Under the pieces are notes generated by a model. It saw only the letters and a program-made list of their open reading frames with translations. It searched no databases and had not been told where the DNA came from. Below, piece by piece: positions 1-64,000 of a stretch of DNA of 64,000 nt. The DNA lies in IMG/VR virus record IMGVR_UViG_3300023116_000009, positions 1 to 64,000 of that record; one strand, given 5' to 3'. Made by a program: the position numbers and the translations under genes. The number at the start of each line of letters is the position of its first letter. Position 1 is the first letter of the stretch. The stretch is from a virus.

Positions 1-5
1 CTTGT

Positions 6-512
6 TTAAAAAATCATTGGATATACAACTCTCAGAAGGTTTCCTTGGTAAATATCAATCTCAGAAAACCTTACTTTGCGTCTTCCGTCAGTATCAACAA
101 ACGCTTCTCTGGTAACATCATCCAAAACAGAAAATACATAAGATCCATTTTGGTTAGTTCCTAAAAATGACTCACCTTTCTTCAAAGTGAACGCACCAAT
201 ATTAGGATTTACCTCAACATCCATAGAAATAGTCGCTTTTGCCGATTTTGCAGATCTTGGAGTGTATCCAACAAGATTTGCAAGCGAAACTACGTTTTCT
301 CTAATAGACGCACTATCGAAAAATACTTCGTTAGCAATTAAATTAGCATTAAGTGCTGAATAGTAAGTATTGTACGATAATACATCAATAAGTTGAGACA
401 GTACCGAACCTTCAAAGTTATAATCACTAAAAAGTTCAGAAGCACGCAGGTACTCCTTTAAACTTATTTTGATGTCCTCAAAATCTAAATTAGTGACTGT
501 GTTAAACGCCAT
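6..512 (-). CDS. gp6: gp6-like baseplate wedge protein, N-terminal part, apparently frameshifted near the window edge
   Basis: The first ~160 residues match the start of T4-like gp6, which joins neighbouring baseplate wedges into the inner baseplate ring. Typical features are the opening LDFEDIKISLKEYL, the IDVLSYNTYYSALNANL helix, and NEVFFDSASIRENVVSLA. The family is usually about 600 aa, but this frame stops after 168 aa. Just before the stop, another minus-strand frame reads ESCISNDFLNK to the edge. That suits a continuing gp6 better than the tail VVYPMIF does, so a 1-nt indel within about positions 30-50 is likely. The start ATG overlaps the last base of gp25, as expected in a baseplate operon. 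The rest of the gene lies left of the window. Confidence 0.8.
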   Translation of the reverse strand: MAFNTVTNLDFEDIKISLKEYLRASELFSDYNFEGSVLSQLIDVLSYNTYYSALNANLIANEVFFDSASIRENVVSLANLVGYTPRSAKSAKATISMDVEVNPNIGAFTLKKGESFLGTNQNGSYVFSVLDDVTREAFVDTDGRRKVRFSEIDIYQGNLLRVVYPMIF

Positions 513-904
513 TATACTCGCTCTAAGATAAGGTTAAGTGACTGTTGATCCAAAGGTAGACCAGTAATGCGATAGAAAATTGTTACTTCTACAGAATTAT
601 CATCAATATTGTCAATATACTCAATATTATCAACTGTAACGCGAGGTTCATAAACCTTTAACGCATCTTCAATTGAAACTGTAATCTCATCTGCCATAAT
701 TGGGTCCAAAAACTCAAATAATGCAGATCTTAACTTGGTTCCAAAGAAGGGACGAAAGAATTTTTCGCCTCTCATAGTCAATACAACGTTTTTGACCGCT
801 TGTTTAATGGCATTTTCATTCTTAAGCAAGGTGATGTCACCCGTAATTGGGTGACTTTCAAAACTTGGGTTAATATCAACAAACTTTTTGGATATTTGTG
901 CCAT
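512..904 (-). CDS. gp25: gp25-like baseplate wedge subunit
   Basis: This 130-aa protein has the length and pattern of T4 gp25, the small lysozyme-like-fold wedge subunit that nucleates sheath assembly at the baseplate. Visible hallmarks are the N-terminal ITLLKNENAIKQAVKN, the central LTMRGEKFFRPFFGTKLRSA segment (the RGE..F.P.FG core of the family) and IEDALKVYEPRVTV near the C-terminus. It lies directly upstream of gp6 on the same strand with 1-nt overlap. The gp25-gp6 pairing is conserved in contractile tail systems. Confidence 0.95.
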   Translation of the reverse strand: MAQISKKFVDINPSFESHPITGDITLLKNENAIKQAVKNVVLTMRGEKFFRPFFGTKLRSALFEFLDPIMADEITVSIEDALKVYEPRVTVDNIEYIDNIDDNSVEVTIFYRITGLPLDQQSLNLILERV

Positions 905-931
905 TATTGATGCCTTTTTATACTTTATATA

Positions 932-1123
932 TCAGGTCAACCACTCAGCATAGTCGTCAAAACCACCTTTTCCACCACATGGTCTAGAAAGACGATCTTT
1001 AGGTGGATTGTTTTTGGGTTTTGATGCCTTTTCTAAGTAATAATCAGACCTAGGATCAGTAATTAACACCTTTCCAGATTTAATAAAGTCATCACCTTGG
1101 TCAGGAATGGGATGATTTGCCAT
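932..1123 (-). CDS. small conserved-type hypothetical protein, 63 aa
   Basis: A short hydrophilic protein rich in Pro, Lys and Asp, with a C-terminal PCGGKGGFDDYAEWLT tail. A good Shine-Dalgarno (TGGAGG) lies a few bases upstream of the ATG, and a late-promoter-like GATAAATA about 56 nt upstream. It is the first gene of the gp25-gp6 transcript, so late expression and a virion or assembly role are plausible by context only. No domain recognised. Confidence 0.75.
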   Translation of the reverse strand: MANHPIPDQGDDFIKSGKVLITDPRSDYYLEKASKPKNNPPKDRLSRPCGGKGGFDDYAEWLT

Positions 1124-1178
1124 TTTTCCTCCAAAAATCTGTTTCCAGAACTTTTTGGGAGGTTACTATCTCCGAAAG

Positions 1179-1186
1179 TATTTATC
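1179..1186 (-). promoter_or_regulatory. T4-type late promoter variant GATAAATA
   Basis: The minus strand reads GATAAATA, one base off the T4 late -10 consensus TATAAATA. It is about 56 nt upstream of the 63-aa gene that leads into gp25 and gp6, and it overlaps the stop codon of the gene upstream. Confidence 0.5.
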
Positions 1187-1688
1187 GCCAATGGTTGTTG
1201 GGTTGCTCCCACCAAAAATGAAGGTCTTCTTTGTTATCATCATAGTAAAGAGAGACAAAATCACTTTTGAATTTACTACCAATATTTTCACAAAGTGATA
1301 CTGTGTAGTAATTCTTGTCAACAAACTTCTGCATTGACTCAGTAATCCAGGTATAATTACCTCCACGAATTACTCCTGCCTCAATAAGAACAAAATTGTC
1401 CCAGTCAAGTACCCAATCTGCGAAGTTGATTTCAAAATTTACTCTGTAATTTTGTTCTGATTCGTCAGGAAATGGCACATTGACTGCTTCAATATGAAAA
1501 ATCTCGCCATCCACTGTGAGTGAATGAGCGAGATGCTGTGAAACAATACTAGAATAATCAGGAGAGACGCACAAAAAACAGGTTTTAGACGGATGAATGT
1601 CTAAATTTGCCATTTTGATCTTGTACGTCATCTCCTGGATGAGCGCCATCTCCTTATCTTGTGATATGAAAAGGAGTGGTTTGGTCAT
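1182..1688 (-). CDS. unknown protein, 168 aa, with a phosphoribosyltransferase-like motif
   Basis: A soluble 168-aa protein with no membrane segment. The stretch FVLIEAGVIRGGNYTW (about residues 99-114) is reminiscent of the PRPP-binding loop of phosphoribosyltransferases (hydrophobic-E/D-D-x-x-x-GG-T), but the acidic pair is incomplete, so this is a weak hint only. The C-terminus is rich in aromatic and acidic residues. It lies downstream of the 49-aa basic protein that has its own sigma70-type promoter, and so may be read from that promoter rather than with the late baseplate genes. Confidence 0.7.
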   Translation of the reverse strand: MTKPLLFISQDKEMALIQEMTYKIKMANLDIHPSKTCFLCVSPDYSSIVSQHLAHSLTVDGEIFHIEAVNVPFPDESEQNYRVNFEINFADWVLDWDNFVLIEAGVIRGGNYTWITESMQKFVDKNYYTVSLCENIGSKFKSDFVSLYYDDNKEDLHFWWEQPNNHWR

Positions 1689-1839
1689 TTTTCCGCTTTA
1701 TAAGTGGGTGGGTGAAAGTTACAGTACTCATTAAAGGTGATTTTCATCTCCTTATTGCTCAAATTGCAATGTTTTGCCGCTTTTGGAAGGTTCCACTTCG
1801 CAGAAAACAGCATTTCCATTGCTTCTCGGGTCTCAGGTC

Positions 1840-1989
1840 TCACTTACCTTGCCCCCGATACTTCTTTTTCGCCTTGTTACGAGCAGTTGCAGCGTATTTT
1901 GTGTTTTTAGAGCACCCCTGACGGGTCAGTTTGGGTTTGCCAGGTTCAAATTTAACGCCAGAGAGACCAATTTTTGAACGAGCTGCCAT
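1840..1989 (-). CDS. very basic small protein, 49 aa
   Basis: The minus-strand frame starts MAARSKIGLSGVKFEPGKP and ends with a Lys/Arg-rich tail (NKAKKKYRGQGK). About a quarter of its residues are Lys or Arg and almost none are acidic, which suggests nucleic acid or ribosome binding. Support for it being real is a consensus promoter (TTGACA, 17 nt, TATACT) 30 nt upstream of the ATG, and a sharp amino-acid bias not expected of a chance frame. It sits among late structural genes but appears to have an early, host-polymerase promoter. It may be a takeover or DNA-associated protein; this is inference. Confidence 0.75.
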   Translation of the reverse strand: MAARSKIGLSGVKFEPGKPKLTRQGCSKNTKYAATARNKAKKKYRGQGK

Positions 1990-2018
1990 AATTTTGAGAT
2001 TTTTGCGTGAACAACAGT

Positions 2019-2047
2019 AGTATAGACGGGATTTTCCGCTTTGTCAA
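2019..2047 (-). promoter_or_regulatory. consensus sigma70-type promoter
   Basis: On the minus strand TTGACA (2047-2042) is followed by exactly 17 nt and then TATACT (2024-2019), about 30 nt before the ATG of the 49-aa basic protein. This is a near-perfect host vegetative promoter inside an otherwise late gene block. Confidence 0.8.
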
Positions 2048-2048
2048 G

Positions 2049-2357
2049 TCAATTGAACGCCCCTGCAAAGACATTAAATGACCCTTGAGCGATGGTATCT
2101 CCGCAACCAATCATATCTCCAATGCGCCCAGGAGGACGGAAATTGAAATATACGTTAATAGGACCCTGAGAAATGGGTCGAACTGCGTGTGGTGGTGGGC
2201 AATTTGAACAAGGACACGCATGAGGAGCAAATAAATCTCCTACACGTCCTGCCAAAACAAAATTTACACGCACATTGGGGGATCCTGCCGTAAGAGCAGT
2301 CGGTGGATAGCAAATGTGCCCTGTAGATAGAGCACCAACATAGGTACAACCTTTCAT
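2049..2357 (-). CDS. PAAR-type spike tip protein
   Basis: This 102-aa protein has the composition and layout of PAAR-repeat proteins, the sharp cone that caps the central spike of contractile tails (gp5.4 in T4). It has repeated Gly/Pro turns (GRVGD, GRIGDMIGCGD), several Cys and His that could bind the stabilising metal ion (HICYPP, HACPCSNCPPPHA) and short beta strands. It lies next to other tail genes and overlaps the next structural gene by 4 nt. The matching spike shaft is encoded separately at 48666-49631. Confidence 0.8.
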   Translation of the reverse strand: MKGCTYVGALSTGHICYPPTALTAGSPNVRVNFVLAGRVGDLFAPHACPCSNCPPPHAVRPISQGPINVYFNFRPPGRIGDMIGCGDTIAQGSFNVFAGAFN

Positions 2358-3112
2358 GGTGAGAACTTAGGATTAATAGGATTACGTCCTGTCTGACTAT
2401 TTACCGCTTCTACAAACCTCGCTGATGAAATGTCTTTGTCATCATAGACGATTTGCCTAATGGTAAATGTACCAGCACCAATGCCACAAGGAACACTTGT
2501 AATGACTACTGTATACTCTACAATAATCATATAATTGGGATCTGGGAAATAATGCTGCATATGGTCTGCAGAACCAATTTCATTAATCAATCCTACAGTA
2601 GGAGTACCTGCAATAGCAAGACCACCAATAGGATTCAGGAACGTCCCTCTAGAGAGGGCAGAACCCTGGTTAAGGGTGCCATACTGTGCAACGTACCCAG
2701 AGGGTCCTGTAGTGACGCTAGGAGCGTGTGTAGGGGCAGTTACGTCCCTTCTATACTTGTATTCCTTATTAGGAAACAGATAGTCCGTATATCCCCCAGA
2801 AACAGTCATTGTGATGGTTCCAGGATGTGTTACTGTAGCAGTAGCAGTACCAACGCCTCCAGGTCCAGCACTTCCAGGACTTGCATTCAATCCTACTGCT
2901 GCTAATGTCACCGTAAGACCAGGATCTCCAAAGTATGCTGCAGGACTAACAACAGGTTTAAAGTTAGTTACCGTAACAGTAAAGGTCTCTGGAATAATCG
3001 GAGGTCCAGGATTACAAACAACAGCAGTCCAAACATTAGGTGTCCAGACAATTGGTTTGCCAACAATACTAGGTATTGGTTGAATTGGTGTGTAAACTGT
3101 AGGTATGGGCAT
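2354..3112 (-). CDS. putative virion structural protein with a beta-sandwich-like domain, 252 aa
   Basis: Not a recognised family. It is a Thr/Val/Pro/Gly-rich, beta-strand-rich protein. Residues ~40-130 (ETFTVTVTN ... TVTLAAVG ... GTITMTVSGGY ... LFPNKEYKY) are clearly related in order and motif to residues ~190-270 of the adjacent 521-aa protein, and both end with an RFVE segment. It overlaps PAAR by 4 nt and the 521-aa gene by 1 nt, so all three are probably made together. A baseplate or tail decoration role is inferred from position. Confidence 0.75.
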   Translation of the reverse strand: MPIPTVYTPIQPIPSIVGKPIVWTPNVWTAVVCNPGPPIIPETFTVTVTNFKPVVSPAAYFGDPGLTVTLAAVGLNASPGSAGPGGVGTATATVTHPGTITMTVSGGYTDYLFPNKEYKYRRDVTAPTHAPSVTTGPSGYVAQYGTLNQGSALSRGTFLNPIGGLAIAGTPTVGLINEIGSADHMQHYFPDPNYMIIVEYTVVITSVPCGIGAGTFTIRQIVYDDKDISSARFVEAVNSQTGRNPINPKFSP

Positions 3113-4677
3113 TATCCTTTAACTCTCCTTGCTTCTGCAGCATCCATGATCTCTACAAATCTTTCCTGACCAACACGATAGTCATTCATTAGATATAGAA
3201 TCATATCATATTCTGTACCAGCACCCCAGGAAGTGACTAATCCTTGAGGTGGAATGTATCTATACCGCATACCACTAGCAGAGTCAATGTAGAAACCCGT
3301 ACCACTAGGTCCACTATCATCAGCAACAGGATCTGTAGGAGGTATAGGAGGCACTGCATTAGGGTCTCCAGGATCTCCAGGACTACCACTTTGGGGGACA
3401 CCTCCTAATTCCACATAATACGTCGATCCACCACTAGTAACATAAGTCCCTGTAGGAATATTAGTGGCATCTAATATTACAGTAGACCAGTCCGTTACAG
3501 TTGCTACAGATGCTAATGAAGGAATAGTGCTGGTAATAGAGAATCTAAATTTTACATCCCTATGCCCTGCTCTACTAGTAGTTGATGTCGATGCATCAAA
3601 CTCAGGATTAGGAATAAGAGTTCCATCCTCTAAATCTGGAATAAATGCATTATTTCCATCAGCATCCCTAGCAGAACTTCCTGCTTCCCGATTTGTTATA
3701 TCTCCTTCATATCGTAATAAAGAAACGCCAGTAGGTACTTCAATACTTAAGTCATTAATGTTCCCGCTATTGTTATCTTTGTCAATACGATATGCATCAA
3801 TAAATTCATTGGGATCAGGTCCCCTCTCAGGTACATCAACTTCAAAGTTTAAATGATCGGCATTTGCCGTATATTCGGAATTTTTTTCGTAGTAATACTC
3901 CCAGGTCTCCTCAGGAAAGAGTTTTTTCCCAAATTGCCCCCCGATCTTAATTTTGATCGTCTGAGGTGCTGTAGCAGTCATCGTAACTGTCCCCGTACTT
4001 GACGTGGCAGTTACAGAAGTTCCATCGCTTCGCTGTAATGTAACTGTAACATCATCGTCCAAATACGGAGCAGTACTCGCAATGTTCGGAGTCATACTCT
4101 CGAATGTTACTGTAAAGGTTTCGCTTCGCAGTATACTGGCAAGTGGTACGGGAGTACATCCATTCTTATAATAATTACTTGGCATTGACGCATAGGTAAA
4201 TTTACCATATATGTCAAATTGTAAACCCTCTAAGACAATATCCATTGTCCTTGCCTGATTCAGCGAGGGTTCACTTACCTGATTGCCATTCTCATCAAAA
4301 CAACATCCTGTATAGTTATTTGTTAATTTATCTCTTAGATTATCCCCAAGATATACAATACGATCTTGAGGATCAGAATATCCCGAAACATACCAAGTTT
4401 GCCCTGACGAGTCACATGGATCAATCGTCACGGCATTTGGTACTTTCGTATATTGTCTAAACCCACCACCAGGAAATCCTTCCCAATTGTTATATGCAGT
4501 ATACCCTTGCAACCTCCCAGTCGCAGTCCCTACCACATATCCTGGAGGAGTTGCTGTAGCATCATACGTCCCCACAGGATATGCTACCTGCTCAGAACTT
4601 TCAGTAATAACATATGCTACATCAATCTGAGAAGCACCTGTACCTACACTCTCAACATAATCGCTATAGTTAGGCAT
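3112..4677 (-). CDS. putative virion structural protein, 521 aa
   Basis: A beta-rich protein with Thr/Ser/Gly bias and a Pro/Gly linker near residues 430-455 (SGSPGDPGDPNAVPPIPP). Residues ~190-270 carry the same ETFTVT ... TVTL ... TGTVTMT ... LFPEETWEY pattern as its 252-aa neighbour, which suggests domain duplication. The C-terminal QERFVEIMDAAEARR matches the neighbour's RFVE tail. It is part of a minus-strand run with PAAR, so a baseplate or tail periphery location is likely. Function unknown. Confidence 0.75.
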   Translation of the reverse strand: MPNYSDYVESVGTGASQIDVAYVITESSEQVAYPVGTYDATATPPGYVVGTATGRLQGYTAYNNWEGFPGGGFRQYTKVPNAVTIDPCDSSGQTWYVSGYSDPQDRIVYLGDNLRDKLTNNYTGCCFDENGNQVSEPSLNQARTMDIVLEGLQFDIYGKFTYASMPSNYYKNGCTPVPLASILRSETFTVTFESMTPNIASTAPYLDDDVTVTLQRSDGTSVTATSSTGTVTMTATAPQTIKIKIGGQFGKKLFPEETWEYYYEKNSEYTANADHLNFEVDVPERGPDPNEFIDAYRIDKDNNSGNINDLSIEVPTGVSLLRYEGDITNREAGSSARDADGNNAFIPDLEDGTLIPNPEFDASTSTTSRAGHRDVKFRFSITSTIPSLASVATVTDWSTVILDATNIPTGTYVTSGGSTYYVELGGVPQSGSPGDPGDPNAVPPIPPTDPVADDSGPSGTGFYIDSASGMRYRYIPPQGLVTSWGAGTEYDMILYLMNDYRVGQERFVEIMDAAEARRVKG

Positions 4678-4915
4678 CTAAATCTACGTCTTCCTTGAAA
4701 TTCAACATCCAGAAATCTTCGGCACCCTCATAATCCCTGAAATAATATCTCTCACCGTTAGGCGCATCCAAAATAAATTTGTCTACCTTACTCTCGTAAG
4801 CAATCGTTGGTTCTTCCATATGTAAATTGTCATTGTAAATGTAATGCAAATACTCTTCGTAATCTAAGTCCATGTCGTAGTTTACTTCAAACTCTTGGGG
4901 ATAGTCAGTACTCAT
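4670..4915 (-). CDS. acidic small protein, 81 aa
   Basis: Strongly acidic with many Tyr (YDMDLDYEEYLHYIYNDN). It overlaps the start of the 521-aa structural gene by 8 nt and is probably co-transcribed. No domain recognised; acidic small proteins in phages are sometimes inhibitors or assembly helpers, but nothing here decides that. Confidence 0.65.
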   Translation of the reverse strand: MSTDYPQEFEVNYDMDLDYEEYLHYIYNDNLHMEEPTIAYESKVDKFILDAPNGERYYFRDYEGAEDFWMLNFKEDVDLDA

Positions 4916-4940
4916 TTGTTTGCCCTAACTTCATTATATA

Positions 4941-5351
4941 TTACCTTTGCCAAGATTTTTGATTTTCCTCTAACGTACACCACCTCAGATTATCTACCGA
5001 GTTATTATGCTTATTTCGATCTAAATGATCGACTGTCTCATAATTATTCGGATTCGGAATCCATGCCTCTGCTACCAAACGATGCACATACTCGCGCCGA
5101 TTGATACGCTCACCATCCTTCACACAATACAAATTTATACTCGGATACCTCGTATGAGCATACTTTGGATCTGGTATACCCCTGTTAAAAGTTCTCATCA
5201 CAATTAACCCATGGCGAATCTCTAAATTGAATTTCTTCACTAACCACTTGTCAATCTTTCTCATCGTTCGATATATCGTCCCGTCCTTTCCAGCATAATA
5301 TCCTGGCCATTTTGTTGGACGTATATCCTCAGGTAAAAAAAGGTCTGGCAT
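4941..5351 (-). CDS. HNH homing-type endonuclease
   Basis: This 136-aa protein combines an N-terminal NUMOD4-like segment (WPGYYAGKDGTIYRTMRK, residues ~15-32) with an HNH nuclease core: HRLVAEAW at 90-97, VDHLDRNKHNN at 107-117 (catalytic His-Asp and Asn) and NLRW at 121-124. Proteins of this build are free-standing homing endonucleases that spread by cutting alleles lacking them. It stands alone at the border between the structural genes and the early region and is followed upstream by a non-coding repeat block, consistent with a mobile insertion. All visible catalytic residues are present, so it may be active. Confidence 0.85.
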   Translation of the reverse strand: MPDLFLPEDIRPTKWPGYYAGKDGTIYRTMRKIDKWLVKKFNLEIRHGLIVMRTFNRGIPDPKYAHTRYPSINLYCVKDGERINRREYVHRLVAEAWIPNPNNYETVDHLDRNKHNNSVDNLRWCTLEENQKSWQR

Positions 5352-5495
5352 GATTTTTTCTTGGCAAAAATTTTTTGAAAAAAGGGGTCCCTCGATATAT
5401 AAAGGTCGCTGGGATACTTTTATAGCTTACCTGGGACCCATGCATTTTAACCGTAGCGGTTAGCTATATTTAAGGGGGGTAATCGCGGCGACTGC

Positions 5496-5618
5496 GTTAT
5501 ACATAGTGGCGCACCAGTTAGTTATACTTAGTGGGCGCAATCTGCAAAATTGGAATACTTTGCTTTTTTGATTGTTGATACTTAGTGGGGCACCAGTAGG
5601 GTATACATAGTGCCCCAC
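5496..5618. repeat. four copies of a TATAC(A/T)TAGTG motif in paired 25-nt spacing
   Basis: Copies begin near 5498, 5523, 5577 and 5602, each close to TATAC-A/T-TAGTG followed by a GC-rich GGCGC or GGGGC; the 5577 copy has GATAC. Members of each pair are 25 nt apart. The last pair also forms a hairpin with perfect 9-bp arms, GTGGGGCAC and GTGCCCCAC. The block lies in the ~275-nt gap between the HNH gene and the first early gene. It could be a protein-binding array or a set of -10-like elements. No gene seen here. Confidence 0.6.
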
Positions 5619-5626
5619 GGTTAGCA

Positions 5627-5845
5627 TCAGATAGTGACGCTAGTGTGACGCTGCAGGCAATAGCGATTCACCCACACACCTGCACTCTGCTTTAGATCTA
5701 CCAGCAGGCGGAGCATGTCACGACGGCGGCAATTGTGGTTGCTGTAGTGACCGTTCTGCCAAAAGATCATTGCCTCACGGCGCAGGGGGTAGAGGCGGAT
5801 CTCAGCAGTGGCGCTGGACTGAGGGGTGGCGATGATCAGGGTCAT
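5627..5845 (-). CDS. small early-region protein, 72 aa
   Basis: Unrecognised. A basic protein with a central NHNCRRRDMLRLLVDLK segment. Its ATG lies 23 nt downstream of a TATACT box with the conserved GACTTCAGTT leader shared by the neighbouring genes, which supports both the start and early expression. It is the last gene of the cassette array. Confidence 0.65.
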   Translation of the reverse strand: MTLIIATPQSSATAEIRLYPLRREAMIFWQNGHYSNHNCRRRDMLRLLVDLKQSAGVWVNRYCLQRHTSVTI

Positions 5846-5868
5846 GGTCGGTTGTGTGAACTGAAGTC

Positions 5869-5874
5869 AGTATA
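5869..5874 (-). promoter_or_regulatory. early cassette promoter (-10 TATACT)
   Basis: TATACT on the minus strand, preceded by GTGCC and followed by the leader GACTTCAGTTCA; 23 nt from the ATG of the 72-aa gene. No TTGACA-like -35 is visible. Confidence 0.6.
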
Positions 5875-5884
5875 GGCACGGGGT

Positions 5885-5909
5885 GCCCCCCTCAGGGGGG
5901 GCAGTGGAC
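5885..5909 (-). other. GC-rich hairpin plus GTCCAC box between early cassettes
   Basis: After the stop of the 63-aa gene the minus strand reads GTCCAC (5909-5904), then a hairpin with six or more G:C pairs around a 3-nt loop (5902-5885), then the next -10 box. There is no T run, so it is not a classical intrinsic terminator. The same order recurs at 6135-6170, 6991-7027, 7765-7799, 9017-9052 and 9600-9642. Confidence 0.55.
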
Positions 5910-5915
5910 GGTTGC

Positions 5916-6107
5916 TCAGATGGCACTCGCCCCGACGCTTGCCCAGAATGCGAGTCGCAGGGTGCTCGCCTTGGCGACCTGCTCAGCGGAGCGACCCATG
6001 GCACGGGCACCTGCCTTCAGGTCGTTGCGGGTCACGTCTGCCATGGAGGCGGCACGCTTGCCAGTGATGATGTTGCGTGCTGCCTGGAGGGTCTGTTGCT
6101 TGGTCAT
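5916..6107 (-). CDS. small early-region protein, 63 aa
   Basis: An Ala/Arg-rich, mostly helical protein (MTKQQTLQAARNIITGKRAA) that ends in a hydrophobic FWASVGASAI tail. Unrecognised. It has its own TATACT box 22 nt upstream with the conserved leader, and is followed by the GTCCAC-hairpin unit. Confidence 0.65.
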   Translation of the reverse strand: MTKQQTLQAARNIITGKRAASMADVTRNDLKAGARAMGRSAEQVAKASTLRLAFWASVGASAI

Positions 6108-6129
6108 GTCGTTTGGTTGAACTGAAGTC

Positions 6130-6135
6130 AGTATA
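6130..6135 (-). promoter_or_regulatory. early cassette promoter (-10 TATACT)
   Basis: TATACT followed by GACTTCAGTTCAACCAA on the minus strand, 22 nt before the ATG of the 63-aa gene. The upstream side is the GC hairpin rather than a -35 box. Confidence 0.6.
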
Positions 6136-6176
6136 GAGGGGGGAGGGGGCAGGTGCGCCCCCTAGTGGACAGTTGA

Positions 6177-6335
6177 TCAGGCGTCCGCCCAGTTCAGGGC
6201 ATCCTCGATCGCGTCATCCAGATCCTGCAGGAGGGGTTCCAGTTCCTCAGCGTAGAGGTTGTAATCCTCCTCGATCTGATCATAGAACAGATCCTCGATC
6301 TGGAGATCCATCAGGTAGGCGTCAGAGACAGGCAT
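6177..6335 (-). CDS. very acidic small protein, 52 aa
   Basis: The frame reads MPVSDAYLMDLQIEDLFYDQ and continues with repeated acidic residues to NWADA. About a third of residues are Asp or Glu with almost no basic residues, which suggests a DNA-mimic-like or inhibitor-type protein; this is speculative. A TATACT box lies 26 nt upstream and a GTCCAC box directly follows the stop, exactly as in the neighbouring genes. Confidence 0.6.
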   Translation of the reverse strand: MPVSDAYLMDLQIEDLFYDQIEEDYNLYAEELEPLLQDLDDAIEDALNWADA

Positions 6336-6361
6336 GGTTGGTGTCGTTGGTTGACTTGATC

Positions 6362-6367
6362 AGTATA
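6362..6367 (-). promoter_or_regulatory. early cassette promoter (-10 TATACT)
   Basis: TATACT followed by GATCAAGTCAACCAAC, a variant of the shared leader, 26 nt before the ATG of the 52-aa acidic gene. Confidence 0.55.
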
Positions 6368-6400
6368 GGCGGCAGGTGTCTATCCTGCAGTGCCTTGGGG

Positions 6401-6526
6401 TCAGTTAGCGGAGCGGCACACCTGCTGGGTAGCAAGGGCAGCGCCTGCCTTGACGCCTTCGATCATATAGTCACCGATCATCAGGGTAGCAGCGACAGCG
6501 ACAGCGATGGAGAGGAATCGGGTCAT
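6401..6526 (-). CDS. tiny protein with an N-terminal hydrophobic helix, 41 aa
   Basis: Begins MTRFLSIAVAVAATLMIGDY, a positively charged start followed by a hydrophobic stretch, so either a signal-anchor or a small membrane protein; it ends AALATQQVCRSAN. Its own TATACT box and conserved leader lie 26 nt upstream. Unrecognised. Confidence 0.55.
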   Translation of the reverse strand: MTRFLSIAVAVAATLMIGDYMIEGVKAGAALATQQVCRSAN

Positions 6527-6552
6527 GGTTCGTGGTTGGTTGAACTGAAGTC

Positions 6553-6558
6553 AGTATA
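6553..6558 (-). promoter_or_regulatory. early cassette promoter (-10 TATACT)
   Basis: TATACT then GACTTCAGTTCAACCAAC on the minus strand, 26 nt before the ATG of the 41-aa gene. Confidence 0.6.
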
Positions 6559-6571
6559 GAGGCAGGATCGC

Positions 6572-6724
6572 TCAGTGGCGATCGCTGATGTGCCACGTTG
6601 TGGACTGGCACTCGGGGGCAGGGATGCGACCCTCGATGATCGCCTGACGGCGCTTTGCCTCAGCGTTCACCTTAGCAGTATACTCTGCCATGATGGCGGA
6701 CATGTCGAGTTTGGTCTTGGTCAT
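6572..6724 (-). CDS. small early-region protein, 50 aa
   Basis: Reads MTKTKLDMSAIMAEYTAKVN followed by a Lys/Arg-rich helix (AEAKRRQAIIEGRIP) and a Cys- and His-containing tail. Unrecognised. A cassette promoter lies 26 nt upstream. Confidence 0.6.
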   Translation of the reverse strand: MTKTKLDMSAIMAEYTAKVNAEAKRRQAIIEGRIPAPECQSTTWHISDRH

Positions 6725-6750
6725 TGGTCTGTGTCGTTTGAACTGAGATC

Positions 6751-6756
6751 AGTATA
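6751..6756 (-). promoter_or_regulatory. early cassette promoter (-10 TATACT)
   Basis: TATACT followed by GATCTCAGTTCAAACGAC, the shared leader with small changes, 26 nt before the ATG of the 50-aa gene. Confidence 0.6.
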
Positions 6757-6759
6757 GGG

Positions 6760-6963
6760 TCAGAGGATCGCTTCACCAGCGACAGTCGCCCACTTGATAG
6801 GGTGTCCACCGTGGGGGATGCGCCAGATCACTTGATCCTCACCGCTGGTTGCCTCGCTGCGACCCATACGGTAGGCGTGGTTGATGTCGGTCGCCCAGAG
6901 GCATCCCCACTGATCAAACGATCCGAAGGATGCAGGTTGGACAGCGAACGTTGCTGTAGGCAT
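6760..6963 (-). CDS. small early-region protein, 67 aa
   Basis: The start MPTATFAVQPASFGSFDQ is chosen because the -10 box TATAAT and the conserved leader lie just upstream of it; the longer open frame would start inside or upstream of the promoter. Residues include WGCLWATDINHAYRMGRSEA and a C-terminal GGHPIKWATVAGEAIL. No family recognised. Confidence 0.65.
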   Translation of the reverse strand: MPTATFAVQPASFGSFDQWGCLWATDINHAYRMGRSEATSGEDQVIWRIPHGGHPIKWATVAGEAIL

Positions 6964-6985
6964 GATCGTTGGTTGAACTGAAGTC

Positions 6986-6991
6986 ATTATA
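6986..6991 (-). promoter_or_regulatory. early cassette promoter (-10 TATAAT)
   Basis: A perfect TATAAT followed by GACTTCAGTTCAACCAAC, 23 nt before the ATG of the 67-aa gene. The best copy of the family. Confidence 0.65.
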
Positions 6992-7053
6992 GGCACGGGT
7001 CAACCCTATCTGAGGGTGAGAGTGGACACCGTGCCTACTGGCACACTAGTTAG

Positions 7054-7140
7054 TTAGTGAAACAGGGAGAGAAAGAGGATCGCTGCTTTATACCCAAGGC
7101 GAGCAAAGATCAGCACAATGATTAACTCAACCAACGCCAT
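7054..7140 (-). CDS. tiny predicted membrane protein, 28 aa
   Basis: Reads MALVELIIVLIFARLGYKAA and ends LFLSLFH, essentially one transmembrane helix. It overlaps the end of the upstream gene by 14 nt and has no promoter of its own, so it would be translated from the same message. A short frame like this can occur by chance; the hydrophobic coherence is the only positive evidence. Confidence 0.35.
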   Translation of the reverse strand: MALVELIIVLIFARLGYKAAILFLSLFH

Positions 7141-7735
7141 TAATGCGACGGTGAGCAACCCAAGTGATCGCTTGAATCTGAGCAGCACTATACTTAGTGC
7201 CCTCTAGATTGTTGATAACAAATGCTGCGTGACGGTATGCCTCAGAAACTGTTTTGTACAGTTTGTCACTAATGGCAGGGACTTCGTTGAGTGAAGTATA
7301 CATACCACGCCAAATGTTGAAGGCGTGACCATCAACGGTGATCTCATCACACTGCCCATCAGTATAGATGCCCCTGAAGAATGCAATGGTTTTGTTACCC
7401 TTAAGGATGGCACAAATGTTGTCGGATGAGTCAATCTCACACTCAAGAATGGTGATTGCCTTATCCTTATTGCCACCGAATGTGCAGACCTTAGGATAGT
7501 CAAACCCCATGCAATATGCCTTGATCATCTGTTCAGCGTCAAGGATATTGCGATCCCATTTGTTATTGGGAGAGAGTGCAGATACAACGCCCACAACTGT
7601 AGACAAGGGCAGATTGTATTTGTCACTCAAACCCTGGCAGATTGAGTGGGCATTGTTGTACCAAACCGTTCCCTCTTGAATGTCTACAGGCGTTGCCTGC
7701 ATGTACATAGCGAGGATGTTGCGAATGTCGGTCAT
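7127..7735 (-). CDS. unknown protein, 202 aa, with HhH-GPD DNA glycosylase-like motifs
   Basis: Start chosen at MTDIRNILAMYMQ because a TATACT box and leader lie 25 nt upstream. The pattern recalls the HhH-GPD base-excision glycosylase fold: VVSALSPNNKWDRN (residues ~50-63) resembles the LLS.QT.D.N substrate loop of that family, and TVDGHAFNIWRG (~133-144) resembles the VDTH..R...R motif whose Asp (here Asp135) is catalytic. The hairpin region between them (FGGNKDKAITIL) is unusual, so this is a remote resemblance and could be a non-catalytic relative. It is the largest gene of the cassette array. Confidence 0.6.
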   Translation of the reverse strand: MTDIRNILAMYMQATPVDIQEGTVWYNNAHSICQGLSDKYNLPLSTVVGVVSALSPNNKWDRNILDAEQMIKAYCMGFDYPKVCTFGGNKDKAITILECEIDSSDNICAILKGNKTIAFFRGIYTDGQCDEITVDGHAFNIWRGMYTSLNEVPAISDKLYKTVSEAYRHAAFVINNLEGTKYSAAQIQAITWVAHRRINGVG

Positions 7736-7759
7736 GGTGGGTTGGTTGCCGATGAGATC

Positions 7760-7765
7760 AGTATA
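7760..7765 (-). promoter_or_regulatory. early cassette promoter (-10 TATACT)
   Basis: TATACT followed by GATCTCATCGGCAACCAAC, 24 nt before the ATG of the 202-aa gene. A GGGGGGC-loop-GCCCCCC hairpin and a GTCCAC box lie on its upstream side. Confidence 0.6.
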
Positions 7766-7801
7766 GGGCATCAGGGGGGCATGGTGCCCCCCAGTGGACA
7801 C

Positions 7802-8128
7802 TTAGCGGATTGGCAGCACCCCCTGCTCATTAAGTATACCCCAGCACAGTCCTGAGTTATACAAACCAGCGTAGCGGTTGCCTACACTGAATCCGATAAT
7901 CTCATCACCAGGGTATGCTTGAAAGTTCACCCCAAAGTATACCAAATTGGTGATGGAATCAGGGGTGGCAAAGTGTGCCTTACTGATGCGTTGGAAAATC
8001 ACATGAATGATGGCAATTGTGTAGAGAATTGCAGTAACAAACTGTTCTTTCAGTTTGTTATAGTCAATGCGAGAGATTGCCTCGATCGCATCATCAACGG
8101 GAGGAAATGCAGCAGAGTGAGCAAACAT
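7802..8128 (-). CDS. early-region protein with one probable membrane segment, 108 aa
   Basis: A central hydrophobic helix (FVTAILYTIAIIHVIFQRI, residues ~30-48) is followed by a soluble Gly/Tyr-rich C-terminal half (FSVGNRYAGLYNSGLCWGIL). Unrecognised. TATAAT lies 26 nt upstream. Its stop is followed by GTCCAC and a strong GC hairpin. Confidence 0.65.
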   Translation of the reverse strand: MFAHSAAFPPVDDAIEAISRIDYNKLKEQFVTAILYTIAIIHVIFQRISKAHFATPDSITNLVYFGVNFQAYPGDEIIGFSVGNRYAGLYNSGLCWGILNEQGVLPIR

Positions 8129-8154
8129 TGGTGGTTGTCGTGGTTGACTCTTTC

Positions 8155-8160
8155 ATTATA
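8155..8160 (-). promoter_or_regulatory. early cassette promoter (-10 TATAAT)
   Basis: Minus-strand TATAAT followed by GAAAGAGTCAACCACGACAA, 26 nt before the ATG of the 108-aa gene; the ...GTCAACCA leader end is shared with other cassettes. Confidence 0.6.
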
Positions 8161-8206
8161 AGCACGGCAGGGTTGACATTGGGATGGACTGTAACATTCT
8201 GAAACA

Positions 8207-8315
8207 TTACAGATTGTTTCAATGTCTTGCATTTGAGCACCCTGGGTGCCTATGCTGGAGGGAGGCAAGAGGGCGGGATCCCCCCTCAGGGCATTGTTAC
8301 AGATTGTTTCAATGT
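8207..8315. repeat. 19-nt direct repeat in a non-coding spacer
   Basis: TTACAGATTGTTTCAATGT occurs exactly at 8207-8225 and 8297-8315, 90 nt apart. The first copy also forms an imperfect inverted repeat with TGAAACA just before it. The 8161-8476 spacer otherwise holds no supported gene. Confidence 0.7.
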
Positions 8316-8426
8316 GCCACGGTGCTCACCCTGAACTGCTACAATGTTAATAAGAATAAAACAACACTGTGTTATTCTTTATAATCAGTGCTGTGTAATT
8401 CTAATTATACACTGTTGTGTATAAAG

Positions 8427-8472
8427 AATACACTAAGAGTTAGTTATTCTTTATACTAACTCTTAGTGTATT
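8427..8472 (-). terminator. 18-bp perfect hairpin, probable terminator
   Basis: The arms AATACACTAAGAGTTAGT and its exact complement flank a 10-nt loop. The hairpin begins 4 nt after the stop of the 57-aa gene on the minus strand. It is AT-rich and is followed by TTTATA rather than a long T run. A second small palindrome (TTATACAC-TGTT-GTGTATAA) sits next to it. It would form on either strand, so it could end transcription in both directions. Confidence 0.55.
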
Positions 8473-8476
8473 ACTA

Positions 8477-8650
8477 TCACTCTTCAATAAGATGAGGATA
8501 GAATTCTTCTACTTCTTTAAGTAGTTCTTCATCACTTATCTTATCAAGATCTTCTTCCAAATAATCATTAACAATAGTTGTTAATGTTTGTATATCCATG
8601 TCATCAATCATGCAGGAAATGAGATTTTGTTGCAGTTCTTGACGATTCAT
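8477..8650 (-). CDS. acidic small protein, 57 aa
   Basis: Reads MNRQELQQNLISCMIDDMDI and ends with an acidic helix (EELLKEVEEFYPHLIEE). Helical and strongly acidic; no family recognised. A -10-like TATACT lies ~84 nt upstream, so its leader is longer than in neighbouring cassettes, and the region is AT-richer than the genes around it. Confidence 0.6.
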   Translation of the reverse strand: MNRQELQQNLISCMIDDMDIQTLTTIVNDYLEEDLDKISDEELLKEVEEFYPHLIEE

Positions 8651-8733
8651 TTGTTTTTGATGAAAACTACAGAAACTGTTGGTTTTGAAGAAAAGTGATG
8701 GTTTTGGTGAGGTTCCCTCCCCTCCACCCCTTT

Positions 8734-8739
8734 AGTATA
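8734..8739 (-). promoter_or_regulatory. probable promoter (-10 TATACT)
   Basis: TATACT preceded by CATGCC, as in the other cassettes, but followed by a different leader ~84 nt long before the 57-aa gene. Confidence 0.45.
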
Positions 8740-8792
8740 GGCATGGAGGGGGGAGAAGTCAAGGGGGTGTGGTCACCCCCTCAAGTGTCACA

Positions 8793-8984
8793 TCAGAACA
8801 GCAGGTCTGCGATCTGCTCCATGATGCTGCCGTGATCAGCGATAAAGTGACCATCACGACGGATCTCAGCATAACCGTGCTCTTCTGCCAGATCATACAT
8901 CAGATCGTAGGCACGGTCCAGGTCCAGGACGGACTCGGACTCGTAAGGGGCAGAGGGAACCAGGATTTCGTAGCGGATGGACAT
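8793..8984 (-). CDS. small early-region protein, 63 aa
   Basis: MSIRYEILVPSAPYESESVL followed by an acidic helix and a FIADHGSIMEQIADLLF tail. Unrecognised. TATAAT lies 27 nt upstream with a GTCAACCAA leader end. Confidence 0.65.
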   Translation of the reverse strand: MSIRYEILVPSAPYESESVLDLDRAYDLMYDLAEEHGYAEIRRDGHFIADHGSIMEQIADLLF

Positions 8985-9011
8985 GGTTGGTTGCCTTTGG
9001 TTGACTCTGTA

Positions 9012-9017
9012 ATTATA
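9012..9017 (-). promoter_or_regulatory. early cassette promoter (-10 TATAAT)
   Basis: TATAAT then TACAGAGTCAACCAA on the minus strand, 27 nt before the ATG of the 63-aa gene. GGGGTGC-loop-GCACCCC and GTCCAC lie on its upstream side. Confidence 0.6.
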
Positions 9018-9057
9018 GAGGGGTGAGGGGTGCTAGGCACCCCGAGGTGGACACTGA

Positions 9058-9576
9058 TCAGACCGTCACAATACGAGCGAGGTCAGCGGTGAGAGGTTGC
9101 TCAGTCACGAAATCATACTCTTGGGTGTTAGTGTCACCCCAACCCAGTTTCCATGCTTGCCAACCATCACCAGGGGTGAACAGATAGCACCACTCTTCTC
9201 CACTATCACCAGAGAGAAACTCATCGAACGTGGTCATCTTAGGAGGAGCATCCTCACCACGCTCAGAATAATAGAGGGGAGCAGGTTCTGCTTTGACTGG
9301 AGAATAGATCCACATGTTATTCTCGTCAGTCATGTACTTAACCTCACGCTCACCTCCACTCATAATGACCTGTTTGAGAGGTGCAGATTCCCACATGTTA
9401 GTGGTATACAGCGAGGACATATCGCCACCGTTGATGAGTTCTTCAACCTTCTCTTTGGTGTTGAAGTGCTTCACCAGGTCACGACCATTGCCCTGGATGT
9501 AACCATCGTAGTGGCAGTAGACAGACACGATCTGGTCAGGACCGAGAGCGAGACCGATGCGAGAGCGAGTTCCCAT
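9058..9576 (-). CDS. conserved phage-type hypothetical protein, 172 aa
   Basis: Opens MGTRSRIGLALGPDQIVSVY followed by CHYDGYIQGNG. This start (MGTRS.IG ... YCH.DGY) is a recognisable widespread phage family of unknown function. The rest is rich in Trp, Glu and Gly, with a Trp-rich C-terminal segment (GDGWQAWKLGWGD). It sits in the early cassette array; its -10 is probably a weaker TATTCT-like box near 9600. Confidence 0.75.
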   Translation of the reverse strand: MGTRSRIGLALGPDQIVSVYCHYDGYIQGNGRDLVKHFNTKEKVEELINGGDMSSLYTTNMWESAPLKQVIMSGGEREVKYMTDENNMWIYSPVKAEPAPLYYSERGEDAPPKMTTFDEFLSGDSGEEWCYLFTPGDGWQAWKLGWGDTNTQEYDFVTEQPLTADLARIVTV

Positions 9577-9645
9577 GGGGTGTTCCCTTGACGACTTCTA
9601 TAGAATACAGGGTGGGGTCACCCTTGGCAACCCCTAGTGGACAGT

Positions 9646-9873
9646 TCAGGCACTGACCACTTCAGACAGACGACGGTCAGCACGTGCTGCCAGAATGAAC
9701 TTACCAACACTCTCTTCATTGTTGATAACGTTCTGCAGATCTTGCACGAACGTTTCATTCATGTTGTAAGTGTAATCCTTACCATTGTTGTAAGTGAGAG
9801 TTGCAGTTCCTGCCTCACTATCAACCACGATGGGGGATTGCAGCATGGAGGACTTGGTGAATTCGATGTTCAT
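9646..9873 (-). CDS. small protein with a KTSC-like pattern, 75 aa
   Basis: Residues ~23-60 (ATLTYNNGKDYTYNMNETF ... SVGKFIL) follow the pattern of the KTSC domain (L.V.F..G..Y.Y.VP...... S.G..F), a small domain found after lysyl-tRNA synthetases and in free-standing phage proteins. The function of such free-standing copies is not known. It lies in the early cassette array with a GTCCAC box after its stop. Confidence 0.6.
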   Translation of the reverse strand: MNIEFTKSSMLQSPIVVDSEAGTATLTYNNGKDYTYNMNETFVQDLQNVINNEESVGKFILAARADRRLSEVVSA

Positions 9874-9945
9874 GAGTTAGTTGTGTGTCAACGACTCAGG
9901 TACAATACATCGGATTGCCCACCCTGTCAACCCCTCTGTGCCACC

Positions 9946-10341
9946 TCAGGGACTGTCACTCAAGAAGTTCTTTTGAACCCATTTCGTGCCATATACTGCA
10001 GTTCGATACTTCATCCAACCAACTTCACCGACATTGGTATGTCCTTTGTCATTGTAGTTGGCACCACGTATCTCACCTTTTTGTGAGTAATTCTCACCAC
10101 GAATTACATTGTAATTATCTGGTTTCTTTTTCCATTGTGGCATTTCTTGCTTCAATTTAGAAAGATTCTCAGAATCTACAATTCCTATGTAATTCTTAGA
10201 ATATTTTAATAATAATCTTTTATACACACGATTCACTAATTCTAGTGAATGATATGGCATTACTACTTCTTGATAGAAACCCTGCTTCTTAGGCACCCAC
10301 ACATATAATTGGTCTCTTTGTATCTTAACAATATAATACAC
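9946..10341 (-). CDS. basic unknown protein, 131 aa
   Basis: Starts at a GTG (VYYIVKIQRDQLYVWVP) directly downstream of an in-frame stop, so no longer start is possible. It is Lys/Tyr-rich, with a C-terminal YNVIRGENYSQKGEIRGANY segment containing a short internal repeat (RGENYSQKG / RGANYNDKG). Composition is clearly AT-richer than the early cassettes beside it, which suggests a separate origin. A degenerate DNA-binding or homing-type protein is possible, but no catalytic motif is visible. Confidence 0.55.
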   Translation of the reverse strand: MYYIVKIQRDQLYVWVPKKQGFYQEVVMPYHSLELVNRVYKRLLLKYSKNYIGIVDSENLSKLKQEMPQWKKKPDNYNVIRGENYSQKGEIRGANYNDKGHTNVGEVGWMKYRTAVYGTKWVQKNFLSDSP

Positions 10342-10474
10342 TAGTGTCTCTAAGCTACTCTATAATATATCTATCAAACCTGACCCAGTTATTCTAGCAG
10401 TTTCTCACAGGTTTGTCAAGTGGTCAGTTTCTGAAGTGTCTGTCAGGATTCTCAGAAATCTCAGAAAATGAAAG

Positions 10475-10662
10475 TTTTCCACAGAAATTGAGAAATCTGT
10501 GGAAAACTATGGAATGTGCCAGTTTTTGTAGTGTCTGTGGAAACTTGACAAACGTGTGCTGACGTGCTAAGACCACAAGTTCTCACAGTATTTCTATACT
10601 TTTCCACAACCTTGTGGAAAACATAAGTATATTTATTTTGACATTAAAACAATTGTGGAAAA
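10475..10662. other. cluster of six cyanobacterial-type DnaA boxes
   Basis: TTTTCCACA occurs at 10475-10483 and 10600-10608 (plus) and at 10498-10506, 10613-10621 and 10654-10662 (minus). A one-mismatch copy (GTTTCCACA) is at 10536-10544 (minus). TTTTCCACA is the DnaA box reported for cyanobacteria. All six lie within 190 nt of a 337-nt non-coding spacer (10342-10678) that also has AT-rich stretches (10621-10655 and about 10355-10375). This suggests an origin or a DnaA-binding/titration site. Confidence 0.6.
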
Positions 10663-10678
10663 ACTCACAATAATTAGA

Positions 10679-10858
10679 TCACGACACTGCTTCTACCCAA
10701 CATTTAGCAGGTCCATCCACTTTATTGTTCCTTTCATACAACCAGTCAAACATATTCTGTAGTTCACTACACCTCTTTTCCGCATCATACTGAGTATTAA
10801 ACCATTCATCCATGTTAGGAACACGTCCTGGTCGTTGAAAGAGAACAACATATTTCAT
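10679..10858 (-). CDS. small protein, 59 aa
   Basis: Start MKYVVLFQRPGRVPNMDEWF is chosen over an upstream ATG because GGAG lies 8 nt before it. It is followed by NTQYDAEKRCSELQNMFDWL and ends CWVEAVS. Last gene of the long minus-strand small-gene operon and next to the DnaA-box spacer. Unrecognised. Confidence 0.65.
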   Translation of the reverse strand: MKYVVLFQRPGRVPNMDEWFNTQYDAEKRCSELQNMFDWLYERNNKVDGPAKCWVEAVS

Positions 10859-10862
10859 TGGA

Positions 10863-11075
10863 TCATCTCCATAATGTTTTCTTGAGTATAGCATAATTGT
10901 TGGAGATTTGGTAGATGTAAGTCACACCAGTGTTACTTGTTGCAACAATCTGATCTCCTTGTACAATAGCAGTTGCGATGTTAGTACCAAATGTTTGAAT
11001 AACACCACTGCGTTGAGAGGATCTTAATTGAATTGATCCATTTGACACAGTGGTATAGAATGCAGCGTTAATCAT
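10863..11075 (-). CDS. small beta-rich protein, 70 aa
   Basis: MINAAFYTTVSNGSIQLRSS followed by alternating hydrophobic and Ser/Thr residues (TAIVQGDQIVATSNTGVTYIY). It looks like a small beta-barrel or SH3-like fold; unrecognised. The ATG overlaps the stop of the gene upstream, so translation is probably coupled. Confidence 0.6.
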   Translation of the reverse strand: MINAAFYTTVSNGSIQLRSSQRSGVIQTFGTNIATAIVQGDQIVATSNTGVTYIYQISNNYAILKKTLWR

Positions 11076-11298
11076 CTCCTAATACTACCTCGTAACAGAA
11101 ACCTTCTAATACAAAGTATTTACACTCTTGATGTAGTTGGTATCTATCTTGGAGATCAAGATCAATCACCGTTTGAATGAATCTTACCTGTTCATTAACA
11201 GATAGATTACCTGACAGGAACATTGGCAGATAGTTGTCCATTTCCTGTAGATAGGTATTTAATTTTGCTTTTTTGTTGAGGGAAGACGAGGACTCCAT
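11068..11298 (-). CDS. small helical phage protein, 76 aa
   Basis: Residues after ~20 (MDNYLPMFLSGNLSVNEQVR) and the following IQTVIDLDLQ and YFVLEGFCYE fit a common short phage protein pattern: a LPxFLxGxLSxxEQxxFIQxxID core, then a Tyr-rich helix and an EGxC end. Function is unknown. The start could be the ATG at 11298 or the one at 11241; the shorter form reduces overlap with the gene at 11207-11389. Confidence 0.6.
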   Translation of the reverse strand: MESSSSLNKKAKLNTYLQEMDNYLPMFLSGNLSVNEQVRFIQTVIDLDLQDRYQLHQECKYFVLEGFCYEVVLGDD

Positions 11299-11389
11299 AA
11301 TGCATGTGTTGGGGCGTAACTGTGATATAATTTTGATCAATGAAAGTAACACGGGCGAGATCATCATCATACACTACAAGATCATTCAC
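11207..11389 (-). CDS. small protein with a GTG start, 60 aa
   Basis: Starts at a GTG overlapping the stop of the upstream gene: VNDLVVYDDDLARVTFIDQN, then YITVTPQHMHYGVLVFP. The beta-rich pattern is coherent, like a KOW/SH3-type barrel. The C-terminal third overlaps the gene at 11068-11298 in another frame, so one of the two may be shorter than written. Unrecognised. Confidence 0.5.
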   Translation of the reverse strand: MNDLVVYDDDLARVTFIDQNYITVTPQHMHYGVLVFPQQKSKIKYLSTGNGQLSANVPVR

Positions 11390-11600
11390 CCTCAGTTGAT
11401 TGAAATTGGTCAGGGTGCTCCATTCGGGCAAGGGTTTCGGTGAGGTTTTTGAAGTACACTGCATCGGTTCCTGAGTAGTCACAGTATTGATACTCGATTC
11501 GCTCTTTGTGGAGCAGGTTTCGGATGAGTGCTGCATTTTCATCAGTAAGTGTAAATGTCATTTCCTTCGGAGGTTTCATTGTACTGTTCTGAGGAGTCAT
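11382..11600 (-). CDS. small protein, 72 aa (or 59 aa from an internal start)
   Basis: The likely core is MTFTLTDENAALIRNLLHKE, beginning at 11561 after AAGGA, then YCDYSGTDAVYFKNLTETLA. The longer frame adds 13 residues that overlap the upstream gene. An amphipathic helix followed by a short beta segment; no family recognised. Confidence 0.6.
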   Translation of the reverse strand: MTPQNSTMKPPKEMTFTLTDENAALIRNLLHKERIEYQYCDYSGTDAVYFKNLTETLARMEHPDQFQSTEGE

Positions 11601-11730
11601 TATTTATCCCCACATCTTTCCATCCATATTTGAATCCTTTGTAATCATCATAGTCGTCCCAGGGAACAGTTACACTCTCCCAGAACTCTCCATCTGCTTC
11701 AAATGTTTCGTTGGTGAGGTCTTCGTACAT
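11542..11730 (-). CDS. acidic aromatic-rich small protein, 62 aa
   Basis: MYEDLTNETFEADGEFWESV followed by WDDYDDYKGFKYGW. Very acidic with many Trp, Tyr and Phe. Unrecognised. Overlaps the next gene's start region and is part of the small-gene operon. Confidence 0.55.
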   Translation of the reverse strand: MYEDLTNETFEADGEFWESVTVPWDDYDDYKGFKYGWKDVGINNDSSEQYNETSEGNDIYTY

Positions 11731-11738
11731 AATCTTGG

Positions 11739-11891
11739 TTACAGGGGGGTTGTAGGGGCATCTGGAGGGGTCTGAGGATGCATCCTGCGATAGTCGTCAT
11801 GTAGACGTTGAATCGCTTTCAGGGTATCAGGAGTTTCATCCCACTCCCATTGGTTTCCGTTCTTGTCAATGAACTGTCTCTTCTGTGTCAT
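11739..11891 (-). CDS. small protein, 50 aa
   Basis: MTQKRQFIDKNGNQWEWDET and a Pro-rich end (HPQTPPDAPTTPL). The ATG overlaps the upstream stop as ATGA and is preceded by a strong Shine-Dalgarno (GGAGGAAAACT then ATG), so it is probably real despite its size. FIDKNGNQWEWDETP may be a short strand-turn-strand motif. Unrecognised. Confidence 0.65.
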   Translation of the reverse strand: MTQKRQFIDKNGNQWEWDETPDTLKAIQRLHDDYRRMHPQTPPDAPTTPL

Positions 11892-12124
11892 AGTTTTCCT
11901 CCTACGGTGGCATCACCGATAACTCGTGAATGTTCATCTAATGTCCCGTCTTGTTCACACTTGAGGTGCCAACGGGTCATTCGTATTGTACTCTCTTCTG
12001 TGAGACCTGTCAACATCTCACGTCCATCTTTCGTTACAGTAGAATATAATCCACTGCGACGTTTGTAGACACGAAATGCATCATCAATCCATTCATACTC
12101 TGCAATTTCAGGATGCTCACTCAT
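11888..12124 (-). CDS. small protein, 78 aa
   Basis: The start is taken at the last of four successive Met codons (MSEHPEIAEYEWIDDAFRVY). The remainder (KRRSGLYSTVTKDGREMLTG) is a mixed alpha/beta pattern. Ends in an ATGA overlap with the next gene. Unrecognised. Confidence 0.6.
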   Translation of the reverse strand: MSEHPEIAEYEWIDDAFRVYKRRSGLYSTVTKDGREMLTGLTEESTIRMTRWHLKCEQDGTLDEHSRVIGDATVGGKL

Positions 12125-12302
12125 CATCATCACTCAACATGGACTCTTCAAATGATTCCATGAAATCAGTAAACTGTTTCATACGCTTTTCACTTTGATT
12201 TGGATCATCCGCAAACATACGCATGTATTGACCCAAATATTCATCTCGAACAGTAGTGTACACTTCGGACTGTTCAGGAGTCATTTCATTTTGCTTTGCC
12301 AA
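12117..12302 (-). CDS. helical acidic small protein, 61 aa
   Basis: Probably starts at a TTG (GAGGT lies about 7 nt upstream): LAKQNEMTPEQSEVYTTVRD, then YMRMFADDPNQSEKRMKQF and an acidic end (MLSDDDE). An ATG six codons later is the alternative. Predicted all-helical; unrecognised. Confidence 0.6.
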   Translation of the reverse strand: MAKQNEMTPEQSEVYTTVRDEYLGQYMRMFADDPNQSEKRMKQFTDFMESFEESMLSDDDE

Positions 12303-12486
12303 AACCGTTACCTCGCTTGAGTTGTTTGTTTACAATGTACATATCACGTAGACGTGATTTCAGTTTCTTCAGTTCATCATCACTGTACAAATGATCCTTC
12401 TTCAATGCCTCCTTGAGCATCTTAATTTCAGCAGCAGGAGACCAGATGCCAGGTTGTTGATGACCTAGTTGTTCATTAACTTTCAT
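12286..12486 (-). CDS. basic helical small protein, 66 aa
   Basis: MKVNEQLGHQQPGIWSPAAE followed by a charged helix (IKMLKEALKKDHLYSDDELK, then KLKSRLRDMYIVNKQLKRGN). Strongly basic C-terminal half, so nucleic acid binding is possible. AAGGT lies upstream. Unrecognised. Confidence 0.65.
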   Translation of the reverse strand: MKVNEQLGHQQPGIWSPAAEIKMLKEALKKDHLYSDDELKKLKSRLRDMYIVNKQLKRGNGFGKAK

Positions 12487-12491
12487 GCTAA

Positions 12492-12731
12492 TCATACCTT
12501 TGTAATGCTAAACATCTTGGTTGGACGTGATGGAGCATTATGAATTGATTGACCCACTGCAAGAGCATGTTTCTTGGTGGATGCAAATCGAATCAGTTTC
12601 GTTCCATCTTGCTTATGCAGCACTAGTTTCCACTTGTGCTTGGAATCGGGATTGTTACGCAGTGTGGGTGTTGCCTTACGCTTCATTGGAAGTGGGGCAA
12701 ATACCATGTCCTGATCAAAGGTCGTGTTCAT
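12492..12731 (-). CDS. basic small protein, 79 aa
   Basis: Start MNTTFDQDMVFAPLPMKRKA is chosen because AGGAA lies 5 nt upstream; the longer frame runs into the upstream gene. The central HKWKLVLHKQDGTKLIRFAS and TKKHALAVGQSIHNAPSRP are basic beta-hairpin-like segments. Unrecognised. Confidence 0.65.
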   Translation of the reverse strand: MNTTFDQDMVFAPLPMKRKATPTLRNNPDSKHKWKLVLHKQDGTKLIRFASTKKHALAVGQSIHNAPSRPTKMFSITKV

Positions 12732-12939
12732 AATGTTCCTCGATTCGGAGAAGATACTCATGTCGAGTATGCAATTTATTATACAGGCGAGAGATGAGTT
12801 TGACATCTCCCGCATGTGCCGCTTCTGATTGTGTCATATACTGCATTGACGAGATCAATACAGACAATTCTTGCGGAGTCAGTTCAAATGTCGAATTCTT
12901 CAATGAAATAATCCACGGTAACTTCAAGTTCAGCAGCAC
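12715..12939 (-). CDS. helical small protein, 74 aa (or 62 aa from a TTG)
   Basis: The coherent part begins at LKNSTFELTPQELSVLISSM, followed by QYMTQSEAAHAGDVKLISRL and a basic helix. The first 12 residues of the longest frame overlap the upstream gene and look like shadow sequence, so a TTG at 12903 may be the real start. Predicted all-helical; unrecognised. Confidence 0.5.
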   Translation of the reverse strand: MLLNLKLPWIISLKNSTFELTPQELSVLISSMQYMTQSEAAHAGDVKLISRLYNKLHTRHEYLLRIEEHYEHDL

Positions 12940-13021
12940 GTTTCTCTAGTTCAATAGCACACCTATGTGCTTCTTCTGCCGCTTTTTCGTCAAACAGATC
13001 GTATGTTGAATCAAAAAACAC
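12884..13021 (-). CDS. small helical protein with a GTG start, 45 aa
   Basis: The GTG start (VFFDSTYDLFDEKAAEEAHR) is favoured over the longer ATG frame. A textbook Shine-Dalgarno AAGGAGG ends 9 nt before the GTG, and this start avoids a long overlap with the 58-aa gene upstream. The body is a charged Ala/Glu-rich helix (CAIELEKRAAELEVTVDYF). Unrecognised. Confidence 0.6.
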   Translation of the reverse strand: MFFDSTYDLFDEKAAEEAHRCAIELEKRAAELEVTVDYFIEEFDI

Positions 13022-13187
13022 AGGATGCTTCCTCCTTAGAATGATATGGTCCGTACACATCGTATCCACCATCGCTGAAAGATAGTTCTACATACCATCC
13101 TTCTTCGTCATGATCACAATCCATCTGTGTCTCATACGCATATTCATCAACGTAATACACACTTCTGTCGATTACTCTCGTATACAT
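13011..13187 (-). CDS. acidic Tyr-rich small protein, 58 aa
   Basis: MYTRVIDRSVYYVDEYAYET, then CDHDEEGWYVELSFSDGGYD and VYGPYHSKEEASCVF. The GWYV and GPYHSKEEA pattern resembles small phage proteins that fold as a beta sheet plus helix (WYVE.SF..G...YGPY.S.EEA), function unknown. It ends inside the Shine-Dalgarno region of the next gene, which indicates coupling. Confidence 0.65.
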   Translation of the reverse strand: MYTRVIDRSVYYVDEYAYETQMDCDHDEEGWYVELSFSDGGYDVYGPYHSKEEASCVF

Positions 13188-13218
13188 GGTGGAAACTCCG
13201 TGAACGTGGTTGAACAGT

Positions 13219-13419
13219 TTAGATCTTAGGTCTTTTTTGTTGGATTGTCAAGCGCACGTCAGATCCCCAATCGTTCATTTTGGTGATACCACCAAATGAT
13301 AATTCAAGATCTGTATCATGCCACTTCAGTTCTCTGATGAAATCTCGATCAATATTGATTCGCAGATCACCATCATCATCATACCAGTATGTGAAATACT
13401 CTTGAATATTTGGTTTCAT
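13219..13419 (-). CDS. small protein, 66 aa
   Basis: MKPNIQEYFTYWYDDDGDLR followed by INIDRDFIRELKWHDTDLEL and a C-terminal LTIQQKRPKI. Alternating beta-type pattern, acidic N-terminal half. Unrecognised; part of the small-gene operon. Confidence 0.65.
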   Translation of the reverse strand: MKPNIQEYFTYWYDDDGDLRINIDRDFIRELKWHDTDLELSFGGITKMNDWGSDVRLTIQQKRPKI

Positions 13420-13431
13420 AGTATTATGTAT

Positions 13432-13965
13432 TCAGTTTCCGCGTTTAAGGTAATCCTTATTCACTTTTGATGTGGTTTTGTTCTTACCACCATTGAAAAT
13501 AGTGAAGAACTCTAGATCATCTTGCTTGGCAAGATACTGTACGGCACGGAGCAGGGATTCAAGATTGTCTCCCAATGCTCCCATACCTGTATTGCATTTC
13601 TTGCACAACCATCCACGGAATTCTCCTGTGTCATGATCATGGTCACACTGCCATCCCCATGTACCATCTACACCATCAGGAACAGATGCTTTGTTCTTGT
13701 ACACTGGTTTGGTGCAGATAGCACATTTATCACCATATGCAGGGCGTGGATGGTTCTTCAGGATCGTCTTTTTAACATTAGCGAGTTCCTTACTAATACG
13801 AGTGCTACAAGTATCGCAATATGTGTTAACACGTAGACGATAACCATCTTTTGTAAATCGATTGGCATACCAAGAGAATTCTACATTGTCTTTTCTAGCA
13901 TTACATGATGAGCACACACAGGTGCCCTCTGGAATGTTGTCGAGATTCTTACCCACGGATGGCAT
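13432..13965 (-). CDS. endonuclease VII family protein (gp49-like)
   Basis: This 177-aa protein carries the recombination endonuclease VII signature. It has CAIC at 81-84, WQCDHDHDTGEFRGWLC at 105-121 with the catalytic Asp-His pair, and CKKCNTGMGALGDN at 121-134. The paired cysteines bind the structural zinc and the C-terminal Asn/Gly segment completes the His-Me finger core. An N-terminal CVCSSC ... CDTC pair suggests a second zinc site. T4 gp49 resolves branched DNA during packaging and repair; a junction-resolving or HNH-nicking role is likely here. It overlaps the gene upstream by 17 nt. Confidence 0.85.
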   Translation of the reverse strand: MPSVGKNLDNIPEGTCVCSSCNARKDNVEFSWYANRFTKDGYRLRVNTYCDTCSTRISKELANVKKTILKNHPRPAYGDKCAICTKPVYKNKASVPDGVDGTWGWQCDHDHDTGEFRGWLCKKCNTGMGALGDNLESLLRAVQYLAKQDDLEFFTIFNGGKNKTTSKVNKDYLKRGN

Positions 13966-14224
13966 TGGCGATTGAATTCTTGATAATATTATAAATCAAA
14001 AATGCACCAGTGACTTGCCACCATGTGACACTCAATCCAATGGCATACACAAGAAGTGCCCAAATAATAGTGGACAGGACTGCAGTGGCAACAAATCCTC
14101 CAATGATTTTACCGAATGACTCACCAAGTTCTTCTGCTCGGAGTTTCAGTCGTTCTTCCTCAGTCATGTTCATCTCTTTGATGGTTTTGATGAGTTGTTC
14201 AGGTGTAACGTCTTTATTCTTCAT
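13949..14224 (-). CDS. membrane protein with two hydrophobic segments, 91 aa
   Basis: Start MKNKDVTPEQLIKTIKEMNM is followed by a charged helix and then two hydrophobic stretches (FVATAVLSTIIWALLVYAI at ~45-63; a second ending FLIYNIIKNSI). The N-terminal half is probably cytoplasmic. It overlaps the upstream gene by 11 nt. Possibly a host-membrane-acting protein; unrecognised. Confidence 0.65.
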   Translation of the reverse strand: MKNKDVTPEQLIKTIKEMNMTEEERLKLRAEELGESFGKIIGGFVATAVLSTIIWALLVYAIGLSVTWWQVTGAFLIYNIIKNSIANAIRG

Positions 14225-14612
14225 GGTCACCAAGGAACGTTTCACATGCTAGTGTATCACAAGGAGGACACTCATGGGGTTCATTGGCACTGTTCCAGAA
14301 CTTCTGATTTGCTGCTAGGAGTGCCTCTTCTACTTCCTGTCTAAATGACGGACGAGGGATGAAGATATCATCCATATCACGTTTGTATTCAGGATACTTC
14401 TGCTCAAATTCAAACTCTGCATCATACAACAGGGATTGCACGATGTCGTTGATAACATCAAGTGTTCCTGCGGTGAGTTCTTCCCACTTATATTTGGGGA
14501 ACATATCATCCTTCACACGATCCAGTAATGCTTTCTTGCAATACCAACGGGAATCAAACATCGTAGTGAATGCTTCCCAATCTTCTTGGGTTTTGAAATT
14601 AGGAATTGTCAT
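14214..14612 (-). CDS. unknown protein, 132 aa, with a Cys-rich C-terminus
   Basis: Start MTIPNFKTQEDWEAFTTMFD is supported by GGAG 8 nt upstream. The body is helical and charged. The end (NEPHECPPCDTLACETF) contains three Cys and a His close together, a possible metal site or redox motif (CPPC). Unrecognised. Its ATG overlaps the upstream stop as ATGA. Confidence 0.65.
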   Translation of the reverse strand: MTIPNFKTQEDWEAFTTMFDSRWYCKKALLDRVKDDMFPKYKWEELTAGTLDVINDIVQSLLYDAEFEFEQKYPEYKRDMDDIFIPRPSFRQEVEEALLAANQKFWNSANEPHECPPCDTLACETFLGDHEE

Positions 14613-14845
14613 TTGTTTTCTCCACAGTAAAGGAAATACTTGTACTCGGCAAATCGAGATGTGTTCCATCGTACTATATCACATCCTTTGTACGTGTCAA
14701 CCACCTCAGCATGGGATTCCATGAATGTTTCGTCTTCACCACCAGAGAGCATTGCAATGCCCAGGATGGCGATACCCATTAATCCAACAGTAAATGCCAC
14801 ACCACGCATAAACTCTTTGAGTGCTGCTTTATCATCTTCAGTCAT
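14609..14845 (-). CDS. small single-pass membrane protein, 78 aa
   Basis: Start MTEDDKAALKEFMRGVAFTV is chosen because it gives an 8-nt overlap with the upstream gene instead of a long one. A hydrophobic helix (GVAFTVGLMGIAILGIAML, ~15-33) is followed by a soluble tail with two Cys (KGCDIVRW ... YFLYCGENK). Unrecognised. Confidence 0.6.
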   Translation of the reverse strand: MTEDDKAALKEFMRGVAFTVGLMGIAILGIAMLSGGEDETFMESHAEVVDTYKGCDIVRWNTSRFAEYKYFLYCGENK

Positions 14846-15098
14846 AGGTAGATGCCAGAAATACTTTGATTGTTTGTCCATCATCCTGTAGTGATACTTG
14901 AACGTTACTACATTCATAACGAACATACTCACGTCCATCACTACCAATCACCTCTACACGGGTGACATCAGGATAGTTCTTGATGAAATCACCATTAGAC
15001 ATTTCGATATCATCTAGTGAGGTATCAATATCAAATCCATCATATGTGGTGTCTAACCACGGAGCATCATCTTTGTCAGGTAGATTGAATTCAGTCAT
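14838..15098 (-). CDS. acidic protein, 86 aa
   Basis: MTEFNLPDKDDAPWLDTTYD and a long acidic N-terminal half, then a beta-rich C-terminal half (TRVEVIGSDGREYVRYECS, then VQVSLQDDGQTIKVFLAS). Unrecognised; overlaps both neighbours, as in translational coupling. Confidence 0.65.
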   Translation of the reverse strand: MTEFNLPDKDDAPWLDTTYDGFDIDTSLDDIEMSNGDFIKNYPDVTRVEVIGSDGREYVRYECSNVQVSLQDDGQTIKVFLASTYD

Positions 15099-15243
15099 TG
15101 AAACTCTCCTGAAACTGTTTCCAACGTTTGTCTAGTTGACTGTCCATCCATCCCCATACACCATGTTCCATACCATCAACACCAGCAACTTCAATCTCAT
15201 CTTGAATGAGACGGCGGAGCATTTGAATTTGTTCGTCAGTCAT
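15091..15243 (-). CDS. small helical protein, 50 aa
   Basis: MTDEQIQMLRRLIQDEIEVA, then HGVWGWMDSQLDKRWKQFQE. It overlaps its neighbours at both ends (ATGA with the upstream stop, 8 nt with the downstream start), which supports it as a true gene. Unrecognised. Confidence 0.65.
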   Translation of the reverse strand: MTDEQIQMLRRLIQDEIEVAGVDGMEHGVWGWMDSQLDKRWKQFQESFND

Positions 15244-15455
15244 TTGAGTTTTGCCCATTCAGTAATGTTTGAATCATTACCCTCGTAGGAGTAATTGACA
15301 TACAGATTGTCACCACCAATATTCATGTGATACATCTTACCATCATTCATGTAGATGCCGAGCCATACAGCACGACCTTCCTCCATCGTTTCATAATGCA
15401 CCATGCGTACATCTTCCAGCACAATCTCGTCTGGGTTCTTCACAAAATGACTCAT
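15240..15455 (-). CDS. small protein, 71 aa
   Basis: MSHFVKNPDEIVLEDVRMVH followed by beta-type segments (GRAVWLGIYMNDGKMYHMNI). Stop and next start overlap as ATGA. Unrecognised. Confidence 0.65.
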   Translation of the reverse strand: MSHFVKNPDEIVLEDVRMVHYETMEEGRAVWLGIYMNDGKMYHMNIGGDNLYVNYSYEGNDSNITEWAKLK

Positions 15456-15739
15456 TCGAATCCCTCCACTGGGAATTGTTTAGGTTGAGTGTAGTACAGT
15501 TCATCACGCCAGTTACGACCACAAATGTCAAAGGTAAATCCTAACTTACCGAGAGAGAATAGGAATGAGAACAGTTTACCATATCCCATAGTGATTTGGA
15601 GATATGGCCATTCGATCCAATTACCATACTCACCGATGTCAAATGCCACCTGAAGTAGGGAATAACTTTTAGTTGTGAGCACAGTCATATAGTATTCTGT
15701 GCCGTAGTCCTCACGTTTGCCAAATTGAATGATTTTCAT
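15452..15739 (-). CDS. unknown protein, 95 aa
   Basis: MKIIQFGKREDYGTEYYMTV with later YGNWIEWPYLQITMGYGKLF. Aromatic-rich, moderately hydrophobic (LFSFLFSLGKLGFTFDI), perhaps membrane-associated. ATGA overlaps on both sides. Unrecognised. Confidence 0.65.
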   Translation of the reverse strand: MKIIQFGKREDYGTEYYMTVLTTKSYSLLQVAFDIGEYGNWIEWPYLQITMGYGKLFSFLFSLGKLGFTFDICGRNWRDELYYTQPKQFPVEGFE

Positions 15740-16308
15740 GCTACACCATCTAGTTTGGATTGCTCATACAAATCTACCATTTCTTCAAGTTGATTGTCAG
15801 TGAATTTGGCAAACTTTTGGAAACGGCGATAGAGTGACCAGTAACGTTGTTCCCATGTAGGATCGTTGCTGGTATCACCATTTGTTACAATAGTGCCGTG
15901 AGGATCAGTAATTTCCCAGGCATCTTCAAGAATTGTACCCATCGGACCTTTATTCAGTTTTGCCCATTCTTCATCTGCTTTTTTGAATTCCTCATACTTA
16001 CTACGGAGATCTTCATCCATAGTCAGTTCATACTCTTTACAGACCTTACGTTGATCTTCCTCAAGCACCATATCATTGAACACCAATGACATAGCACCAC
16101 TGCGAATAGATTGTGGGCACATACCCACACACAGCATGAACTTCTCAAATAATTTGAAGTACTGTCGTGCGTTGAGGTCTTGTGCAGGTGCAGTGATCAC
16201 ATAATGCTCTTCAGGGAGCATATCATCAGCAATAGTAGATCCAAACCCACTGTAAGTAGGTGTCCAGGTAGAGTCAAACTTTAGTTCAACAGTTGCTTCA
16301 TAAGTCAT
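15736..16308 (-). CDS. unknown protein, 190 aa
   Basis: MTYEATVELKFDSTWTPTYS, then a helical, charged centre (YEEFKKADEEWAKLNKGPMG) and a Trp/Arg-rich segment (TWEQRYWSLYRRFQKFAKF). One of the larger genes of the operon. Overlaps both neighbours by 4 nt. No family recognised. Confidence 0.65.
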   Translation of the reverse strand: MTYEATVELKFDSTWTPTYSGFGSTIADDMLPEEHYVITAPAQDLNARQYFKLFEKFMLCVGMCPQSIRSGAMSLVFNDMVLEEDQRKVCKEYELTMDEDLRSKYEEFKKADEEWAKLNKGPMGTILEDAWEITDPHGTIVTNGDTSNDPTWEQRYWSLYRRFQKFAKFTDNQLEEMVDLYEQSKLDGVA

Positions 16309-16775
16309 GAATAGAGTCCTGTAATTGTGTCAACGTCAGCAGGTCGAAATGCTCTCACTGGTGCAATCCAGTTGTAAGACATCACTGTGTCGTTGGTGTC
16401 TGTATCATACCATATATCACCGTCTCTGTCATCATGTGGGTGTTCAAGTCCTAACGCATGACCCCACTCATGCAAATACACATACTTCTTATCATCAGAA
16501 CGTTTTTTGACTAGGATAGTATATCCTTTCTCTGTTGGTATGCACAGACCAGAAGCATAACCATATGGTTCTGGCATAGCATTTTGCTCATAGAATGCAA
16601 CCTCAGCATGTTTTGGTTTCTTCAACACCTTGATGTCAAATGATACTATCTCATCTGTGGTTGCAATCATGTTACGAGTGAACCTCGTTGGACTATCAAC
16701 ATACACCTTGAGGATATTATCATCCAAGAATTGAGAGGTGTGTTCATAGTTACGAGGATAGATTAGTTCTTCCAT
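16305..16775 (-). CDS. metzincin-type zinc metalloprotease
   Basis: This 156-aa protein contains the complete zinc-binding signature HEWGHALGLEH (residues 102-112) followed by P-H-D, and a downstream Met-turn motif VMSYN (131-135). HExxHxxGxxH plus a Met-turn defines metzincins; the matrixin/serralysin groups have this exact spacing. No secretion signal is visible, so it probably acts inside the infected cell or is packaged. The start overlaps the upstream stop as TGATG and the end overlaps the next gene by 4 nt. Substrate unknown; host regulatory proteins or phage assembly proteins are possible targets. Confidence 0.8.
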   Translation of the reverse strand: MEELIYPRNYEHTSQFLDDNILKVYVDSPTRFTRNMIATTDEIVSFDIKVLKKPKHAEVAFYEQNAMPEPYGYASGLCIPTEKGYTILVKKRSDDKKYVYLHEWGHALGLEHPHDDRDGDIWYDTDTNDTVMSYNWIAPVRAFRPADVDTITGLYS

Positions 16776-16960
16776 CAGCACTCATCATGCGGGAGATAAT
16801 CTGGTGCTTCTACCTCTTCTTTCTTCACGTAACGGATATTGTAAGGAGAATTGAAGAAACGACGGAAAGCGACCACAGTAATAAGCAGCGCCGAAGAGAC
16901 GCCAACAAGACCAAGGAAGGTAACAGCATCGCCAGTGAAAGAGTAAGTGTCAGGAGTCAT
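16775..16960 (-). CDS. single-pass membrane protein, 61 aa
   Basis: MTPDTYSFTGDAVTFLGLVG continues into a hydrophobic helix (VSSALLITVVAFRRFF, to ~residue 36) and ends with an acidic tail (KKEEVEAPDYLPHDEC). It lies immediately upstream of the metalloprotease with overlapping stop/start. It could be a membrane partner of the protease, but only context supports that. Confidence 0.65.
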   Translation of the reverse strand: MTPDTYSFTGDAVTFLGLVGVSSALLITVVAFRRFFNSPYNIRYVKKEEVEAPDYLPHDEC

Positions 16961-17043
16961 CGGTAAATTGCTTTAAAGAACAGAATGATACCAGCAACAG
17001 TCATGATGCCAGTAAGGAGGAGAGAAGTGTTAGTTACGTCCAT
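16957..17043 (-). CDS. tiny membrane protein, 28 aa
   Basis: MDVTNTSLLLTGIMTVAGII followed by LFFKAIYR. A single transmembrane helix. Its stop overlaps the next ATG as ATGA and it lies right after the upstream gene, which favours a true gene over chance. Confidence 0.5.
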   Translation of the reverse strand: MDVTNTSLLLTGIMTVAGIILFFKAIYR

Positions 17044-17045
17044 GA

Positions 17046-17456
17046 TCAGCGAATGTAGAGGTAACCACCAGACCAATCAGCGTTGCCAAGCAACCAGTTC
17101 AGGTCTTCGTCCTGCAGCAGAGAGTAACGAGCAATCTTTGCAGGTGCCTTGATGCTAGCAGGTTTGAACACGTCACCCGTCTCACGATCAATGAAGGCGT
17201 GGACGCTGGAGGAACCACCGCTGTCCTTCATCATGACCTTGAGGTAACGGCGACCACGCTTGATGTAGAACTCAATAGGAGCACCATTCTCGATGATCTC
17301 AGCGATCTTGGACTGGTGGTAGTCCATGTTGATCTCATTGTCGATGCTACGCTGGTGAGCACGGATCTGGTAGTCCTTGAAGTTCATGTACAGGGCATCG
17401 CAGAGCATCACGGTGTAGTCCTCGATCTTCTCTGCTGCCAGGGTGGTGTTGATCAT
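17046..17456 (-). CDS. conserved phage-type hypothetical protein, 136 aa
   Basis: Start MINTTLAAEKIEDYTVMLCD is preferred because AAGGGGA lies upstream; the longer frame begins in the likely promoter (TACAAT near 17480). The C-terminal half (SSVHAFIDRETGDVFKPASI, then KAPAKIARYSLL and WSGGYLYIR) is recognisable as a widespread phage family of unknown function (VHAF.D..TG.VFKPAS..APAK). Confidence 0.75.
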   Translation of the reverse strand: MINTTLAAEKIEDYTVMLCDALYMNFKDYQIRAHQRSIDNEINMDYHQSKIAEIIENGAPIEFYIKRGRRYLKVMMKDSGGSSSVHAFIDRETGDVFKPASIKAPAKIARYSLLQDEDLNWLLGNADWSGGYLYIR

Positions 17457-17537
17457 TGGGTGTGTCCCCTTGAGTACCTTCATATTGTAGGGCACACCTC
17501 GTCCTTGGCGACCTGCTGTGTGGCGGTCTGTAGAGTG

Positions 17538-17756
17538 TCACTGTGACATCTCTTCGACTGTCTGCATGATCTCCTGTCTGGTAGGTGCAGCAGGTTTAGG
17601 ATTATCAGATTGAATTTGCTTGACAACCTCAATGCCACCTTTGATACGAGCACGAAAATCTTTGAGTTTATCCAGTTCTTCTTGCTTCTCAGAGATATCC
17701 GAGTTAACTGCTCTCAATTGATTTTCAAGGTTTTCTAGATACTGTTGGAATTCCAT
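17538..17756 (-). CDS. small coiled-coil protein, 72 aa
   Basis: MEFQQYLENLENQLRAVNSD, then heptad-like Leu/Glu/Lys residues (ISEKQEELDKLKDFRARIKG), so a coiled coil over residues ~1-45. It ends APTRQEIMQTVEEMSQ. First gene of the minus-strand block, divergent from the 1478-aa fibre gene. Unrecognised. Confidence 0.65.
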   Translation of the reverse strand: MEFQQYLENLENQLRAVNSDISEKQEELDKLKDFRARIKGGIEVVKQIQSDNPKPAAPTRQEIMQTVEEMSQ

Positions 17757-17763
17757 ATAAATA
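17756..17763 (+). promoter_or_regulatory. T4-type late promoter TATAAATA
   Basis: An exact T4 late consensus on the plus strand, 57 nt before the ATG of the 1478-aa structural gene. A second near-match CATAAATA lies at 17787-17794. This fits late expression of a gene that runs opposite to the other fibre genes. Confidence 0.75.
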
Positions 17764-17819
17764 ACGGATTGACTAAACTACTATACCATAAATAAAGAGA
17801 AAAGGCAACCCTAATACTC

Positions 17820-20800
17820 ATGGCAGTAAAACTATTTAATAGGATTGGATTAAGACGTGACTTAGACCTTGGCGACTTACTGAATCCTGAAGTAGCATTA
17901 AATAATGTATTGGGTACAATGGTGGACGAGGGAACGTTCACTGTTGAAGATATCGAACCAATCAAAAATATTTACGTTACTGATATTACATCATCAACAT
18001 TCTTAACTCTTGTAGGAATCACTGTAGAGTTCACTCCTATCGTTATTGATGAAGAAACTGGTTTACCTGCTGTGGGTAATGCAGATAACCCTGTAGCATA
18101 CAGACCCTTTGTTAAGATTAAGAATAGATTAGATACAGCATACTTTACAACAGGTGAACCATTCTTCTATGGTGGTGATGGTCCTGTCGCAACATATTAT
18201 GATGCAAATAAGATTATTAGATTGCCAGATTCACTGGTACTTGGTAAGGTATATCAAATTGGTGATGTCGTATTATCAAATAATAATATTTACAGAGTAG
18301 TTTTACCTAACTCTAGCACATCCGTTCAACTGTCTCACATTAGTGGTTCTCAGGATGGTTTCTTATATCAAAGAGCATATGATGCTAAAGAGGTGTATTT
18401 TAATGGGCAGTATGACCCAATTACTGGTGAGGACAGGACAGAAAGCGATAACTTCTGGGAACGTGGATTCTTCTTATATGGAGATAAGATCAGGGATTCC
18501 TATCTATCATCATATGGTGGTGTGAAATGGAATGGATACTTTAAACCAACTGTATCTGGTTCACACAGATTCTTTATTAGATCTACTGGCAATGTTCAGT
18601 TCAAGTTCCAAGATCCATCAGTATTATCATCCTCACCCGCAAAGTATGGTCAACCAAATCCATCGTATGTTGCAGGAATAAGTGGTGGAACTACTAATCA
18701 ACAGACCTGGAGAGCAACACTATATTCCAATTTGACTGATACTACAAGAAAATTTGTAGAACTTTGGTTTGAGACAGCGTTAACTCTTGCAACTGATGAC
18801 TTAGTATATGTTGAATCACTACAAGGTCAATTAGTAAGTAAGCAATATAGAATTTCCACATTAAATCCATCTGGTGAACTTTCTTCAGTAGATAGAATAT
18901 GGATCGAAGTAACTGAAGATTTCAACCGTAAGAATGTCGAACTAAATCAACTCCCAACAGTTAATACAACTGGTAATTGGGATGCTAGTACTGGCAACAA
19001 GTCAAGTATTAGATACTATCCATATGAAAGAAGAGCATTAAAGACATATCTAAATTCAATTTATAAAAATTTAGAGTTACCCTCGTCTGCATATACTATT
19101 TCCAACAACACAATTACATTTACTGGAGCAACTGCAGATTATTATTATATGCAGTTCATGATTAATGATTACATTTATGATTATAGACAAAGAGGCACAG
19201 AAACTCACGGTGCTAGAAGATTTATTGTTACCAGTTTAAACGATAATACAAAAACAGTAACAGTTGCAATTGATGCTGGATATACTGGAGTTAATACTTC
19301 ATCAAATAATGATCAACTAGCAAGGTGGGATCCACCAAATTTATTTGTTTGGGACGCCACATTTGGTGAACTTGTTGATCAGACATATAATACTGGTGCA
19401 ATAAACGATATCATTTCTGGTACAACACGCACAAACAATTTGCACTTTGTTGCTAGATTTGGTAAAAATGGAGATGATGGCATTAGAACCAAATATATTA
19501 CCATTAATCAGTTCATTCCACAGTATGAAGAACATGCTTTTGAGTTGTCATTCTTTATGAAGGATGAGGATATCCCATTTGATTTAGATGTAGAAAACAA
19601 AGGAATTATTTTCTATTATGCTGATGAAAATAGTGGATATGACCCTATCAATTATAAACACTTATATGATCCAGATTATGAATTCTATCAAATTGGCGAC
19701 TTTAAAACATTCTTAGACAACACTATTCCTCTTGGTGGTACTAGTAGAGAACAAGGTATCAGTCAAAGAACTTTTGGTGGTGAACAGTTACTTACTGCTG
19801 GTGATCAATACTCTACTTTCTACACAACGTTACCACTTCAATCAATTTATGAACCTCCAGTAAGATGGAATGACGTTGCTACATTTGAAGGCACTGGAGT
19901 TACTGCTGGTGTGAGAAGAGTTAGTATTAGTGATGTTGTAAACATTGAAGTTGGTAACTTTGTAGTCCAGAATAATGCTGCTGACTTCTATGAAGAAAAT
20001 CCAATCTTACCAGCAGGAACAAGAGTAGTAGAAGTTCTGAATAGTGCAAATGCTATTAGTGGAGATGCTATCATCAGTAGAGTTCCCAGTTCTACTAATA
20101 GTAGCACTGCATTATGGTTCTTTAATCATCGTGGATTTGTAACCACAGCATATGTTTTTGCAAAGGGAGATGAAGGCACTCTTGCTCTTGGTGCTAACAG
20201 AATATACTGTCATCCAGATTTCCCAGTCAATACTGTTGTATACCCATTAAATAGTGGTTCTGATACTTCATTTGCTTTCTATGATACAAAATCAAGGACT
20301 ACATTATTCAATACTGTAATCACAGCAAGTACAGCAGTTGGTACTAGTAATAACTTTACATCTAATGGTGTTACAGTTACATATACAAAAACAAGTGCTA
20401 CTACCTTAGAAGTTACTGGTGAAGGATTTGGTTATGTATTGAGATATAAAGCAGGGGATTTTAGTGAAGTTAAGAAAGGAATGGTATTTGTATCTAATAG
20501 AGATTCATCTACTCAAACATTCTATAGAAGAATTGAAGGAATTGAAGATTTTAATAATGACAATGCTGGATATATTTACTTCAACAATCCATATACAAAT
20601 TTAACTAGTGGCAACATGTTTGCTGCAGTATATTATGATAAAGGAATTGATATTGTAAAACCATTAGAGTCATATTGTAATGGCATTACATGTTCACAAA
20701 ACAACTATCAGAATGAAACTGTCACCAATGAGGATGGGGAACAGGAAGTTGTAACTTATCCAAAGACAGATTATATTTTACCAACAGTTTATGAATCTCT

Positions 20801-22256
20801 TCAAGCGTGGGAATCTGGTCCTGAATTTAGTGTCACCAATACATATACAGAGAGTGGCGTTGGTTCTGTATGGTTTGGCACTAATTGGAAGTGGTGGTTT
20901 GATAGAGCAGCAGATTCAAGTGCAAATCGTGATTATGTAGCAACTCCTGGCAATGTAGCAGATTATGCAAATGCAGGAAGAACTTTCAAAGATGATATTG
21001 TACACGTTCAATTAACTCAAGATCTTATCAATCCAGCAAATACTGATGCATTAGTTAGTGGTTTAGAATCTGCTGGATATCCTGGAACATCAGCATTAAC
21101 TGGTCCTAATGATTTTATTCCTATTGGAAGAGTCATTGGTTATCTTAGATTGGGTCCTGTTAATGGTGTATATGACTACAAATTTGTCGTCAAACTATTC
21201 AAAAATTCTGTAACGTGGGCAGACACATATACTAATGATATTGGTACTGTAATTAACAAAAAGATTGATTGGACAAAATTTAGTTCTTCACAATTCAGCA
21301 TTAGAAAGTGGGCAAACCATGACGCTAATAGAGGTACAACTCTTGTTAGGGTATCTGATGTAACATCATCTTTAAACTTGGAAGCAAAATTATTAGCATG
21401 GACCACATCCACCAGCACTACTTCAACATATTATCAGTACACTGGAAACACTACAGCATATAGTGCTAGTTTTGGTTTAGATGCATATTTCCACAATATA
21501 GAAAGTATTCCAACACTAGAGAATACACTAGATTCTAGAGTAATTACCAATGGGTGCTGGTTGCGTGAAGAAATTATTGATGGTGTTAGAAAAACAATTT
21601 ACTTTGAGTCATTTGATCAAACACAGGGACCTTACTCAGTATATGGTAAGCATTATACTGGTACTAATCCAAGTACTGGAATGGCAGTCACTTTTACTTT
21701 AACTGGTGGAACTGAGATTAATAATGCGGTTAACTTAAAAGAAGAGAGTATCAGTGATATTAAAGTTGGCACTAGTTTACCTCAAGATCAGTACAGATAC
21801 TTACAGTTTAGAAATGAAGTATATCAATTAGTTCCAACAACTCCTACAGTTGAAGGAATCATACCATATGTAAGAGTTATTGATAGATTTACCACTCAAC
21901 CTAACACTACTGGGTATCTTCAAAACTCCACCAACCAACTCTCGGTATATACTCTTGCAAATACTACTACAAATAGAGAACTGTGCTGCCCTCCATTAGA
22001 CACATCACCACCATTTGATAGTTCACCAATTGGTCTTGCGACTACAATTAATGAACCAGATATGGCAGTTGCTGGTGGGTTGAATGTTAGAATTCTGTCA
22101 GCAAAACATCCTGTTGCTAACATTCTTGAATTGCCAAGTGGAGTTACTACATCACAACTAGATGTAGACAAGAAACTTAGAATTGAATTCAGTGGTCAGC
22201 AATATGATCTCCTGATTGGAGATGACGTACCTCAAGCAGTTAAAGACGCCAATTAA
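17820..22256 (+). CDS. giant virion structural protein with a PA14-like domain, 1478 aa
   Basis: A large beta-rich, Thr/Asn/Tyr-rich protein typical of tail fibres or baseplate adhesins. Residues ~185-330 look like a PA14 domain, a carbohydrate-binding beta barrel: a FWERGF segment, then YGGVKWNGYFKPTVSGSHRF (~230-250), with the W-G-Y and SG.H.F signature of that fold. The N-terminus (MAVKLFNRIGLRRDLDLGDL) is soluble and may attach to the baseplate. It is transcribed from a late promoter and converges with the next gene, the two stop codons sharing TTAA. A host-surface glycan-binding role is inferred. Confidence 0.75.
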   Translation: MAVKLFNRIGLRRDLDLGDLLNPEVALNNVLGTMVDEGTFTVEDIEPIKNIYVTDITSSTFLTLVGITVEFTPIVIDEETGLPAVGNADNPVAYRPFVKIKNRLDTAYFTTGEPFFYGGDGPVATYYDANKIIRLPDSLVLGKVYQIGDVVLSNNNIYRVVLPNSSTSVQLSHISGSQDGFLYQRAYDAKEVYFNGQYDPITGEDRTESDNFWERGFFLYGDKIRDSYLSSYGGVKWNGYFKPTVSGSHRFFIRSTGNVQFKFQDPSVLSSSPAKYGQPNPSYVAGISGGTTNQQTWRATLYSNLTDTTRKFVELWFETALTLATDDLVYVESLQGQLVSKQYRISTLNPSGELSSVDRIWIEVTEDFNRKNVELNQLPTVNTTGNWDASTGNKSSIRYYPYERRALKTYLNSIYKNLELPSSAYTISNNTITFTGATADYYYMQFMINDYIYDYRQRGTETHGARRFIVTSLNDNTKTVTVAIDAGYTGVNTSSNNDQLARWDPPNLFVWDATFGELVDQTYNTGAINDIISGTTRTNNLHFVARFGKNGDDGIRTKYITINQFIPQYEEHAFELSFFMKDEDIPFDLDVENKGIIFYYADENSGYDPINYKHLYDPDYEFYQIGDFKTFLDNTIPLGGTSREQGISQRTFGGEQLLTAGDQYSTFYTTLPLQSIYEPPVRWNDVATFEGTGVTAGVRRVSISDVVNIEVGNFVVQNNAADFYEENPILPAGTRVVEVLNSANAISGDAIISRVPSSTNSSTALWFFNHRGFVTTAYVFAKGDEGTLALGANRIYCHPDFPVNTVVYPLNSGSDTSFAFYDTKSRTTLFNTVITASTAVGTSNNFTSNGVTVTYTKTSATTLEVTGEGFGYVLRYKAGDFSEVKKGMVFVSNRDSSTQTFYRRIEGIEDFNNDNAGYIYFNNPYTNLTSGNMFAAVYYDKGIDIVKPLESYCNGITCSQNNYQNETVTNEDGEQEVVTYPKTDYILPTVYESLQAWESGPEFSVTNTYTESGVGSVWFGTNWKWWFDRAADSSANRDYVATPGNVADYANAGRTFKDDIVHVQLTQDLINPANTDALVSGLESAGYPGTSALTGPNDFIPIGRVIGYLRLGPVNGVYDYKFVVKLFKNSVTWADTYTNDIGTVINKKIDWTKFSSSQFSIRKWANHDANRGTTLVRVSDVTSSLNLEAKLLAWTTSTSTTSTYYQYTGNTTAYSASFGLDAYFHNIESIPTLENTLDSRVITNGCWLREEIIDGVRKTIYFESFDQTQGPYSVYGKHYTGTNPSTGMAVTFTLTGGTEINNAVNLKEESISDIKVGTSLPQDQYRYLQFRNEVYQLVPTTPTVEGIIPYVRVIDRFTTQPNTTGYLQNSTNQLSVYTLANTTTNRELCCPPLDTSPPFDSSPIGLATTINEPDMAVAGGLNVRILSAKHPVANILELPSGVTTSQLDVDKKLRIEFSGQQYDLLIGDDVPQAVKDAN

Positions 22257-24829
22257 ACCTTCTTCATAATGAGGAAAAAGTCCTCATTATTGATTGAAAT
22301 CTTTAACTTATATGCTGTTGGGTTAGTTCCTGAGACAGAGAAATTGTCTGCCAGGGACTCACCCAATGCACCGTCACCATTAACAAATTTACTATTGTCT
22401 GTTGTAAGTCCATCTCGACGCAGATCAATATCAATGCTAGTTGTAAATACTAAGTCATTGATATTAACTCTAAATGATGTGGTTTTAATTTCCCCATCAC
22501 CAATTGACCAAGGGTTATAATCACTTGAGAAAGAACGTGTCTTGTTAGCAAAGTCAGACCTTAAATCATTAGTAATTTGAGATCCAGCATCACTAATGAA
22601 AATGCCAGGAGATGCATCTTCTGCAAGTTGATTATCATTACTGTTAAACCCATCTGGATCATATGCAGTAAGAAGTCCATCAACAAAAATATCTCTCGCA
22701 TAATATAATTTACGATCTACTCTATACTTTTGGTCTTTAAGATATGAAGTTTGATCGACATTATCAATAACGTTATTAAGTTCTACAGAATATCCATCAT
22801 CAACATTATAACTGAACTGACCATCTCTACCATATTCATCAGAAATCTCTGCAGTTTCAAAAATTTCAGGTGCTTCTAAGTTTAAAACATTTTCAATGGT
22901 GAGAGTATCATCTCTTTTAAAAATTACGTCTGGAAATAGTGTTGTAGTTGGTACTGACACTCCAGAGTAAGTTGTACTTTCACTAGATGGTATTGTATAT
23001 TCCTCAGCGACTAAGATGATTTCTTTGTCTGCTTGGATATTAGATCTTGGACTAGTTTTTAAGAAATAACTATCTCTACCATTAGCATCAAAGACACCAT
23101 ATTCTACACCACTATCATTTGAAGCGACGACAGGGGAAGAATTGACAACAAATAATTGAAAGGTGTTACCAAATGTAGATCCAGCACTAAATCCGTTTCC
23201 AGATGCAACTACCACAACATAATATACTGTTTGGTTGTTAACAATAGATGTATATTTGTCAGCAATTCTATAATCAATACCACTCTGAGTATATTTGCTA
23301 CCAATTGAAATACCGATCCATGAAGTTTGAGATGTAGTGCATAACATCTTTCTACCAAATTTATTAAAGGTATCAAAGATGTTTAATTTAGATCCTCCTG
23401 AGTTATTATAAATGGTGAAGAATGGTTTAACATAACCTTCGGTGTCTAAAGTATAATTTGGATACTCTCTTACTCTAACACTAGTTGCAATAACATGTCC
23501 CAATCCAGAGGCATTAACTTCTGATGCAGATAATGATGTTGTTGCTGTAACTGGCACATACAAGTATCCAGGTGCGGCAGCAGTTGCATAATTAGGTGTC
23601 GGTGCATTTTGAATATAAGTTCTCATTAAACCAATGTCAGTAGCACTTGGTTCATCTCCAACATTGTCAATATTAATAATACTTTCAGGAAGACCTTCCA
23701 TGTATGCAACTAATGACACTGGATTTGTCCTAGTTGCTCCAGTTTCCAATCCATTTACAGTAATATAATTAGTAACCCAGTTTTTGACATCATCAAGGAA
23801 ATCTGCAAGAACAGTTTGATCAAAGTTCTGACTATTTGTGAAAAATGCTGCAAGCAGATCAATATCAAATGTACTCAATCTACCATCACCATCTACATCA
23901 TATAAAGACAGATTTGAGGTCAATTGTTCCTGTGCATATATCTTTCTATTAATATCATATGCCTTATCAGAAGAATTATTAGGAAGTACAAAGGTATTTA
24001 AAGATGATGTTAGATTTTTAAATATAGTATATTCACCATCAAGTTTAGAACTAGTGTTTGTAATTTCTACGGTAAGATCCTTATTGCTCAACGTGCTAGG
24101 ATCCCATGCATAGTTACCAACTAATATAACTCTCCAGGGGAATCCAATCAAAGTTACAGTGAATCCCTCTCCATTAATTCCTACAAACTCTCCTGGAATG
24201 TCACCATTAATGTAAGTTGAACTTCCTTGAACTCTATACTTTGATACAGATAATACATTTCCTTGAGAAAATCCAATGATAGCATCACCACTCTGCTGTA
24301 CAGTTCCACTGTTAGTGATTTCTACTGATTGAATTTGCCCTCTAAACCCAGTTGACCCAGCACCACCATCAGATACAACCACTGTTGCTGCAGCAGATTC
24401 AAATGTTCCACCACCACCTTTAAATAATACTTCATATGTACCTGGATTATAATTCTGACCTCTATCAAATGTAATATCCCTTCCTGCTAAGGGATTTGTC
24501 AGGACTCCATCATCTTCAAAACCAAAATAATCGTAATCATAATCTTCAATTAAATTAATTGGTTGAATCTCTATAATATCATTGTCTGTGTAATTATACA
24601 CAGTGTCTTTAAAGGTAAACTTTGTTCCAAGTTCAAGTGATTTACCAGATTCCTCGGTTGATGCTAAATCTCTAAACCTGTTAAAAAACAGTTGAGATTT
24701 CTCCGATGCCAATCCTTGAAATACTAATAAATCCGCTGCAGCAGTACCACCTGCCAAGTTATTGATGATTTCTTTACCATCAGTAACTTCTTGAAGATTT
24801 AACTCTTGTACAAAACCTTGATTTGCCAT
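22253..24829 (-). CDS. virion structural protein with a dockerin-type EF-hand, 858 aa
   Basis: A large Asp/Asn/Ser-rich beta protein of fibre type. Residues ~309-321 form a canonical calcium-binding loop, YDVDGDGRLSTFDIDLLAAF, with Asp at positions 1, 3, 5 and 12, as in dockerin or EF-hand repeats. Gly-rich segments elsewhere (LFKGGGGTF, VVVSDGGAGS) are typical of phage fibre linkers. It lies 5 nt downstream of the LRR protein gene. The role is probably host recognition or fibre assembly; calcium dependence is an inference. Confidence 0.7.
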   Translation of the reverse strand: MANQGFVQELNLQEVTDGKEIINNLAGGTAAADLLVFQGLASEKSQLFFNRFRDLASTEESGKSLELGTKFTFKDTVYNYTDNDIIEIQPINLIEDYDYDYFGFEDDGVLTNPLAGRDITFDRGQNYNPGTYEVLFKGGGGTFESAAATVVVSDGGAGSTGFRGQIQSVEITNSGTVQQSGDAIIGFSQGNVLSVSKYRVQGSSTYINGDIPGEFVGINGEGFTVTLIGFPWRVILVGNYAWDPSTLSNKDLTVEITNTSSKLDGEYTIFKNLTSSLNTFVLPNNSSDKAYDINRKIYAQEQLTSNLSLYDVDGDGRLSTFDIDLLAAFFTNSQNFDQTVLADFLDDVKNWVTNYITVNGLETGATRTNPVSLVAYMEGLPESIINIDNVGDEPSATDIGLMRTYIQNAPTPNYATAAAPGYLYVPVTATTSLSASEVNASGLGHVIATSVRVREYPNYTLDTEGYVKPFFTIYNNSGGSKLNIFDTFNKFGRKMLCTTSQTSWIGISIGSKYTQSGIDYRIADKYTSIVNNQTVYYVVVVASGNGFSAGSTFGNTFQLFVVNSSPVVASNDSGVEYGVFDANGRDSYFLKTSPRSNIQADKEIILVAEEYTIPSSESTTYSGVSVPTTTLFPDVIFKRDDTLTIENVLNLEAPEIFETAEISDEYGRDGQFSYNVDDGYSVELNNVIDNVDQTSYLKDQKYRVDRKLYYARDIFVDGLLTAYDPDGFNSNDNQLAEDASPGIFISDAGSQITNDLRSDFANKTRSFSSDYNPWSIGDGEIKTTSFRVNINDLVFTTSIDIDLRRDGLTTDNSKFVNGDGALGESLADNFSVSGTNPTAYKLKISINNEDFFLIMKKV

Positions 24830-24834
24830 GTTTA

Positions 24835-27800
24835 TTAATTAGTTTGAACAGTCCAACCTTTTGAATTTAATTCTTGCTTAATAACAGCAGCTCCAGTTTG
24901 AGTGGTTATCGTGCCATTAACAGTTCTGTACACTTCTACTTTTAATGATGTTCCTGTAGTGGGTGCATACCCAGGTTGGAATTCAATTTCATCGTTAGCA
25001 TAATCTAATTGAACTGCAGCATTAGGAAGAAGAACTTCCGATCCATCAATAAACAATTTCGTATTATATATGGTTTCATTGGGTGCAGTACCCAATGTAT
25101 CATTTCTAATATCTGCCGTTGCTAATGGGAATACCAACTGAGGATTTAATGGATCTAATTGATTAACTGCAATAAGTTCCTCAGCAACTAAACTTGTGCT
25201 AGTTGTAGGGGTAACTACAGTATTGGAAGTTGGTGCTCCCATATTAGGACCAGTCAAGTTAATTAATACCCCACGTCTTGGAGCAAGATTATAATTTGCC
25301 AATAAATCTTCCAAGATAAGGTCAACGTTTTGTTGATTGAGATAATTGTTGGACAAATCGAGTGATCTTATCCTAGTAAGCGTTGTCAAACTTCCAGTAT
25401 TATATGCATTGATGTTATTACTATTTAATCCGATATATTGAATATTTGGTGCTGCAGCAGAGAAATCTGGAACTGCTCCAATAATTTGATTACTACCAGC
25501 ATAAAAATAATTCAGTGCTGGTAAGTTAACAAGATTACCAATACCAGTAATAATATTACTGCTTGCATAGAAGAATCTCAATCTATTCAAATTGACTAAT
25601 TGAATAGTTCCTTTAAATTTATTGTTACGAAGGTCTACACGATATAAATTGGTGTTGCCAGAGAATGAAGGGAATGGTGTACCATCAGCAAATGCATTGC
25701 CCCAACCAACTCCATTAGAATGCAATTCTTGCAAATTGGGAGCACCGCTGGTTGCAAAGAAAGCACCATTTAGATAATTACCATTAGTATCAATAAGAAG
25801 ATAATTTAGATTAGGGAGATTAAATGTGCCATCTTGGAATTCTGCCCCATTGTATGTTTGAGTTGCTGCATCCCAAGTGCCAATATTTCTACCAAGAACA
25901 TTACTAAAGATTCTAATTTGTGTTACCTTTTGGGCATCTTGGAAGGTATCATCCCACATAATATATCTTCTTCCATGTTCACCACCATTAAATGCAGCAC
26001 CTTGACCACCAGGACGACCACCTTCAATAGAAGTGTATCTAAAGTCAACTGTTCTAAGTTCAGTGTTACCAATAAACTTAGGAATCATTCCATCTAATCT
26101 TGAAGCATAAAAATTCAAACTTCTAAGATTGGAGCAGTTTGCTAAAGCATAGTCACTTAAACTTGATGGTGTGGTATTTTCCCATAGATGATTATTCTGT
26201 GCAATTGGTTGACCACCTGGAGCTAAATGATTAACAGTAGCACCTCTTGTTGGGAATCTAGTGTAATTGCAGTTTAAACTTTGAAGTCCAGTTTTATTTT
26301 GCAATCCACTTGGAATTGGCAATGAGGTATCATAAATTGAAATACTTTGAATAGAATTCATTAACGAAAAATCAATTCCAGTTGAAGTAAGTGCTTCATT
26401 TTCACCAACTTGGAAGTTTGTAAGAGGTGACGGATCACTTCCCAATCCACCAGTTGTTGATGGATTTTCCCAAATTGGATTCAATTTAGTAAAGTAACAA
26501 TCATAGATGTTAATTGATCTCAATTCCTTCAAGTTAACTCTTGGAGTAATCTCTTGATTGACTACGTAATTGTAGAAATCATTATTATATACATCAACAT
26601 ACTTTGAAGCAGTAGTTCTATAAATTCTTCTGTTTCCCAAGTTCTGCATGTTTAAATCTCTCAATCTTGGGCATCTTGTATATAAGTCCAACACCTCAAC
26701 TTGGTTCTGATGATTAGCAATAGATGAAATGGGAGTAGTAGAACCCGCACCAACTCTTTGAGGTTCTTTAATGTAAATATAACGAACGGTGGTATTGTTC
26801 TTTGTGTATGTCTCCTTATCAAAGTAAATTCCTTTGATATCTACAGATACTGCAGGAGAACCAATGTCAAAGGTAAATGTTTGCTTCTCTTCTGTATCAA
26901 GTAAAACCGCATTATATTCGTTTAAAGTTACTTTAAGGACAAGATACTCATCAGCGTTCAAGAATGTGCTGTGCTGTGTGTAACACCCACGAATGTTTAA
27001 ATTATACAATGACGTGGGAAATTTAGTCATTGCATAACTACCAAAGAATCTTTCGTCTTCTACTGAGTTTTGGTAGATTAAATTATTTTGTACGTTTACA
27101 GTCCTCAATGTAGAATTGAAATCTGTGATCGCTGTCTTATCATTATTATAAGATGGTGTATATGTAATATCACACCAATTTGGCATCTCAGTCAAGATAT
27201 TATTAATTAACTGAAACTGAGTTACATTAGGATACTTGACATTAGGAAATACTGCGAGGTTTGCATTATTTGCAACAAGTGTTGTAATATTTTTGGGTGG
27301 GAAGTATACCCTTAACTGCCTCTCTTTAAATGTAGATGAGTTAAATCTAATTCTTGAAAGATTACTGCCGATGATACTTGGTCTACTAACAATCTCTGCT
27401 CCTGTGTCAGTATCTGTAAAAGTATAAATTGGAGTTTTGTTAACACCGTCAACATTGTATGCATTATGGTAGAAATCCATCTGCAAACTTTTGAACGCCA
27501 TTGTAAAGATCTGTGGGATTCCACGCATTGCATACACATATGCGTCTTGTCCGTTTAAATTAATTTTGATAGTTTCAGTTGGAACTTCGGTGTCAAATCT
27601 TACTGGTTCTGGAGTATCTAATACCTTCAAAATAGTTTCATTACTTCCAACAGTATAAGTACTGCTCGTTCCCAATCTAAGGGCACCCTTCAATTGTACA
27701 GATGCACCATAAGAAATTGCTTCGGTTGGATTTGCTTCAGAACCTCCACTCCATGCACTAACGCGAGATGTTGAAATATCACCATACTTAAGATCAGTTT

Positions 27801-28158
27801 TTGCAACATTTGTACCTTTATCATTTGGTACAAATTTAAACCTTACAGCACCGCCAGAAACAGCACCATATGCTTCAAGATTACCCCTCATGGGTTGTGC
27901 ATAACCAGAGGAGAGTCCAATTAAATTAGAGTATTGTCCAACGTCTGCCTTCAAACGATCAATGTATCTGGTCAGATTGACATCTAAACCAGATACTTGC
28001 TGCAAATCAATCCTATCCAAATTACCACCGATACCTTGAATAACTTCAAGATCTCTGATGTCTAATCCTAAATTATTTAACGCAGTATTTCTTGATTGAA
28101 TATCAGAGAAATTGAATGCTACTTTTAGACCAAAAAGTACTGGATTGGTAATTGCCAT
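24835..28158 (-). CDS. leucine-rich-repeat virion protein, 1107 aa
   Basis: From about residue 295 to 960 the protein has many repeats of the LxxLxLxxNxL type: RTVNVQNNLI, LQSLNCNYTRF, LRSLNFYASRLDGMIP, LRTVDFRYTSIEG, LYRVDLRNNKFKGTI, LNYFYAGSNQIIGAVP and IRSLDLSNNYL. The GxIP-type turns resemble plant-type LRRs. LRRs are protein- or glycan-binding solenoids and are unusual in phage fibres. The N-terminal 60 residues (NPVLFGLKVAFNFSDIQSR) probably attach it to the virion, and the C-terminus is beta-rich. Confidence 0.8.
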   Translation of the reverse strand: MAITNPVLFGLKVAFNFSDIQSRNTALNNLGLDIRDLEVIQGIGGNLDRIDLQQVSGLDVNLTRYIDRLKADVGQYSNLIGLSSGYAQPMRGNLEAYGAVSGGAVRFKFVPNDKGTNVAKTDLKYGDISTSRVSAWSGGSEANPTEAISYGASVQLKGALRLGTSSTYTVGSNETILKVLDTPEPVRFDTEVPTETIKINLNGQDAYVYAMRGIPQIFTMAFKSLQMDFYHNAYNVDGVNKTPIYTFTDTDTGAEIVSRPSIIGSNLSRIRFNSSTFKERQLRVYFPPKNITTLVANNANLAVFPNVKYPNVTQFQLINNILTEMPNWCDITYTPSYNNDKTAITDFNSTLRTVNVQNNLIYQNSVEDERFFGSYAMTKFPTSLYNLNIRGCYTQHSTFLNADEYLVLKVTLNEYNAVLLDTEEKQTFTFDIGSPAVSVDIKGIYFDKETYTKNNTTVRYIYIKEPQRVGAGSTTPISSIANHQNQVEVLDLYTRCPRLRDLNMQNLGNRRIYRTTASKYVDVYNNDFYNYVVNQEITPRVNLKELRSINIYDCYFTKLNPIWENPSTTGGLGSDPSPLTNFQVGENEALTSTGIDFSLMNSIQSISIYDTSLPIPSGLQNKTGLQSLNCNYTRFPTRGATVNHLAPGGQPIAQNNHLWENTTPSSLSDYALANCSNLRSLNFYASRLDGMIPKFIGNTELRTVDFRYTSIEGGRPGGQGAAFNGGEHGRRYIMWDDTFQDAQKVTQIRIFSNVLGRNIGTWDAATQTYNGAEFQDGTFNLPNLNYLLIDTNGNYLNGAFFATSGAPNLQELHSNGVGWGNAFADGTPFPSFSGNTNLYRVDLRNNKFKGTIQLVNLNRLRFFYASSNIITGIGNLVNLPALNYFYAGSNQIIGAVPDFSAAAPNIQYIGLNSNNINAYNTGSLTTLTRIRSLDLSNNYLNQQNVDLILEDLLANYNLAPRRGVLINLTGPNMGAPTSNTVVTPTTSTSLVAEELIAVNQLDPLNPQLVFPLATADIRNDTLGTAPNETIYNTKLFIDGSEVLLPNAAVQLDYANDEIEFQPGYAPTTGTSLKVEVYRTVNGTITTQTGAAVIKQELNSKGWTVQTN

Positions 28159-28161
28159 TTG

Positions 28162-31100
28162 TTATAATTGCTCTACATACGTAATGTTGATTTCGATATC
28201 TACCGCAGTGTTTCCAATTGCTCTTCCAACAATAAACACTGCTTCGGTATTTACTACGTCAGGAGTGAGAACCTTTCGATCAAAACCAAAGACATCTTCT
28301 AAATCAAAATATTTTGTCTCGTTATTAATATATAGTGTCGTAAGTCGATCGCCTGGTCTCAATATACCTTCACCTTGGGTATCAATTGTAGCAGAAGACA
28401 ATCTACTGACCTGTTGGAATGCAGCAGGTACAACATCATCATTTGGAATGATAGAACTTTGAACGGTGTCTCCGACACCATTTACATCAATTTGTCCCGT
28501 TCTTAAATTATCTTCAAGTCCATAAGTTGTCCTGTCTACACCCTCAAATAAACCACTTTGAGGGTTAATAACCTGATTGAAGTTTCTCTTCCACTGAGGA
28601 TTCTGTGTTGAGAGGTTTCCAAGTTCATCAATATCGTGTAATTCAGCACTTCGTATTCTTGCATTATCTCTCATTTTAACAAATGCATACAGAGGGAAAG
28701 CATCAAAGTCAAACACTGCTTGGTTATTTCCACCACCACTGTATGATCCAGGAGTATTATATTTGTCCTGTTCGCTATTGCCACCGTCATCAGTTCCACT
28801 GAACCATGCCTTCATTTCAACTCCATTATATGCAATATTAAATCCACCTGCAGGAATTAAAGAATTTCCATTTTCATCTACTGACCCTGCAACATCAACA
28901 TCAGTTGTAAGATCATTATCTTTAATAGGAATAATATTATATCTTACAGTTTCTTGGTTGATAGTGACTTCATATGTCTTTTCTTCCCCAGCAAATCTAG
29001 CAATTTTAGGAGTAGTGCTTACAATTCCACCCTGACCATCACTTTCATAGAAGAATTTAATATAAGACAGTGTATTTGGTGGATTATAAGCAATCTGACC
29101 ACCAAATGGACTTCCACTAGCACCATAAATCTTGACATTACCAGTTTTTCTCAAGAAATATTGAGCAGAGTTTTTATATGCATTCATGGCAGCAACTCTT
29201 TCTTGTTGAGTATCTCCCTCAAAAGATCCCTCTAAGAAGTCACCAATACCAATAGAAGTCAACTGACTTGCATCAATCTGTTCTACAAAAGTGGTGGTAG
29301 TTTCTTGCTTCTCTAATCTTGTAGTTGCACACCTACCACTAGAACTTCCTCTTGGAGTATTGATTCTGAAATCTTCCGTAAATGGAGCAATTCTTCCATA
29401 CCAATCTTCCCCATCTTCAAATCCAGTGTAACTATATGAAGTTCCATATGGATGTAGCTCTAGAGATACACTTTTATCAGCAGGGATAAACTTAACTAAC
29501 TTCTGATATGAATTGAAAGCACCAGTATCAGTGTTAAGTTCATAAGAAACCTCAGTTAAATCTTGATCGGATTGAGTTTTCCAACTCAACAATTCACCTG
29601 TTGCTTGATCAAAAATTGGTCTATATGGAGTAAATCCAATCTCCCATTCAGAAACACTTCCAGTAGAATTGCGTGTATAATTTTCTAACCATTTAAGAAC
29701 CCCAGTTGGTCCAGACAATGGCGTTGGACTTACTACCATTGTTGACTTTTGATCAAATAGTGCATCAAATGTTTCAGTATTGGGATCACCAAAGAAATCT
29801 GCAGGAACTGCAGGGTCATCTCCAATTGGATTTGTGTTAAGAACAATTCTAGCAGGATCTAATTGTCTCTCCTCATCAAGATCCCACCTTTTGCCAATAA
29901 CATATCCTAAAAGATTTGCTGTTGTTGGCATTACTCCAACAAAATCAGCGCCAACATCTCCAATATAAGTATTCCACAATCTGGTAGTACTGACCTTAGT
30001 ATAAACATCAGTAAGATCCAAATCAAATAATTTTCTCTTCTCTTCAGTAAGTACAAAACAAGGTTGAACTGTAATAGTTTCACCAGACAATCTAATGTCT
30101 GCAACTATAGAAAATTCAGAAACATCAATAAGACCAAAAGAATATGCACCAACAGCAGTTAAAGTGTATTGGAAATTAGATCCTCCACCACTACCTAAAT
30201 CAGAGTCAGCAGCAGTAAGTTGATCACCAACAGTATAATTAGATCCTTTCAAAGTTGTAGTAACTTCGGTCACTACTCCATTTTGAGCAACAATATTAAT
30301 TACTGCAGCGGTGGTGCCAGCATTGGAAGCAACGTTCATTGTGACATCACCTGTAGAATTTCCACTTCCACCCCTCAAAATAGTGTAAGTCAAGATTCCA
30401 CCAGTACCATCTACACTATCAACTCTAATCTGAATTCCTCCAGAAGCACTAAATACAAGTTCATTCACAACATAAGCATCACCAGCAGTTGTTACGGGTG
30501 TTACACCTTGAGATGTTGCAACACCATCTTCTACTACAATGTCTGCTGTCAAGTAATCACCAGTTCCTCCGCTGAGAGCAACATCCTGATATGTTCCTGC
30601 AGCGTATCCAGTGCCTTTATTTGTAATGTCGCCAACATTTCCCCTGTATTTCTTATTAACAATGTGTCCAGAATTTAGTAATGGATTGCCATTAGCATCA
30701 TCAAATGCATTAACATAATCTCCATTCCTAATATAAGTATGATTCGTGGAGGGAATAACTATTGTATATCCATTGTCCTCCACATCAAGAACATCGATAT
30801 CAATTGGAGCAAGAGTTAAAGTTGTTGAAATTTCATCAAGTGGTAACTTTTTAAATTTCCTATTTACATTATGATTGCCATTGTAAACATCTGGCATATA
30901 AATGTAAGCAGATCCTTTACATGCAACGCATTTTGTAAAGTTAATCTCTGCCATTGCATTTGTTTCACCTGGAGTTACTCCAGTTGCAGTAATCGATAAT
31001 GCTTTGGGAATAATAATCTTCTTGTTAGGAATTGATACATTGTTACCCTGGGCATCAGTGCCACCACTAACAATATTTGTTTTAGGATAAAGACCAAAAA

Positions 31101-33411
31101 TAGAAACATAGTTTCCTCCACCCGCTTGGAATGGAAGATTCTTTGGTTCAGAAGTTTGAGAATAAACACTAACTGTTCCTTCATCACCACCATCAATGTA
31201 CATTGAAGTACCATACTTATAAAGAACTTGTGGTTCCACAATACGTGGTGCCTGTGCAGCACCAATTCTCATCTCATACTTAAACCTGTAGAAAGGATCA
31301 CCCATCGAGGGTTCCTGTAGTTTGTTCTCAATAACAAATGTATGAACAACTACCCAACGTGCTTTTCCATTTTCGACAGGAATATATGCATACAATCTTA
31401 AACCAATAGCACCATACCAACCAAATTCAATCTTGTACATGGTGATTTCATCTGTGGTTAACAGATACCCACTCGGACCATTACCATTTAAACTATCTCC
31501 ATTAAACTTCTCTTTTGGAAGAGAAATTTCCTGAACAGAATAAACCTTATCAGCAATGGTTTTATCATAGTATTTTACTAATGAGATATCTTCGTTACCA
31601 TCTTGATCAGCAACACCGAGTTCTTGTAGTGAAGACAATGGAAGATGTACGGTAGATCTCCTGACAATATAAAAATTGGCACCATCTCTTCTAAATACAT
31701 ACTCATCAAAGTCATTAAAAATACCCCATTCTGCAAAGTTACCAGCAGTATCCTTTGCCATGGTTGCTCTAGTGCCAAAGGTATATCCACTAATACGCCC
31801 TGGTTGATACCTAAATGCTTGTCTGGACTGCAGTAAAGCATACTGACCACCAACTGGACTGTATCCTGGGACAAAATCACTCGCTACAGGAACTCCACCA
31901 GCGTTAGCAGAAATAAAAGGTTTGTTTAACCACTCTTCTCTGTAAGGGTTTAAATACGTTTCTGGACTTGATGCACCTTCGTTTGGAGTACCTGTAGCAA
32001 TAGCACCCGCATCTATTGTAGTATCCGTTCCAGTTCCCCTTAACGTCAGTGCTAAATCAAATATAAATCCAAATCCAATTCTCTCATTTGTGACTGGTTC
32101 ATAGATTTCTCCTTCACCAGAGTTAATTAATCTCCAGGTATCTGTCCAGATTGAGATCTGACGATAGTACTGAGTTGTACTACCACCAAAGTATTGATTG
32201 CTGTAGAATGTAGCATCATCCCAAATATTAATTGCTGGTAAGAACCTTGTAATGAAATAATTATATTTCTGATAAGCAATTGGACTATTAATTGAAAGAT
32301 CTCTTAAGTTTCTAAAATACTCATAGAGTGCTTTACCCAACTTCAACCAATTCTGCCACCTAATCCACCTTTCCTCACTAAACAGACCATTAACATTATT
32401 ACCATCTGCATCTAATACTTGAGACAGTGGTGGATATGGGAAAGTATATGGTACAGGGAAGGAACTAATTCTCAATGCACCTTCATTACCAACTTCTTCA
32501 ATTCGAGATTGATAATGTGGTCCTTCCCTCTCAGTTTCTCTCTGAGTCCAAACGATAGGACCAATGTTGTTGTTATCAGTATAATATACAAATTCATCTG
32601 GATTAAGACCGTAAGTAGATACGTTAGAGAACAGTCCTAATTGTGTCTCAGCACGATCGATGCCCAGCAGTGTAGAACTAACTTCAGATGTTGATGGAAA
32701 TACTTCTTCAATTTTAACTACTCCACTTCTAGTCAAAGTCAGTTTCTTTCTAATCAAAGAAACTGGTGGAGTGTCAGTTTTTAAAATTGTATTTAATGGA
32801 TCCTTATTTAAAATGAATTTTAAAAGTAGATTACCATTAGCGTCAATACTTTCTTGAATCTCATTAATCGTAAAAGTTTCATACTCTCTACCATCAAATG
32901 CATTTGATTGAATAAGAGTACGTGGGTCTCCGTCATCATAAAGATCTCGGAAAATAGAAGCGCCAGTTGCCATTTCAATGGTATCTTTAGGCGCAATATA
33001 CTTGTATCCCCCTTGAGGATTAGTGATCTCAACATAAGGAGGAATGTCACCTCCAGTTTCGGGATCTGCTCCTGGTTGGCGGCGTCTTACTTCAAATTCA
33101 TCCCCAAATAAAACAAAGTCAAGAACTTGCTTTTCTTCTGGAATAGTTGGGAGGACAACTCCTAACGCTTTGTCTGAAGTTAATTCACTAGTAACAAATC
33201 CATCAATCAAAGACACTAAGGGATCACCAGAGGAATCTGTCAACGGAGTTCCTTCAATATCTTGAAGGATCACATACAGATCTCTGGTTGCCGCTGCTCT
33301 AAATTGATACCCGATCTTGGTATCGAAAGAACTACCACTCAGGGTGGTGATGTCGTTAGGATCGGGTGGATAATAAAATGAAGAAAACGACGGTGTTGAT
33401 GTGACTGCCAT
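28162..33411 (-). CDS. giant virion structural protein, 1749 aa
   Basis: A very large beta-rich structural protein. It shares at least two modules with the adjacent 1532-aa protein. One is around FRYQPGRISGYTFG (~residue 532), where the partner has FRYQPGRVSAGTFG. The other is around MYKIEFGWYGAIG (~660), where the partner has MYKIEFSWYGAVG, followed in both by a YIDGGD-GTV segment. A T4 gp10-like or fibre-base role is possible, but no T4 gene can be named with confidence. It belongs to the run of fibre genes with 3-nt spacers. Confidence 0.7.
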   Translation of the reverse strand: MAVTSTPSFSSFYYPPDPNDITTLSGSSFDTKIGYQFRAAATRDLYVILQDIEGTPLTDSSGDPLVSLIDGFVTSELTSDKALGVVLPTIPEEKQVLDFVLFGDEFEVRRRQPGADPETGGDIPPYVEITNPQGGYKYIAPKDTIEMATGASIFRDLYDDGDPRTLIQSNAFDGREYETFTINEIQESIDANGNLLLKFILNKDPLNTILKTDTPPVSLIRKKLTLTRSGVVKIEEVFPSTSEVSSTLLGIDRAETQLGLFSNVSTYGLNPDEFVYYTDNNNIGPIVWTQRETEREGPHYQSRIEEVGNEGALRISSFPVPYTFPYPPLSQVLDADGNNVNGLFSEERWIRWQNWLKLGKALYEYFRNLRDLSINSPIAYQKYNYFITRFLPAINIWDDATFYSNQYFGGSTTQYYRQISIWTDTWRLINSGEGEIYEPVTNERIGFGFIFDLALTLRGTGTDTTIDAGAIATGTPNEGASSPETYLNPYREEWLNKPFISANAGGVPVASDFVPGYSPVGGQYALLQSRQAFRYQPGRISGYTFGTRATMAKDTAGNFAEWGIFNDFDEYVFRRDGANFYIVRRSTVHLPLSSLQELGVADQDGNEDISLVKYYDKTIADKVYSVQEISLPKEKFNGDSLNGNGPSGYLLTTDEITMYKIEFGWYGAIGLRLYAYIPVENGKARWVVVHTFVIENKLQEPSMGDPFYRFKYEMRIGAAQAPRIVEPQVLYKYGTSMYIDGGDEGTVSVYSQTSEPKNLPFQAGGGNYVSIFGLYPKTNIVSGGTDAQGNNVSIPNKKIIIPKALSITATGVTPGETNAMAEINFTKCVACKGSAYIYMPDVYNGNHNVNRKFKKLPLDEISTTLTLAPIDIDVLDVEDNGYTIVIPSTNHTYIRNGDYVNAFDDANGNPLLNSGHIVNKKYRGNVGDITNKGTGYAAGTYQDVALSGGTGDYLTADIVVEDGVATSQGVTPVTTAGDAYVVNELVFSASGGIQIRVDSVDGTGGILTYTILRGGSGNSTGDVTMNVASNAGTTAAVINIVAQNGVVTEVTTTLKGSNYTVGDQLTAADSDLGSGGGSNFQYTLTAVGAYSFGLIDVSEFSIVADIRLSGETITVQPCFVLTEEKRKLFDLDLTDVYTKVSTTRLWNTYIGDVGADFVGVMPTTANLLGYVIGKRWDLDEERQLDPARIVLNTNPIGDDPAVPADFFGDPNTETFDALFDQKSTMVVSPTPLSGPTGVLKWLENYTRNSTGSVSEWEIGFTPYRPIFDQATGELLSWKTQSDQDLTEVSYELNTDTGAFNSYQKLVKFIPADKSVSLELHPYGTSYSYTGFEDGEDWYGRIAPFTEDFRINTPRGSSSGRCATTRLEKQETTTTFVEQIDASQLTSIGIGDFLEGSFEGDTQQERVAAMNAYKNSAQYFLRKTGNVKIYGASGSPFGGQIAYNPPNTLSYIKFFYESDGQGGIVSTTPKIARFAGEEKTYEVTINQETVRYNIIPIKDNDLTTDVDVAGSVDENGNSLIPAGGFNIAYNGVEMKAWFSGTDDGGNSEQDKYNTPGSYSGGGNNQAVFDFDAFPLYAFVKMRDNARIRSAELHDIDELGNLSTQNPQWKRNFNQVINPQSGLFEGVDRTTYGLEDNLRTGQIDVNGVGDTVQSSIIPNDDVVPAAFQQVSRLSSATIDTQGEGILRPGDRLTTLYINNETKYFDLEDVFGFDRKVLTPDVVNTEAVFIVGRAIGNTAVDIEINITYVEQL

Positions 33412-33414
33412 TTA

Positions 33415-36400
33415 TTATTGTTCCTCCCACGTAATAGCGGCGTTAATTTCCGTTTCAGCAGCACTGCTGTCATATAATCTATTTACACTACCAACAATAA
33501 AGAGATTTTCGATCTCATCCGTGAGTGGGAATGAGAGATAATCTTTGTTGTAGTCGAAGAACTGCTGTAATGGGAACTGTTCGCCACTATTAGATGGAGT
33601 GAACAATGTCGTAATGACTTGACCTGTGCCTGGAATTGGTGTTCTCTGCTCATCAGAGACCGCAATAGCGGACAATGAAGTGAGAGGATCTGATGTTGGA
33701 TTAACTGCCGATCCATCCAGACCATTTGCTGCAGGGTTTGGTTCTCTGAACTCACCTGCTCTCAGGAAATCACCAAAGATAACGATGTTTGAACTATACT
33801 TCTGATATGAACTAAAGAGGTAAGTACCACTTGCATTTCTTTGAAGAAGACCAAAAATAGTAAATACGTTACCATTATCACCTTCATAGTATCCTCTGAA
33901 ATATCCATAGGTAGAGGTAAGGTTCTCTAAGTATGGTTTTGATGTTCCAGGGATTCTAGCACCTTCAAGAGCAGTTGGTCTACCAATTGAACCAATGGTT
34001 AACCCATCACCATTAGTGTAATCCGTTCTCATGTTACCCTTATTTCCACCAACAGTTGCAGTGGAATCTGCCTGAGTACCATCCTTAGTTTGGAATACAG
34101 GTGTCTTAATCAGTTTAATAGTAGCAGGTTGGTTAGAGTTACCAATAGACAATCTTGTGGGATATACCTGAATTCTATTTCTAACACCATTAACCTTATC
34201 TCTACAATTTAAACCAACTAAGATATTTGGACGATCCAGAACTAAGAAGAAATCACCAGATTGAGCACCACTAATTGGTTTGCTCAGATAAATTTTAGTA
34301 CCACTGACCCAAGATACCTTTACATTTGGTTCTCTATTAGGTGTAACTAAAGTTGCACCAATGTAGAATGTAGGATCTGTTACCGTAGGACCATTAGTAT
34401 TAGTTGCTCCAGCAAGGTCAAGATATGGATATGGATCAGAATTATCGGAAATATCTCCATAGTTATTTCCAGCAGTAATGTTAAATCTCAATCTTGAACC
34501 ATATACCTCAGAGGATACTGGCGTTGCATAGTTAAACAAACGAACTGTACCACGGTCACCACCATCAATGTAGTATGAAGCACCATACTTAACAAGGAAT
34601 TCAGAGTAAGAGTTAGAGTAACCAACTGTGTTGTCAGTTCTTCTATCGTTCTTATAACCATATGAGAACTCAGTACCACCACCATAGACGTAATAAGTAA
34701 TTGGAAGAGTTGGATTACCCAGAGATGCAACCTTCAACTGGTTCGATGCTCTGAGGTGGTGTACACGTACCCAGCGTGCCTCTCCAGAGTCCAGAGGGAC
34801 GTATGCAAGGAAGAGAGCACCAACAGCGCCGTACCATGAGAATTCAATCTTATACATGGTAACGTTCTCAGGATTCAAGTTCCAACTGGATGCTCTTGTT
34901 AAGTCGGCACCTGTTGTCTCATCTCTAACAGTTTGTCCTGGGAAGTTTTGAGAACCTTGTGAGTATACAACGTCAGAGTAAAGAACATCAGTACCAAGTG
35001 CTTCAGTACCCTCGGCAAGACCATGGACTTTCTCTCCAGAGAATCTTGAGCGAGGAACTCTATACTCATAGACACCCCAGTGTGCTGGTTTTACATGATT
35101 ATATACCCACTCTTTAAGAAGTTTCTTATTAACATCATCAATATCATTTTTAATTGATGTTGCGTTTGCTGCAGTATTTAAGGATATGTCTGTTGTAACA
35201 AATCCAACCTTGTCATCAATAGCAGTACCATAACTGTACCTGTATGGGAAACAACCGTAGGGATTGAGACCTGTTACTGCTTGAGGATCTGCATTTTCTA
35301 CAGTACCTCTGTATGCAAAGTTAGTGGTATTTGGTAATACAAATGGTGCAGGAGTTACAACATAAGGAGTATTCTTTTTAAATGCAATACAGTTACTATC
35401 AGATCTTACAAATCTGTGAGTGCTAGTATCAGTAGAAGGAACTGTTGCCAAAACTTGAACTGTAAAAGATGTAGCATCAACTACAGTAATTGGAACCCAC
35501 TTGCCACTGATTGGGTCAGGTGCTCTTGTGTTTGCAGTATTGTTTCCATTGGGGTCAGGAGTACCATCAAGATTCTCATTAAATGATCTTGGATACCTGT
35601 GCTCTGTAGCATGAGAATCTTGATTACAAGTAAAGATTAATGAATAATCATCAATCTTGATAAGATCACCAGTTTCCAAATTATGGGCACTATCAAAATT
35701 GATAGTCATCAAACCTGTGGTTGGATTATAAACAATACCACCATCAGTACCATCACCAGTGCCAGCAGTTTGATTTGGGGTTAGTTTATAATTAATCTCT
35801 GCATCAGTATTAATAACAATTGGAGTGATTTGGTTAGTGTCGTAGATTTGAGCACTACCGAGAGAAAATACGTTAGAATCACCCGCTGCTGCCCTTGTTA
35901 GTTCAACACGTGAACCACGAATTCCATCAACATAATAAATACCACCATCAACAATAGAATCTTGAATTGTACTACCAACTCCCAAATCATTGAATACAGT
36001 TCCATCATTTTGCTTCTTATTCTTGTAAATGTATACTCCAGACCCCTTTCTAAGACCTAAACTTACACATCTACCAGTAAATTGAGTATGAGTATGAAGA
36101 ATTGTAGATGTCTTCAGCGTAAACTGGAAAGTATTGCTGGTAACGTTTTCAATTGGGAAAGTATCTTCATCATCTTTAGCAGGGTAAATCTTTGGTTGAG
36201 GATTGTATGAACAATTAGTTTCAATACCCTCAAGATGAATCATATCGCCTGCAACAATATTGTTGGATGCAGTTGTTTCAATAAAGGCATAACCAAAGTC
36301 AGCACTAGCTTGATCTACAATATAGTTAAAATCGGTGATGGTATATGAATCTCCAGATGAGGTTGCTGGGATCGTCTGAGACCATTTTCCGAGGGTTCCA

Positions 36401-38013
36401 CCACTGACATAAGTATTAGTTGCGGGATCAATTCCAGAAACTGCTTGCTTACCAATTTGCAGTTCAAAAGTTCTAGAATCAACTCTTCTACGAATGTAGA
36501 ATACGATTGGATCAAATGATTCTGGGAACGAAGTTTTACCAGTGCCTGCAAGAGTTACTGAACTACCAAACTTAACTCTATCACCCTCATACCATGTGTC
36601 ATTGTCACTTCCAACAGTTACCGTAGCAACACCAGTAACTCCATTATAAGACCAACCAGTGATGGCAACACTTTGTGTAGTTGCTTGAGAAACTTCTGCT
36701 ACTCTACCTGTATTTGGATTATATGCTTGTGCAACACTGAAACCATCAAATCCATTGTATCCACCAGCACCAGGACTATCGTAAAAAGATTTACCAACAA
36801 ATACTTTTAGTGTATTTCCTGCCTTGGATTCAACTCTAAACAGGGTTTGTGCATACTTGTTGGGATATAACTTAGCACCAGTATTACAAGTAAGCAGAAT
36901 ATCTTTCAGGGTAACACTATCACCCTCTTTGAATCCATGGTCACTAGTTGTAGTAACCTGACAAACACCTGTAGTATTATTGTAGGAGAAATCTCTAATG
37001 TGCTTCTCATAAGGATCAAGAAGCAATTCAGTAGATTCTGTTCCTTTAACAGATGCAGAAGTATCTGCACCAACTTGAGCAACATAAATCTCTCTCTTAT
37101 CCTTCAGTAATGATTGGTCAAACAAACCACCATGGATGTTTAACAAACCATCACGCAAGATTACTGCATCTCCATGATAATCATAGTAATCCCCAGGGAT
37201 TTCCATGTTACCATAATCATCATATTGAGCAACACCAAATTGACGTGGATTAGTAGTGTTATCAGGATCGTAGAAATACTTTTCGTTCTTCTGTCTGATT
37301 AATGACTGGGTTCTTCTTACACAACAGAAGTTATCACCACGACCTTCATGAATACTCTCATAATAATAACCATCAAATTTATCAAATACACCATACTTCT
37401 TAACCGATGGATTAAGTACTTGACGATCTTGTCCTGCAAGTAAGTACGTTTTGCCATTATCAGCAATGGCACCATTAGGATAAAATGCTGAACTGATTGC
37501 AGAAGCAGTAGTATATGGAGCACGACCAAACTTAACACCAAATGTACCAGCAGAAACACGACCTGGCTGGTATCTAAAGAATCTCTTAGATGTTAAGATT
37601 GAGTGTTCATTTGCGGGTGCCTCAACAAGAGCACCTGCCTCTGCGGGAACGTGCCCAAGACCCCAATCCTGAACACCTGGGATTCCAGTATATTCATTCT
37701 GTGTAGCACCAGTGCCACCTGCTGGAATAGTTAGTGCCTGTTCAGGAACTGCTGTCCATTCTGATGGGTTAACATCGTAAGTATTAACATCGGCAAAGAT
37801 ACCTAATGCAACTTCAGATCTGGGAATGCCCAGCAAAGAAAGAGCAACTTCCGATTGTTGCTTATTTTGTTCTTCAACAGGAATTGCTTCCTGGTCACTA
37901 GCGATAACAACAGGAATTGACTTCTCTGCAGGTTGTTGTCCAGTAGGAACTGGAGCAGTTCTGCCGACAACTACGACGGCAGAGTTATTGTTTACATTAG
38001 TATTAGTTGCCAT
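33415..38013 (-). CDS. giant virion structural protein, 1532 aa, paralogue of the 1749-aa protein
   Basis: The N-terminus is Asn/Val-rich (MATNTNVNNNSAVVVVGRTA), followed by a QQPAEKSIPVVIASDQEAIP motif that recurs in cyanophage structural proteins. It shares the FRYQPGR...TFG module (~residue 148) and the MYKIEF.WYGA module (~1050) with the next gene, and carries many beta repeats between them. Probably a fibre or baseplate-periphery protein. The gene is separated by only 3 nt on each side from its neighbours, which suggests one transcript. Confidence 0.7.
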   Translation of the reverse strand: MATNTNVNNNSAVVVVGRTAPVPTGQQPAEKSIPVVIASDQEAIPVEEQNKQQSEVALSLLGIPRSEVALGIFADVNTYDVNPSEWTAVPEQALTIPAGGTGATQNEYTGIPGVQDWGLGHVPAEAGALVEAPANEHSILTSKRFFRYQPGRVSAGTFGVKFGRAPYTTASAISSAFYPNGAIADNGKTYLLAGQDRQVLNPSVKKYGVFDKFDGYYYESIHEGRGDNFCCVRRTQSLIRQKNEKYFYDPDNTTNPRQFGVAQYDDYGNMEIPGDYYDYHGDAVILRDGLLNIHGGLFDQSLLKDKREIYVAQVGADTSASVKGTESTELLLDPYEKHIRDFSYNNTTGVCQVTTTSDHGFKEGDSVTLKDILLTCNTGAKLYPNKYAQTLFRVESKAGNTLKVFVGKSFYDSPGAGGYNGFDGFSVAQAYNPNTGRVAEVSQATTQSVAITGWSYNGVTGVATVTVGSDNDTWYEGDRVKFGSSVTLAGTGKTSFPESFDPIVFYIRRRVDSRTFELQIGKQAVSGIDPATNTYVSGGTLGKWSQTIPATSSGDSYTITDFNYIVDQASADFGYAFIETTASNNIVAGDMIHLEGIETNCSYNPQPKIYPAKDDEDTFPIENVTSNTFQFTLKTSTILHTHTQFTGRCVSLGLRKGSGVYIYKNKKQNDGTVFNDLGVGSTIQDSIVDGGIYYVDGIRGSRVELTRAAAGDSNVFSLGSAQIYDTNQITPIVINTDAEINYKLTPNQTAGTGDGTDGGIVYNPTTGLMTINFDSAHNLETGDLIKIDDYSLIFTCNQDSHATEHRYPRSFNENLDGTPDPNGNNTANTRAPDPISGKWVPITVVDATSFTVQVLATVPSTDTSTHRFVRSDSNCIAFKKNTPYVVTPAPFVLPNTTNFAYRGTVENADPQAVTGLNPYGCFPYRYSYGTAIDDKVGFVTTDISLNTAANATSIKNDIDDVNKKLLKEWVYNHVKPAHWGVYEYRVPRSRFSGEKVHGLAEGTEALGTDVLYSDVVYSQGSQNFPGQTVRDETTGADLTRASSWNLNPENVTMYKIEFSWYGAVGALFLAYVPLDSGEARWVRVHHLRASNQLKVASLGNPTLPITYYVYGGGTEFSYGYKNDRRTDNTVGYSNSYSEFLVKYGASYYIDGGDRGTVRLFNYATPVSSEVYGSRLRFNITAGNNYGDISDNSDPYPYLDLAGATNTNGPTVTDPTFYIGATLVTPNREPNVKVSWVSGTKIYLSKPISGAQSGDFFLVLDRPNILVGLNCRDKVNGVRNRIQVYPTRLSIGNSNQPATIKLIKTPVFQTKDGTQADSTATVGGNKGNMRTDYTNGDGLTIGSIGRPTALEGARIPGTSKPYLENLTSTYGYFRGYYEGDNGNVFTIFGLLQRNASGTYLFSSYQKYSSNIVIFGDFLRAGEFREPNPAANGLDGSAVNPTSDPLTSLSAIAVSDEQRTPIPGTGQVITTLFTPSNSGEQFPLQQFFDYNKDYLSFPLTDEIENLFIVGSVNRLYDSSAAETEINAAITWEEQ

Positions 38014-38016
38014 GTC

Positions 38017-41000
38017 TTACTTTACTCCGATGATTCCCTTGGCGATGGTAAATGTACGTTGCTTCTTTATATATCCTCTGGCGGCAGGGTCTGCTGTAAT
38101 ACTGCCTCCATTGTTATTAGCATTGAATGTGTTGAAATCTGCTTTATACAGAACCATATTCCATGCTTGATTGACGAAATTCAGTCCACGAACTTCAAGT
38201 TCAGAAGGTAAACTATACCCAGTAACTGGGTTGTGCTCCTGTAATGTTACAATATCCCCAATGGTGAATTCACCAACGGTTTCAGCGGTAATTTTAATTG
38301 TATATTGCTGAGAATTTTGATCATAATCAACTACACCAGTAATGTTATAATTATCGGCGTCACCAATATTTATTTCCTCAGTAGCATTTACATAATATAC
38401 GATGTAGTTATAATTAATTCCAACTACACCTTGAATTGTTCTGTAAGGAATGCTACTCAAAGCAGCAGGAGGAATTTGAACTTGAACCCCACCATTAGCA
38501 GCATCATATACTTGAGTTTCAAGGACAGATCTGTTAACTCCACCAACGTTATAAGTCAGTGGGTTTGCACCAAGGGTTTCATTTCCATTATTATCAACAT
38601 TAACTGTATATACAAATGTATTAAAGATTGCACTGGTGAAGTTCTTGGCAACATTCTCTTCAACATAAGTAAATCTAACTGGACCATTGGTTCCAGTCCC
38701 TGCCGTCTTGTAGCAGTTAAGGTTAATATTATTAAAGTCAGAATCATAAAGATCTGTTGTTGGAATCCACTCATCATCTGGTCCAAGAACAAGATTATTC
38801 TCAGTGTTAGAACTTCTAGCACCGTAAGTTCTGATCCCTGTTCCAGAGTTTCTAATAATACAAGAGTTAAATGCTACAACCTCAGTGGTTGTAATATCTG
38901 CAGGTCCAGGGTTGTTAATAAATGCACTATCAGAAACTTTAAGAACGCTACAGTTAGTTGCTTGAAGTGGATTATCAAAGGAAGTGTAAGTTGTTGAATT
39001 ATCACTAATAAAGCAGTTTTGAACAGATACTCTTGATCCTTCAGCAATCCAAAGACCATCGCCTACAGAGTTAGTAATATCACATCCAGAAATTGAGAAG
39101 TTATCAATCCCCCCAGCATAAACTAAAGCATTTGATTCTGGAGATGCACTAACACCCAATCTGATGTTATTGTCATAATTTCCATCAATGACAATATTAT
39201 TGACTGTAATGTTTTTATTTGGTTGAGAAGTAGTGTTTGATGGTGTTCCAGTTGCATCCTCTGGTGTTCTCAAATATAAAGCACAATACGTTCTACTGAT
39301 TTCACCATTTGAATTCCTGTTCCATGAAGTGTCAAAGTATTGCTTTTTAATGATGCAGGACTTACCCGCTCCAGCAAGAGAGAAGTTTGAAGGAATGTCT
39401 AATCTCTTAACCAAATATGTACCACCAGTTAAGTATAATGAATCCAGTCCCTTATCAATAACATCATCAATTACAGCATGTATTGCTTCAGTGTCATCAT
39501 GAACTACTTGCACTCCGCCAGCAGCAATATTGATGTTTGTAGTATTTGAAGTATCAACCGTATCATATGCAGTATCTGGTGAATTACTTAAAGTAATTGT
39601 TTTGGTAGCATAATCTACTGACTCAACAGTTCTCTCAACATATCCAGCAATTGCTCTAGCGGTTGGAACTGTATTTGGAAGTACCGTGGTTGGGAACCCA
39701 TACATCTTAGTATGATTCGCATGAATAGTTCCATCAGTATTTTTATTTCCCCAAGTCACTCTATCAAATGCACCATAATCCTTAAAGTCAATTGGACCCA
39801 AGTTAATGTCAGAACCAATATCTCTTTGACCAACAATTGCAATGAGATTTAAGTTCGCATTATGTACCGAAGGAGCAATTGCATTTCCTTCAGCAGTACT
39901 TACAACTGCACTAATATCATTATGATAACGATAGACAAGAATTGCATGATTAGCATCTGGTCTGAACAGTTTCAAGTTGTTATATCTTTGCTCATTAAAC
40001 TGAGTGAGGGGATAGTTTGCAACAACATTAGTATTTGCTCCTGATCCTGCGTGTTTTAGTTGATGGAATGAAGATACAACGCCAGTATCTACATTTAACA
40101 ATCTTACATAATATGTGTAGTTTACTCCGCCACCACTTCCACCAACAGCAGCAGTAACTTGGGCACTTTGATCAATACTTGTTGTCCACTGATTATACAC
40201 ACTAGAACTGTCTGAGTTAGTGTAATCATATTGACTAATATTCTTTGTATTGACACCAAAGACCTTTACAGTTTGTCCAATTCTCCAAGTACCAACATTT
40301 TGTGATACAGTATCACCATTACCATCAAGATAATCTCCAATACTTACAACAAGTTTATTGTTAGCATCAACACCCAGAGCAGTCGCTCTGTAAATAGTGC
40401 CATCTCCAGAAACTCCAAAGGATGACAGGTTGTTAACATCACCAGTATTTAAAGAGAAGTACTCAAATGCCGTTCCCTGCTCATTAACTCTCAGCAACTG
40501 TTCAGGAAGTCCACCAACAGTAATTCCAGTACCACCACCAGAGATAGGAATAACAGGGAGATCTGTTGTTTGAATATTTTGATAACTCGTAGCACGAATA
40601 GAACCAGTTACATCCAGTGTTGCTTGTGGATCATCATTATTAATACCAATACGGTTTTCATCATTAGTGTATGCTTGATTAGATCCATTGACAGATCTAA
40701 CATTAATTACGTTATCATTACCACTCTTAATCCTAAGGATATTATTAACACCACCGACTTCAATTGCACTAGTAGCAGTATCATATCCAAGTACTTTAGT
40801 ATAGGAGGTTCCAGATGTTAAGATCTTAACTGTGGTGCTACCAAGGGAAATACCATCGGTAGGAACAAGAGATAAAAGAGAACTCCCGCCAACTGATAAA
40901 ACTAATGCTTCAGGTGATGATACTCTAGAAATACCTGTTGTAGTACTATCACCAAAAATTAATGACGGATTAGAACTAGTTCCGTTATTAAGTTTTAGTT

Positions 41001-41304
41001 TTGGTGAATTAATTTGCGTGTTATTATCTGCTAAAGTTAAGTTACCAGCAGATACCGTAAGTCCACCAACAGCAAGTTCCAGAGCAGAGTCGGTTGCTGC
41101 TGGAGCAGTCAAAGTTAGTTTATTAGAACCAGCAGTAAAATAAGTCGCCCCTTGCCCAACTCTAATATTTAAAGTCGATTCTAATGTAATTGGTTGTGTT
41201 CCAATGTCTGCTGATCCAGTTGCATTCAAATATTGGGTATCAAATTTACCCTCTGTGATAGTTTGATCCTTAATTACACTGGACGTAATTCTAGTTAGTG
41301 CCAT
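38017..41304 (-). CDS. tail fibre-type protein with a pectin-lyase-like beta-helix, 1095 aa
   Basis: The start MALTRITSSVIKDQTITEGK is a fibre-type attachment segment seen in related cyanophages. Residues ~600-825 show a right-handed beta-helix pattern: DDTEAIHAVIDDVIDKG, LYLTGGTYLVKRLDIPSNFS, NITVNNIVIDGNYDNN, FSISGCDITNSVGDGLWI and VSVQNCFISDNS. The D-D-T-x-A-I opening and parallel short strands are typical of tailspike pectate-lyase folds that bind or cut polysaccharide. A catalytic acid pair cannot be assigned. Probably a receptor-binding fibre. Confidence 0.75.
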   Translation of the reverse strand: MALTRITSSVIKDQTITEGKFDTQYLNATGSADIGTQPITLESTLNIRVGQGATYFTAGSNKLTLTAPAATDSALELAVGGLTVSAGNLTLADNNTQINSPKLKLNNGTSSNPSLIFGDSTTTGISRVSSPEALVLSVGGSSLLSLVPTDGISLGSTTVKILTSGTSYTKVLGYDTATSAIEVGGVNNILRIKSGNDNVINVRSVNGSNQAYTNDENRIGINNDDPQATLDVTGSIRATSYQNIQTTDLPVIPISGGGTGITVGGLPEQLLRVNEQGTAFEYFSLNTGDVNNLSSFGVSGDGTIYRATALGVDANNKLVVSIGDYLDGNGDTVSQNVGTWRIGQTVKVFGVNTKNISQYDYTNSDSSSVYNQWTTSIDQSAQVTAAVGGSGGGVNYTYYVRLLNVDTGVVSSFHQLKHAGSGANTNVVANYPLTQFNEQRYNNLKLFRPDANHAILVYRYHNDISAVVSTAEGNAIAPSVHNANLNLIAIVGQRDIGSDINLGPIDFKDYGAFDRVTWGNKNTDGTIHANHTKMYGFPTTVLPNTVPTARAIAGYVERTVESVDYATKTITLSNSPDTAYDTVDTSNTTNINIAAGGVQVVHDDTEAIHAVIDDVIDKGLDSLYLTGGTYLVKRLDIPSNFSLAGAGKSCIIKKQYFDTSWNRNSNGEISRTYCALYLRTPEDATGTPSNTTSQPNKNITVNNIVIDGNYDNNIRLGVSASPESNALVYAGGIDNFSISGCDITNSVGDGLWIAEGSRVSVQNCFISDNSTTYTSFDNPLQATNCSVLKVSDSAFINNPGPADITTTEVVAFNSCIIRNSGTGIRTYGARSSNTENNLVLGPDDEWIPTTDLYDSDFNNINLNCYKTAGTGTNGPVRFTYVEENVAKNFTSAIFNTFVYTVNVDNNGNETLGANPLTYNVGGVNRSVLETQVYDAANGGVQVQIPPAALSSIPYRTIQGVVGINYNYIVYYVNATEEINIGDADNYNITGVVDYDQNSQQYTIKITAETVGEFTIGDIVTLQEHNPVTGYSLPSELEVRGLNFVNQAWNMVLYKADFNTFNANNNGGSITADPAARGYIKKQRTFTIAKGIIGVK

Positions 41305-41332
41305 TCTGTGCTTTTACCCTATGTTTTATTTA

Positions 41333-44300
41333 TTAATTGGCAAGACAACGAATGTCAATTCTAGTACCTACGGGTAGTTCCCCGTCGAAATAGAGATAAG
41401 TTCCATCAAAGTGATAGTCAACGTATGGTTGTTGAATAACCCCATCAATGAATACAATCATACTTCTTGTATTGAAATCAGCAACATTACCAATACCTCC
41501 CACATCGGCATCTCTTGGAGCACCACTAACGTGAGGAGTCGCAGCAGATGATCCATAATAGATAAACGATGACAAGGCATTTGTCATTCTTGCACCGAAT
41601 GTTCTAGTAATAGAAGTTAAGGTTGAAGAACCTTGATATCTAACAACATCAATTGTTAATGGTGGGTTACTCTGAGTATTGTCAAGTTTAAAGATGGTAT
41701 CTAAGTTTGTATTAGTATTTGCTGCATTTGCAATTGTAATTGTAGCAAAGAATGCTTTCTTAGTAAGTCCAAACGATGCTGTATCTGGAGTTGTAACATT
41801 ACCAAGGGAGTCAATATTAAATACACTGTTACCACCAACTTTTGCATCAAAGATTCTAGAAGATACTGCTCCAGTTGGAGATCCAGCAACATTAATCTCA
41901 ATTGGTTTATACTCAACGCTAGAACTTGACCAAGTTTGATTTAAAGAAATACGAGTTTCTTTTGTTGATGTGTTTGAAGTAATGGAGTCACCGACTGCGT
42001 TACCAATGTCAAGATGTGTGCCAATTCGTTGACTGGTTGTTACATCAAGATCATAGTTAGTATTTGCATTAGCAATACCTAAATCAGCACCTACATTGAG
42101 AGAATAGTTCCCATTAGTGTCTTTATAAGAATGAATTTTCTCCGTTCCTACAAGTCCAGATTCTCTCCACTCTTGAGTAGAATTTACCTGATCATCAACA
42201 TAAGTCCAACCACGAGAATCTCCATTAACAGGAGTTGTCTTCAGAACATAATCTCCAACGATTTCTCCAGTTAATGCACTAACAGTATCTCTATTGAGAA
42301 TCTTAGTTACAATACCATCAGGATTTCTAAGTTTGATGCCACTGAAGAAATTATTTTCAGTGTCAAAATTAGTATCCTTCAGGAATGTTACTGGTCCTTG
42401 GAATGTAGATGTAATTGTGTTTCCAGAACCACCAATAACGGTTAGGTTATCCTTAAGAGTAAGGGTATTGAGTTCTGTAATTTGGTTTTCAGTTGTCTTA
42501 CCAGTAACAGCATTGATAACTGTATTACCAATATAAAGATCCCCTTGAGAGTTAAGACCAGAATAGAATGCGATACCACCCTGCTCTTTCAGTGATTGGG
42601 AATACTTAACTTGATCATTAGTAAGTACTTTATTCTGCTTGATTGGGAAACCAGTTGAATAGTTACCAGGACCAAAACCAACATATTCAAATGTATGGTT
42701 ACCAGATCTAATAGTAGATGGTCTACGAAGTTCTACTTTGATGGTATCAGTTGGTCTTCTTGGATTAATGGGAACTTTTCTAACTTCACCATTACCAATA
42801 CCAGATTCTAAGATAGTCGTTTCAATAGAGTGTGCTTCTGCCGCTCCATTTGAAATCCACTTATGACTTACTTCACTATTCGCTGCAAGTTTATCACTCC
42901 ATCTCCACTCAAGTTCATTGTTGAGGTATTCATCCAACCAATAAGAGATTGATTCTTTAGTAACGCTGAAAGAGGTATCTCTAGTAGTAACGTTAGCATC
43001 AATACCACTCGTAGTATTAACGACACCAATGACCAGAGGATCAGCAATAGAATCTGCAATAATTGGATCATTAACAACATTATCAAGATCAATTACTGGA
43101 TAAATGTTAGTTGTATCTTGACTAAACTTAAATGAATTTCCTGGAAGGACAGATTGACTTACAGGAATAGAACCCTTAAGCACTGTTAAGTAGTATACTC
43201 CAGGAACTTCTGCTTCAGTTGCAGTTGCAGATTTAAATGGAGTTACTTCTTCAACTTCATAGACATAGTATACATCATTATAATCATGTCCACTGATCCT
43301 ATTGTATGTCTCTCCAGCATCAGTAGGAGTTACCGAAGTTGGAACCGTTCCTGCACCACCCGCATCCGTTCCTAATGCAGTGATGATAATATCAGTGAGT
43401 GTAAGTGCAGCATCTCTAACATTAGTACAACCACCAAAAGTGTCAATTAACTGTTCTTCACCAGTAATTGCAGTGAATGTTACAATGTTTGAAAGACCAT
43501 ATGAAGTTGTATTATCTCCACTTGTATTGTTATTAACCAAAGCACCAATCGATGGTGTATTTACTGGTGATCCAGTTTTTCCATTGTTAATAACATATGT
43601 CATTAATGGTTTGAGATATGTATCAAGAATTTCTACAGTTTCATCTCTCTCTCCTTGGATTCCATTGGCACCTGCTCCTGCACCATTAATATAAAGATCT
43701 GCTGCAGCAACAACTTGATCATTGCCACCATAACGCAAGTTGTAAGCAATTGCTTCAATAATATTGATTAAGTCATCGATACATGATTTTCTTTCACCAG
43801 CAGTATCCAATTCTGTATTTCCTGGGTTTGCTGCAATCCATCTAGCAACTGCTTCATGTGCCAGGAAGTACTTGTTAAGAAGCAAAAGGTTTGCACCATC
43901 AGTAAATCTGTCACCTCTACCTAAGATTGAATTACCTCTCTTAACCTGAAGGACATAACCTCTTTGAGGGAATGAAGGTGCTGGATCAGTGGCAAGACCA
44001 CTTACAGATTTAGTCACATAACGCAATCTGTAAATCTTGTCATCATCGACTCTCTCATCAACAATTCTCTTAATATAGGAAGTTGGAGTTGTCGTAATTG
44101 TGGTAAGTCCATACTTAGTATTACCATCAATCGAACTAAAGATAGTATTAGTATTATTGGTAGGAGTTGCTGGTGCAGAAACGTTTACGTACCAACCACC
44201 AGTAGTATTGGAAAGTGCAGTAAAATCATAATCAAAGGCATTACCATTTACTGGAGAGATGTTTGCATACTGCTCACTAGTTGCGGATGCAGTTGTATTT

Positions 44301-46951
44301 GCATAAAGAGGAACATAAATTTTATCAGAGATAGTGCTTCCATCTTTATCAAGAGTTCTTGCACCAACAACAAATTTACCAATTTGCTTATCAAGACCAT
44401 CTCCAATTGTCAATACACAATCAAGACCAACACCATCAGCAGCATTTGTTGGAATAGTAATGGTGTCTCCTGGTTGGAACGCACCATAATCATTAGATAC
44501 AAACGATGCTCCAGTAACAGAACCATTATTTACTGTTAAGGTGATTGTTTTGTTGTTATCATTAGGATCAACTACAATAACATTACCAGCAGTAAAATTA
44601 GAACCTCCACTAGTAATTCCTAAGAAGTTGTCTCTACCTGAGAGATAAACTCTCGTATTAGTCAATGCTGTTTTTACTGCATTGATTGATTCATAATAAC
44701 TATTGGTTAAACCAGATTCTACATTTCTTGGTGGAATAATGTGAGTAATTTCACCAAGAGAATCTTTATTAAATGCCTGATCACTAAATCCAATAGAACG
44801 CATGGCGTTCATACCAAAGTTGGAGTTGGAGTTAGTAATTGACATGTCACCACCATCTTCAGCAATGAAGTGGTCAGCATAACCAACAGCAAAGACCGAA
44901 ACTGCCTGAATTACTGCACGGTTAGATGCTTTAACGTGATAACTTCTTTGAAGTGGGTTGTAAATTGCGTCTGGATCAGTATGTAACGAACCTGATGCTG
45001 TAGTGTAAGTATTAGATCCAGAGGAATACTTCAAGAATGCAGTATCATCTTTCTGCAGTGAGATGCCCGTATATTGTGCAACCACCATGGATCTAAAACC
45101 AGTCGCTCTAGAACCATCAGCGTGCATACCACAGATACCATAAGTGGATCTGAGAGATACGTTAAAGATATATGGTGATGCAGATTCTACTGTATCAATT
45201 TCTACTTGAGCGGTTGCAGAAAGTCCAGTATTTCCGTCATATGTAACCTGATAACCAGAAATGCCCAGGTCAGCATCAGTTTCAACAAGATCTAATTGAG
45301 CTTCAGCAGTAGCACTAATTTGGAAAGTAAATTCACTTCTACTATTAACACCAGCAACTTTTCTTTGACCAACATAATAACTATTAATAGTTCCGTCTGT
45401 ACTTACAGTTCCTGCAATTGCAACGAAGTTTCCAGCAGTAAGTTCAAGGTCTTCTTCTAATGTTACGGTTACAATATCATTATTTCTAGTTACTCGTTCA
45501 ATATTAACAGAATCAGCAAGGGCACCAACGATTCTATTCTCCTGAATTTTTGCCTCAATTTTATCAGCAGAAATTACAGGAATTACATCAGAAACTTTTC
45601 TATAGAATCCTACAAGATCGTGAAGTGATGCATACTCAAATACAGTTAACTTAGTGTGAGTGTATTCAGTATTAGTAGTCAAAGACCAGGAAGATTCTGG
45701 TTTTACAACGGAAGTTCTATAAACTCCTAATGGATCACCATCAAAAATAGAAAATTGCCAGAAGTAACATCCACCAGTGATTCTAAAGAGAGCAGTTCTA
45801 CTGTTATCATCCTCATATGGCAAATCAACTACGATTCCAGTTCCAACATTAGTGCCATTGGCAACATCAGATGCCAGATAACCATGTGGTTTAGAAATAC
45901 CAACGGTGATTGAAGAAGCTCCAGTAGCACCAATACTTGTAATTGAAGTACCTTCATCAATTTTTAAACCAGTATCTACTGCAGTAATGTTATTTGAACC
46001 TGAGGATCCAGGAACAAAAGTATGTGTTGATGTTTCACTCGATGTTCCAACATTGACAGTAATTGTTGTGGCACTTACTTCACGAATGTCAAGAGTAGTA
46101 TCATATGCAGGGTCCGTTGTTCTAGGATATAATACTTCTCCTGGTCCAGATGCACAAGTAAACGCAAGTGACTCAACTGCAATGCGAATACTGTTATCTG
46201 TAGTAAGGGTATGTGATCCAATCTCAAGGGTCAAATCACCAGTGATTGGATTATATGAAGTTCCTGATGCTGCAGTAAACTGACTAATAATAGAGTATCC
46301 AGCAACACCTTTCTTAAAGACAGAACCAATGATAACATCATTAATATTATCAACACCATCTGGTCCATTAGTAACACCAGTGATAGTTAATTCATTTGGA
46401 TTGGCATTAGATGCTGTATAACTAATTTGGGTTGTTCCAGCAATAGTATTTGAACCACCAGAAGGAACATACTTTGGTCTAATCTTGGTCTTTCTAAGGT
46501 CCATACCGACCAAAGAAACACCTCTAGGAATAATCAAACCACCTCTAGTTGAGTTAGTGATCTTATAAAGATCTGCATACTGCTTTGTCGTATCCGACCA
46601 ACCATATTGCCCCGCAACAGGACCAGCGGAGAATGGAACAGTTAATTCTGCAAGGTAGTTTCCTGTTACACCATCAACCTGAAAGGAATATGAACCAGGG
46701 CGGTTATCAACAATATGATCACCAGGATACAACATAATTGTAAACTGGTCAAATTTATCGTCAGCATTGCCTGCACTGACGTATGAATATCTCGCTACTT
46801 CAAGAACTGCACGTGCAATCGTCTTGAAAGGTCTAAGTGGCGAATTGCCTTTATTATCAATTGCGTCTGTCGAATCAAAGTCATCTGGATTGACGTACAG
46901 GATTCTTCCCTCAACGGAAGAAATGATGTTTTGAAGTCGTGTTAATGCCAT
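41333..46951 (-). CDS. giant tail fibre/structural protein, 1872 aa
   Basis: The largest protein of the window, with start MALTRLQNIISSVEGRILYV. Residues ~20-80 (YVNPDDFDSTDAIDNKG, PLRPFKTIARAVLEVARYS, TIMLYPGDHIVDN) are the opening coil of a pectate-lyase-like beta-helix. The C-terminal ~200 residues (SRIFDAKVGGNSVFNIDSLG ... MIVFIDGVIQQPYVDYHFDG) resemble cyanophage fibre ends. A T4-consensus late promoter lies 39 nt upstream and probably drives the whole fibre run. It may be equivalent to the proximal long tail fibre; that is inference from size and position. Confidence 0.75.
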   Translation of the reverse strand: MALTRLQNIISSVEGRILYVNPDDFDSTDAIDNKGNSPLRPFKTIARAVLEVARYSYVSAGNADDKFDQFTIMLYPGDHIVDNRPGSYSFQVDGVTGNYLAELTVPFSAGPVAGQYGWSDTTKQYADLYKITNSTRGGLIIPRGVSLVGMDLRKTKIRPKYVPSGGSNTIAGTTQISYTASNANPNELTITGVTNGPDGVDNINDVIIGSVFKKGVAGYSIISQFTAASGTSYNPITGDLTLEIGSHTLTTDNSIRIAVESLAFTCASGPGEVLYPRTTDPAYDTTLDIREVSATTITVNVGTSSETSTHTFVPGSSGSNNITAVDTGLKIDEGTSITSIGATGASSITVGISKPHGYLASDVANGTNVGTGIVVDLPYEDDNSRTALFRITGGCYFWQFSIFDGDPLGVYRTSVVKPESSWSLTTNTEYTHTKLTVFEYASLHDLVGFYRKVSDVIPVISADKIEAKIQENRIVGALADSVNIERVTRNNDIVTVTLEEDLELTAGNFVAIAGTVSTDGTINSYYVGQRKVAGVNSRSEFTFQISATAEAQLDLVETDADLGISGYQVTYDGNTGLSATAQVEIDTVESASPYIFNVSLRSTYGICGMHADGSRATGFRSMVVAQYTGISLQKDDTAFLKYSSGSNTYTTASGSLHTDPDAIYNPLQRSYHVKASNRAVIQAVSVFAVGYADHFIAEDGGDMSITNSNSNFGMNAMRSIGFSDQAFNKDSLGEITHIIPPRNVESGLTNSYYESINAVKTALTNTRVYLSGRDNFLGITSGGSNFTAGNVIVVDPNDNNKTITLTVNNGSVTGASFVSNDYGAFQPGDTITIPTNAADGVGLDCVLTIGDGLDKQIGKFVVGARTLDKDGSTISDKIYVPLYANTTASATSEQYANISPVNGNAFDYDFTALSNTTGGWYVNVSAPATPTNNTNTIFSSIDGNTKYGLTTITTTPTSYIKRIVDERVDDDKIYRLRYVTKSVSGLATDPAPSFPQRGYVLQVKRGNSILGRGDRFTDGANLLLLNKYFLAHEAVARWIAANPGNTELDTAGERKSCIDDLINIIEAIAYNLRYGGNDQVVAAADLYINGAGAGANGIQGERDETVEILDTYLKPLMTYVINNGKTGSPVNTPSIGALVNNNTSGDNTTSYGLSNIVTFTAITGEEQLIDTFGGCTNVRDAALTLTDIIITALGTDAGGAGTVPTSVTPTDAGETYNRISGHDYNDVYYVYEVEEVTPFKSATATEAEVPGVYYLTVLKGSIPVSQSVLPGNSFKFSQDTTNIYPVIDLDNVVNDPIIADSIADPLVIGVVNTTSGIDANVTTRDTSFSVTKESISYWLDEYLNNELEWRWSDKLAANSEVSHKWISNGAAEAHSIETTILESGIGNGEVRKVPINPRRPTDTIKVELRRPSTIRSGNHTFEYVGFGPGNYSTGFPIKQNKVLTNDQVKYSQSLKEQGGIAFYSGLNSQGDLYIGNTVINAVTGKTTENQITELNTLTLKDNLTVIGGSGNTITSTFQGPVTFLKDTNFDTENNFFSGIKLRNPDGIVTKILNRDTVSALTGEIVGDYVLKTTPVNGDSRGWTYVDDQVNSTQEWRESGLVGTEKIHSYKDTNGNYSLNVGADLGIANANTNYDLDVTTSQRIGTHLDIGNAVGDSITSNTSTKETRISLNQTWSSSSVEYKPIEINVAGSPTGAVSSRIFDAKVGGNSVFNIDSLGNVTTPDTASFGLTKKAFFATITIANAANTNTNLDTIFKLDNTQSNPPLTIDVVRYQGSSTLTSITRTFGARMTNALSSFIYYGSSAATPHVSGAPRDADVGGIGNVADFNTRSMIVFIDGVIQQPYVDYHFDGTYLYFDGELPVGTRIDIRCLAN

Positions 46952-46989
46952 TAAATTGCCCTAATATGACACAGATCTAGTTCTTCAGT

Positions 46990-46997
46990 TATTTATA
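46990..46997 (-). promoter_or_regulatory. T4-type late promoter TATAAATA
   Basis: An exact TATAAATA on the minus strand, 39 nt before the ATG of the 1872-aa fibre gene and just after the stop of the 56-aa gene. No other consensus late promoter was seen downstream in the six-gene run; only a weak AATAAATA lies at 41327-41334. Confidence 0.8.
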
Positions 46998-46998
46998 A

Positions 46999-47169
46999 CT
47001 ACTCCTTGTTCTCCTTCCTCACTTTCTTCAATGATTTCAATTCCATCTTGATATTCTGATATGCAGTTTCAGCATCAATCTTCTTTGCTAGTTCCATGGC
47101 ACAGATAACTTCTACACGAGTGCCAAAGTGCTTGAGTGCTTCTTCAAATGAATTCAGTTCTTCGTACAT
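46999..47169 (-). CDS. small helical protein, 56 aa
   Basis: MYEELNSFEEALKHFGTRVE, then VICAMELAKKIDAETAYQNI and a basic end (KSLKKVRKENKE). Predicted all-helical. It overlaps the Phd-like gene upstream by 16 nt and probably forms a two-gene unit with it. Unrecognised; not an obvious RelE/Doc toxin (it is too short and lacks their motifs). Confidence 0.6.
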   Translation of the reverse strand: MYEELNSFEEALKHFGTRVEVICAMELAKKIDAETAYQNIKMELKSLKKVRKENKE

Positions 47170-47324
47170 TTTTTTACTTCATCTATGATATCTAGGTACT
47201 CTTGATAGGGAACCATTATGGCAGTATCCGTTCCATTGGTTATTCCAATGGTTTCTCCATTCTCAACACGAGCAATGAGAGAGTCCCAATTCTGTTGCCA
47301 GTGTTCTATAGTGTAAATTTCCAT
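47154..47324 (-). CDS. Phd/YefM-like antitoxin, 56 aa
   Basis: MEIYTIEHWQQNWDSLIARV, then ENGETIGITNGTDTAIMVPY and QEYLDIIDEV. This follows the Phd/YefM pattern: N-terminal strand-helix, VE.GE...IT..G...A.(L/M)VP, then (Q/E)EY. These proteins bind DNA as dimers and neutralise a partner toxin with the C-terminal half. Here the C-terminal half is short and no recognised toxin gene is adjacent. It may neutralise a host toxin or act as a repressor. Confidence 0.6.
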   Translation of the reverse strand: MEIYTIEHWQQNWDSLIARVENGETIGITNGTDTAIMVPYQEYLDIIDEVKKCTKN

Positions 47325-47340
47325 GGTAATAAATTATAAA

Positions 47341-47412
47341 CTCCTCCGCCTGGATTCGAACCAGGGACCAATCGATTAACAGTCGATAGCTCTACCGCTG
47401 AGCTACAGAGGA
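47341..47412 (-). tRNA. tRNA-Asn (anticodon GTT)
   Basis: A complete cloverleaf can be drawn: acceptor TCCTCTG with CGGAGGA, D arm AGCTCAGCGGTAGAGC, anticodon stem ATCGA with loop CTGTTAA (anticodon GTT), T arm CTGGTTCGAATCCAG, and discriminator G as usual for Asn. The 3' CCA is not encoded. Confidence 0.9.
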
Positions 47413-47623
47413 ATGTGGGTGGTGAGATTCTATCATACTCACAACTAGGAGGTCGCACTGATAGTAACGTTTCCCAGCACTTTCGGATTCCTTGGTATTG
47501 GATTCTGCAACTCTGGTCTCCCAGTATTACAGCGGGCACCACCCCTATCCTAGTATACATTATCCCGTGCATGACCGCATAGGATTATTCTGTCACACCC
47601 TTTGAGAGACCGTCGCCTCTCAA
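47413..47623 (-). other. structured spacer between two tRNAs, no gene recognised
   Basis: About 210 nt with several hairpins: TTGAGAG-loop-CTCTCAA beside tRNA-Ala, CTGG-GAGA-CCAG with a GNRA-type loop, and GTGAG-loop-CTCAC near tRNA-Asn. An open frame across it runs into the tRNA and is not convincing. It may be a processed precursor segment or an unrecognised small RNA. Confidence 0.4.
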
Positions 47624-47696
47624 TGGAGAATAGCGGACTCGAACCGCTGACATCCTGCTTGCAAAGCAGGCGCTCTACCAACTGAGCTAATTCCCC
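47624..47696 (-). tRNA. tRNA-Ala (anticodon TGC)
   Basis: Acceptor GGGGAAT with ATTCTCC (one G:U), D arm AGCTCAGTTGGTAGAGC, anticodon stem CCTGC with loop TTTGCAA (anticodon TGC), T arm GCGGTTCGAGTCCGC, discriminator A. No encoded CCA. Confidence 0.9.
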
Positions 47697-47801
47697 TGGC
47701 GACCCTTTTGTTGACGAGGTAGAGCCGAACCCCGTGGAGAAAATGAGATGTGGACTCCCATATTCTTTTTCACTATGAAGAATGAAACATCATAGCGCCA
47801 G

Positions 47802-47875
47802 AGCCACAAGTCGGACTTGAACCGACGACCTACGGTTTACAAAACCGTTGCTCTATCCAGCTGAGCTATAGTGGC
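47802..47875 (-). tRNA. tRNA-Thr (anticodon TGT)
   Basis: Acceptor GCCACTA with TTGTGGC, which has one U-U mismatch at the sixth pair. D arm AGCTCAGCTGGATAGAGC, anticodon stem ACGGT with loop TTTGTAA (anticodon TGT), T arm GTCGGTTCAAGTCCGAC. The 5' end overlaps the last 10 nt of the 65-aa coding region upstream. Confidence 0.88.
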
Positions 47876-48063
47876 GATTGTTTTTCTTCTTTGGCGAGTT
47901 TGAAGTAGAGTTTGTAATACCTCTTCTTCATCTCATCAATGGCATCCATGTCTTCTTGGAAACCCATGTACTTGAAGAGTTGATAAGACCCTTCAAGTTC
48001 ACTGAGCAATCTTAGCACGTTAATCGAAGTTCTGTCAAGTCCTCCGAAGGTGTATTTACTCAT
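47866..48063 (-). CDS. small helical protein between tRNAs, 65 aa
   Basis: MSKYTFGGLDRTSINVLRLL, then ELEGSYQLFKYMGFQEDMDA and a Lys/Tyr-rich helix (YYKLYFKLAKEEKQSPL). Predicted all-helical. Its last codons overlap the 5' end of tRNA-Thr, so the message and the tRNA compete for the same transcript. Overlaps the upstream gene by 4 nt. Unrecognised. Confidence 0.6.
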   Translation of the reverse strand: MSKYTFGGLDRTSINVLRLLSELEGSYQLFKYMGFQEDMDAIDEMKKRYYKLYFKLAKEEKQSPL

Positions 48064-48320
48064 GGGGGTAAAACAGAAACTTCATCAAGTTCAACTGGGA
48101 AGAGGAGTGGGTGCATCTCCTCTACCATAAGGTATTCACTGTTTTTAGTCAACTGTTCAATGTCCAAAGGTGGTTCAGAATCAGCAAGTGCCGTAACATA
48201 AGGATCACCCCTTTCTTCATCAGTAATGTCGTCGTAAACGAACGGCATTCCATTCATGAAATAGACAAGGGCAATCCCTATTGTATTAATGTAACGGTAA
48301 TCGCATCTGACTTGGTACAT
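48060..48320 (-). CDS. small protein between tRNAs, 86 aa
   Basis: MYQVRCDYRYINTIGIALVY, then FVYDDITDEERGDPYVTALA and a Pro/Leu-rich acidic end. Mixed composition; no family recognised. Lies just downstream of tRNA-Leu in the same transcript. Confidence 0.6.
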   Translation of the reverse strand: MYQVRCDYRYINTIGIALVYFMNGMPFVYDDITDEERGDPYVTALADSEPPLDIEQLTKNSEYLMVEEMHPLLFPVELDEVSVLPP

Positions 48321-48330
48321 TTCTCTTAGG

Positions 48331-48415
48331 TAGGAGCGGGGGGACTTGAACCCCCACGGGCGCTATGCCCAGCGGATTTTAAGTCCGATACGTCTACCTA
48401 TTCCGTCACGCTCCC
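48331..48415 (-). tRNA. tRNA-Leu (anticodon TAA)
   Basis: An 85-nt tRNA with a long variable arm, as expected for Leu. Acceptor GGGAGCG with CGCTCCT, anticodon stem CGGA with loop CTTAAAA (anticodon TAA), T arm GGGGGTTCAAGTCCCCC, discriminator A. The anticodon reads the UUA codon common in AT-rich phage genes. Confidence 0.9.
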
Positions 48416-48425
48416 AAAAAGAGAG

Positions 48426-48605
48426 TCAATAATCGTAAGTGATTTCAACTCTTTCAGAGTTAGAACGTACCAGTTTCAAAACTTGCTGGAACTGATCGGG
48501 TGTTTCACAAGTAACTGTCCTTTCGTTGCCTGCATCAGAATAAAGAGTGAACGTCCTGGAAGGGATACTCACGGTCACAAGTGCAACGGTTTCGTCAGTG
48601 AACAT
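48426..48605 (-). CDS. small protein upstream of the tRNAs, 59 aa
   Basis: MFTDETVALVTVSIPSRTFT, then LYSDAGNERTVTCETPDQFQ and SERVEITYDY. Beta-rich, small and coherent. First gene after a consensus sigma70 promoter, followed 10 nt later by tRNA-Leu. Unrecognised. Confidence 0.65.
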   Translation of the reverse strand: MFTDETVALVTVSIPSRTFTLYSDAGNERTVTCETPDQFQQVLKLVRSNSERVEITYDY

Positions 48606-48629
48606 AATGTGTTTGTTTGGAACATAGTA

Positions 48630-48658
48630 ATAATACCACAGGTGTCTGGGTTTGTCAA
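48630..48658 (-). promoter_or_regulatory. consensus sigma70-type promoter for the tRNA/small gene unit
   Basis: TTGACA (48658-48653), exactly 17 nt, then TATTAT (48635-48630), 25 nt before the ATG of the 59-aa gene. It probably drives tRNA-Leu, tRNA-Thr, tRNA-Ala, tRNA-Asn and the small genes between them as a non-late unit. Confidence 0.75.
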
Positions 48659-48665
48659 CCCCCCA

Positions 48666-49631
48666 TCAGTTGAGGTAGACACCTGTCAAACAGTCCACAT
48701 CAAGGTATGGACCACCAGCAAACAAATTCAGGGTTCCCAATGCAGCAACCGTGCTGATGTTACCAAGAGCGGCAGTATGATTAATACCACCAGCAGCACA
48801 AGTAACTGCAAACGATGGTTCTGTTGGTGCTAGGGGTCCTGTGGGCACGCCCGTAGGTGATCCTATCACACGAAGACCTGAGATCTTGTAATCAACCTTT
48901 CCATTGACAACATACTCAAGATTACTAAGAGTAGTACAACGAATATGCCCTAAGGCATACATTTCAATATCTCCAAGTGATTTTAATTCTAAAACACCAC
49001 CAGGGTTTGTCTGCTCAATAATATAAGTACCAGCAAAAGAATCTCTCATGATGCCACCTTTTTTCAAATCTCTTTGAATATTCATGGCAGTTGTAACACT
49101 TTTACCACTATCTACTGTATGAGTTCCAGTAATATTTTGACCAAGATCTGAGTAGTTATGAACTGCATTTCCTTTGACAGTTAGATTATCCTCACCATTG
49201 ATAGTTGTGTATCGGTTACCTTTTACAACAGTGTGCATATCACCTTCTACATCAAGGTGAATGTTACCAGTTACATTTAAAACAAATCTGTCATTTTTAC
49301 TTGGGTCTTCATTATCAAGAGTATGTCCACACTTGACATTAATATGTCTAGCGGCAATTACATTAACATCTCTAACTGGGGTGTGAATTTGAACATCCCC
49401 ATTTTGAAACATCTTGATATATGCACCAGTAGTTCCATGGCGAAAGTTAATGTATTCATTATCTTCAGTTTCATTGAATTCCCATTTATGTCCACATAAA
49501 AATGTTTTTGCTTTATTATAAGGATACTCAACCTTTTCACTCTTATCATTTTCAATGATAGATTTGGTTGCCGCAATTGCGGCATCCGACATTCCATTCT
49601 TTTTTGCTTCTGCTTCGTCAAATGTATGCAT
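48666..49631 (-). CDS. separate central spike (gp5 C-terminal beta-helix-like) protein, 321 aa
   Basis: Start MHTFDEAEAKKNGMSDAAIA overlaps the gp5 stop as TAATG. Residues ~90-220 contain a regular series of 8-residue-type strands (GNIHLDVEGDMHTVVKG, NRYTTINGEDNLTVKGN, AVHNYSDLGQNITGTHTV), the triple-stranded beta-helix pattern of the T4 gp5 needle. In T4 this is part of gp5 itself and is cut off during maturation; here it is a separate gene. The PAAR tip at 2049-2357 would cap it. Confidence 0.75.
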   Translation of the reverse strand: MHTFDEAEAKKNGMSDAAIAATKSIIENDKSEKVEYPYNKAKTFLCGHKWEFNETEDNEYINFRHGTTGAYIKMFQNGDVQIHTPVRDVNVIAARHINVKCGHTLDNEDPSKNDRFVLNVTGNIHLDVEGDMHTVVKGNRYTTINGEDNLTVKGNAVHNYSDLGQNITGTHTVDSGKSVTTAMNIQRDLKKGGIMRDSFAGTYIIEQTNPGGVLELKSLGDIEMYALGHIRCTTLSNLEYVVNGKVDYKISGLRVIGSPTGVPTGPLAPTEPSFAVTCAAGGINHTAALGNISTVAALGTLNLFAGGPYLDVDCLTGVYLN

Positions 49632-51829
49632 TAATAATCTCCTGGGTATCCTACACAATCAATAATGTCACGATAATCATCGAACAGATTTAGATACTGC
49701 TTAGCATCCTTCCTAGGTATGTATCTCAAAACTGGTTTAATGATAGCTCTCCTTTGATCACCAGTACTAATGTTTGGATTGGTACATCCAATATACATCT
49801 TAGGTAAATCAGTAAAACCAAATCCCTCCTTCACAACTTTGACTGAAATTAATCTTCCATTAACAATAACAGGTTCCAGTTCTGGTAAAACAACATTAGT
49901 ATCTTCATCATCTCCAACTTCTACAATAATACCACAAGTTCCATCAAGATTTTCTCCCGCATTTAAAACTTGAGGGGGATTGTTAGGAGTAATGATTCCC
50001 AACCAGTAAGAGTTGTCTGCGTGAACTCCGTAAATTCTTTCATAATCTGGATTCCCATCAGCATCTGTTGGGACAGTTGGATTCAAATTAGAACCATCAA
50101 AATATGGATATCCACCTCCAGATTTTCTAACCAGAATGTCCGTGACTTGACCATCTTTAATAATTGGTTCTAATTCTGCATTACCACCCCAATTCCTATA
50201 TGGTTTAACTGATATCTTAGCACCTGAATCAGATAATCCATTTCCAGGATTTGTAATAACACCACCAACAACTCTGCCTTTACTAGTTACAACTGGAATT
50301 GCTCTTGGGTAATCAGTTCCTTTAGAGTAACTACTTGGGAATGGACCTGGGAAACCAGCAAGTGCAGCATCATACTTATACTTGAGTCCAGTGAAAATCA
50401 ACTCTGGAATTGCAGGGAATACAAATTTATTTGCTTTAGAGCAATTGAGCGTACCCTTTGCAACCTTACCATCACTTCCAATGATCTGAGTATTTTCGAA
50501 AGTGGATAAGAAAGAGTCGCTACCAAATAATCCAATTTCTGCCTCATTGGGAAGATTACCAAAGGTTTCAATTCTATTCATGAAACCACCGATTGAATTA
50601 TCGTTACTCTCACCTTCCTTAGTGGTATACTCACCGATACCAAGAATGCAAGAGAGTTGCCCATCACAGAAAAGAGCAACCAATTCTCCAATCTTTTTCA
50701 ACCAACTTCCACCCCAATCACCATACTGAGCAATGATAGAAGTTACACTACTCAATGCACCAAGAGCTTGACCAACCAATTCACTAATCTTTGAGGTAAC
50801 CGCCTCAATAATATCCTGTACCATACAGAATGCAGCATTAACAGCATCTTCAATAATTCCAGTGACAATATCCAAAAGAAGATTGAGTAGTTCTTCTAAG
50901 ATAGTTTTAAAGATACATTTAAGGATTTCGATGAATACATCACCTGCTTCATTTGCTGCCCAAATTGACAACGATTTCTTTTGCGGACTTAGCGATAATG
51001 CCGTAGTAAGAGGAGTAACAATGAATTCCTTAAAATACTTCTTAAACTCATTAAGAATTAATTGTTTAATATCTCCAAGAATGCTTGCAGATGCTGCTGC
51101 TAATCTACTTGTATATGTTTGAATGAGTCCAGCAGTTTTTGTGATATTGCCTGTGAGTTTGTTTACAAAAACACTGCCAATTTTTTCATTCTTACCAACA
51201 AATTGAAACAGATCGTTTAAAATTTTAGCAAAGTCACTCTCTGGTCTTGGACCACATTTTCCATTCGATACTGTAAAAGTTTGCCTTTCATTTTCTGCCT
51301 GTTCTTTATCGTTGGCACTTGCTGTTCCAGTTTTACTTCCACGATTTGACTGCCCATGCCCACCAGAACCTTCTTTGTTATTCTGGACAAGTTTTTCTGC
51401 CCTTGTCGAATGGTCGTTTGAGAGTCCTTCATTATTGACTCTATCAGTATAAGTGTCTTGCCTCTTATCTACAATCCCAATGGATCCCATTACAAGAGGT
51501 TGTTGAGCACTCTCACCATCCATAAAAGTTCCAAGCACCCACATCCCATTCTCAAGACCATGCACAGTGCCAGAAGAGTGTCTGGTAATTGTCTCTGTGG
51601 TGGGCATGAGAACGGATGCCCAAGGTAAATCTTGTGGTTTGAGTTGGTTTCTACTTCTAGTATGATATCCCATGATTCTAACCTTTACACGGTTAGATTC
51701 TTGATAATCTTCACACTTATCACCAGTGATGGTTACTGCACCATCACCTTCAATCTGTCCCACCCAAAGGCGATTACCTTGTGCTCCAAACCAATAGTTA
51801 GATTCTAATGTTGGTGATGCTCCTAGCAT
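49631..51829 (-). CDS. gp5: gp5-like baseplate hub protein with an OB-fold, 732 aa
   Basis: The N-terminal ~130 residues (YWFGAQGNRLWVGQIE, KVRIMGYHTRS, PWASVLMPTTE, GLENGMWVLGTFMDGESAQQ) match the gp5 OB-fold that docks onto the gp27 hub ring. Residues ~200-400 are long helices and the C-terminal part is beta-rich (GRVVGGVITNPGNGLSDSG). No lysozyme catalytic pattern is visible, unlike T4 gp5, and the spike is encoded by the next gene. It lies downstream of gp27 with the CP12-like gene between. Confidence 0.85.
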   Translation of the reverse strand: MLGASPTLESNYWFGAQGNRLWVGQIEGDGAVTITGDKCEDYQESNRVKVRIMGYHTRSRNQLKPQDLPWASVLMPTTETITRHSSGTVHGLENGMWVLGTFMDGESAQQPLVMGSIGIVDKRQDTYTDRVNNEGLSNDHSTRAEKLVQNNKEGSGGHGQSNRGSKTGTASANDKEQAENERQTFTVSNGKCGPRPESDFAKILNDLFQFVGKNEKIGSVFVNKLTGNITKTAGLIQTYTSRLAAASASILGDIKQLILNEFKKYFKEFIVTPLTTALSLSPQKKSLSIWAANEAGDVFIEILKCIFKTILEELLNLLLDIVTGIIEDAVNAAFCMVQDIIEAVTSKISELVGQALGALSSVTSIIAQYGDWGGSWLKKIGELVALFCDGQLSCILGIGEYTTKEGESNDNSIGGFMNRIETFGNLPNEAEIGLFGSDSFLSTFENTQIIGSDGKVAKGTLNCSKANKFVFPAIPELIFTGLKYKYDAALAGFPGPFPSSYSKGTDYPRAIPVVTSKGRVVGGVITNPGNGLSDSGAKISVKPYRNWGGNAELEPIIKDGQVTDILVRKSGGGYPYFDGSNLNPTVPTDADGNPDYERIYGVHADNSYWLGIITPNNPPQVLNAGENLDGTCGIIVEVGDDEDTNVVLPELEPVIVNGRLISVKVVKEGFGFTDLPKMYIGCTNPNISTGDQRRAIIKPVLRYIPRKDAKQYLNLFDDYRDIIDCVGYPGDY

Positions 51830-51835
51830 TTATAA

Positions 51836-52048
51836 TCAATCCTCGTAAATTCTACATTCAGATGCGTCAGGATGAGTATCACAATACAATTCCAATGGTG
51901 TTGGATCATGATGATCTTCAGGATGCTTTTCAGCATATGCCTGAAGTTCTTCCAACTCTCCTTCAATGTGACGGCGACGTTGTGGAGAAAGTTGCGGATT
52001 TGCAAGTTCTTCCTTATCTGCAGCAATATGTTGTTCGATGTTTTCCAT
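51836..52048 (-). CDS. CP12-like small protein in the baseplate hub operon, 70 aa
   Basis: Start MENIEQHIAADKEELANPQL, with GGAG 6 nt upstream. The C-terminus PLELYCDTHPDASECRIYED (51-70) has the CP12 signature: YCD..PDA.EC with the two Cys (56 and 65) eight residues apart, then (R/L)(I/V)Y(E/D)D. The LEELQAY segment (32-38) matches the CP12 core VEELQAEA. The N-terminal Cys pair of classical CP12 is missing. CP12 inhibits GAPDH and PRK in the Calvin cycle and is known as a cyanophage auxiliary gene. Here it starts 1 nt after gp27 and ends 6 nt before gp5, so it is probably made late with the hub. Confidence 0.8.
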   Translation of the reverse strand: MENIEQHIAADKEELANPQLSPQRRRHIEGELEELQAYAEKHPEDHHDPTPLELYCDTHPDASECRIYED

Positions 52049-52049
52049 G

Positions 52050-53351
52050 TTACACTCCAAATGAATCTCGTACTAAAACTAAATCTGTATTGAGTTTGTC
52101 CTCGTGCTTTGAAAATAAGTGAGTCAAACTAAAGATAATATAGCGTCCACTGTAAGTTTTGTCAATAGACCCATCTTGTGCGGTGAACTCAACTTCCAAA
52201 ACATTACCAGCATTGATTGCCATGTTACCATCAACTCTTGCGGTCATAATAGTGTTCGAGAATACTCCCATTCTTTGAATAGATTGAGAGATAGTTTCTT
52301 TAAACAGCATTTTACTTTCAGTATTTTTCTCAGATCCAGGTTCTAAGAAAAGGTCATCATTATAAGAAACCGCCATAGTGCGGGTTGGACGATCATCTAG
52401 CACTTCACTATATAGTTGAGGTAAGGAACTGCTTTCGCCAATCTTAGTCCATTTTGCATAGTTTTCCTTCAAAGTATACTTTTGAGTAACTACTTCACAA
52501 TTGACCGTATCAAAAAATTCTACTGTACCAGAAAAGAATCCTCGATCAAAATCGTTAAACATATCAACTGCTTTAGGGAATTGGGGATTGTTAAGTCGAT
52601 AAACTTCATCCACACCTCCAAGTCCAGTGCCTGTTGAATATGTAAACACGACATCTTTCTGTGCAGCAATTGCATCAATTGATTTAAAGTAATAAGATCG
52701 ATACGTTTCCCAAAACAAATATCCAGCACTAACAAATTTACCTCCAGAGGAAGAGGTTTTCTGATCCTTTCCAATAAATTTGTTTCTTGCCCAAATTAAA
52801 ACATCATATGGTCTAGACATTGGTGGGATGAAAGTGAGTTTATTGACACTTTCTGAGACATTTTGACTGTATGGTTTTTTAGTTTGTAAGGTATTACCTA
52901 AAATATCTTGTACCAAATCTGTTGCGGCAACAGAAGTATACTTCTTACACACACGCTCTTGAGCAGACAAGATAGCATCCTTTCTACACAATTCAACTAC
53001 AATGATCTTACCTGTGTCAATTACTTGCTTATCATGAATATGGTAAGCATACAATGGTCCATTTGAAGAATCCTCGGTAAATTCATACTTTAAATTGTGG
53101 GTATTTTCTGTTACAATAATTTCAAATTTCTCCATCCCAACAAGAACGTCAGTAAGTTGTGATGTAGTATCAGCAATTTGAAGAGTTACCGATAAGAATT
53201 GATTTAACAATCCCTCTCTATATTCAAACTGGAGGATAGATCCCTTATCAATGAATACTTTTGTTTTGTTTTCAGGTGAATCGGTTTTGGCATAAGTAAC
53301 CGCTACTGATTCAATTCTAAAATTTTTAAGAATGAGTGGTGCTACTGCCAT
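52050..53351 (-). CDS. gp27: gp27-like baseplate hub subunit
   Basis: This 433-aa protein has the size and position of T4 gp27 (391 aa), the trimeric hub that links the tail tube to gp5. Supporting patterns are FEYREGLLNQFLSVTLQIAD near the N-terminus, the YEFTEDSSNGPLYAYHIHDK beta segment, and GNVLEVEFTAQDGSIDKTYS with a C-terminal SGRYIIFSLTHLF, typical of hub/VgrG-type proteins. The ATG at 53351 is chosen because GGAGG lies 9 nt upstream. Overlaps the upstream gene by 4 nt or less. Directly followed by the CP12-like gene and gp5. Confidence 0.8.
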   Translation of the reverse strand: MAVAPLILKNFRIESVAVTYAKTDSPENKTKVFIDKGSILQFEYREGLLNQFLSVTLQIADTTSQLTDVLVGMEKFEIIVTENTHNLKYEFTEDSSNGPLYAYHIHDKQVIDTGKIIVVELCRKDAILSAQERVCKKYTSVAATDLVQDILGNTLQTKKPYSQNVSESVNKLTFIPPMSRPYDVLIWARNKFIGKDQKTSSSGGKFVSAGYLFWETYRSYYFKSIDAIAAQKDVVFTYSTGTGLGGVDEVYRLNNPQFPKAVDMFNDFDRGFFSGTVEFFDTVNCEVVTQKYTLKENYAKWTKIGESSSLPQLYSEVLDDRPTRTMAVSYNDDLFLEPGSEKNTESKMLFKETISQSIQRMGVFSNTIMTARVDGNMAINAGNVLEVEFTAQDGSIDKTYSGRYIIFSLTHLFSKHEDKLNTDLVLVRDSFGV

Positions 53352-53353
53352 TG

Positions 53354-56140
53354 TCAAAATCCTCCAGGTTGTAATTTAGGTCCACTACTTACAGAATCAG
53401 TTCTCTTAGGTGATTTGGGTGGTTGTGATTGATTTGGTTTTGGTTTTCCTCTCATGCCAATTGCACTGAGGAATCTTTCCTGCCAATTAATTTCCCTCTT
53501 TGGGTTTTGTGCTGGTGGTGTTTTCGCAGGAGGTGGTTTGACCATTGGAATTGTTGGTCCTTGATGCTTCGAAGATTCTAATTGAGTAGATCTTGCTATT
53601 TCCTGAGGAGTTGCAGTTTTCTTTTGCATCGCCTTCAATTGTTCTGGAGACATTCTTCTTACTTTCTCCAGCATTGCCTTTTCAGATGCACTCGCTTTAT
53701 CCGTAGGACCAACCCACTGGGTATATCCAGATTGCTTTAACAGTTGTAGTGCTAATTGATCTTGAATTTGAGTACTAAACTTCTGACTCTTATCTATTCC
53801 CATCGAGTTGACAAGATTTTTAAGAGTGCTTCCAATGAATTGGTATCTACCAACAGCATGTAATTTTCCCTGTTCCTTCCACTGCTCATTGCTAAGAGTT
53901 CCATCATCTGCTTGCAGTGCCATAATATCAGCGATAGTCATATCAGTCAATGACTTACCTCCATGCTGCTTCATGTTACGAATATCACCAGCAAATCCCT
54001 CAGTTCCTCTGCCACCTGCAGTGCCAATCTGGTTGACAGCATTATAACCACCAACAGAATCAGATTCATACTTACCAATAATATCAAGTGCTTTTTTAGC
54101 ATCACCTGTATAACCTCCTTCTGGAGCAGGACCAACATTTCCCCCTACAGTATTCCCGCTAGTTCCACTTGGAGTGTATCCAGTCGTATTTGGTGCTGCA
54201 TTTGCAGTTCCACCAATTAATCCATTTAAAATATCATTACCAAGTTTTTTAAGTTTGTCAAACAAATTATCTTGGGACTTATTAAGTTGAAAACTACTCA
54301 AACCAGTACTCTTCAATACTCCTGAGAATAATTGATCAATCTCCTTCATTGCCTCTTTAGGCATCAATCCAGACAAAGGTTGCAGAATACTATTAGCAAA
54401 GTTAACTAACGTTAATGCTGAAATTTTTTGTGGAAGTAAAATACCAGATTGAAGTGGTTTATTGAGTTTTGAAATTCTATCATCTTTACTCAAAAAATTG
54501 CTTACTGGAGTAAGTTTTTTATGCTTACCATCAGTAAAATGTCCACCCTTTGCTGCTTTTCTTGGTGGCACTTTGCCACTCATTTGATCATTAATATCAA
54601 CAGGTTTTGAACCTGGGACAGGAACTGCTTCGCCCCTCGCTCCAGGTTTTGTCACATCCCCCATTGGATTTTTATCACCATCTACATAACGTTTTCCAGT
54701 TTCATCCCTGCTGTCAACGTGTCCCTGCCATCTAAAATAATCTCCAAAACTTTGGGGACCTGCCCTCTCTCCAGTTCTTACAGTTGGTTCTGCTGAAAAC
54801 TGACTGCTTGGATTTAAAGTTTCCCCAAGTTGATCAAATGCATTCCAATTCTCAGGTGTCCTATTATTTGGATCTGGATCTGGAATAATACCAAGTGGAT
54901 CCCACCATTGATTATTTTCACCCTTTAATGGTTTGGTAAAAAATGGTTCTAAAACATCAATAAGTTGAGGAAGTAAGAATGCACCGAGAGCACCGACTAA
55001 ACCACCAATTCCTGCTTTTTTCAATGGACCCAATAATGGACCCAAAAGATCTAATAAGAAATTGCTTTTTGCCTCTGCAGATGAATCCTTTGTAGGATCT
55101 AGTGAATCTTCCGCTTCTAATTCTCTTTCTCTCTTCCTTGCTGCTAATCTTTGCGTTAAGGTTTTATCAATCTTCTTTTTAAACTCAAATCTTTTCTTTT
55201 CAAGTTTATAAAGATTAAATAATGCGATTCTTGTGTCAACGACATTATCATGAATTTCTTTGATAGTCGAACTTAATCCCATGCCGTCCGTAGACAGCAT
55301 CTTCCTATCAAGTTTCTTCTTTCCTCTTGTTTTCCTTCTCTTGGTTTTCCCAGGTTGAGGAAGAGGTTCAGGTTCGTTCCTTACTTGCTCAAGTAGTTCA
55401 TCTAACTTAGTGCCAAGTTGATCTGGTACTTCAGATTCCCATTCCTCCTCAAGTTCATCTTGCCCTGGAGGTAGTTGCCTATCTCTAGAAATAATAGTAT
55501 CTTCTCTTCCTGGTGGAAGTTGCCTATCTTTAGGAATAATTGGATCAGGACCAATTGGATCACTATACTGGGTTTTACCCTTATTCCTTTTCCTCTGCTT
55601 AGGACCAATTGGTTCAGAATACTGATCTGGATCTGTATTCTCTCTGGTCTTTCGTCTTGACTCTAACTGCTCTTGCTGTTTTCTCTTAAACTCTTCAAAA
55701 TCTCGCTTCTGTTGTGCAATCAACTCATCGATTGCATCCATAATTTTATCAGAAGTTTCTTCTAACTTCTTGTCGAGTTTCTCCTCAACATCATCAACTA
55801 ATTTATCCTGTGGTTTATATACTCTAGTGTTTCCAGTATTGAGGTTTAGTTTGCCACCCTTTGCTTCTTCAAGTCCATAGAATTCTTTCAAAATCATCCT
55901 AATATTAATGATGCCAGCAGTTTCCCTGCCTGTCATCAAATCACTTTCAATATTGTCATAGTAATTTGGAAGATCTGAAGGTGCTAACCAAGTTTCTCTA
56001 CCTGCAATAAGTCGCTGTGCTTTATCAATCCCATCTTGAGTACGTGGGAAAAGACCATACGCAATAAGAATCCCAGCAGCAATTTCTCTATGTGCTGGTT
56101 TTGTGAATTTCTTTATCGCTTTCTTTGGAATATTTGCCAT
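53354..56140 (-). CDS. tape-measure-like tail protein with a lysozyme-like domain, 928 aa
   Basis: The N-terminal half is highly charged and helical (KLVDDVEEKLDKKLEETSDK, FEEFKRKQQEQLESRRK), with low-complexity Arg/Lys/Pro/Gln linkers. A hydrophobic block near residues 370-405 (LLDLLGPLLGPLKKAGIGGL) fits a tape-measure protein. Residues ~675-830 look like a phage lysozyme/transglycosylase: ALDIIGKYESDSVGGYNAVN with a candidate catalytic Glu, then LHAVGRYQFIGSTLKNLV, a typical helix of that fold. The C-terminus is Pro/Lys-rich. It follows another tape-measure-like gene by 3 nt. Murein digestion during tail penetration is inferred. Confidence 0.7.
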   Translation of the reverse strand: MANIPKKAIKKFTKPAHREIAAGILIAYGLFPRTQDGIDKAQRLIAGRETWLAPSDLPNYYDNIESDLMTGRETAGIINIRMILKEFYGLEEAKGGKLNLNTGNTRVYKPQDKLVDDVEEKLDKKLEETSDKIMDAIDELIAQQKRDFEEFKRKQQEQLESRRKTRENTDPDQYSEPIGPKQRKRNKGKTQYSDPIGPDPIIPKDRQLPPGREDTIISRDRQLPPGQDELEEEWESEVPDQLGTKLDELLEQVRNEPEPLPQPGKTKRRKTRGKKKLDRKMLSTDGMGLSSTIKEIHDNVVDTRIALFNLYKLEKKRFEFKKKIDKTLTQRLAARKRERELEAEDSLDPTKDSSAEAKSNFLLDLLGPLLGPLKKAGIGGLVGALGAFLLPQLIDVLEPFFTKPLKGENNQWWDPLGIIPDPDPNNRTPENWNAFDQLGETLNPSSQFSAEPTVRTGERAGPQSFGDYFRWQGHVDSRDETGKRYVDGDKNPMGDVTKPGARGEAVPVPGSKPVDINDQMSGKVPPRKAAKGGHFTDGKHKKLTPVSNFLSKDDRISKLNKPLQSGILLPQKISALTLVNFANSILQPLSGLMPKEAMKEIDQLFSGVLKSTGLSSFQLNKSQDNLFDKLKKLGNDILNGLIGGTANAAPNTTGYTPSGTSGNTVGGNVGPAPEGGYTGDAKKALDIIGKYESDSVGGYNAVNQIGTAGGRGTEGFAGDIRNMKQHGGKSLTDMTIADIMALQADDGTLSNEQWKEQGKLHAVGRYQFIGSTLKNLVNSMGIDKSQKFSTQIQDQLALQLLKQSGYTQWVGPTDKASASEKAMLEKVRRMSPEQLKAMQKKTATPQEIARSTQLESSKHQGPTIPMVKPPPAKTPPAQNPKREINWQERFLSAIGMRGKPKPNQSQPPKSPKRTDSVSSGPKLQPGGF

Positions 56141-56143
56141 TTA

Positions 56144-58687
56144 TCAACCTCCCACAATAGAGGGATTGCCCCATGCAGGAGTATTTGATGCAGATGCTTG
56201 GTTATTCCTCAGCATAGGTATTGGCATTGGGATATACTTAACCACTTCTTGTACCATGGATGGAAGATTGAACGGTTTTGCCTCTGGTTGAATATTGTCC
56301 TCCAAAGGATCAGGTTCTACTGCGGTATCTTTATTTATTGATGGTTTAGGGGCATTAATACTTACTGATCCTGACTTTGCACCTCTAACATCACCATGAC
56401 CAGTTTTTACAAGAACATTACCCTTTTCGTCAGTAACAGTAACGTAGGCACCATATCCACCACCTTGACCATAATTCACTTTACCTCCCTCTAAAGTGGG
56501 AACAATAATTTCTGCACCCTCAGCACTCTTACCAAATCTAGTTTCTCCTGTAGAAGGAATATAATAGTCAATACTATCAAAATCAGAATATCTAGAGTGC
56601 CCATGTGCAGATTGTGCCTTTGCAAGTAATGCTAACTTTTCTTCCATACTAGCATCTGAGTTCCATACTTGCCCAGACACTGCAGCATTCGAAAACTCAA
56701 TCTTTCTGCCTCTTGCTGCATATGATGCTGCAAGTTTATCCATCATCTTCACTCTGTCTTCCATAGACAATGATTTTGAGAATTTAGTATCAATATGATA
56801 TGCACTACTACCACCAATATATTGACTTGCTCCTGTTTTCAATCCAGTTGCATAAGTTCCGCCAACAGCAGCAGCGTTCATTGTTCCAAGTCCCATGGTG
56901 TCTAAAGTAGCAGCAGCGGCAGGAGCACCAAAAACTGAACCAACAACATCAGCAGCTACTCTAATTGGATTCATATCTTTAAGTTTTTTAAGTCCTTCCT
57001 TTAATGGATTTAAAAAGGACATCATACCTTCCTCTATCCATTTAAAAATTTTATCCACAAGATTTGGAATCTTAGGTAACCTGCCAATCCCAGGAAATGG
57101 TGTTACTGGTTCCGATGGTAATTGCTGCAAATCCCCAAGTTCTTTAATGAGAGTCAAACTAACTCCCATTTGCCTTGCAATCACAAGTGCAGCACTAGTG
57201 ACTGCACCCACTCCAGAATTCATTACCCCAAGTGCTGCGGGACCACCCAAGAACCATGCTAACTTACTTACAGGAATGATTAGTTCATTCTCTCCACCAT
57301 CTCCAACAATAACAAGTTGTGGTTTATCATCACTAACTAACCCTTCAGATGCAGCAGGAATTTCAGGTTCTGGTGTGGGTTCTGGTTTTAGTTCTGGTTT
57401 TGGTGCTGGTGTGGGTTCTGGTTTTGGTGCTGGTGTGTCAGTTTTTGGTTCTGCTGGTTTTGGTGCAGTTTCTGGTCCAATTGCTGCAAGAAATCGTCTT
57501 AATTTTTTTAATATCATTTCACTTTGAGTTTCATCACCCATCTCTATTGCTTTTTGAATTGCATGACCAGGACTCTTCTGCCAATCTTCTTCTTTCTTTA
57601 TTTCTGCCTTAAGACGTTCACGTACTTGCTTTTGCTTTTCAGGAGGTACAGAATCAAATTTCTTTTTAAATGCTGCATCTTGCTCTTCATCTGTACCAAA
57701 AATTCTATCGCCAATCCACTCAAGACCCACCATTAAAACTTGCTCAAGAATATAACCAATAACAAATCCCTTTATATTACTAATAACTGTTTTGGGATTA
57801 ATTTTAGGAAGTTTAAATCCTCCCAATTTGGGAGCAGGTACACCACCAGTGCCTGTAGTAACAGTAGGTCCACCACCTGGACCCAATCCAACTGGTCTAG
57901 GAGCACCCCCTTGAGTTACCTTTGGTGCGGTAAAAGGATTTCTAATTTTAGGCAGTCCAAGTCCACCTGCAGGACTTTGAAGTCCCCTAGGAATGATTGG
58001 TTTAGATCGTGTGACTGTGGGAGATTTTCTAAAGATATCAAGAGGATTATTAAGACCTTTTGGTATTCTACCCCCACCACCTCCAGTAATTTTAGGTCCT
58101 TTATCAAAAGGATTAATATTTGGAAGCTTTGGAAATTGACCAGTTACAGTTGGTCTGTTTGGTTTAAATCTATCGTACCACTTTGGTGATCTAGATTGAG
58201 TAACCTTTGGTTTGTTTACACGTGGTTTATTTTTATTCTTATTTCGATTTTGATTTCTATTTCTTTTATTTGGATTCTTCGGTTTATTCCTATTCTTGGG
58301 TTTATTCCTATTCTTGGGTGGTTTTAGTTTTGGTTTAAACTTAGGAAATCCAGGTAAGTTAAAATTAAATCCATCCTTCTTCGTGGGATCTAATATCGTA
58401 CCTTTTGTTGCAGTTCTAACTTTTGATTTGATGATATCATCATCAATAGACAATTGTCTTAATCTAGTTTGTTCATACTTAAAGATCTTTTCCTTAAGTT
58501 TTAAATTTAAGACAGCAACATTTCTCAAGCGCAAAGTTTCATGCGCCAAAGTTGAAGAACCAACAGTATCTCGTTTTACCTCTCTGGGTATTCTTTCTTC
58601 TTCCCCAGTTTCAGGCGAATACCCTCTAGCGTCATAAATCTCTCTTATGGCGCTAGTATAATTGGTAAGTCCTAATCGGTTCTTCAT
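56144..58687 (-). CDS. tape-measure-like tail protein with a possible M23 peptidase-like domain, 847 aa
   Basis: Begins MKNRLGLTNYTSAIREIYDA, then a long Pro/Asn/Lys/Arg low-complexity region (~100-170) with repeated NRNKPKN units. Hydrophobic segments lie at ~305-330 (GFVIGYILEQVLMVGLEW) and ~480-520. The C-terminal ~150 residues show the spacing of an M23 endopeptidase: AHGHSRYSDFDSIDYYIP (~697-715), then GKVNYGQGGGYGAYVTVTD and VLVKTGHGDV. Whether the zinc ligands are complete is uncertain. The ATG overlaps the gp51-like stop (ATGA). Position after gp26/gp51 agrees with a gp29 tape-measure role. Confidence 0.65.
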   Translation of the reverse strand: MKNRLGLTNYTSAIREIYDARGYSPETGEEERIPREVKRDTVGSSTLAHETLRLRNVAVLNLKLKEKIFKYEQTRLRQLSIDDDIIKSKVRTATKGTILDPTKKDGFNFNLPGFPKFKPKLKPPKNRNKPKNRNKPKNPNKRNRNQNRNKNKNKPRVNKPKVTQSRSPKWYDRFKPNRPTVTGQFPKLPNINPFDKGPKITGGGGGRIPKGLNNPLDIFRKSPTVTRSKPIIPRGLQSPAGGLGLPKIRNPFTAPKVTQGGAPRPVGLGPGGGPTVTTGTGGVPAPKLGGFKLPKINPKTVISNIKGFVIGYILEQVLMVGLEWIGDRIFGTDEEQDAAFKKKFDSVPPEKQKQVRERLKAEIKKEEDWQKSPGHAIQKAIEMGDETQSEMILKKLRRFLAAIGPETAPKPAEPKTDTPAPKPEPTPAPKPELKPEPTPEPEIPAASEGLVSDDKPQLVIVGDGGENELIIPVSKLAWFLGGPAALGVMNSGVGAVTSAALVIARQMGVSLTLIKELGDLQQLPSEPVTPFPGIGRLPKIPNLVDKIFKWIEEGMMSFLNPLKEGLKKLKDMNPIRVAADVVGSVFGAPAAAATLDTMGLGTMNAAAVGGTYATGLKTGASQYIGGSSAYHIDTKFSKSLSMEDRVKMMDKLAASYAARGRKIEFSNAAVSGQVWNSDASMEEKLALLAKAQSAHGHSRYSDFDSIDYYIPSTGETRFGKSAEGAEIIVPTLEGGKVNYGQGGGYGAYVTVTDEKGNVLVKTGHGDVRGAKSGSVSINAPKPSINKDTAVEPDPLEDNIQPEAKPFNLPSMVQEVVKYIPMPIPMLRNNQASASNTPAWGNPSIVGG

Positions 58688-58875
58688 GCGTTTCTACGTT
58701 GCTGCTCTATGCGTTGTTTTTCCTCTTCCAAGTATTGCTTCAATAATGCAACATAGATGTCATATTCCCAAGGAATTAAAGATTCAATTTCAGTTAAACT
58801 ATAGTTATGATGTTGCATTAATGCAAAAGTAGTTCTATAGTAATTCTCTAGGGAATTGTGGAAGAGGGCTATGCG
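58684..58875 (-). CDS. gp51: gp51-like tail assembly chaperone segment, probably read by -1 frameshift from gp26
   Basis: This 63-residue frame opens right where gp26 ends: RIALFHNSLENYYRTTFALM, then QHHNYSLTEIESLIPWEYDI and YVALLKQYLEEEKQRI. The YRTTFALMQHH ... IPWEYDIYV.LL pattern is a recognisable T4-like gene next to gp26. The first ATG is at 58818, yet the 19 residues before it already look like protein. No normal start codon was found for them, so fusion to gp26 by frameshift is favoured. Independent translation from 58818 (44 aa) is the alternative. The stop overlaps the next ATG. Confidence 0.65.
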   Translation of the reverse strand, partial: RIALFHNSLENYYRTTFALMQHHNYSLTEIESLIPWEYDIYVALLKQYLEEEKQRIEQQRRNA

Positions 58876-59570
58876 AAAAAATTGGACAATCCTTCAATTA
58901 CATAATCAAACTCAACACCTGTCTTTGGATTGCTTGCCTTAATTTTATGTCGAAGAGATGGCATCGTCTCAAAAAACTTTTGAATGTTGGCAAATTGCTT
59001 AGAACTCAATTGCTCAAGGAAATGAACAAATTCATCAATTGTTGTGGTATTGGAATCCCAAACATCTTCATCATTATAAAGGCGGGAGATTGATTTTGCC
59101 ATAAACACAAAAGTGTCGTCAATATCTTCTTGTGGATCAGAAAAACTATCAAGGTTTGGATACTTCATCTCAATCCAAAGATCATCCGAAACTTTAATCT
59201 TATTAGTGTGACCGTATGCAAATTCTACATTTACATCTTCGACATCAATAGACACTTTAACCTCAGTTACTCCATCATCTGGGCAAGTCAGAAGAAGTTC
59301 AATAACCTCACCTACAGATTTGCCCCTAATGTTTAGGAACATGTATTCAATATCAAAAGTTGCCAATGAATCAACATCGAATCCTTTTGTTAAGACACAA
59401 GCAGAAATAATGTCTCTCAGAGCATTAGCAATTTGCTTATCATCTTCAGATTCTAACGCCATCAAGAGAACTTTTTCCTCTTTGACCATGAATGGTCTAT
59501 ATTTGATCTTCTTCTTTGTAGAAGGGACTACCAATTCATATGTTGGTGAAGTCAAGGTGGGTAAAGACAT
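58869..59570 (-). CDS. gp26: gp26-like baseplate hub assembly protein
   Basis: This 233-aa protein matches T4 gp26-type baseplate proteins (208 aa in T4). Typical segments are TSPTYELVVPSTKKKIKYRP and FMVKEEKVLLMALESEDDKQ near the N-terminus, then IEYMFLNIRGKSVGEVIELL. It acts in hub assembly with gp51. It ends GLSNFFA-stop; the last codons contain the slippery heptamer T-TTT-TTC, so a longer 295-residue fusion with the gp51-like frame is likely. Upstream is the gp54-like gene, as expected for a tail-tube/baseplate operon. Confidence 0.88.
   Translation of the reverse strand: MSLPTLTSPTYELVVPSTKKKIKYRPFMVKEEKVLLMALESEDDKQIANALRDIISACVLTKGFDVDSLATFDIEYMFLNIRGKSVGEVIELLLTCPDDGVTEVKVSIDVEDVNVEFAYGHTNKIKVSDDLWIEMKYPNLDSFSDPQEDIDDTFVFMAKSISRLYNDEDVWDSNTTTIDEFVHFLEQLSSKQFANIQKFFETMPSLRHKIKASNPKTGVEFDYVIEGLSNFFA
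58875..58881 (-). promoter_or_regulatory. putative -1 ribosomal frameshift site T-TTT-TTC
   Basis: In the gp26 frame the message reads AAT TTT TTC GCA TAG. Slipping back one base on T-TTT-TTC gives TTT TTT CGC ATA GCC and bypasses the stop into the gp51-like frame for 63 codons. The heptamer has the classic X-XXY-YYZ form and sits two codons before the stop. Confidence 0.6.
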
Positions 59571-59598
59571 AAATTAATCTCCAAAAATTATGCAAGTA

Positions 59599-60249
59599 TT
59601 AGGCGTTTTTCAACCGTTTAGTGTATCTAGAATATTCATAATAGAATGATGCTTGTAATCTTAATGGTTGATTAGGACCATTAGATACGGTTAAATCATT
59701 TATTAAGTATGGGAATACATTATATAATTGGATGGTCGATTTAGAAGGAACCTTATTACTTCTATTAGAGTATTCTGGTTCTGTCTTTTCAATCGTCATG
59801 TCACAAACGTAATCTTTGTAATAACGAGTTAACATCCAATCTCTGGCAGTAATGTCTGGTATTCCAGTTTGAAAGGGGAACATATATTCTGCCCACTTAT
59901 GTAGCATGTTCATAGGAAGGTGTTCATGATCCATCAAAAATGTGATGGTAAAATCCCTAAAAGTTTTAGTGTGTGCATACTTTTGATTCATTCCAGGCAT
60001 GTGCCCTTCAAAATCTCCAGTGCTGATACTAAATCCTGGGATATTAACTTCATCCGCAAGATAACTCAGTTTAGCACCATTAGACGTGAGATCATTTCTC
60101 TCATACGTCTCTGGATTAATAACACCTTCCACCCCAAGATACACTGAAAGTGCAGCATTTGCACTAAAGTTAAATGATATTTGGTATCGGTTAGACGCAG
60201 AAAGTCCATAAGGACCAACTATATTCGTCATAACATCGTTAATCTTCAT
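59599..60249 (-). CDS. gp54: gp54-like baseplate tail tube initiator
   Basis: A 216-aa protein of the gp19/tube-like fold family. The N-terminal GPYGLSASNRYQISF, the central LADEVNIPGFSISTGDFEG and the C-terminal YNVFPYLINDLTVSNGPNQP are typical tube/baseplate-tube segments. Among the T4 tube-like proteins (gp19, gp48, gp54), its neighbours (gp26, and gp48 on the opposite strand) favour gp54, which starts tail-tube growth. It is shorter than T4 gp54 (320 aa), which seems usual for cyanophages. An exact late promoter lies 21 nt upstream. Confidence 0.8.
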   Translation of the reverse strand: MKINDVMTNIVGPYGLSASNRYQISFNFSANAALSVYLGVEGVINPETYERNDLTSNGAKLSYLADEVNIPGFSISTGDFEGHMPGMNQKYAHTKTFRDFTITFLMDHEHLPMNMLHKWAEYMFPFQTGIPDITARDWMLTRYYKDYVCDMTIEKTEPEYSNRSNKVPSKSTIQLYNVFPYLINDLTVSNGPNQPLRLQASFYYEYSRYTKRLKNA

Positions 60250-60270
60250 CTAAATAGAGTTGGAAGAGTA

Positions 60271-60278
60271 TATTTATA
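60271..60278 (-). promoter_or_regulatory. T4-type late promoter TATAAATA
   Basis: Exact TATAAATA on the minus strand, 21 nt before the gp54 ATG, in the divergent gap between gp54 and gp4. It probably starts the hub/tail transcript gp54, gp26, gp51 and onward. Confidence 0.8.
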
Positions 60279-60294
60279 TTTAGCGACAATATTT

Positions 60295-60729
60295 ATGGCG
60301 TACTGTGGTAAATACAGACCATCTTATCCAAAAAAGTATAAGGGGGATCCAACAAATGTTATATACCGTTCCTTGTGGGAAAGAAAATTTATGGTTTGGT
60401 GCGATAACAACGAAAATGTTCTTGAGTGGGGAAGTGAAGAGATCATTATCCCTTATATCTCTCCTCTTGATAATCGGGTCCATCGCTACTTCCCAGATTT
60501 CTATGTCAGAGCAAGAACTAAAACTGGGGGGACTCAGAAATTTATTATCGAGATCAAACCGCTTAAGCAAACAACACCTCCCGAAAAACAACGCCGTCGT
60601 ACAAAGAGGTATATAACCGAAGTTACCACATATGCAGTTAATGAAGCAAAATGGCACGCAGCAAGAGAGTACTGTAAAGACAGAAGATGGGAATTTAAAA
60701 TACTAACAGAAAAGGAGTTAAAGATATGA
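60295..60729 (+). CDS. gp4: gp4-like head completion protein with nuclease-like motifs
   Basis: The start MAYCGKYRPSYPKKYKGDPT is used; the longer frame runs antisense through gp54. 144 aa, close to T4 gp4 (150 aa), which completes packaged heads so that tails can join. The segment RSLWERKFMVWCDNNENVLE and the pair YFPDFYV (PD at 67-68) with IIEIKP (E-x-K at 86-88) form a PD-(D/E)xK nuclease pattern, as in TnsA-type endonucleases. This suggests the family may be enzymatic. It overlaps the next gene by 4 nt. Confidence 0.85.
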   Translation: MAYCGKYRPSYPKKYKGDPTNVIYRSLWERKFMVWCDNNENVLEWGSEEIIIPYISPLDNRVHRYFPDFYVRARTKTGGTQKFIIEIKPLKQTTPPEKQRRRTKRYITEVTTYAVNEAKWHAAREYCKDRRWEFKILTEKELKI

Positions 60730-61187
60730 CAGTCATAGACGCAATAAAGAAAGAAGGGGCGAAAACCGTCTCGGCACAAAGAAGTATTGCGTTCAATTAC
60801 CTTTTCGATCATGCAAAGGATGATGTGATGGTAGGTAAATTCTACCTATTTGAATATGACCCCAAAACCAAAGTGCAATTAAGACATTGGGACAAATATC
60901 CTCTAGTTTTAATAACCACAATTTATGATGATGGGTTTATGGGGGCAAATTTCCATTATACTACACAAAAACAAAGAATGATCCTTGCTAAAAAGTTTCT
61001 AAATAGCAAGGTAACCATTCCAATGAAATTGCTACATAGATATATTATAAAGAGAGCAGATAACTTATTCTTTGAAGTTCCAGATAAAGAATTAGTAGAA
61101 TTTGCTGCTTTGCCTATAGAGGAATTTCGTGATAGCAAAAATAGATTTGTTAGTGCAAACAAAGTCCAATCAGGAAACCGCAGATAA
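60726..61187 (+). CDS. conserved phage-type hypothetical protein, 153 aa
   Basis: MTVIDAIKKEGAKTVSAQRS, then MVGKFYLFEYDPKTKVQLRH and WDKYPLVLITTIYDDGFMGA. The pattern M.G.FY.F.Y.PK.......WD.(Y/F)PLVL is common in large myoviruses near head/tail completion genes. Function unknown. It sits between gp4 and gp48 with a 4-nt overlap before it and a 1-nt overlap after it, so it is co-translated with virion genes. Confidence 0.75.
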   Translation: MTVIDAIKKEGAKTVSAQRSIAFNYLFDHAKDDVMVGKFYLFEYDPKTKVQLRHWDKYPLVLITTIYDDGFMGANFHYTTQKQRMILAKKFLNSKVTIPMKLLHRYIIKRADNLFFEVPDKELVEFAALPIEEFRDSKNRFVSANKVQSGNRR

Positions 61188-62236
61188 TGGCAGAAGCAAG
61201 ATACAGATACCCAAGAAGCACAATATCTCAAACGGGATTTTATATTTCGTTTGTGGCATATGATTATAGTGCCGCACCACAAATTGGACAAGGAAATATA
61301 CGATCTGCAATCTCTCGCCAAGGTGGTTCTGCTTTGGCAGGAACAACTTTAGATAATTTTGAACAAAGCACTTTTACAGAAACAATCAAAACGAATTACG
61401 GCAACAAATCAACTGGAGAAGGTGATGCCTCTGGAAAAGGTTCTGTCTCTCTTTATGTTCCTCAGTCATTAGAATACAGTTACGGTGCTAACTGGAAATC
61501 AGTTCAATTTGGTGCATTGGGTTCTGCCTTTGGAAGTAGCAGTATGGCAGATTTGGCAACACAAGCAGCAAAAGTTGGGGGAATTACAGCAGCAACGGTT
61601 CTTGGAGATGTAGTCGGTGGTCTTTTAGAAACAATCCCCAAAACAAGCGGTGTTGACACTGATAGTTTTCTAGGAGCAGCGTTTGGTGTTACCTTTAACG
61701 ATAACACACTGCAAACCTTTGATAAGATGGAAACCAGAAACTTTGAATTTAGGTATATTCTGGTAGCAAGAGATGCAGAGGAAGAAGTAGAGATTAAGAA
61801 GATCATCAAATTCTTCAAAATTGCAATGCACCCAAGTTCTAAGTCAAATAAGAAGAATAATACTATATTCTTAGGATATCCTTATATTTTCAGAATTATC
61901 CCAAGTGGATACAAGAGTTCACTTTCTACAAAAAGTGGTGGGCAGATCAAGGCAGGTTCAGAAACTCCAGATTTGGCATCATTCTTGCCAAATACTAGAT
62001 ATTGTGCCCTAAAATCAATGAATGTAAATTACACTCCCAATAATGTAATTTCATTGACTCCTGGTAGTTTTGTAACCGCAGTGACACTTTCACTTTCATT
62101 CACAGAACTCACCAACCTCGTAAGAGAAGATATTGAAGATTTTGAAGACACTCAAGATATGGACGGCATCTCGTTCAGTGCTAGATCTGAACAGTCCCAA
62201 CGTGAATCTGATGGTTATTACGGTCCTGCATTCTAA
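61187..62236 (+). CDS. gp48: gp48-like baseplate tail tube cap
   Basis: This 349-aa protein matches the size of T4 gp48 (364 aa), the tube-like protein that closes the baseplate and carries the first tube ring with gp54. Supporting segments are YRYPRSTISQTGFYISFVAY, then SVSLYVPQSLEYSYGANW, RNFEFRYILVARDAEEEVEI and the C-terminal SLSFTELTNLVREDIED. Lies 5 nt upstream of gp53 on the plus strand. Confidence 0.88.
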   Translation: MAEARYRYPRSTISQTGFYISFVAYDYSAAPQIGQGNIRSAISRQGGSALAGTTLDNFEQSTFTETIKTNYGNKSTGEGDASGKGSVSLYVPQSLEYSYGANWKSVQFGALGSAFGSSSMADLATQAAKVGGITAATVLGDVVGGLLETIPKTSGVDTDSFLGAAFGVTFNDNTLQTFDKMETRNFEFRYILVARDAEEEVEIKKIIKFFKIAMHPSSKSNKKNNTIFLGYPYIFRIIPSGYKSSLSTKSGGQIKAGSETPDLASFLPNTRYCALKSMNVNYTPNNVISLTPGSFVTAVTLSLSFTELTNLVREDIEDFEDTQDMDGISFSARSEQSQRESDGYYGPAF

Positions 62237-62241
62237 AACAA

Positions 62242-62865
62242 ATGTCATACTTTAACAGAATCCCAGACATTCTTTACTTAAAATACGACAAAAATCCATA
62301 TGATGGAACTTATATTCGTATCAAAAACATTTTTGGTCGAATTAAGGTTGTCGATGACGTTTTAGCGGGATCAACCGTTTTTAACGACTATTTTGTCTCT
62401 GATGAGGAGCGACCAGATACCATTTCTTTTGATTATTATGGAGATCCTGGTTATGATTGGGTCATTATGCTGATAAACAATATCAGAAACTTGTACGAGG
62501 ATTGGCCAAGGAATACACTTTCTCTAAATGAGTACATCAATAAAAAATACGTAGATCCTGACGCTATCCACCATTACGAAACCGTAGAACAGTTATTTAA
62601 AGGAAGAACCATTTTAAATGGTGGTATTGAAGTTGGAGAATCCTTCAGATTCATCGATCCACTTGGAAATCAAAGAACTGCAGCAGAATCCAGGATTGGG
62701 GTAACCAACTATTTGTACGAAACCCGCAGAAATGACGAAAAAAAGCAAATCTACATTTTGAAACCAGAATTGCTAGAGGACTTTTTAAACATCTTTGAGA
62801 AAGAGATGAAATTTACCCCTAGCACTGAATTCGTCACAGAATCTTTAAAACTGTCAAATAATTAA
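62242..62865 (+). CDS. gp53: gp53-like baseplate wedge subunit
   Basis: A 207-aa protein that matches T4 gp53 (196 aa), the wedge subunit that holds adjacent wedges around the hub and has a LysM-like domain. Recognisable segments are MSYFNRIPDILYLKYDKNPY, PDTISFDYYGDPGYDWVIML and EDWPRNTLSLNEYINKKY. Its stop shares TTAA with the stop of the opposing gene. Confidence 0.9.
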   Translation: MSYFNRIPDILYLKYDKNPYDGTYIRIKNIFGRIKVVDDVLAGSTVFNDYFVSDEERPDTISFDYYGDPGYDWVIMLINNIRNLYEDWPRNTLSLNEYINKKYVDPDAIHHYETVEQLFKGRTILNGGIEVGESFRFIDPLGNQRTAAESRIGVTNYLYETRRNDEKKQIYILKPELLEDFLNIFEKEMKFTPSTEFVTESLKLSNN

Positions 62866-63176
62866 TCACGTTGTCTCCAATCATCAGGTTTGTCTTGTTT
62901 GAACCACTCTACAATTTCATCTGCACTTTCAAATTTGCTTTTGTGGTTTGATGGGTCTGGGTCTCCTAGACCCATTTTGTTCATGAAATCGTCCAGAGAA
63001 CCTTCTTCTGCTGGATTTGCCGCAATGCGTCTTGCCCTTGTGAGCATTTCTCTAGCAGACCCATTCGCCTTTGCTAACTTGTCTGCCCAAATCATGTCCT
63101 CAAGTTGAACCTCTTCTCCATTTACAATTCTAGAACAAATAAACTCCAGACGGAGGCGATACTGCGTCGATAACAT
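62862..63176 (-). CDS. small hypothetical protein before gp53, 104 aa
   Basis: The start MLSTQYRLRLEFICSRIVNG is preferred because GGTGGG lies 8 nt upstream and the transcript from the CATAAATA box would begin just before it. Continues EEVQLEDMIWADKLAKANGS with a helical, basic centre (AREMLTRARRIAANP) and an acidic end. Unrecognised; it lies between gp53 and gp32 on the minus strand and is probably late. Confidence 0.75.
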   Translation of the reverse strand: MLSTQYRLRLEFICSRIVNGEEVQLEDMIWADKLAKANGSAREMLTRARRIAANPAEEGSLDDFMNKMGLGDPDPSNHKSKFESADEIVEWFKQDKPDDWRQRD

Positions 63177-63199
63177 AAAAATGCCCACCATTACTGGAT

Positions 63200-63207
63200 T
63201 ATTTATG
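63200..63207 (-). promoter_or_regulatory. T4-type late promoter variant CATAAATA
   Basis: CATAAATA on the minus strand, 24 nt before the chosen ATG of the 104-aa gene. One base off the consensus; the same variant occurs at 17787-17794. Confidence 0.55.
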
Positions 63208-63233
63208 ATCGACCCTTTTGACCAAATTTTTGG

Positions 63234-63257
63234 CGGGATTTTTTTCCCGACTTTTTT
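63234..63257 (+). terminator. possible intrinsic terminator after gp53
   Basis: CGGGA, six T, TCCCG, then AC and six T on the plus strand. A short hairpin followed by a T run, about 370 nt after the gp53 stop. It may end transcripts running through gp53. Confidence 0.45.
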
Positions 63258-63287
63258 GTAACTAAAAAGTGATTTTCGTTTTGGGAC

Positions 63288-63316
63288 AAAAAAAAGGGAT
63301 CCTTTTCAGGACCCCC
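63288..63316 (-). terminator. intrinsic terminator of gp32
   Basis: On the minus strand GGGGGTCCT, GAAA loop, AGGATCCC and eight T, beginning 8 nt after the gp32 stop. A textbook factor-independent terminator for a highly expressed gene. Confidence 0.85.
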
Positions 63317-63323
63317 TTCTCTA

Positions 63324-64000
63324 TCAGAACTCTTCGTTGGCGAGAGAGTCGAAGTAACTGTAGGTGTCGTCACTAGCGTTGGCAGCAACAGCAGTCAACT
63401 CTTGCTTCAACTCTTGAGGCACAGGAGGTGCTTCATAGCGAGGAGTAGGAGCACCGAAGTCCATCTCTTCATCACGAACTTCAGCAGCAACAGGACGACC
63501 ACTCAGCACAGCATTGAGTCGTGCCTGAAGTTCAGCATACGTTTTGAAACTCTTTGCGTCGGTGAACTCACGAAGGTCGTGGAGTTGATCATAGATCTGC
63601 TTCAGTTCAGCATCACCAAATCCACCAAGGACAGAGGGACGAGCAAAGGAAGAAGAATCGTAGTTCCAGAAACCAGCAACCTTCTTGATACGCAGGTTGA
63701 AATCAGCACCTTGCCAGAAGTCAAATGGATCAATTGATTCTTGATCACCAAACTCAGGTTGCATTGCTTCGTTGATCTTATCAAAGATCTTCTTGCCAAA
63801 CTTGTAAAGCATAACCTTGCCTTCGTTCTGAGGATTGGCAGGATCCTTGAGAACATAGATGTTTGCATAGTAAGACAGTTTACGCTTCTGCTTACGAGCA
63901 ACTTCTTTATCGCTATCAAGTCCACTATTCCAGAGTTGACGATTCAGTTCTGCAATAGGATCTTGCTGTCCAATGGTGGTGAGAGAGTTCTCAATGTACC
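63324..64000 (-). CDS. gp32: gp32-like single-stranded DNA binding protein, C-terminal part (5' end outside window)
   Basis: The frame is open to the right edge and reads SGLDSDKEVARKQKRKLSYY, then ANIYVLKDPANPQNEGKVML and YKFGKKIFDKINEAMQPEFG. These are the OB-fold core of T4 gp32, which coats single-stranded DNA in replication, repair and recombination. DPFDFWQGADFNLRIKK is also a hallmark. The C-terminus is acidic (SDDTYSYFDSLANEEF), as in T4, where it binds replication partners. About 225 residues are visible; the N-terminal part, including the LAST motif region, lies outside. A strong terminator follows. Confidence 0.93.
   Translation of the reverse strand, partial: YIENSLTTIGQQDPIAELNRQLWNSGLDSDKEVARKQKRKLSYYANIYVLKDPANPQNEGKVMLYKFGKKIFDKINEAMQPEFGDQESIDPFDFWQGADFNLRIKKVAGFWNYDSSSFARPSVLGGFGDAELKQIYDQLHDLREFTDAKSFKTYAELQARLNAVLSGRPVAAEVRDEEMDFGAPTPRYEAPPVPQELKQELTAVAANASDDTYSYFDSLANEEF

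Follow-up and report, generated by a model that had tools for sequence, protein, structure and literature searches.

A recurrent intergenic element of T4-like cyanophages carries DnaA boxes, an AT tract and a promoter-like core, and may be a replication origin

What is a dense cluster of cyanobacterial DnaA boxes doing between two small genes of a T4-like phage? The cluster lies in the virus record IMGVR_UViG_3300023116_000009, whose positions 1 to 64,000 are referred to here as the window. The record encodes a T4-type DNA polymerase (gp43), a replicative helicase, ribonucleotide reductase and baseplate proteins, and its major capsid protein shares about 65% identity with its counterparts in marine Synechococcus phages. 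Its two ends share sequence, and the record is therefore probably near-complete and circularly permuted. Because the baseplate gene gp6 lies at its right end, the locus would be located about 10 kb upstream of gp6 on the circular map; in phage Syn19 the corresponding element precedes gp25 and gp6 by about 1.5 kb, in a region of small genes. Elsewhere in the window, a GC-rich island at 5851-7000 (GC content 0.56-0.63, versus 0.39) contains short minus-strand reading frames, and the sequence CTTCAGTTCAACC, exact at 6115, 6538 and 6971 and near-exact at 5854, is apparently a common leader.

The initial annotation had reported five exact copies and one single-mismatch copy of TTTTCCACA, in both orientations, within a 337-nt non-coding spacer, and all six were recovered where it had placed them. 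The features of the locus, in window coordinates, are as follows.

9946-10341, minus strand: downstream gene, an open reading frame of 131 aa with no assigned function
10342-10678, no strand: non-coding spacer holding the whole element, delimited by the ends of the flanking reading frames
10391-10419, minus strand: promoter TTGACA-N17-TAGAAT, aimed at gene 9946-10341, from a promoter scan and conserved in relatives
10475-10483, plus strand: DnaA box TTTTCCACA, exact, paired with the box at 10498 (start-to-start distance 23), invariant in four syntenic relatives
10498-10506, minus strand: DnaA box TTTTCCACA, exact, invariant in four syntenic relatives
10536-10544, minus strand: DnaA box with one mismatch, GTTTCCACA, invariant in the window phage and contigs L513, L519 and L517
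10545-10573, plus strand: conserved core TTGACA, 17 nt, (CGTGC)TAAGAC, promoter-like by sequence, aimed at the AT tract and at the boxes of 10600-10662
10600-10608, plus strand: DnaA box TTTTCCACA, exact
10613-10621, minus strand: DnaA box TTTTCCACA, exact
10622-10639, minus strand: AT tract AAAATAAATATACTTATG, by sequence a candidate unwinding element
10654-10662, minus strand: DnaA box TTTTCCACA, exact, the outermost box of the window, with no aligned box in L513 or L517
10679-10894, minus strand: upstream gene, an open reading frame of 71 aa with no assigned function

The five exact copies in the window all belong to this cluster, while shuffled sequences lead one to expect 1.4 per window. 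In the rest of the 186,087-bp genome the exact 9-mer occurs only at 73220 and 165809, both times isolated, so that a scan for comparable density elsewhere in the genome came back empty, and nowhere in the genome does another 9-mer occur five times within 200 nt. The chance expectation, put far below one in the initial annotation, computes to 0.004 copies in 188 nt (Poisson P of about 1e-14). More than two copies in 190 nt did not arise in any of 200 simulated genomes. An AT-rich stretch in the spacer region ranks at the 99.9th percentile of 60-nt windows. The locus thus shows both a cluster of host-type boxes beyond chance and an adjoining AT-rich region, as would be expected of an oriC-like site. 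A scan of 9000-12000 against Rfam returned no family at the gathering score and no intrinsic terminator in the spacer scored above threshold; an RNA family or a terminator was accordingly set aside as the identity of the spacer.

The 9-mer TTTTCCACA is a documented cyanobacterial DnaA box (PMC4674748). Tandem pairs of it occur in 233 of 291 cyanobacterial genomes, and the reversed control yields almost none, which together with the published motif supports the identity first proposed for the boxes. The C-terminal, box-binding domain of DnaA is absent from the window phage and from Syn9, Syn19, S-PM2, S-RIM50, P-HM1 and P-SSM4, while control bacteria do score. Any DnaA bound at these sites in the seven phages would therefore be that of the host.

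A translated search of GenBank phages with the neighbour gene (tblastn) found no match, and syntenic relatives of the window phage were found through its neighbouring genes among viral contigs instead. The clearest relatives (L513/L518, L519 and L517) carry four or five exact boxes in the same spacer, most of which has otherwise diverged; the cluster expected at this locus in close relatives is thus present. Across four syntenic sequences, 36 of 45 box columns are invariant (80%), versus 164 of 292 in the rest of the spacer (56%; p=0.003). The box pair spaced by 23 nt is intact in all four aligned sequences, and the DNA between its members has changed. More distant contigs, reached through gene 9058-9576, are often boxless in the stretch covered, with synteny to the spacer not established. 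A chance cluster or functionless local repeat, for which one might cite the box pairs, each a short repeat of the others, is hardly credible, given a probability of about 1e-14 and a conservation across divergent relatives that refutes it. Seven contigs (L025, L031, L066, L071, L088, L095 and L127) contain five to seven exact copies of TTTTCCACA in about 300 nt and lack the cyanophage core; several of these share box spacing, and they may be other phages or host fragments bearing arrays of DnaA boxes.

A sensitive DNA search with the window spacer gave weak, partial matches in many cyanophages, and these led to a conserved element. The matched places are intergenic or nearly so, and in them two or three convergent copies of TTTTCCACA precede a further conserved block, TCTTAGCACG-N13-GTCAA. 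The combined pattern of box and block finds 92 viral stretches, 74 of them distinct after trimming. A 230-nt query from phage S-RIM50 retrieves 263 records, 257 of which are cyanophages, nearly always at a single place in each, and a query from S-PM2 retrieves 60 records from a partly different subgroup. The element therefore occurs about once per genome in more than 250 GenBank records of T4-like cyanophages, where it had previously gone unlabelled. Its modules are the DnaA boxes, an AT tract, a promoter-like core aimed at the tract and the boxes, and an opposed promoter into the next gene. Clustered boxes in complete genomes sit at the element or within a few kb of it; in Syn9, the element lies at about 52.6 kb and has two exact boxes. 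The maximum AT content near the element reaches the 97.3-100th percentile in five genomes. In three relatives, L021 (7545-8598), L024 (2058-3105) and L072, the element has its box pairs, and the neighbouring intergenic gap, about 1 kb distant, contains an additional double pair of boxes. An unrelated irregularity was seen in the S-PM2 record NC_006820.1 at 16195-22269 (L138), which lists many tRNAs overlapping coding genes; ARAGORN finds none there, and the tRNA coordinates of the record therefore look misplaced.

Read on the opposite strand, the block TCTTAGCACG-N13-GTCAA is TTGACA-N17-TAAGA, preceded by an extended CGTGC, and it points at the boxes. The sequence resembles a sigma-70 promoter, and a promoter is the role that we would assign to it. 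Its -10 hexamer matches TATAAT at three of six positions, which is weak for an E. coli promoter, and when the window spacer was put through a standard promoter scan, only the gene-ward promoter was reported and the core was not called. A search with the core alone, using a pattern without boxes, found 49 distinct loci with full flanks, and in 44 of these the 250 nt upstream contain two or three exact boxes (expected, 0.08); among the others, L251 has three boxes on the other side and four loci have none. In a set of 137 loci, which includes duplicates and loci fetched through their boxes so that percentages are descriptive, an AT tract (AAATAAATMTA) between core and boxes starts at an almost constant 53-55 nt from the core in 93 (68%; background 2.5%), and an opposed sigma-70 promoter of the TTGACA-N17-TATAAT type leads into the next gene in 72 (53%; background 1.7%). 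The window has a box pair between core and tract, which puts the two somewhat farther apart than in relatives. By sequence, the locus has what a T4 origin has, namely a promoter no more than about 100 nt upstream of an AT-rich element and aimed at it, albeit here with a weak -10.

Core-type sequences also occur in other settings. A second one, TTGACA-N18-GTGCTAAGAT, lies in the window at 48009-48038 (minus strand), where four tRNA genes are clustered (47340-48415). Within about 22 kb, the 112-kb contig IMGVR_UViG_3300020057_000035 (L228, L240; GC 0.47, no DnaA boxes) repeats TGTAATCTTAGCACG-N12-TGTCAA about 20 times, and these copies look like a repeated promoter or a repeat family in an unrelated virus. 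That the core motif appears in both places without boxes suggests that it marks a type of promoter and is not by itself the mark of an origin. One might then see in the element a divergent early-promoter region, where the boxes are bound by DnaA in the role of a transcription factor, or by some other protein, and the promoters are thereby tuned, while replication starts elsewhere. Two opposed promoter-like sequences do flank or adjoin the boxes, promoters persist in boxless phages, and the recurrence of the motif at 48009-48038 and in the box-free contig would follow naturally. However, the transcript predicted from the core leaves the downstream gene behind and enters an AT tract that is non-coding and lies at a fixed distance, and a plain promoter needs no such tract. 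We consider this explanation unlikely, though it deserves serious weight.

The commonest arrangement of boxes is a convergent pair, with a start-to-start distance of 23 and complementary arms of 10 nt, which raises the possibility that these palindromic pairs serve some protein other than DnaA as a binding site, or function as a hairpin in DNA or RNA. Yet the spacing of pairs varies among elements (13, 23 or 31), and many elements, among them those of S-RIM32, S-PM2, S-CAM1 and ACG-2014d, have same-strand boxes 11-12 nt apart, from which no hairpin can form. The window spacer has no terminator-like site, and the 9-mer is exactly the DnaA box of the host. We give this explanation little credence.

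The boxes are not found in every relative that has the element, as they would be if it were an oriC-like site in the strict sense. Among 29 named T4-like cyanophages, a box cluster is present in 13 and absent from 16, the latter mostly Prochlorococcus isolates. By isolation host, the cluster occurs in 11 of 16 Synechococcus phages versus 2 of 13 Prochlorococcus phages (Fisher p=0.008, with kinship ignored and with the Synechococcus group taking in ACG-2014d, assigned by isolate name as its host field is blank, and S-SKS1, which lies outside Kyanoviridae). S-SSM4 was scored as boxed on one exact and two one-mismatch boxes. A core-like sequence without boxes was found in P-HM1, P-HM2, MED4-213, P-SSM4, P-RSM1, P-RSM4, S-CAM4 and S-WAM2, and in the environmental genome metaG-MbCM1; the other boxless named phages were scored for box clusters only. 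The AT tract and core are thus the constant part of the element, and the DnaA sites are optional. Since boxes are missing in many relatives, DnaA is no general requirement of the phage family, and is probably an accessory in some lineages rather than an obligatory initiator. The initial annotation had offered the locus as a possible host-DnaA-dependent phage origin. That idea gains from the AT tract and the opposed promoters, which had gone unseen, and loses as regards dependence, because many relatives keep the conserved element without its boxes.

We also considered whether boxless Prochlorococcus phages simply reflect hosts without DnaA boxes, and dropped this explanation because Prochlorococcus-like DNA upstream of dnaN keeps them: two to six boxes within one mismatch occur there, as they do in Synechococcus-like genomes. 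Small cyanobacterial genomes have no exact tandem pairs of TTTTCCACA, and the dnaN-upstream boxes of the picocyanobacterial family are sparser and more degenerate.

In E. coli, the datA locus, a cluster of DnaA boxes outside oriC, titrates DnaA. The phage element is likewise a box cluster outside oriC, and its boxes might titrate host DnaA and so keep the host from starting further rounds of replication while it is being taken over. As phage copies multiply, two to six boxes per genome would become many sites, and facultative boxes are what one would expect of a takeover trait. In contrast to datA, however, the boxes of the phage element are few (two or three in most relatives) and sit with an AT tract and promoters, which tie them to one position, whereas titration would work from anywhere in the genome. 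Titration as the explanation of the element seems to us quite improbable. The cyanobacterial oriC, which adjoins dnaN, offers a closer likeness in that the same TTTTCCACA 9-mer is clustered beside AT-rich DNA; the phage element differs in lying among small phage genes with neither dnaN nor dnaA, in having a conserved promoter-like core, and in frequently lacking the boxes.

The T4 origins oriF and oriG each consist of a promoter with an AT-rich unwinding element downstream, where the transcript forms an R-loop that primes DNA synthesis, and oriE depends on a promoter of the early type (PMC3016281). The cyanophage element resembles oriF and oriG in placing an A+T-rich candidate unwinding element downstream of a promoter-like sequence, in phages that, like T4, have a gp43 polymerase, a gp41-type helicase and other T4-type replication genes. 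It differs from the T4 origins in that its core is sigma-70-like and not MotA-dependent, and in that host DnaA boxes flank its AT tract; the T4 origin review (PMC3016281) mentions no DnaA. We therefore favor, at a probability of roughly 0.5, the reading that the element is a transcription-primed origin of the T4 type to which host DnaA sites have been added.

The course of events that we propose under this origin reading extrapolates from the arrangement of motifs to DnaA binding, R-loop formation and origin activity. Host RNA polymerase would start at the TTGACA-N17-TAAGAC core, and its transcript would run into the AT tract, at a distance of about 50 nt, where the strands would open as an R-loop. 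In boxed lineages, host DnaA on the flanking boxes may help or time the opening of the strands, after which gp41 (helicase), gp61 (primase) and gp43 (polymerase) of the phage would load. More tentatively, and less probably than not, this could be one conserved hybrid origin, a T4-type transcription-primed start that certain lineages have placed under host DnaA control and others have released from it.

Nucleotide skew does not mark an origin cleanly. In four of the five genomes analysed, raw GC-skew extremes lie 3-8 kb from the element, but their sign, given a G-rich leading strand, is that of a terminus and not of an origin, and the extremes of strand-normalized skew in the five genomes are scattered, not falling consistently at the element. 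PMC2984593, citing Weigele et al. 2007, briefly mentions a single theta origin that had been predicted for Syn9; Syn9 does carry the element, at the site noted above.

Where replication starts in T4-like cyanophages is unsettled in the open-access literature, in which the T4 replication enzymes are described as kept and only the predicted theta origin of Syn9 is mentioned. We found no description of DnaA boxes in cyanophages in that literature, much subscription literature falling outside our search. The element provides a specific, single-copy candidate origin of about 300 bp in most T4-like cyanophages, and its boxed and boxless lineages offer a ready-made comparison. If the proposed mechanism is correct, a lytic T4-like phage uses the initiator of its host, which would be unexpected for the group, and infection could be coupled to the host cell cycle; the hybrid origin, if real, would tie phage replication to the replication state of the host.
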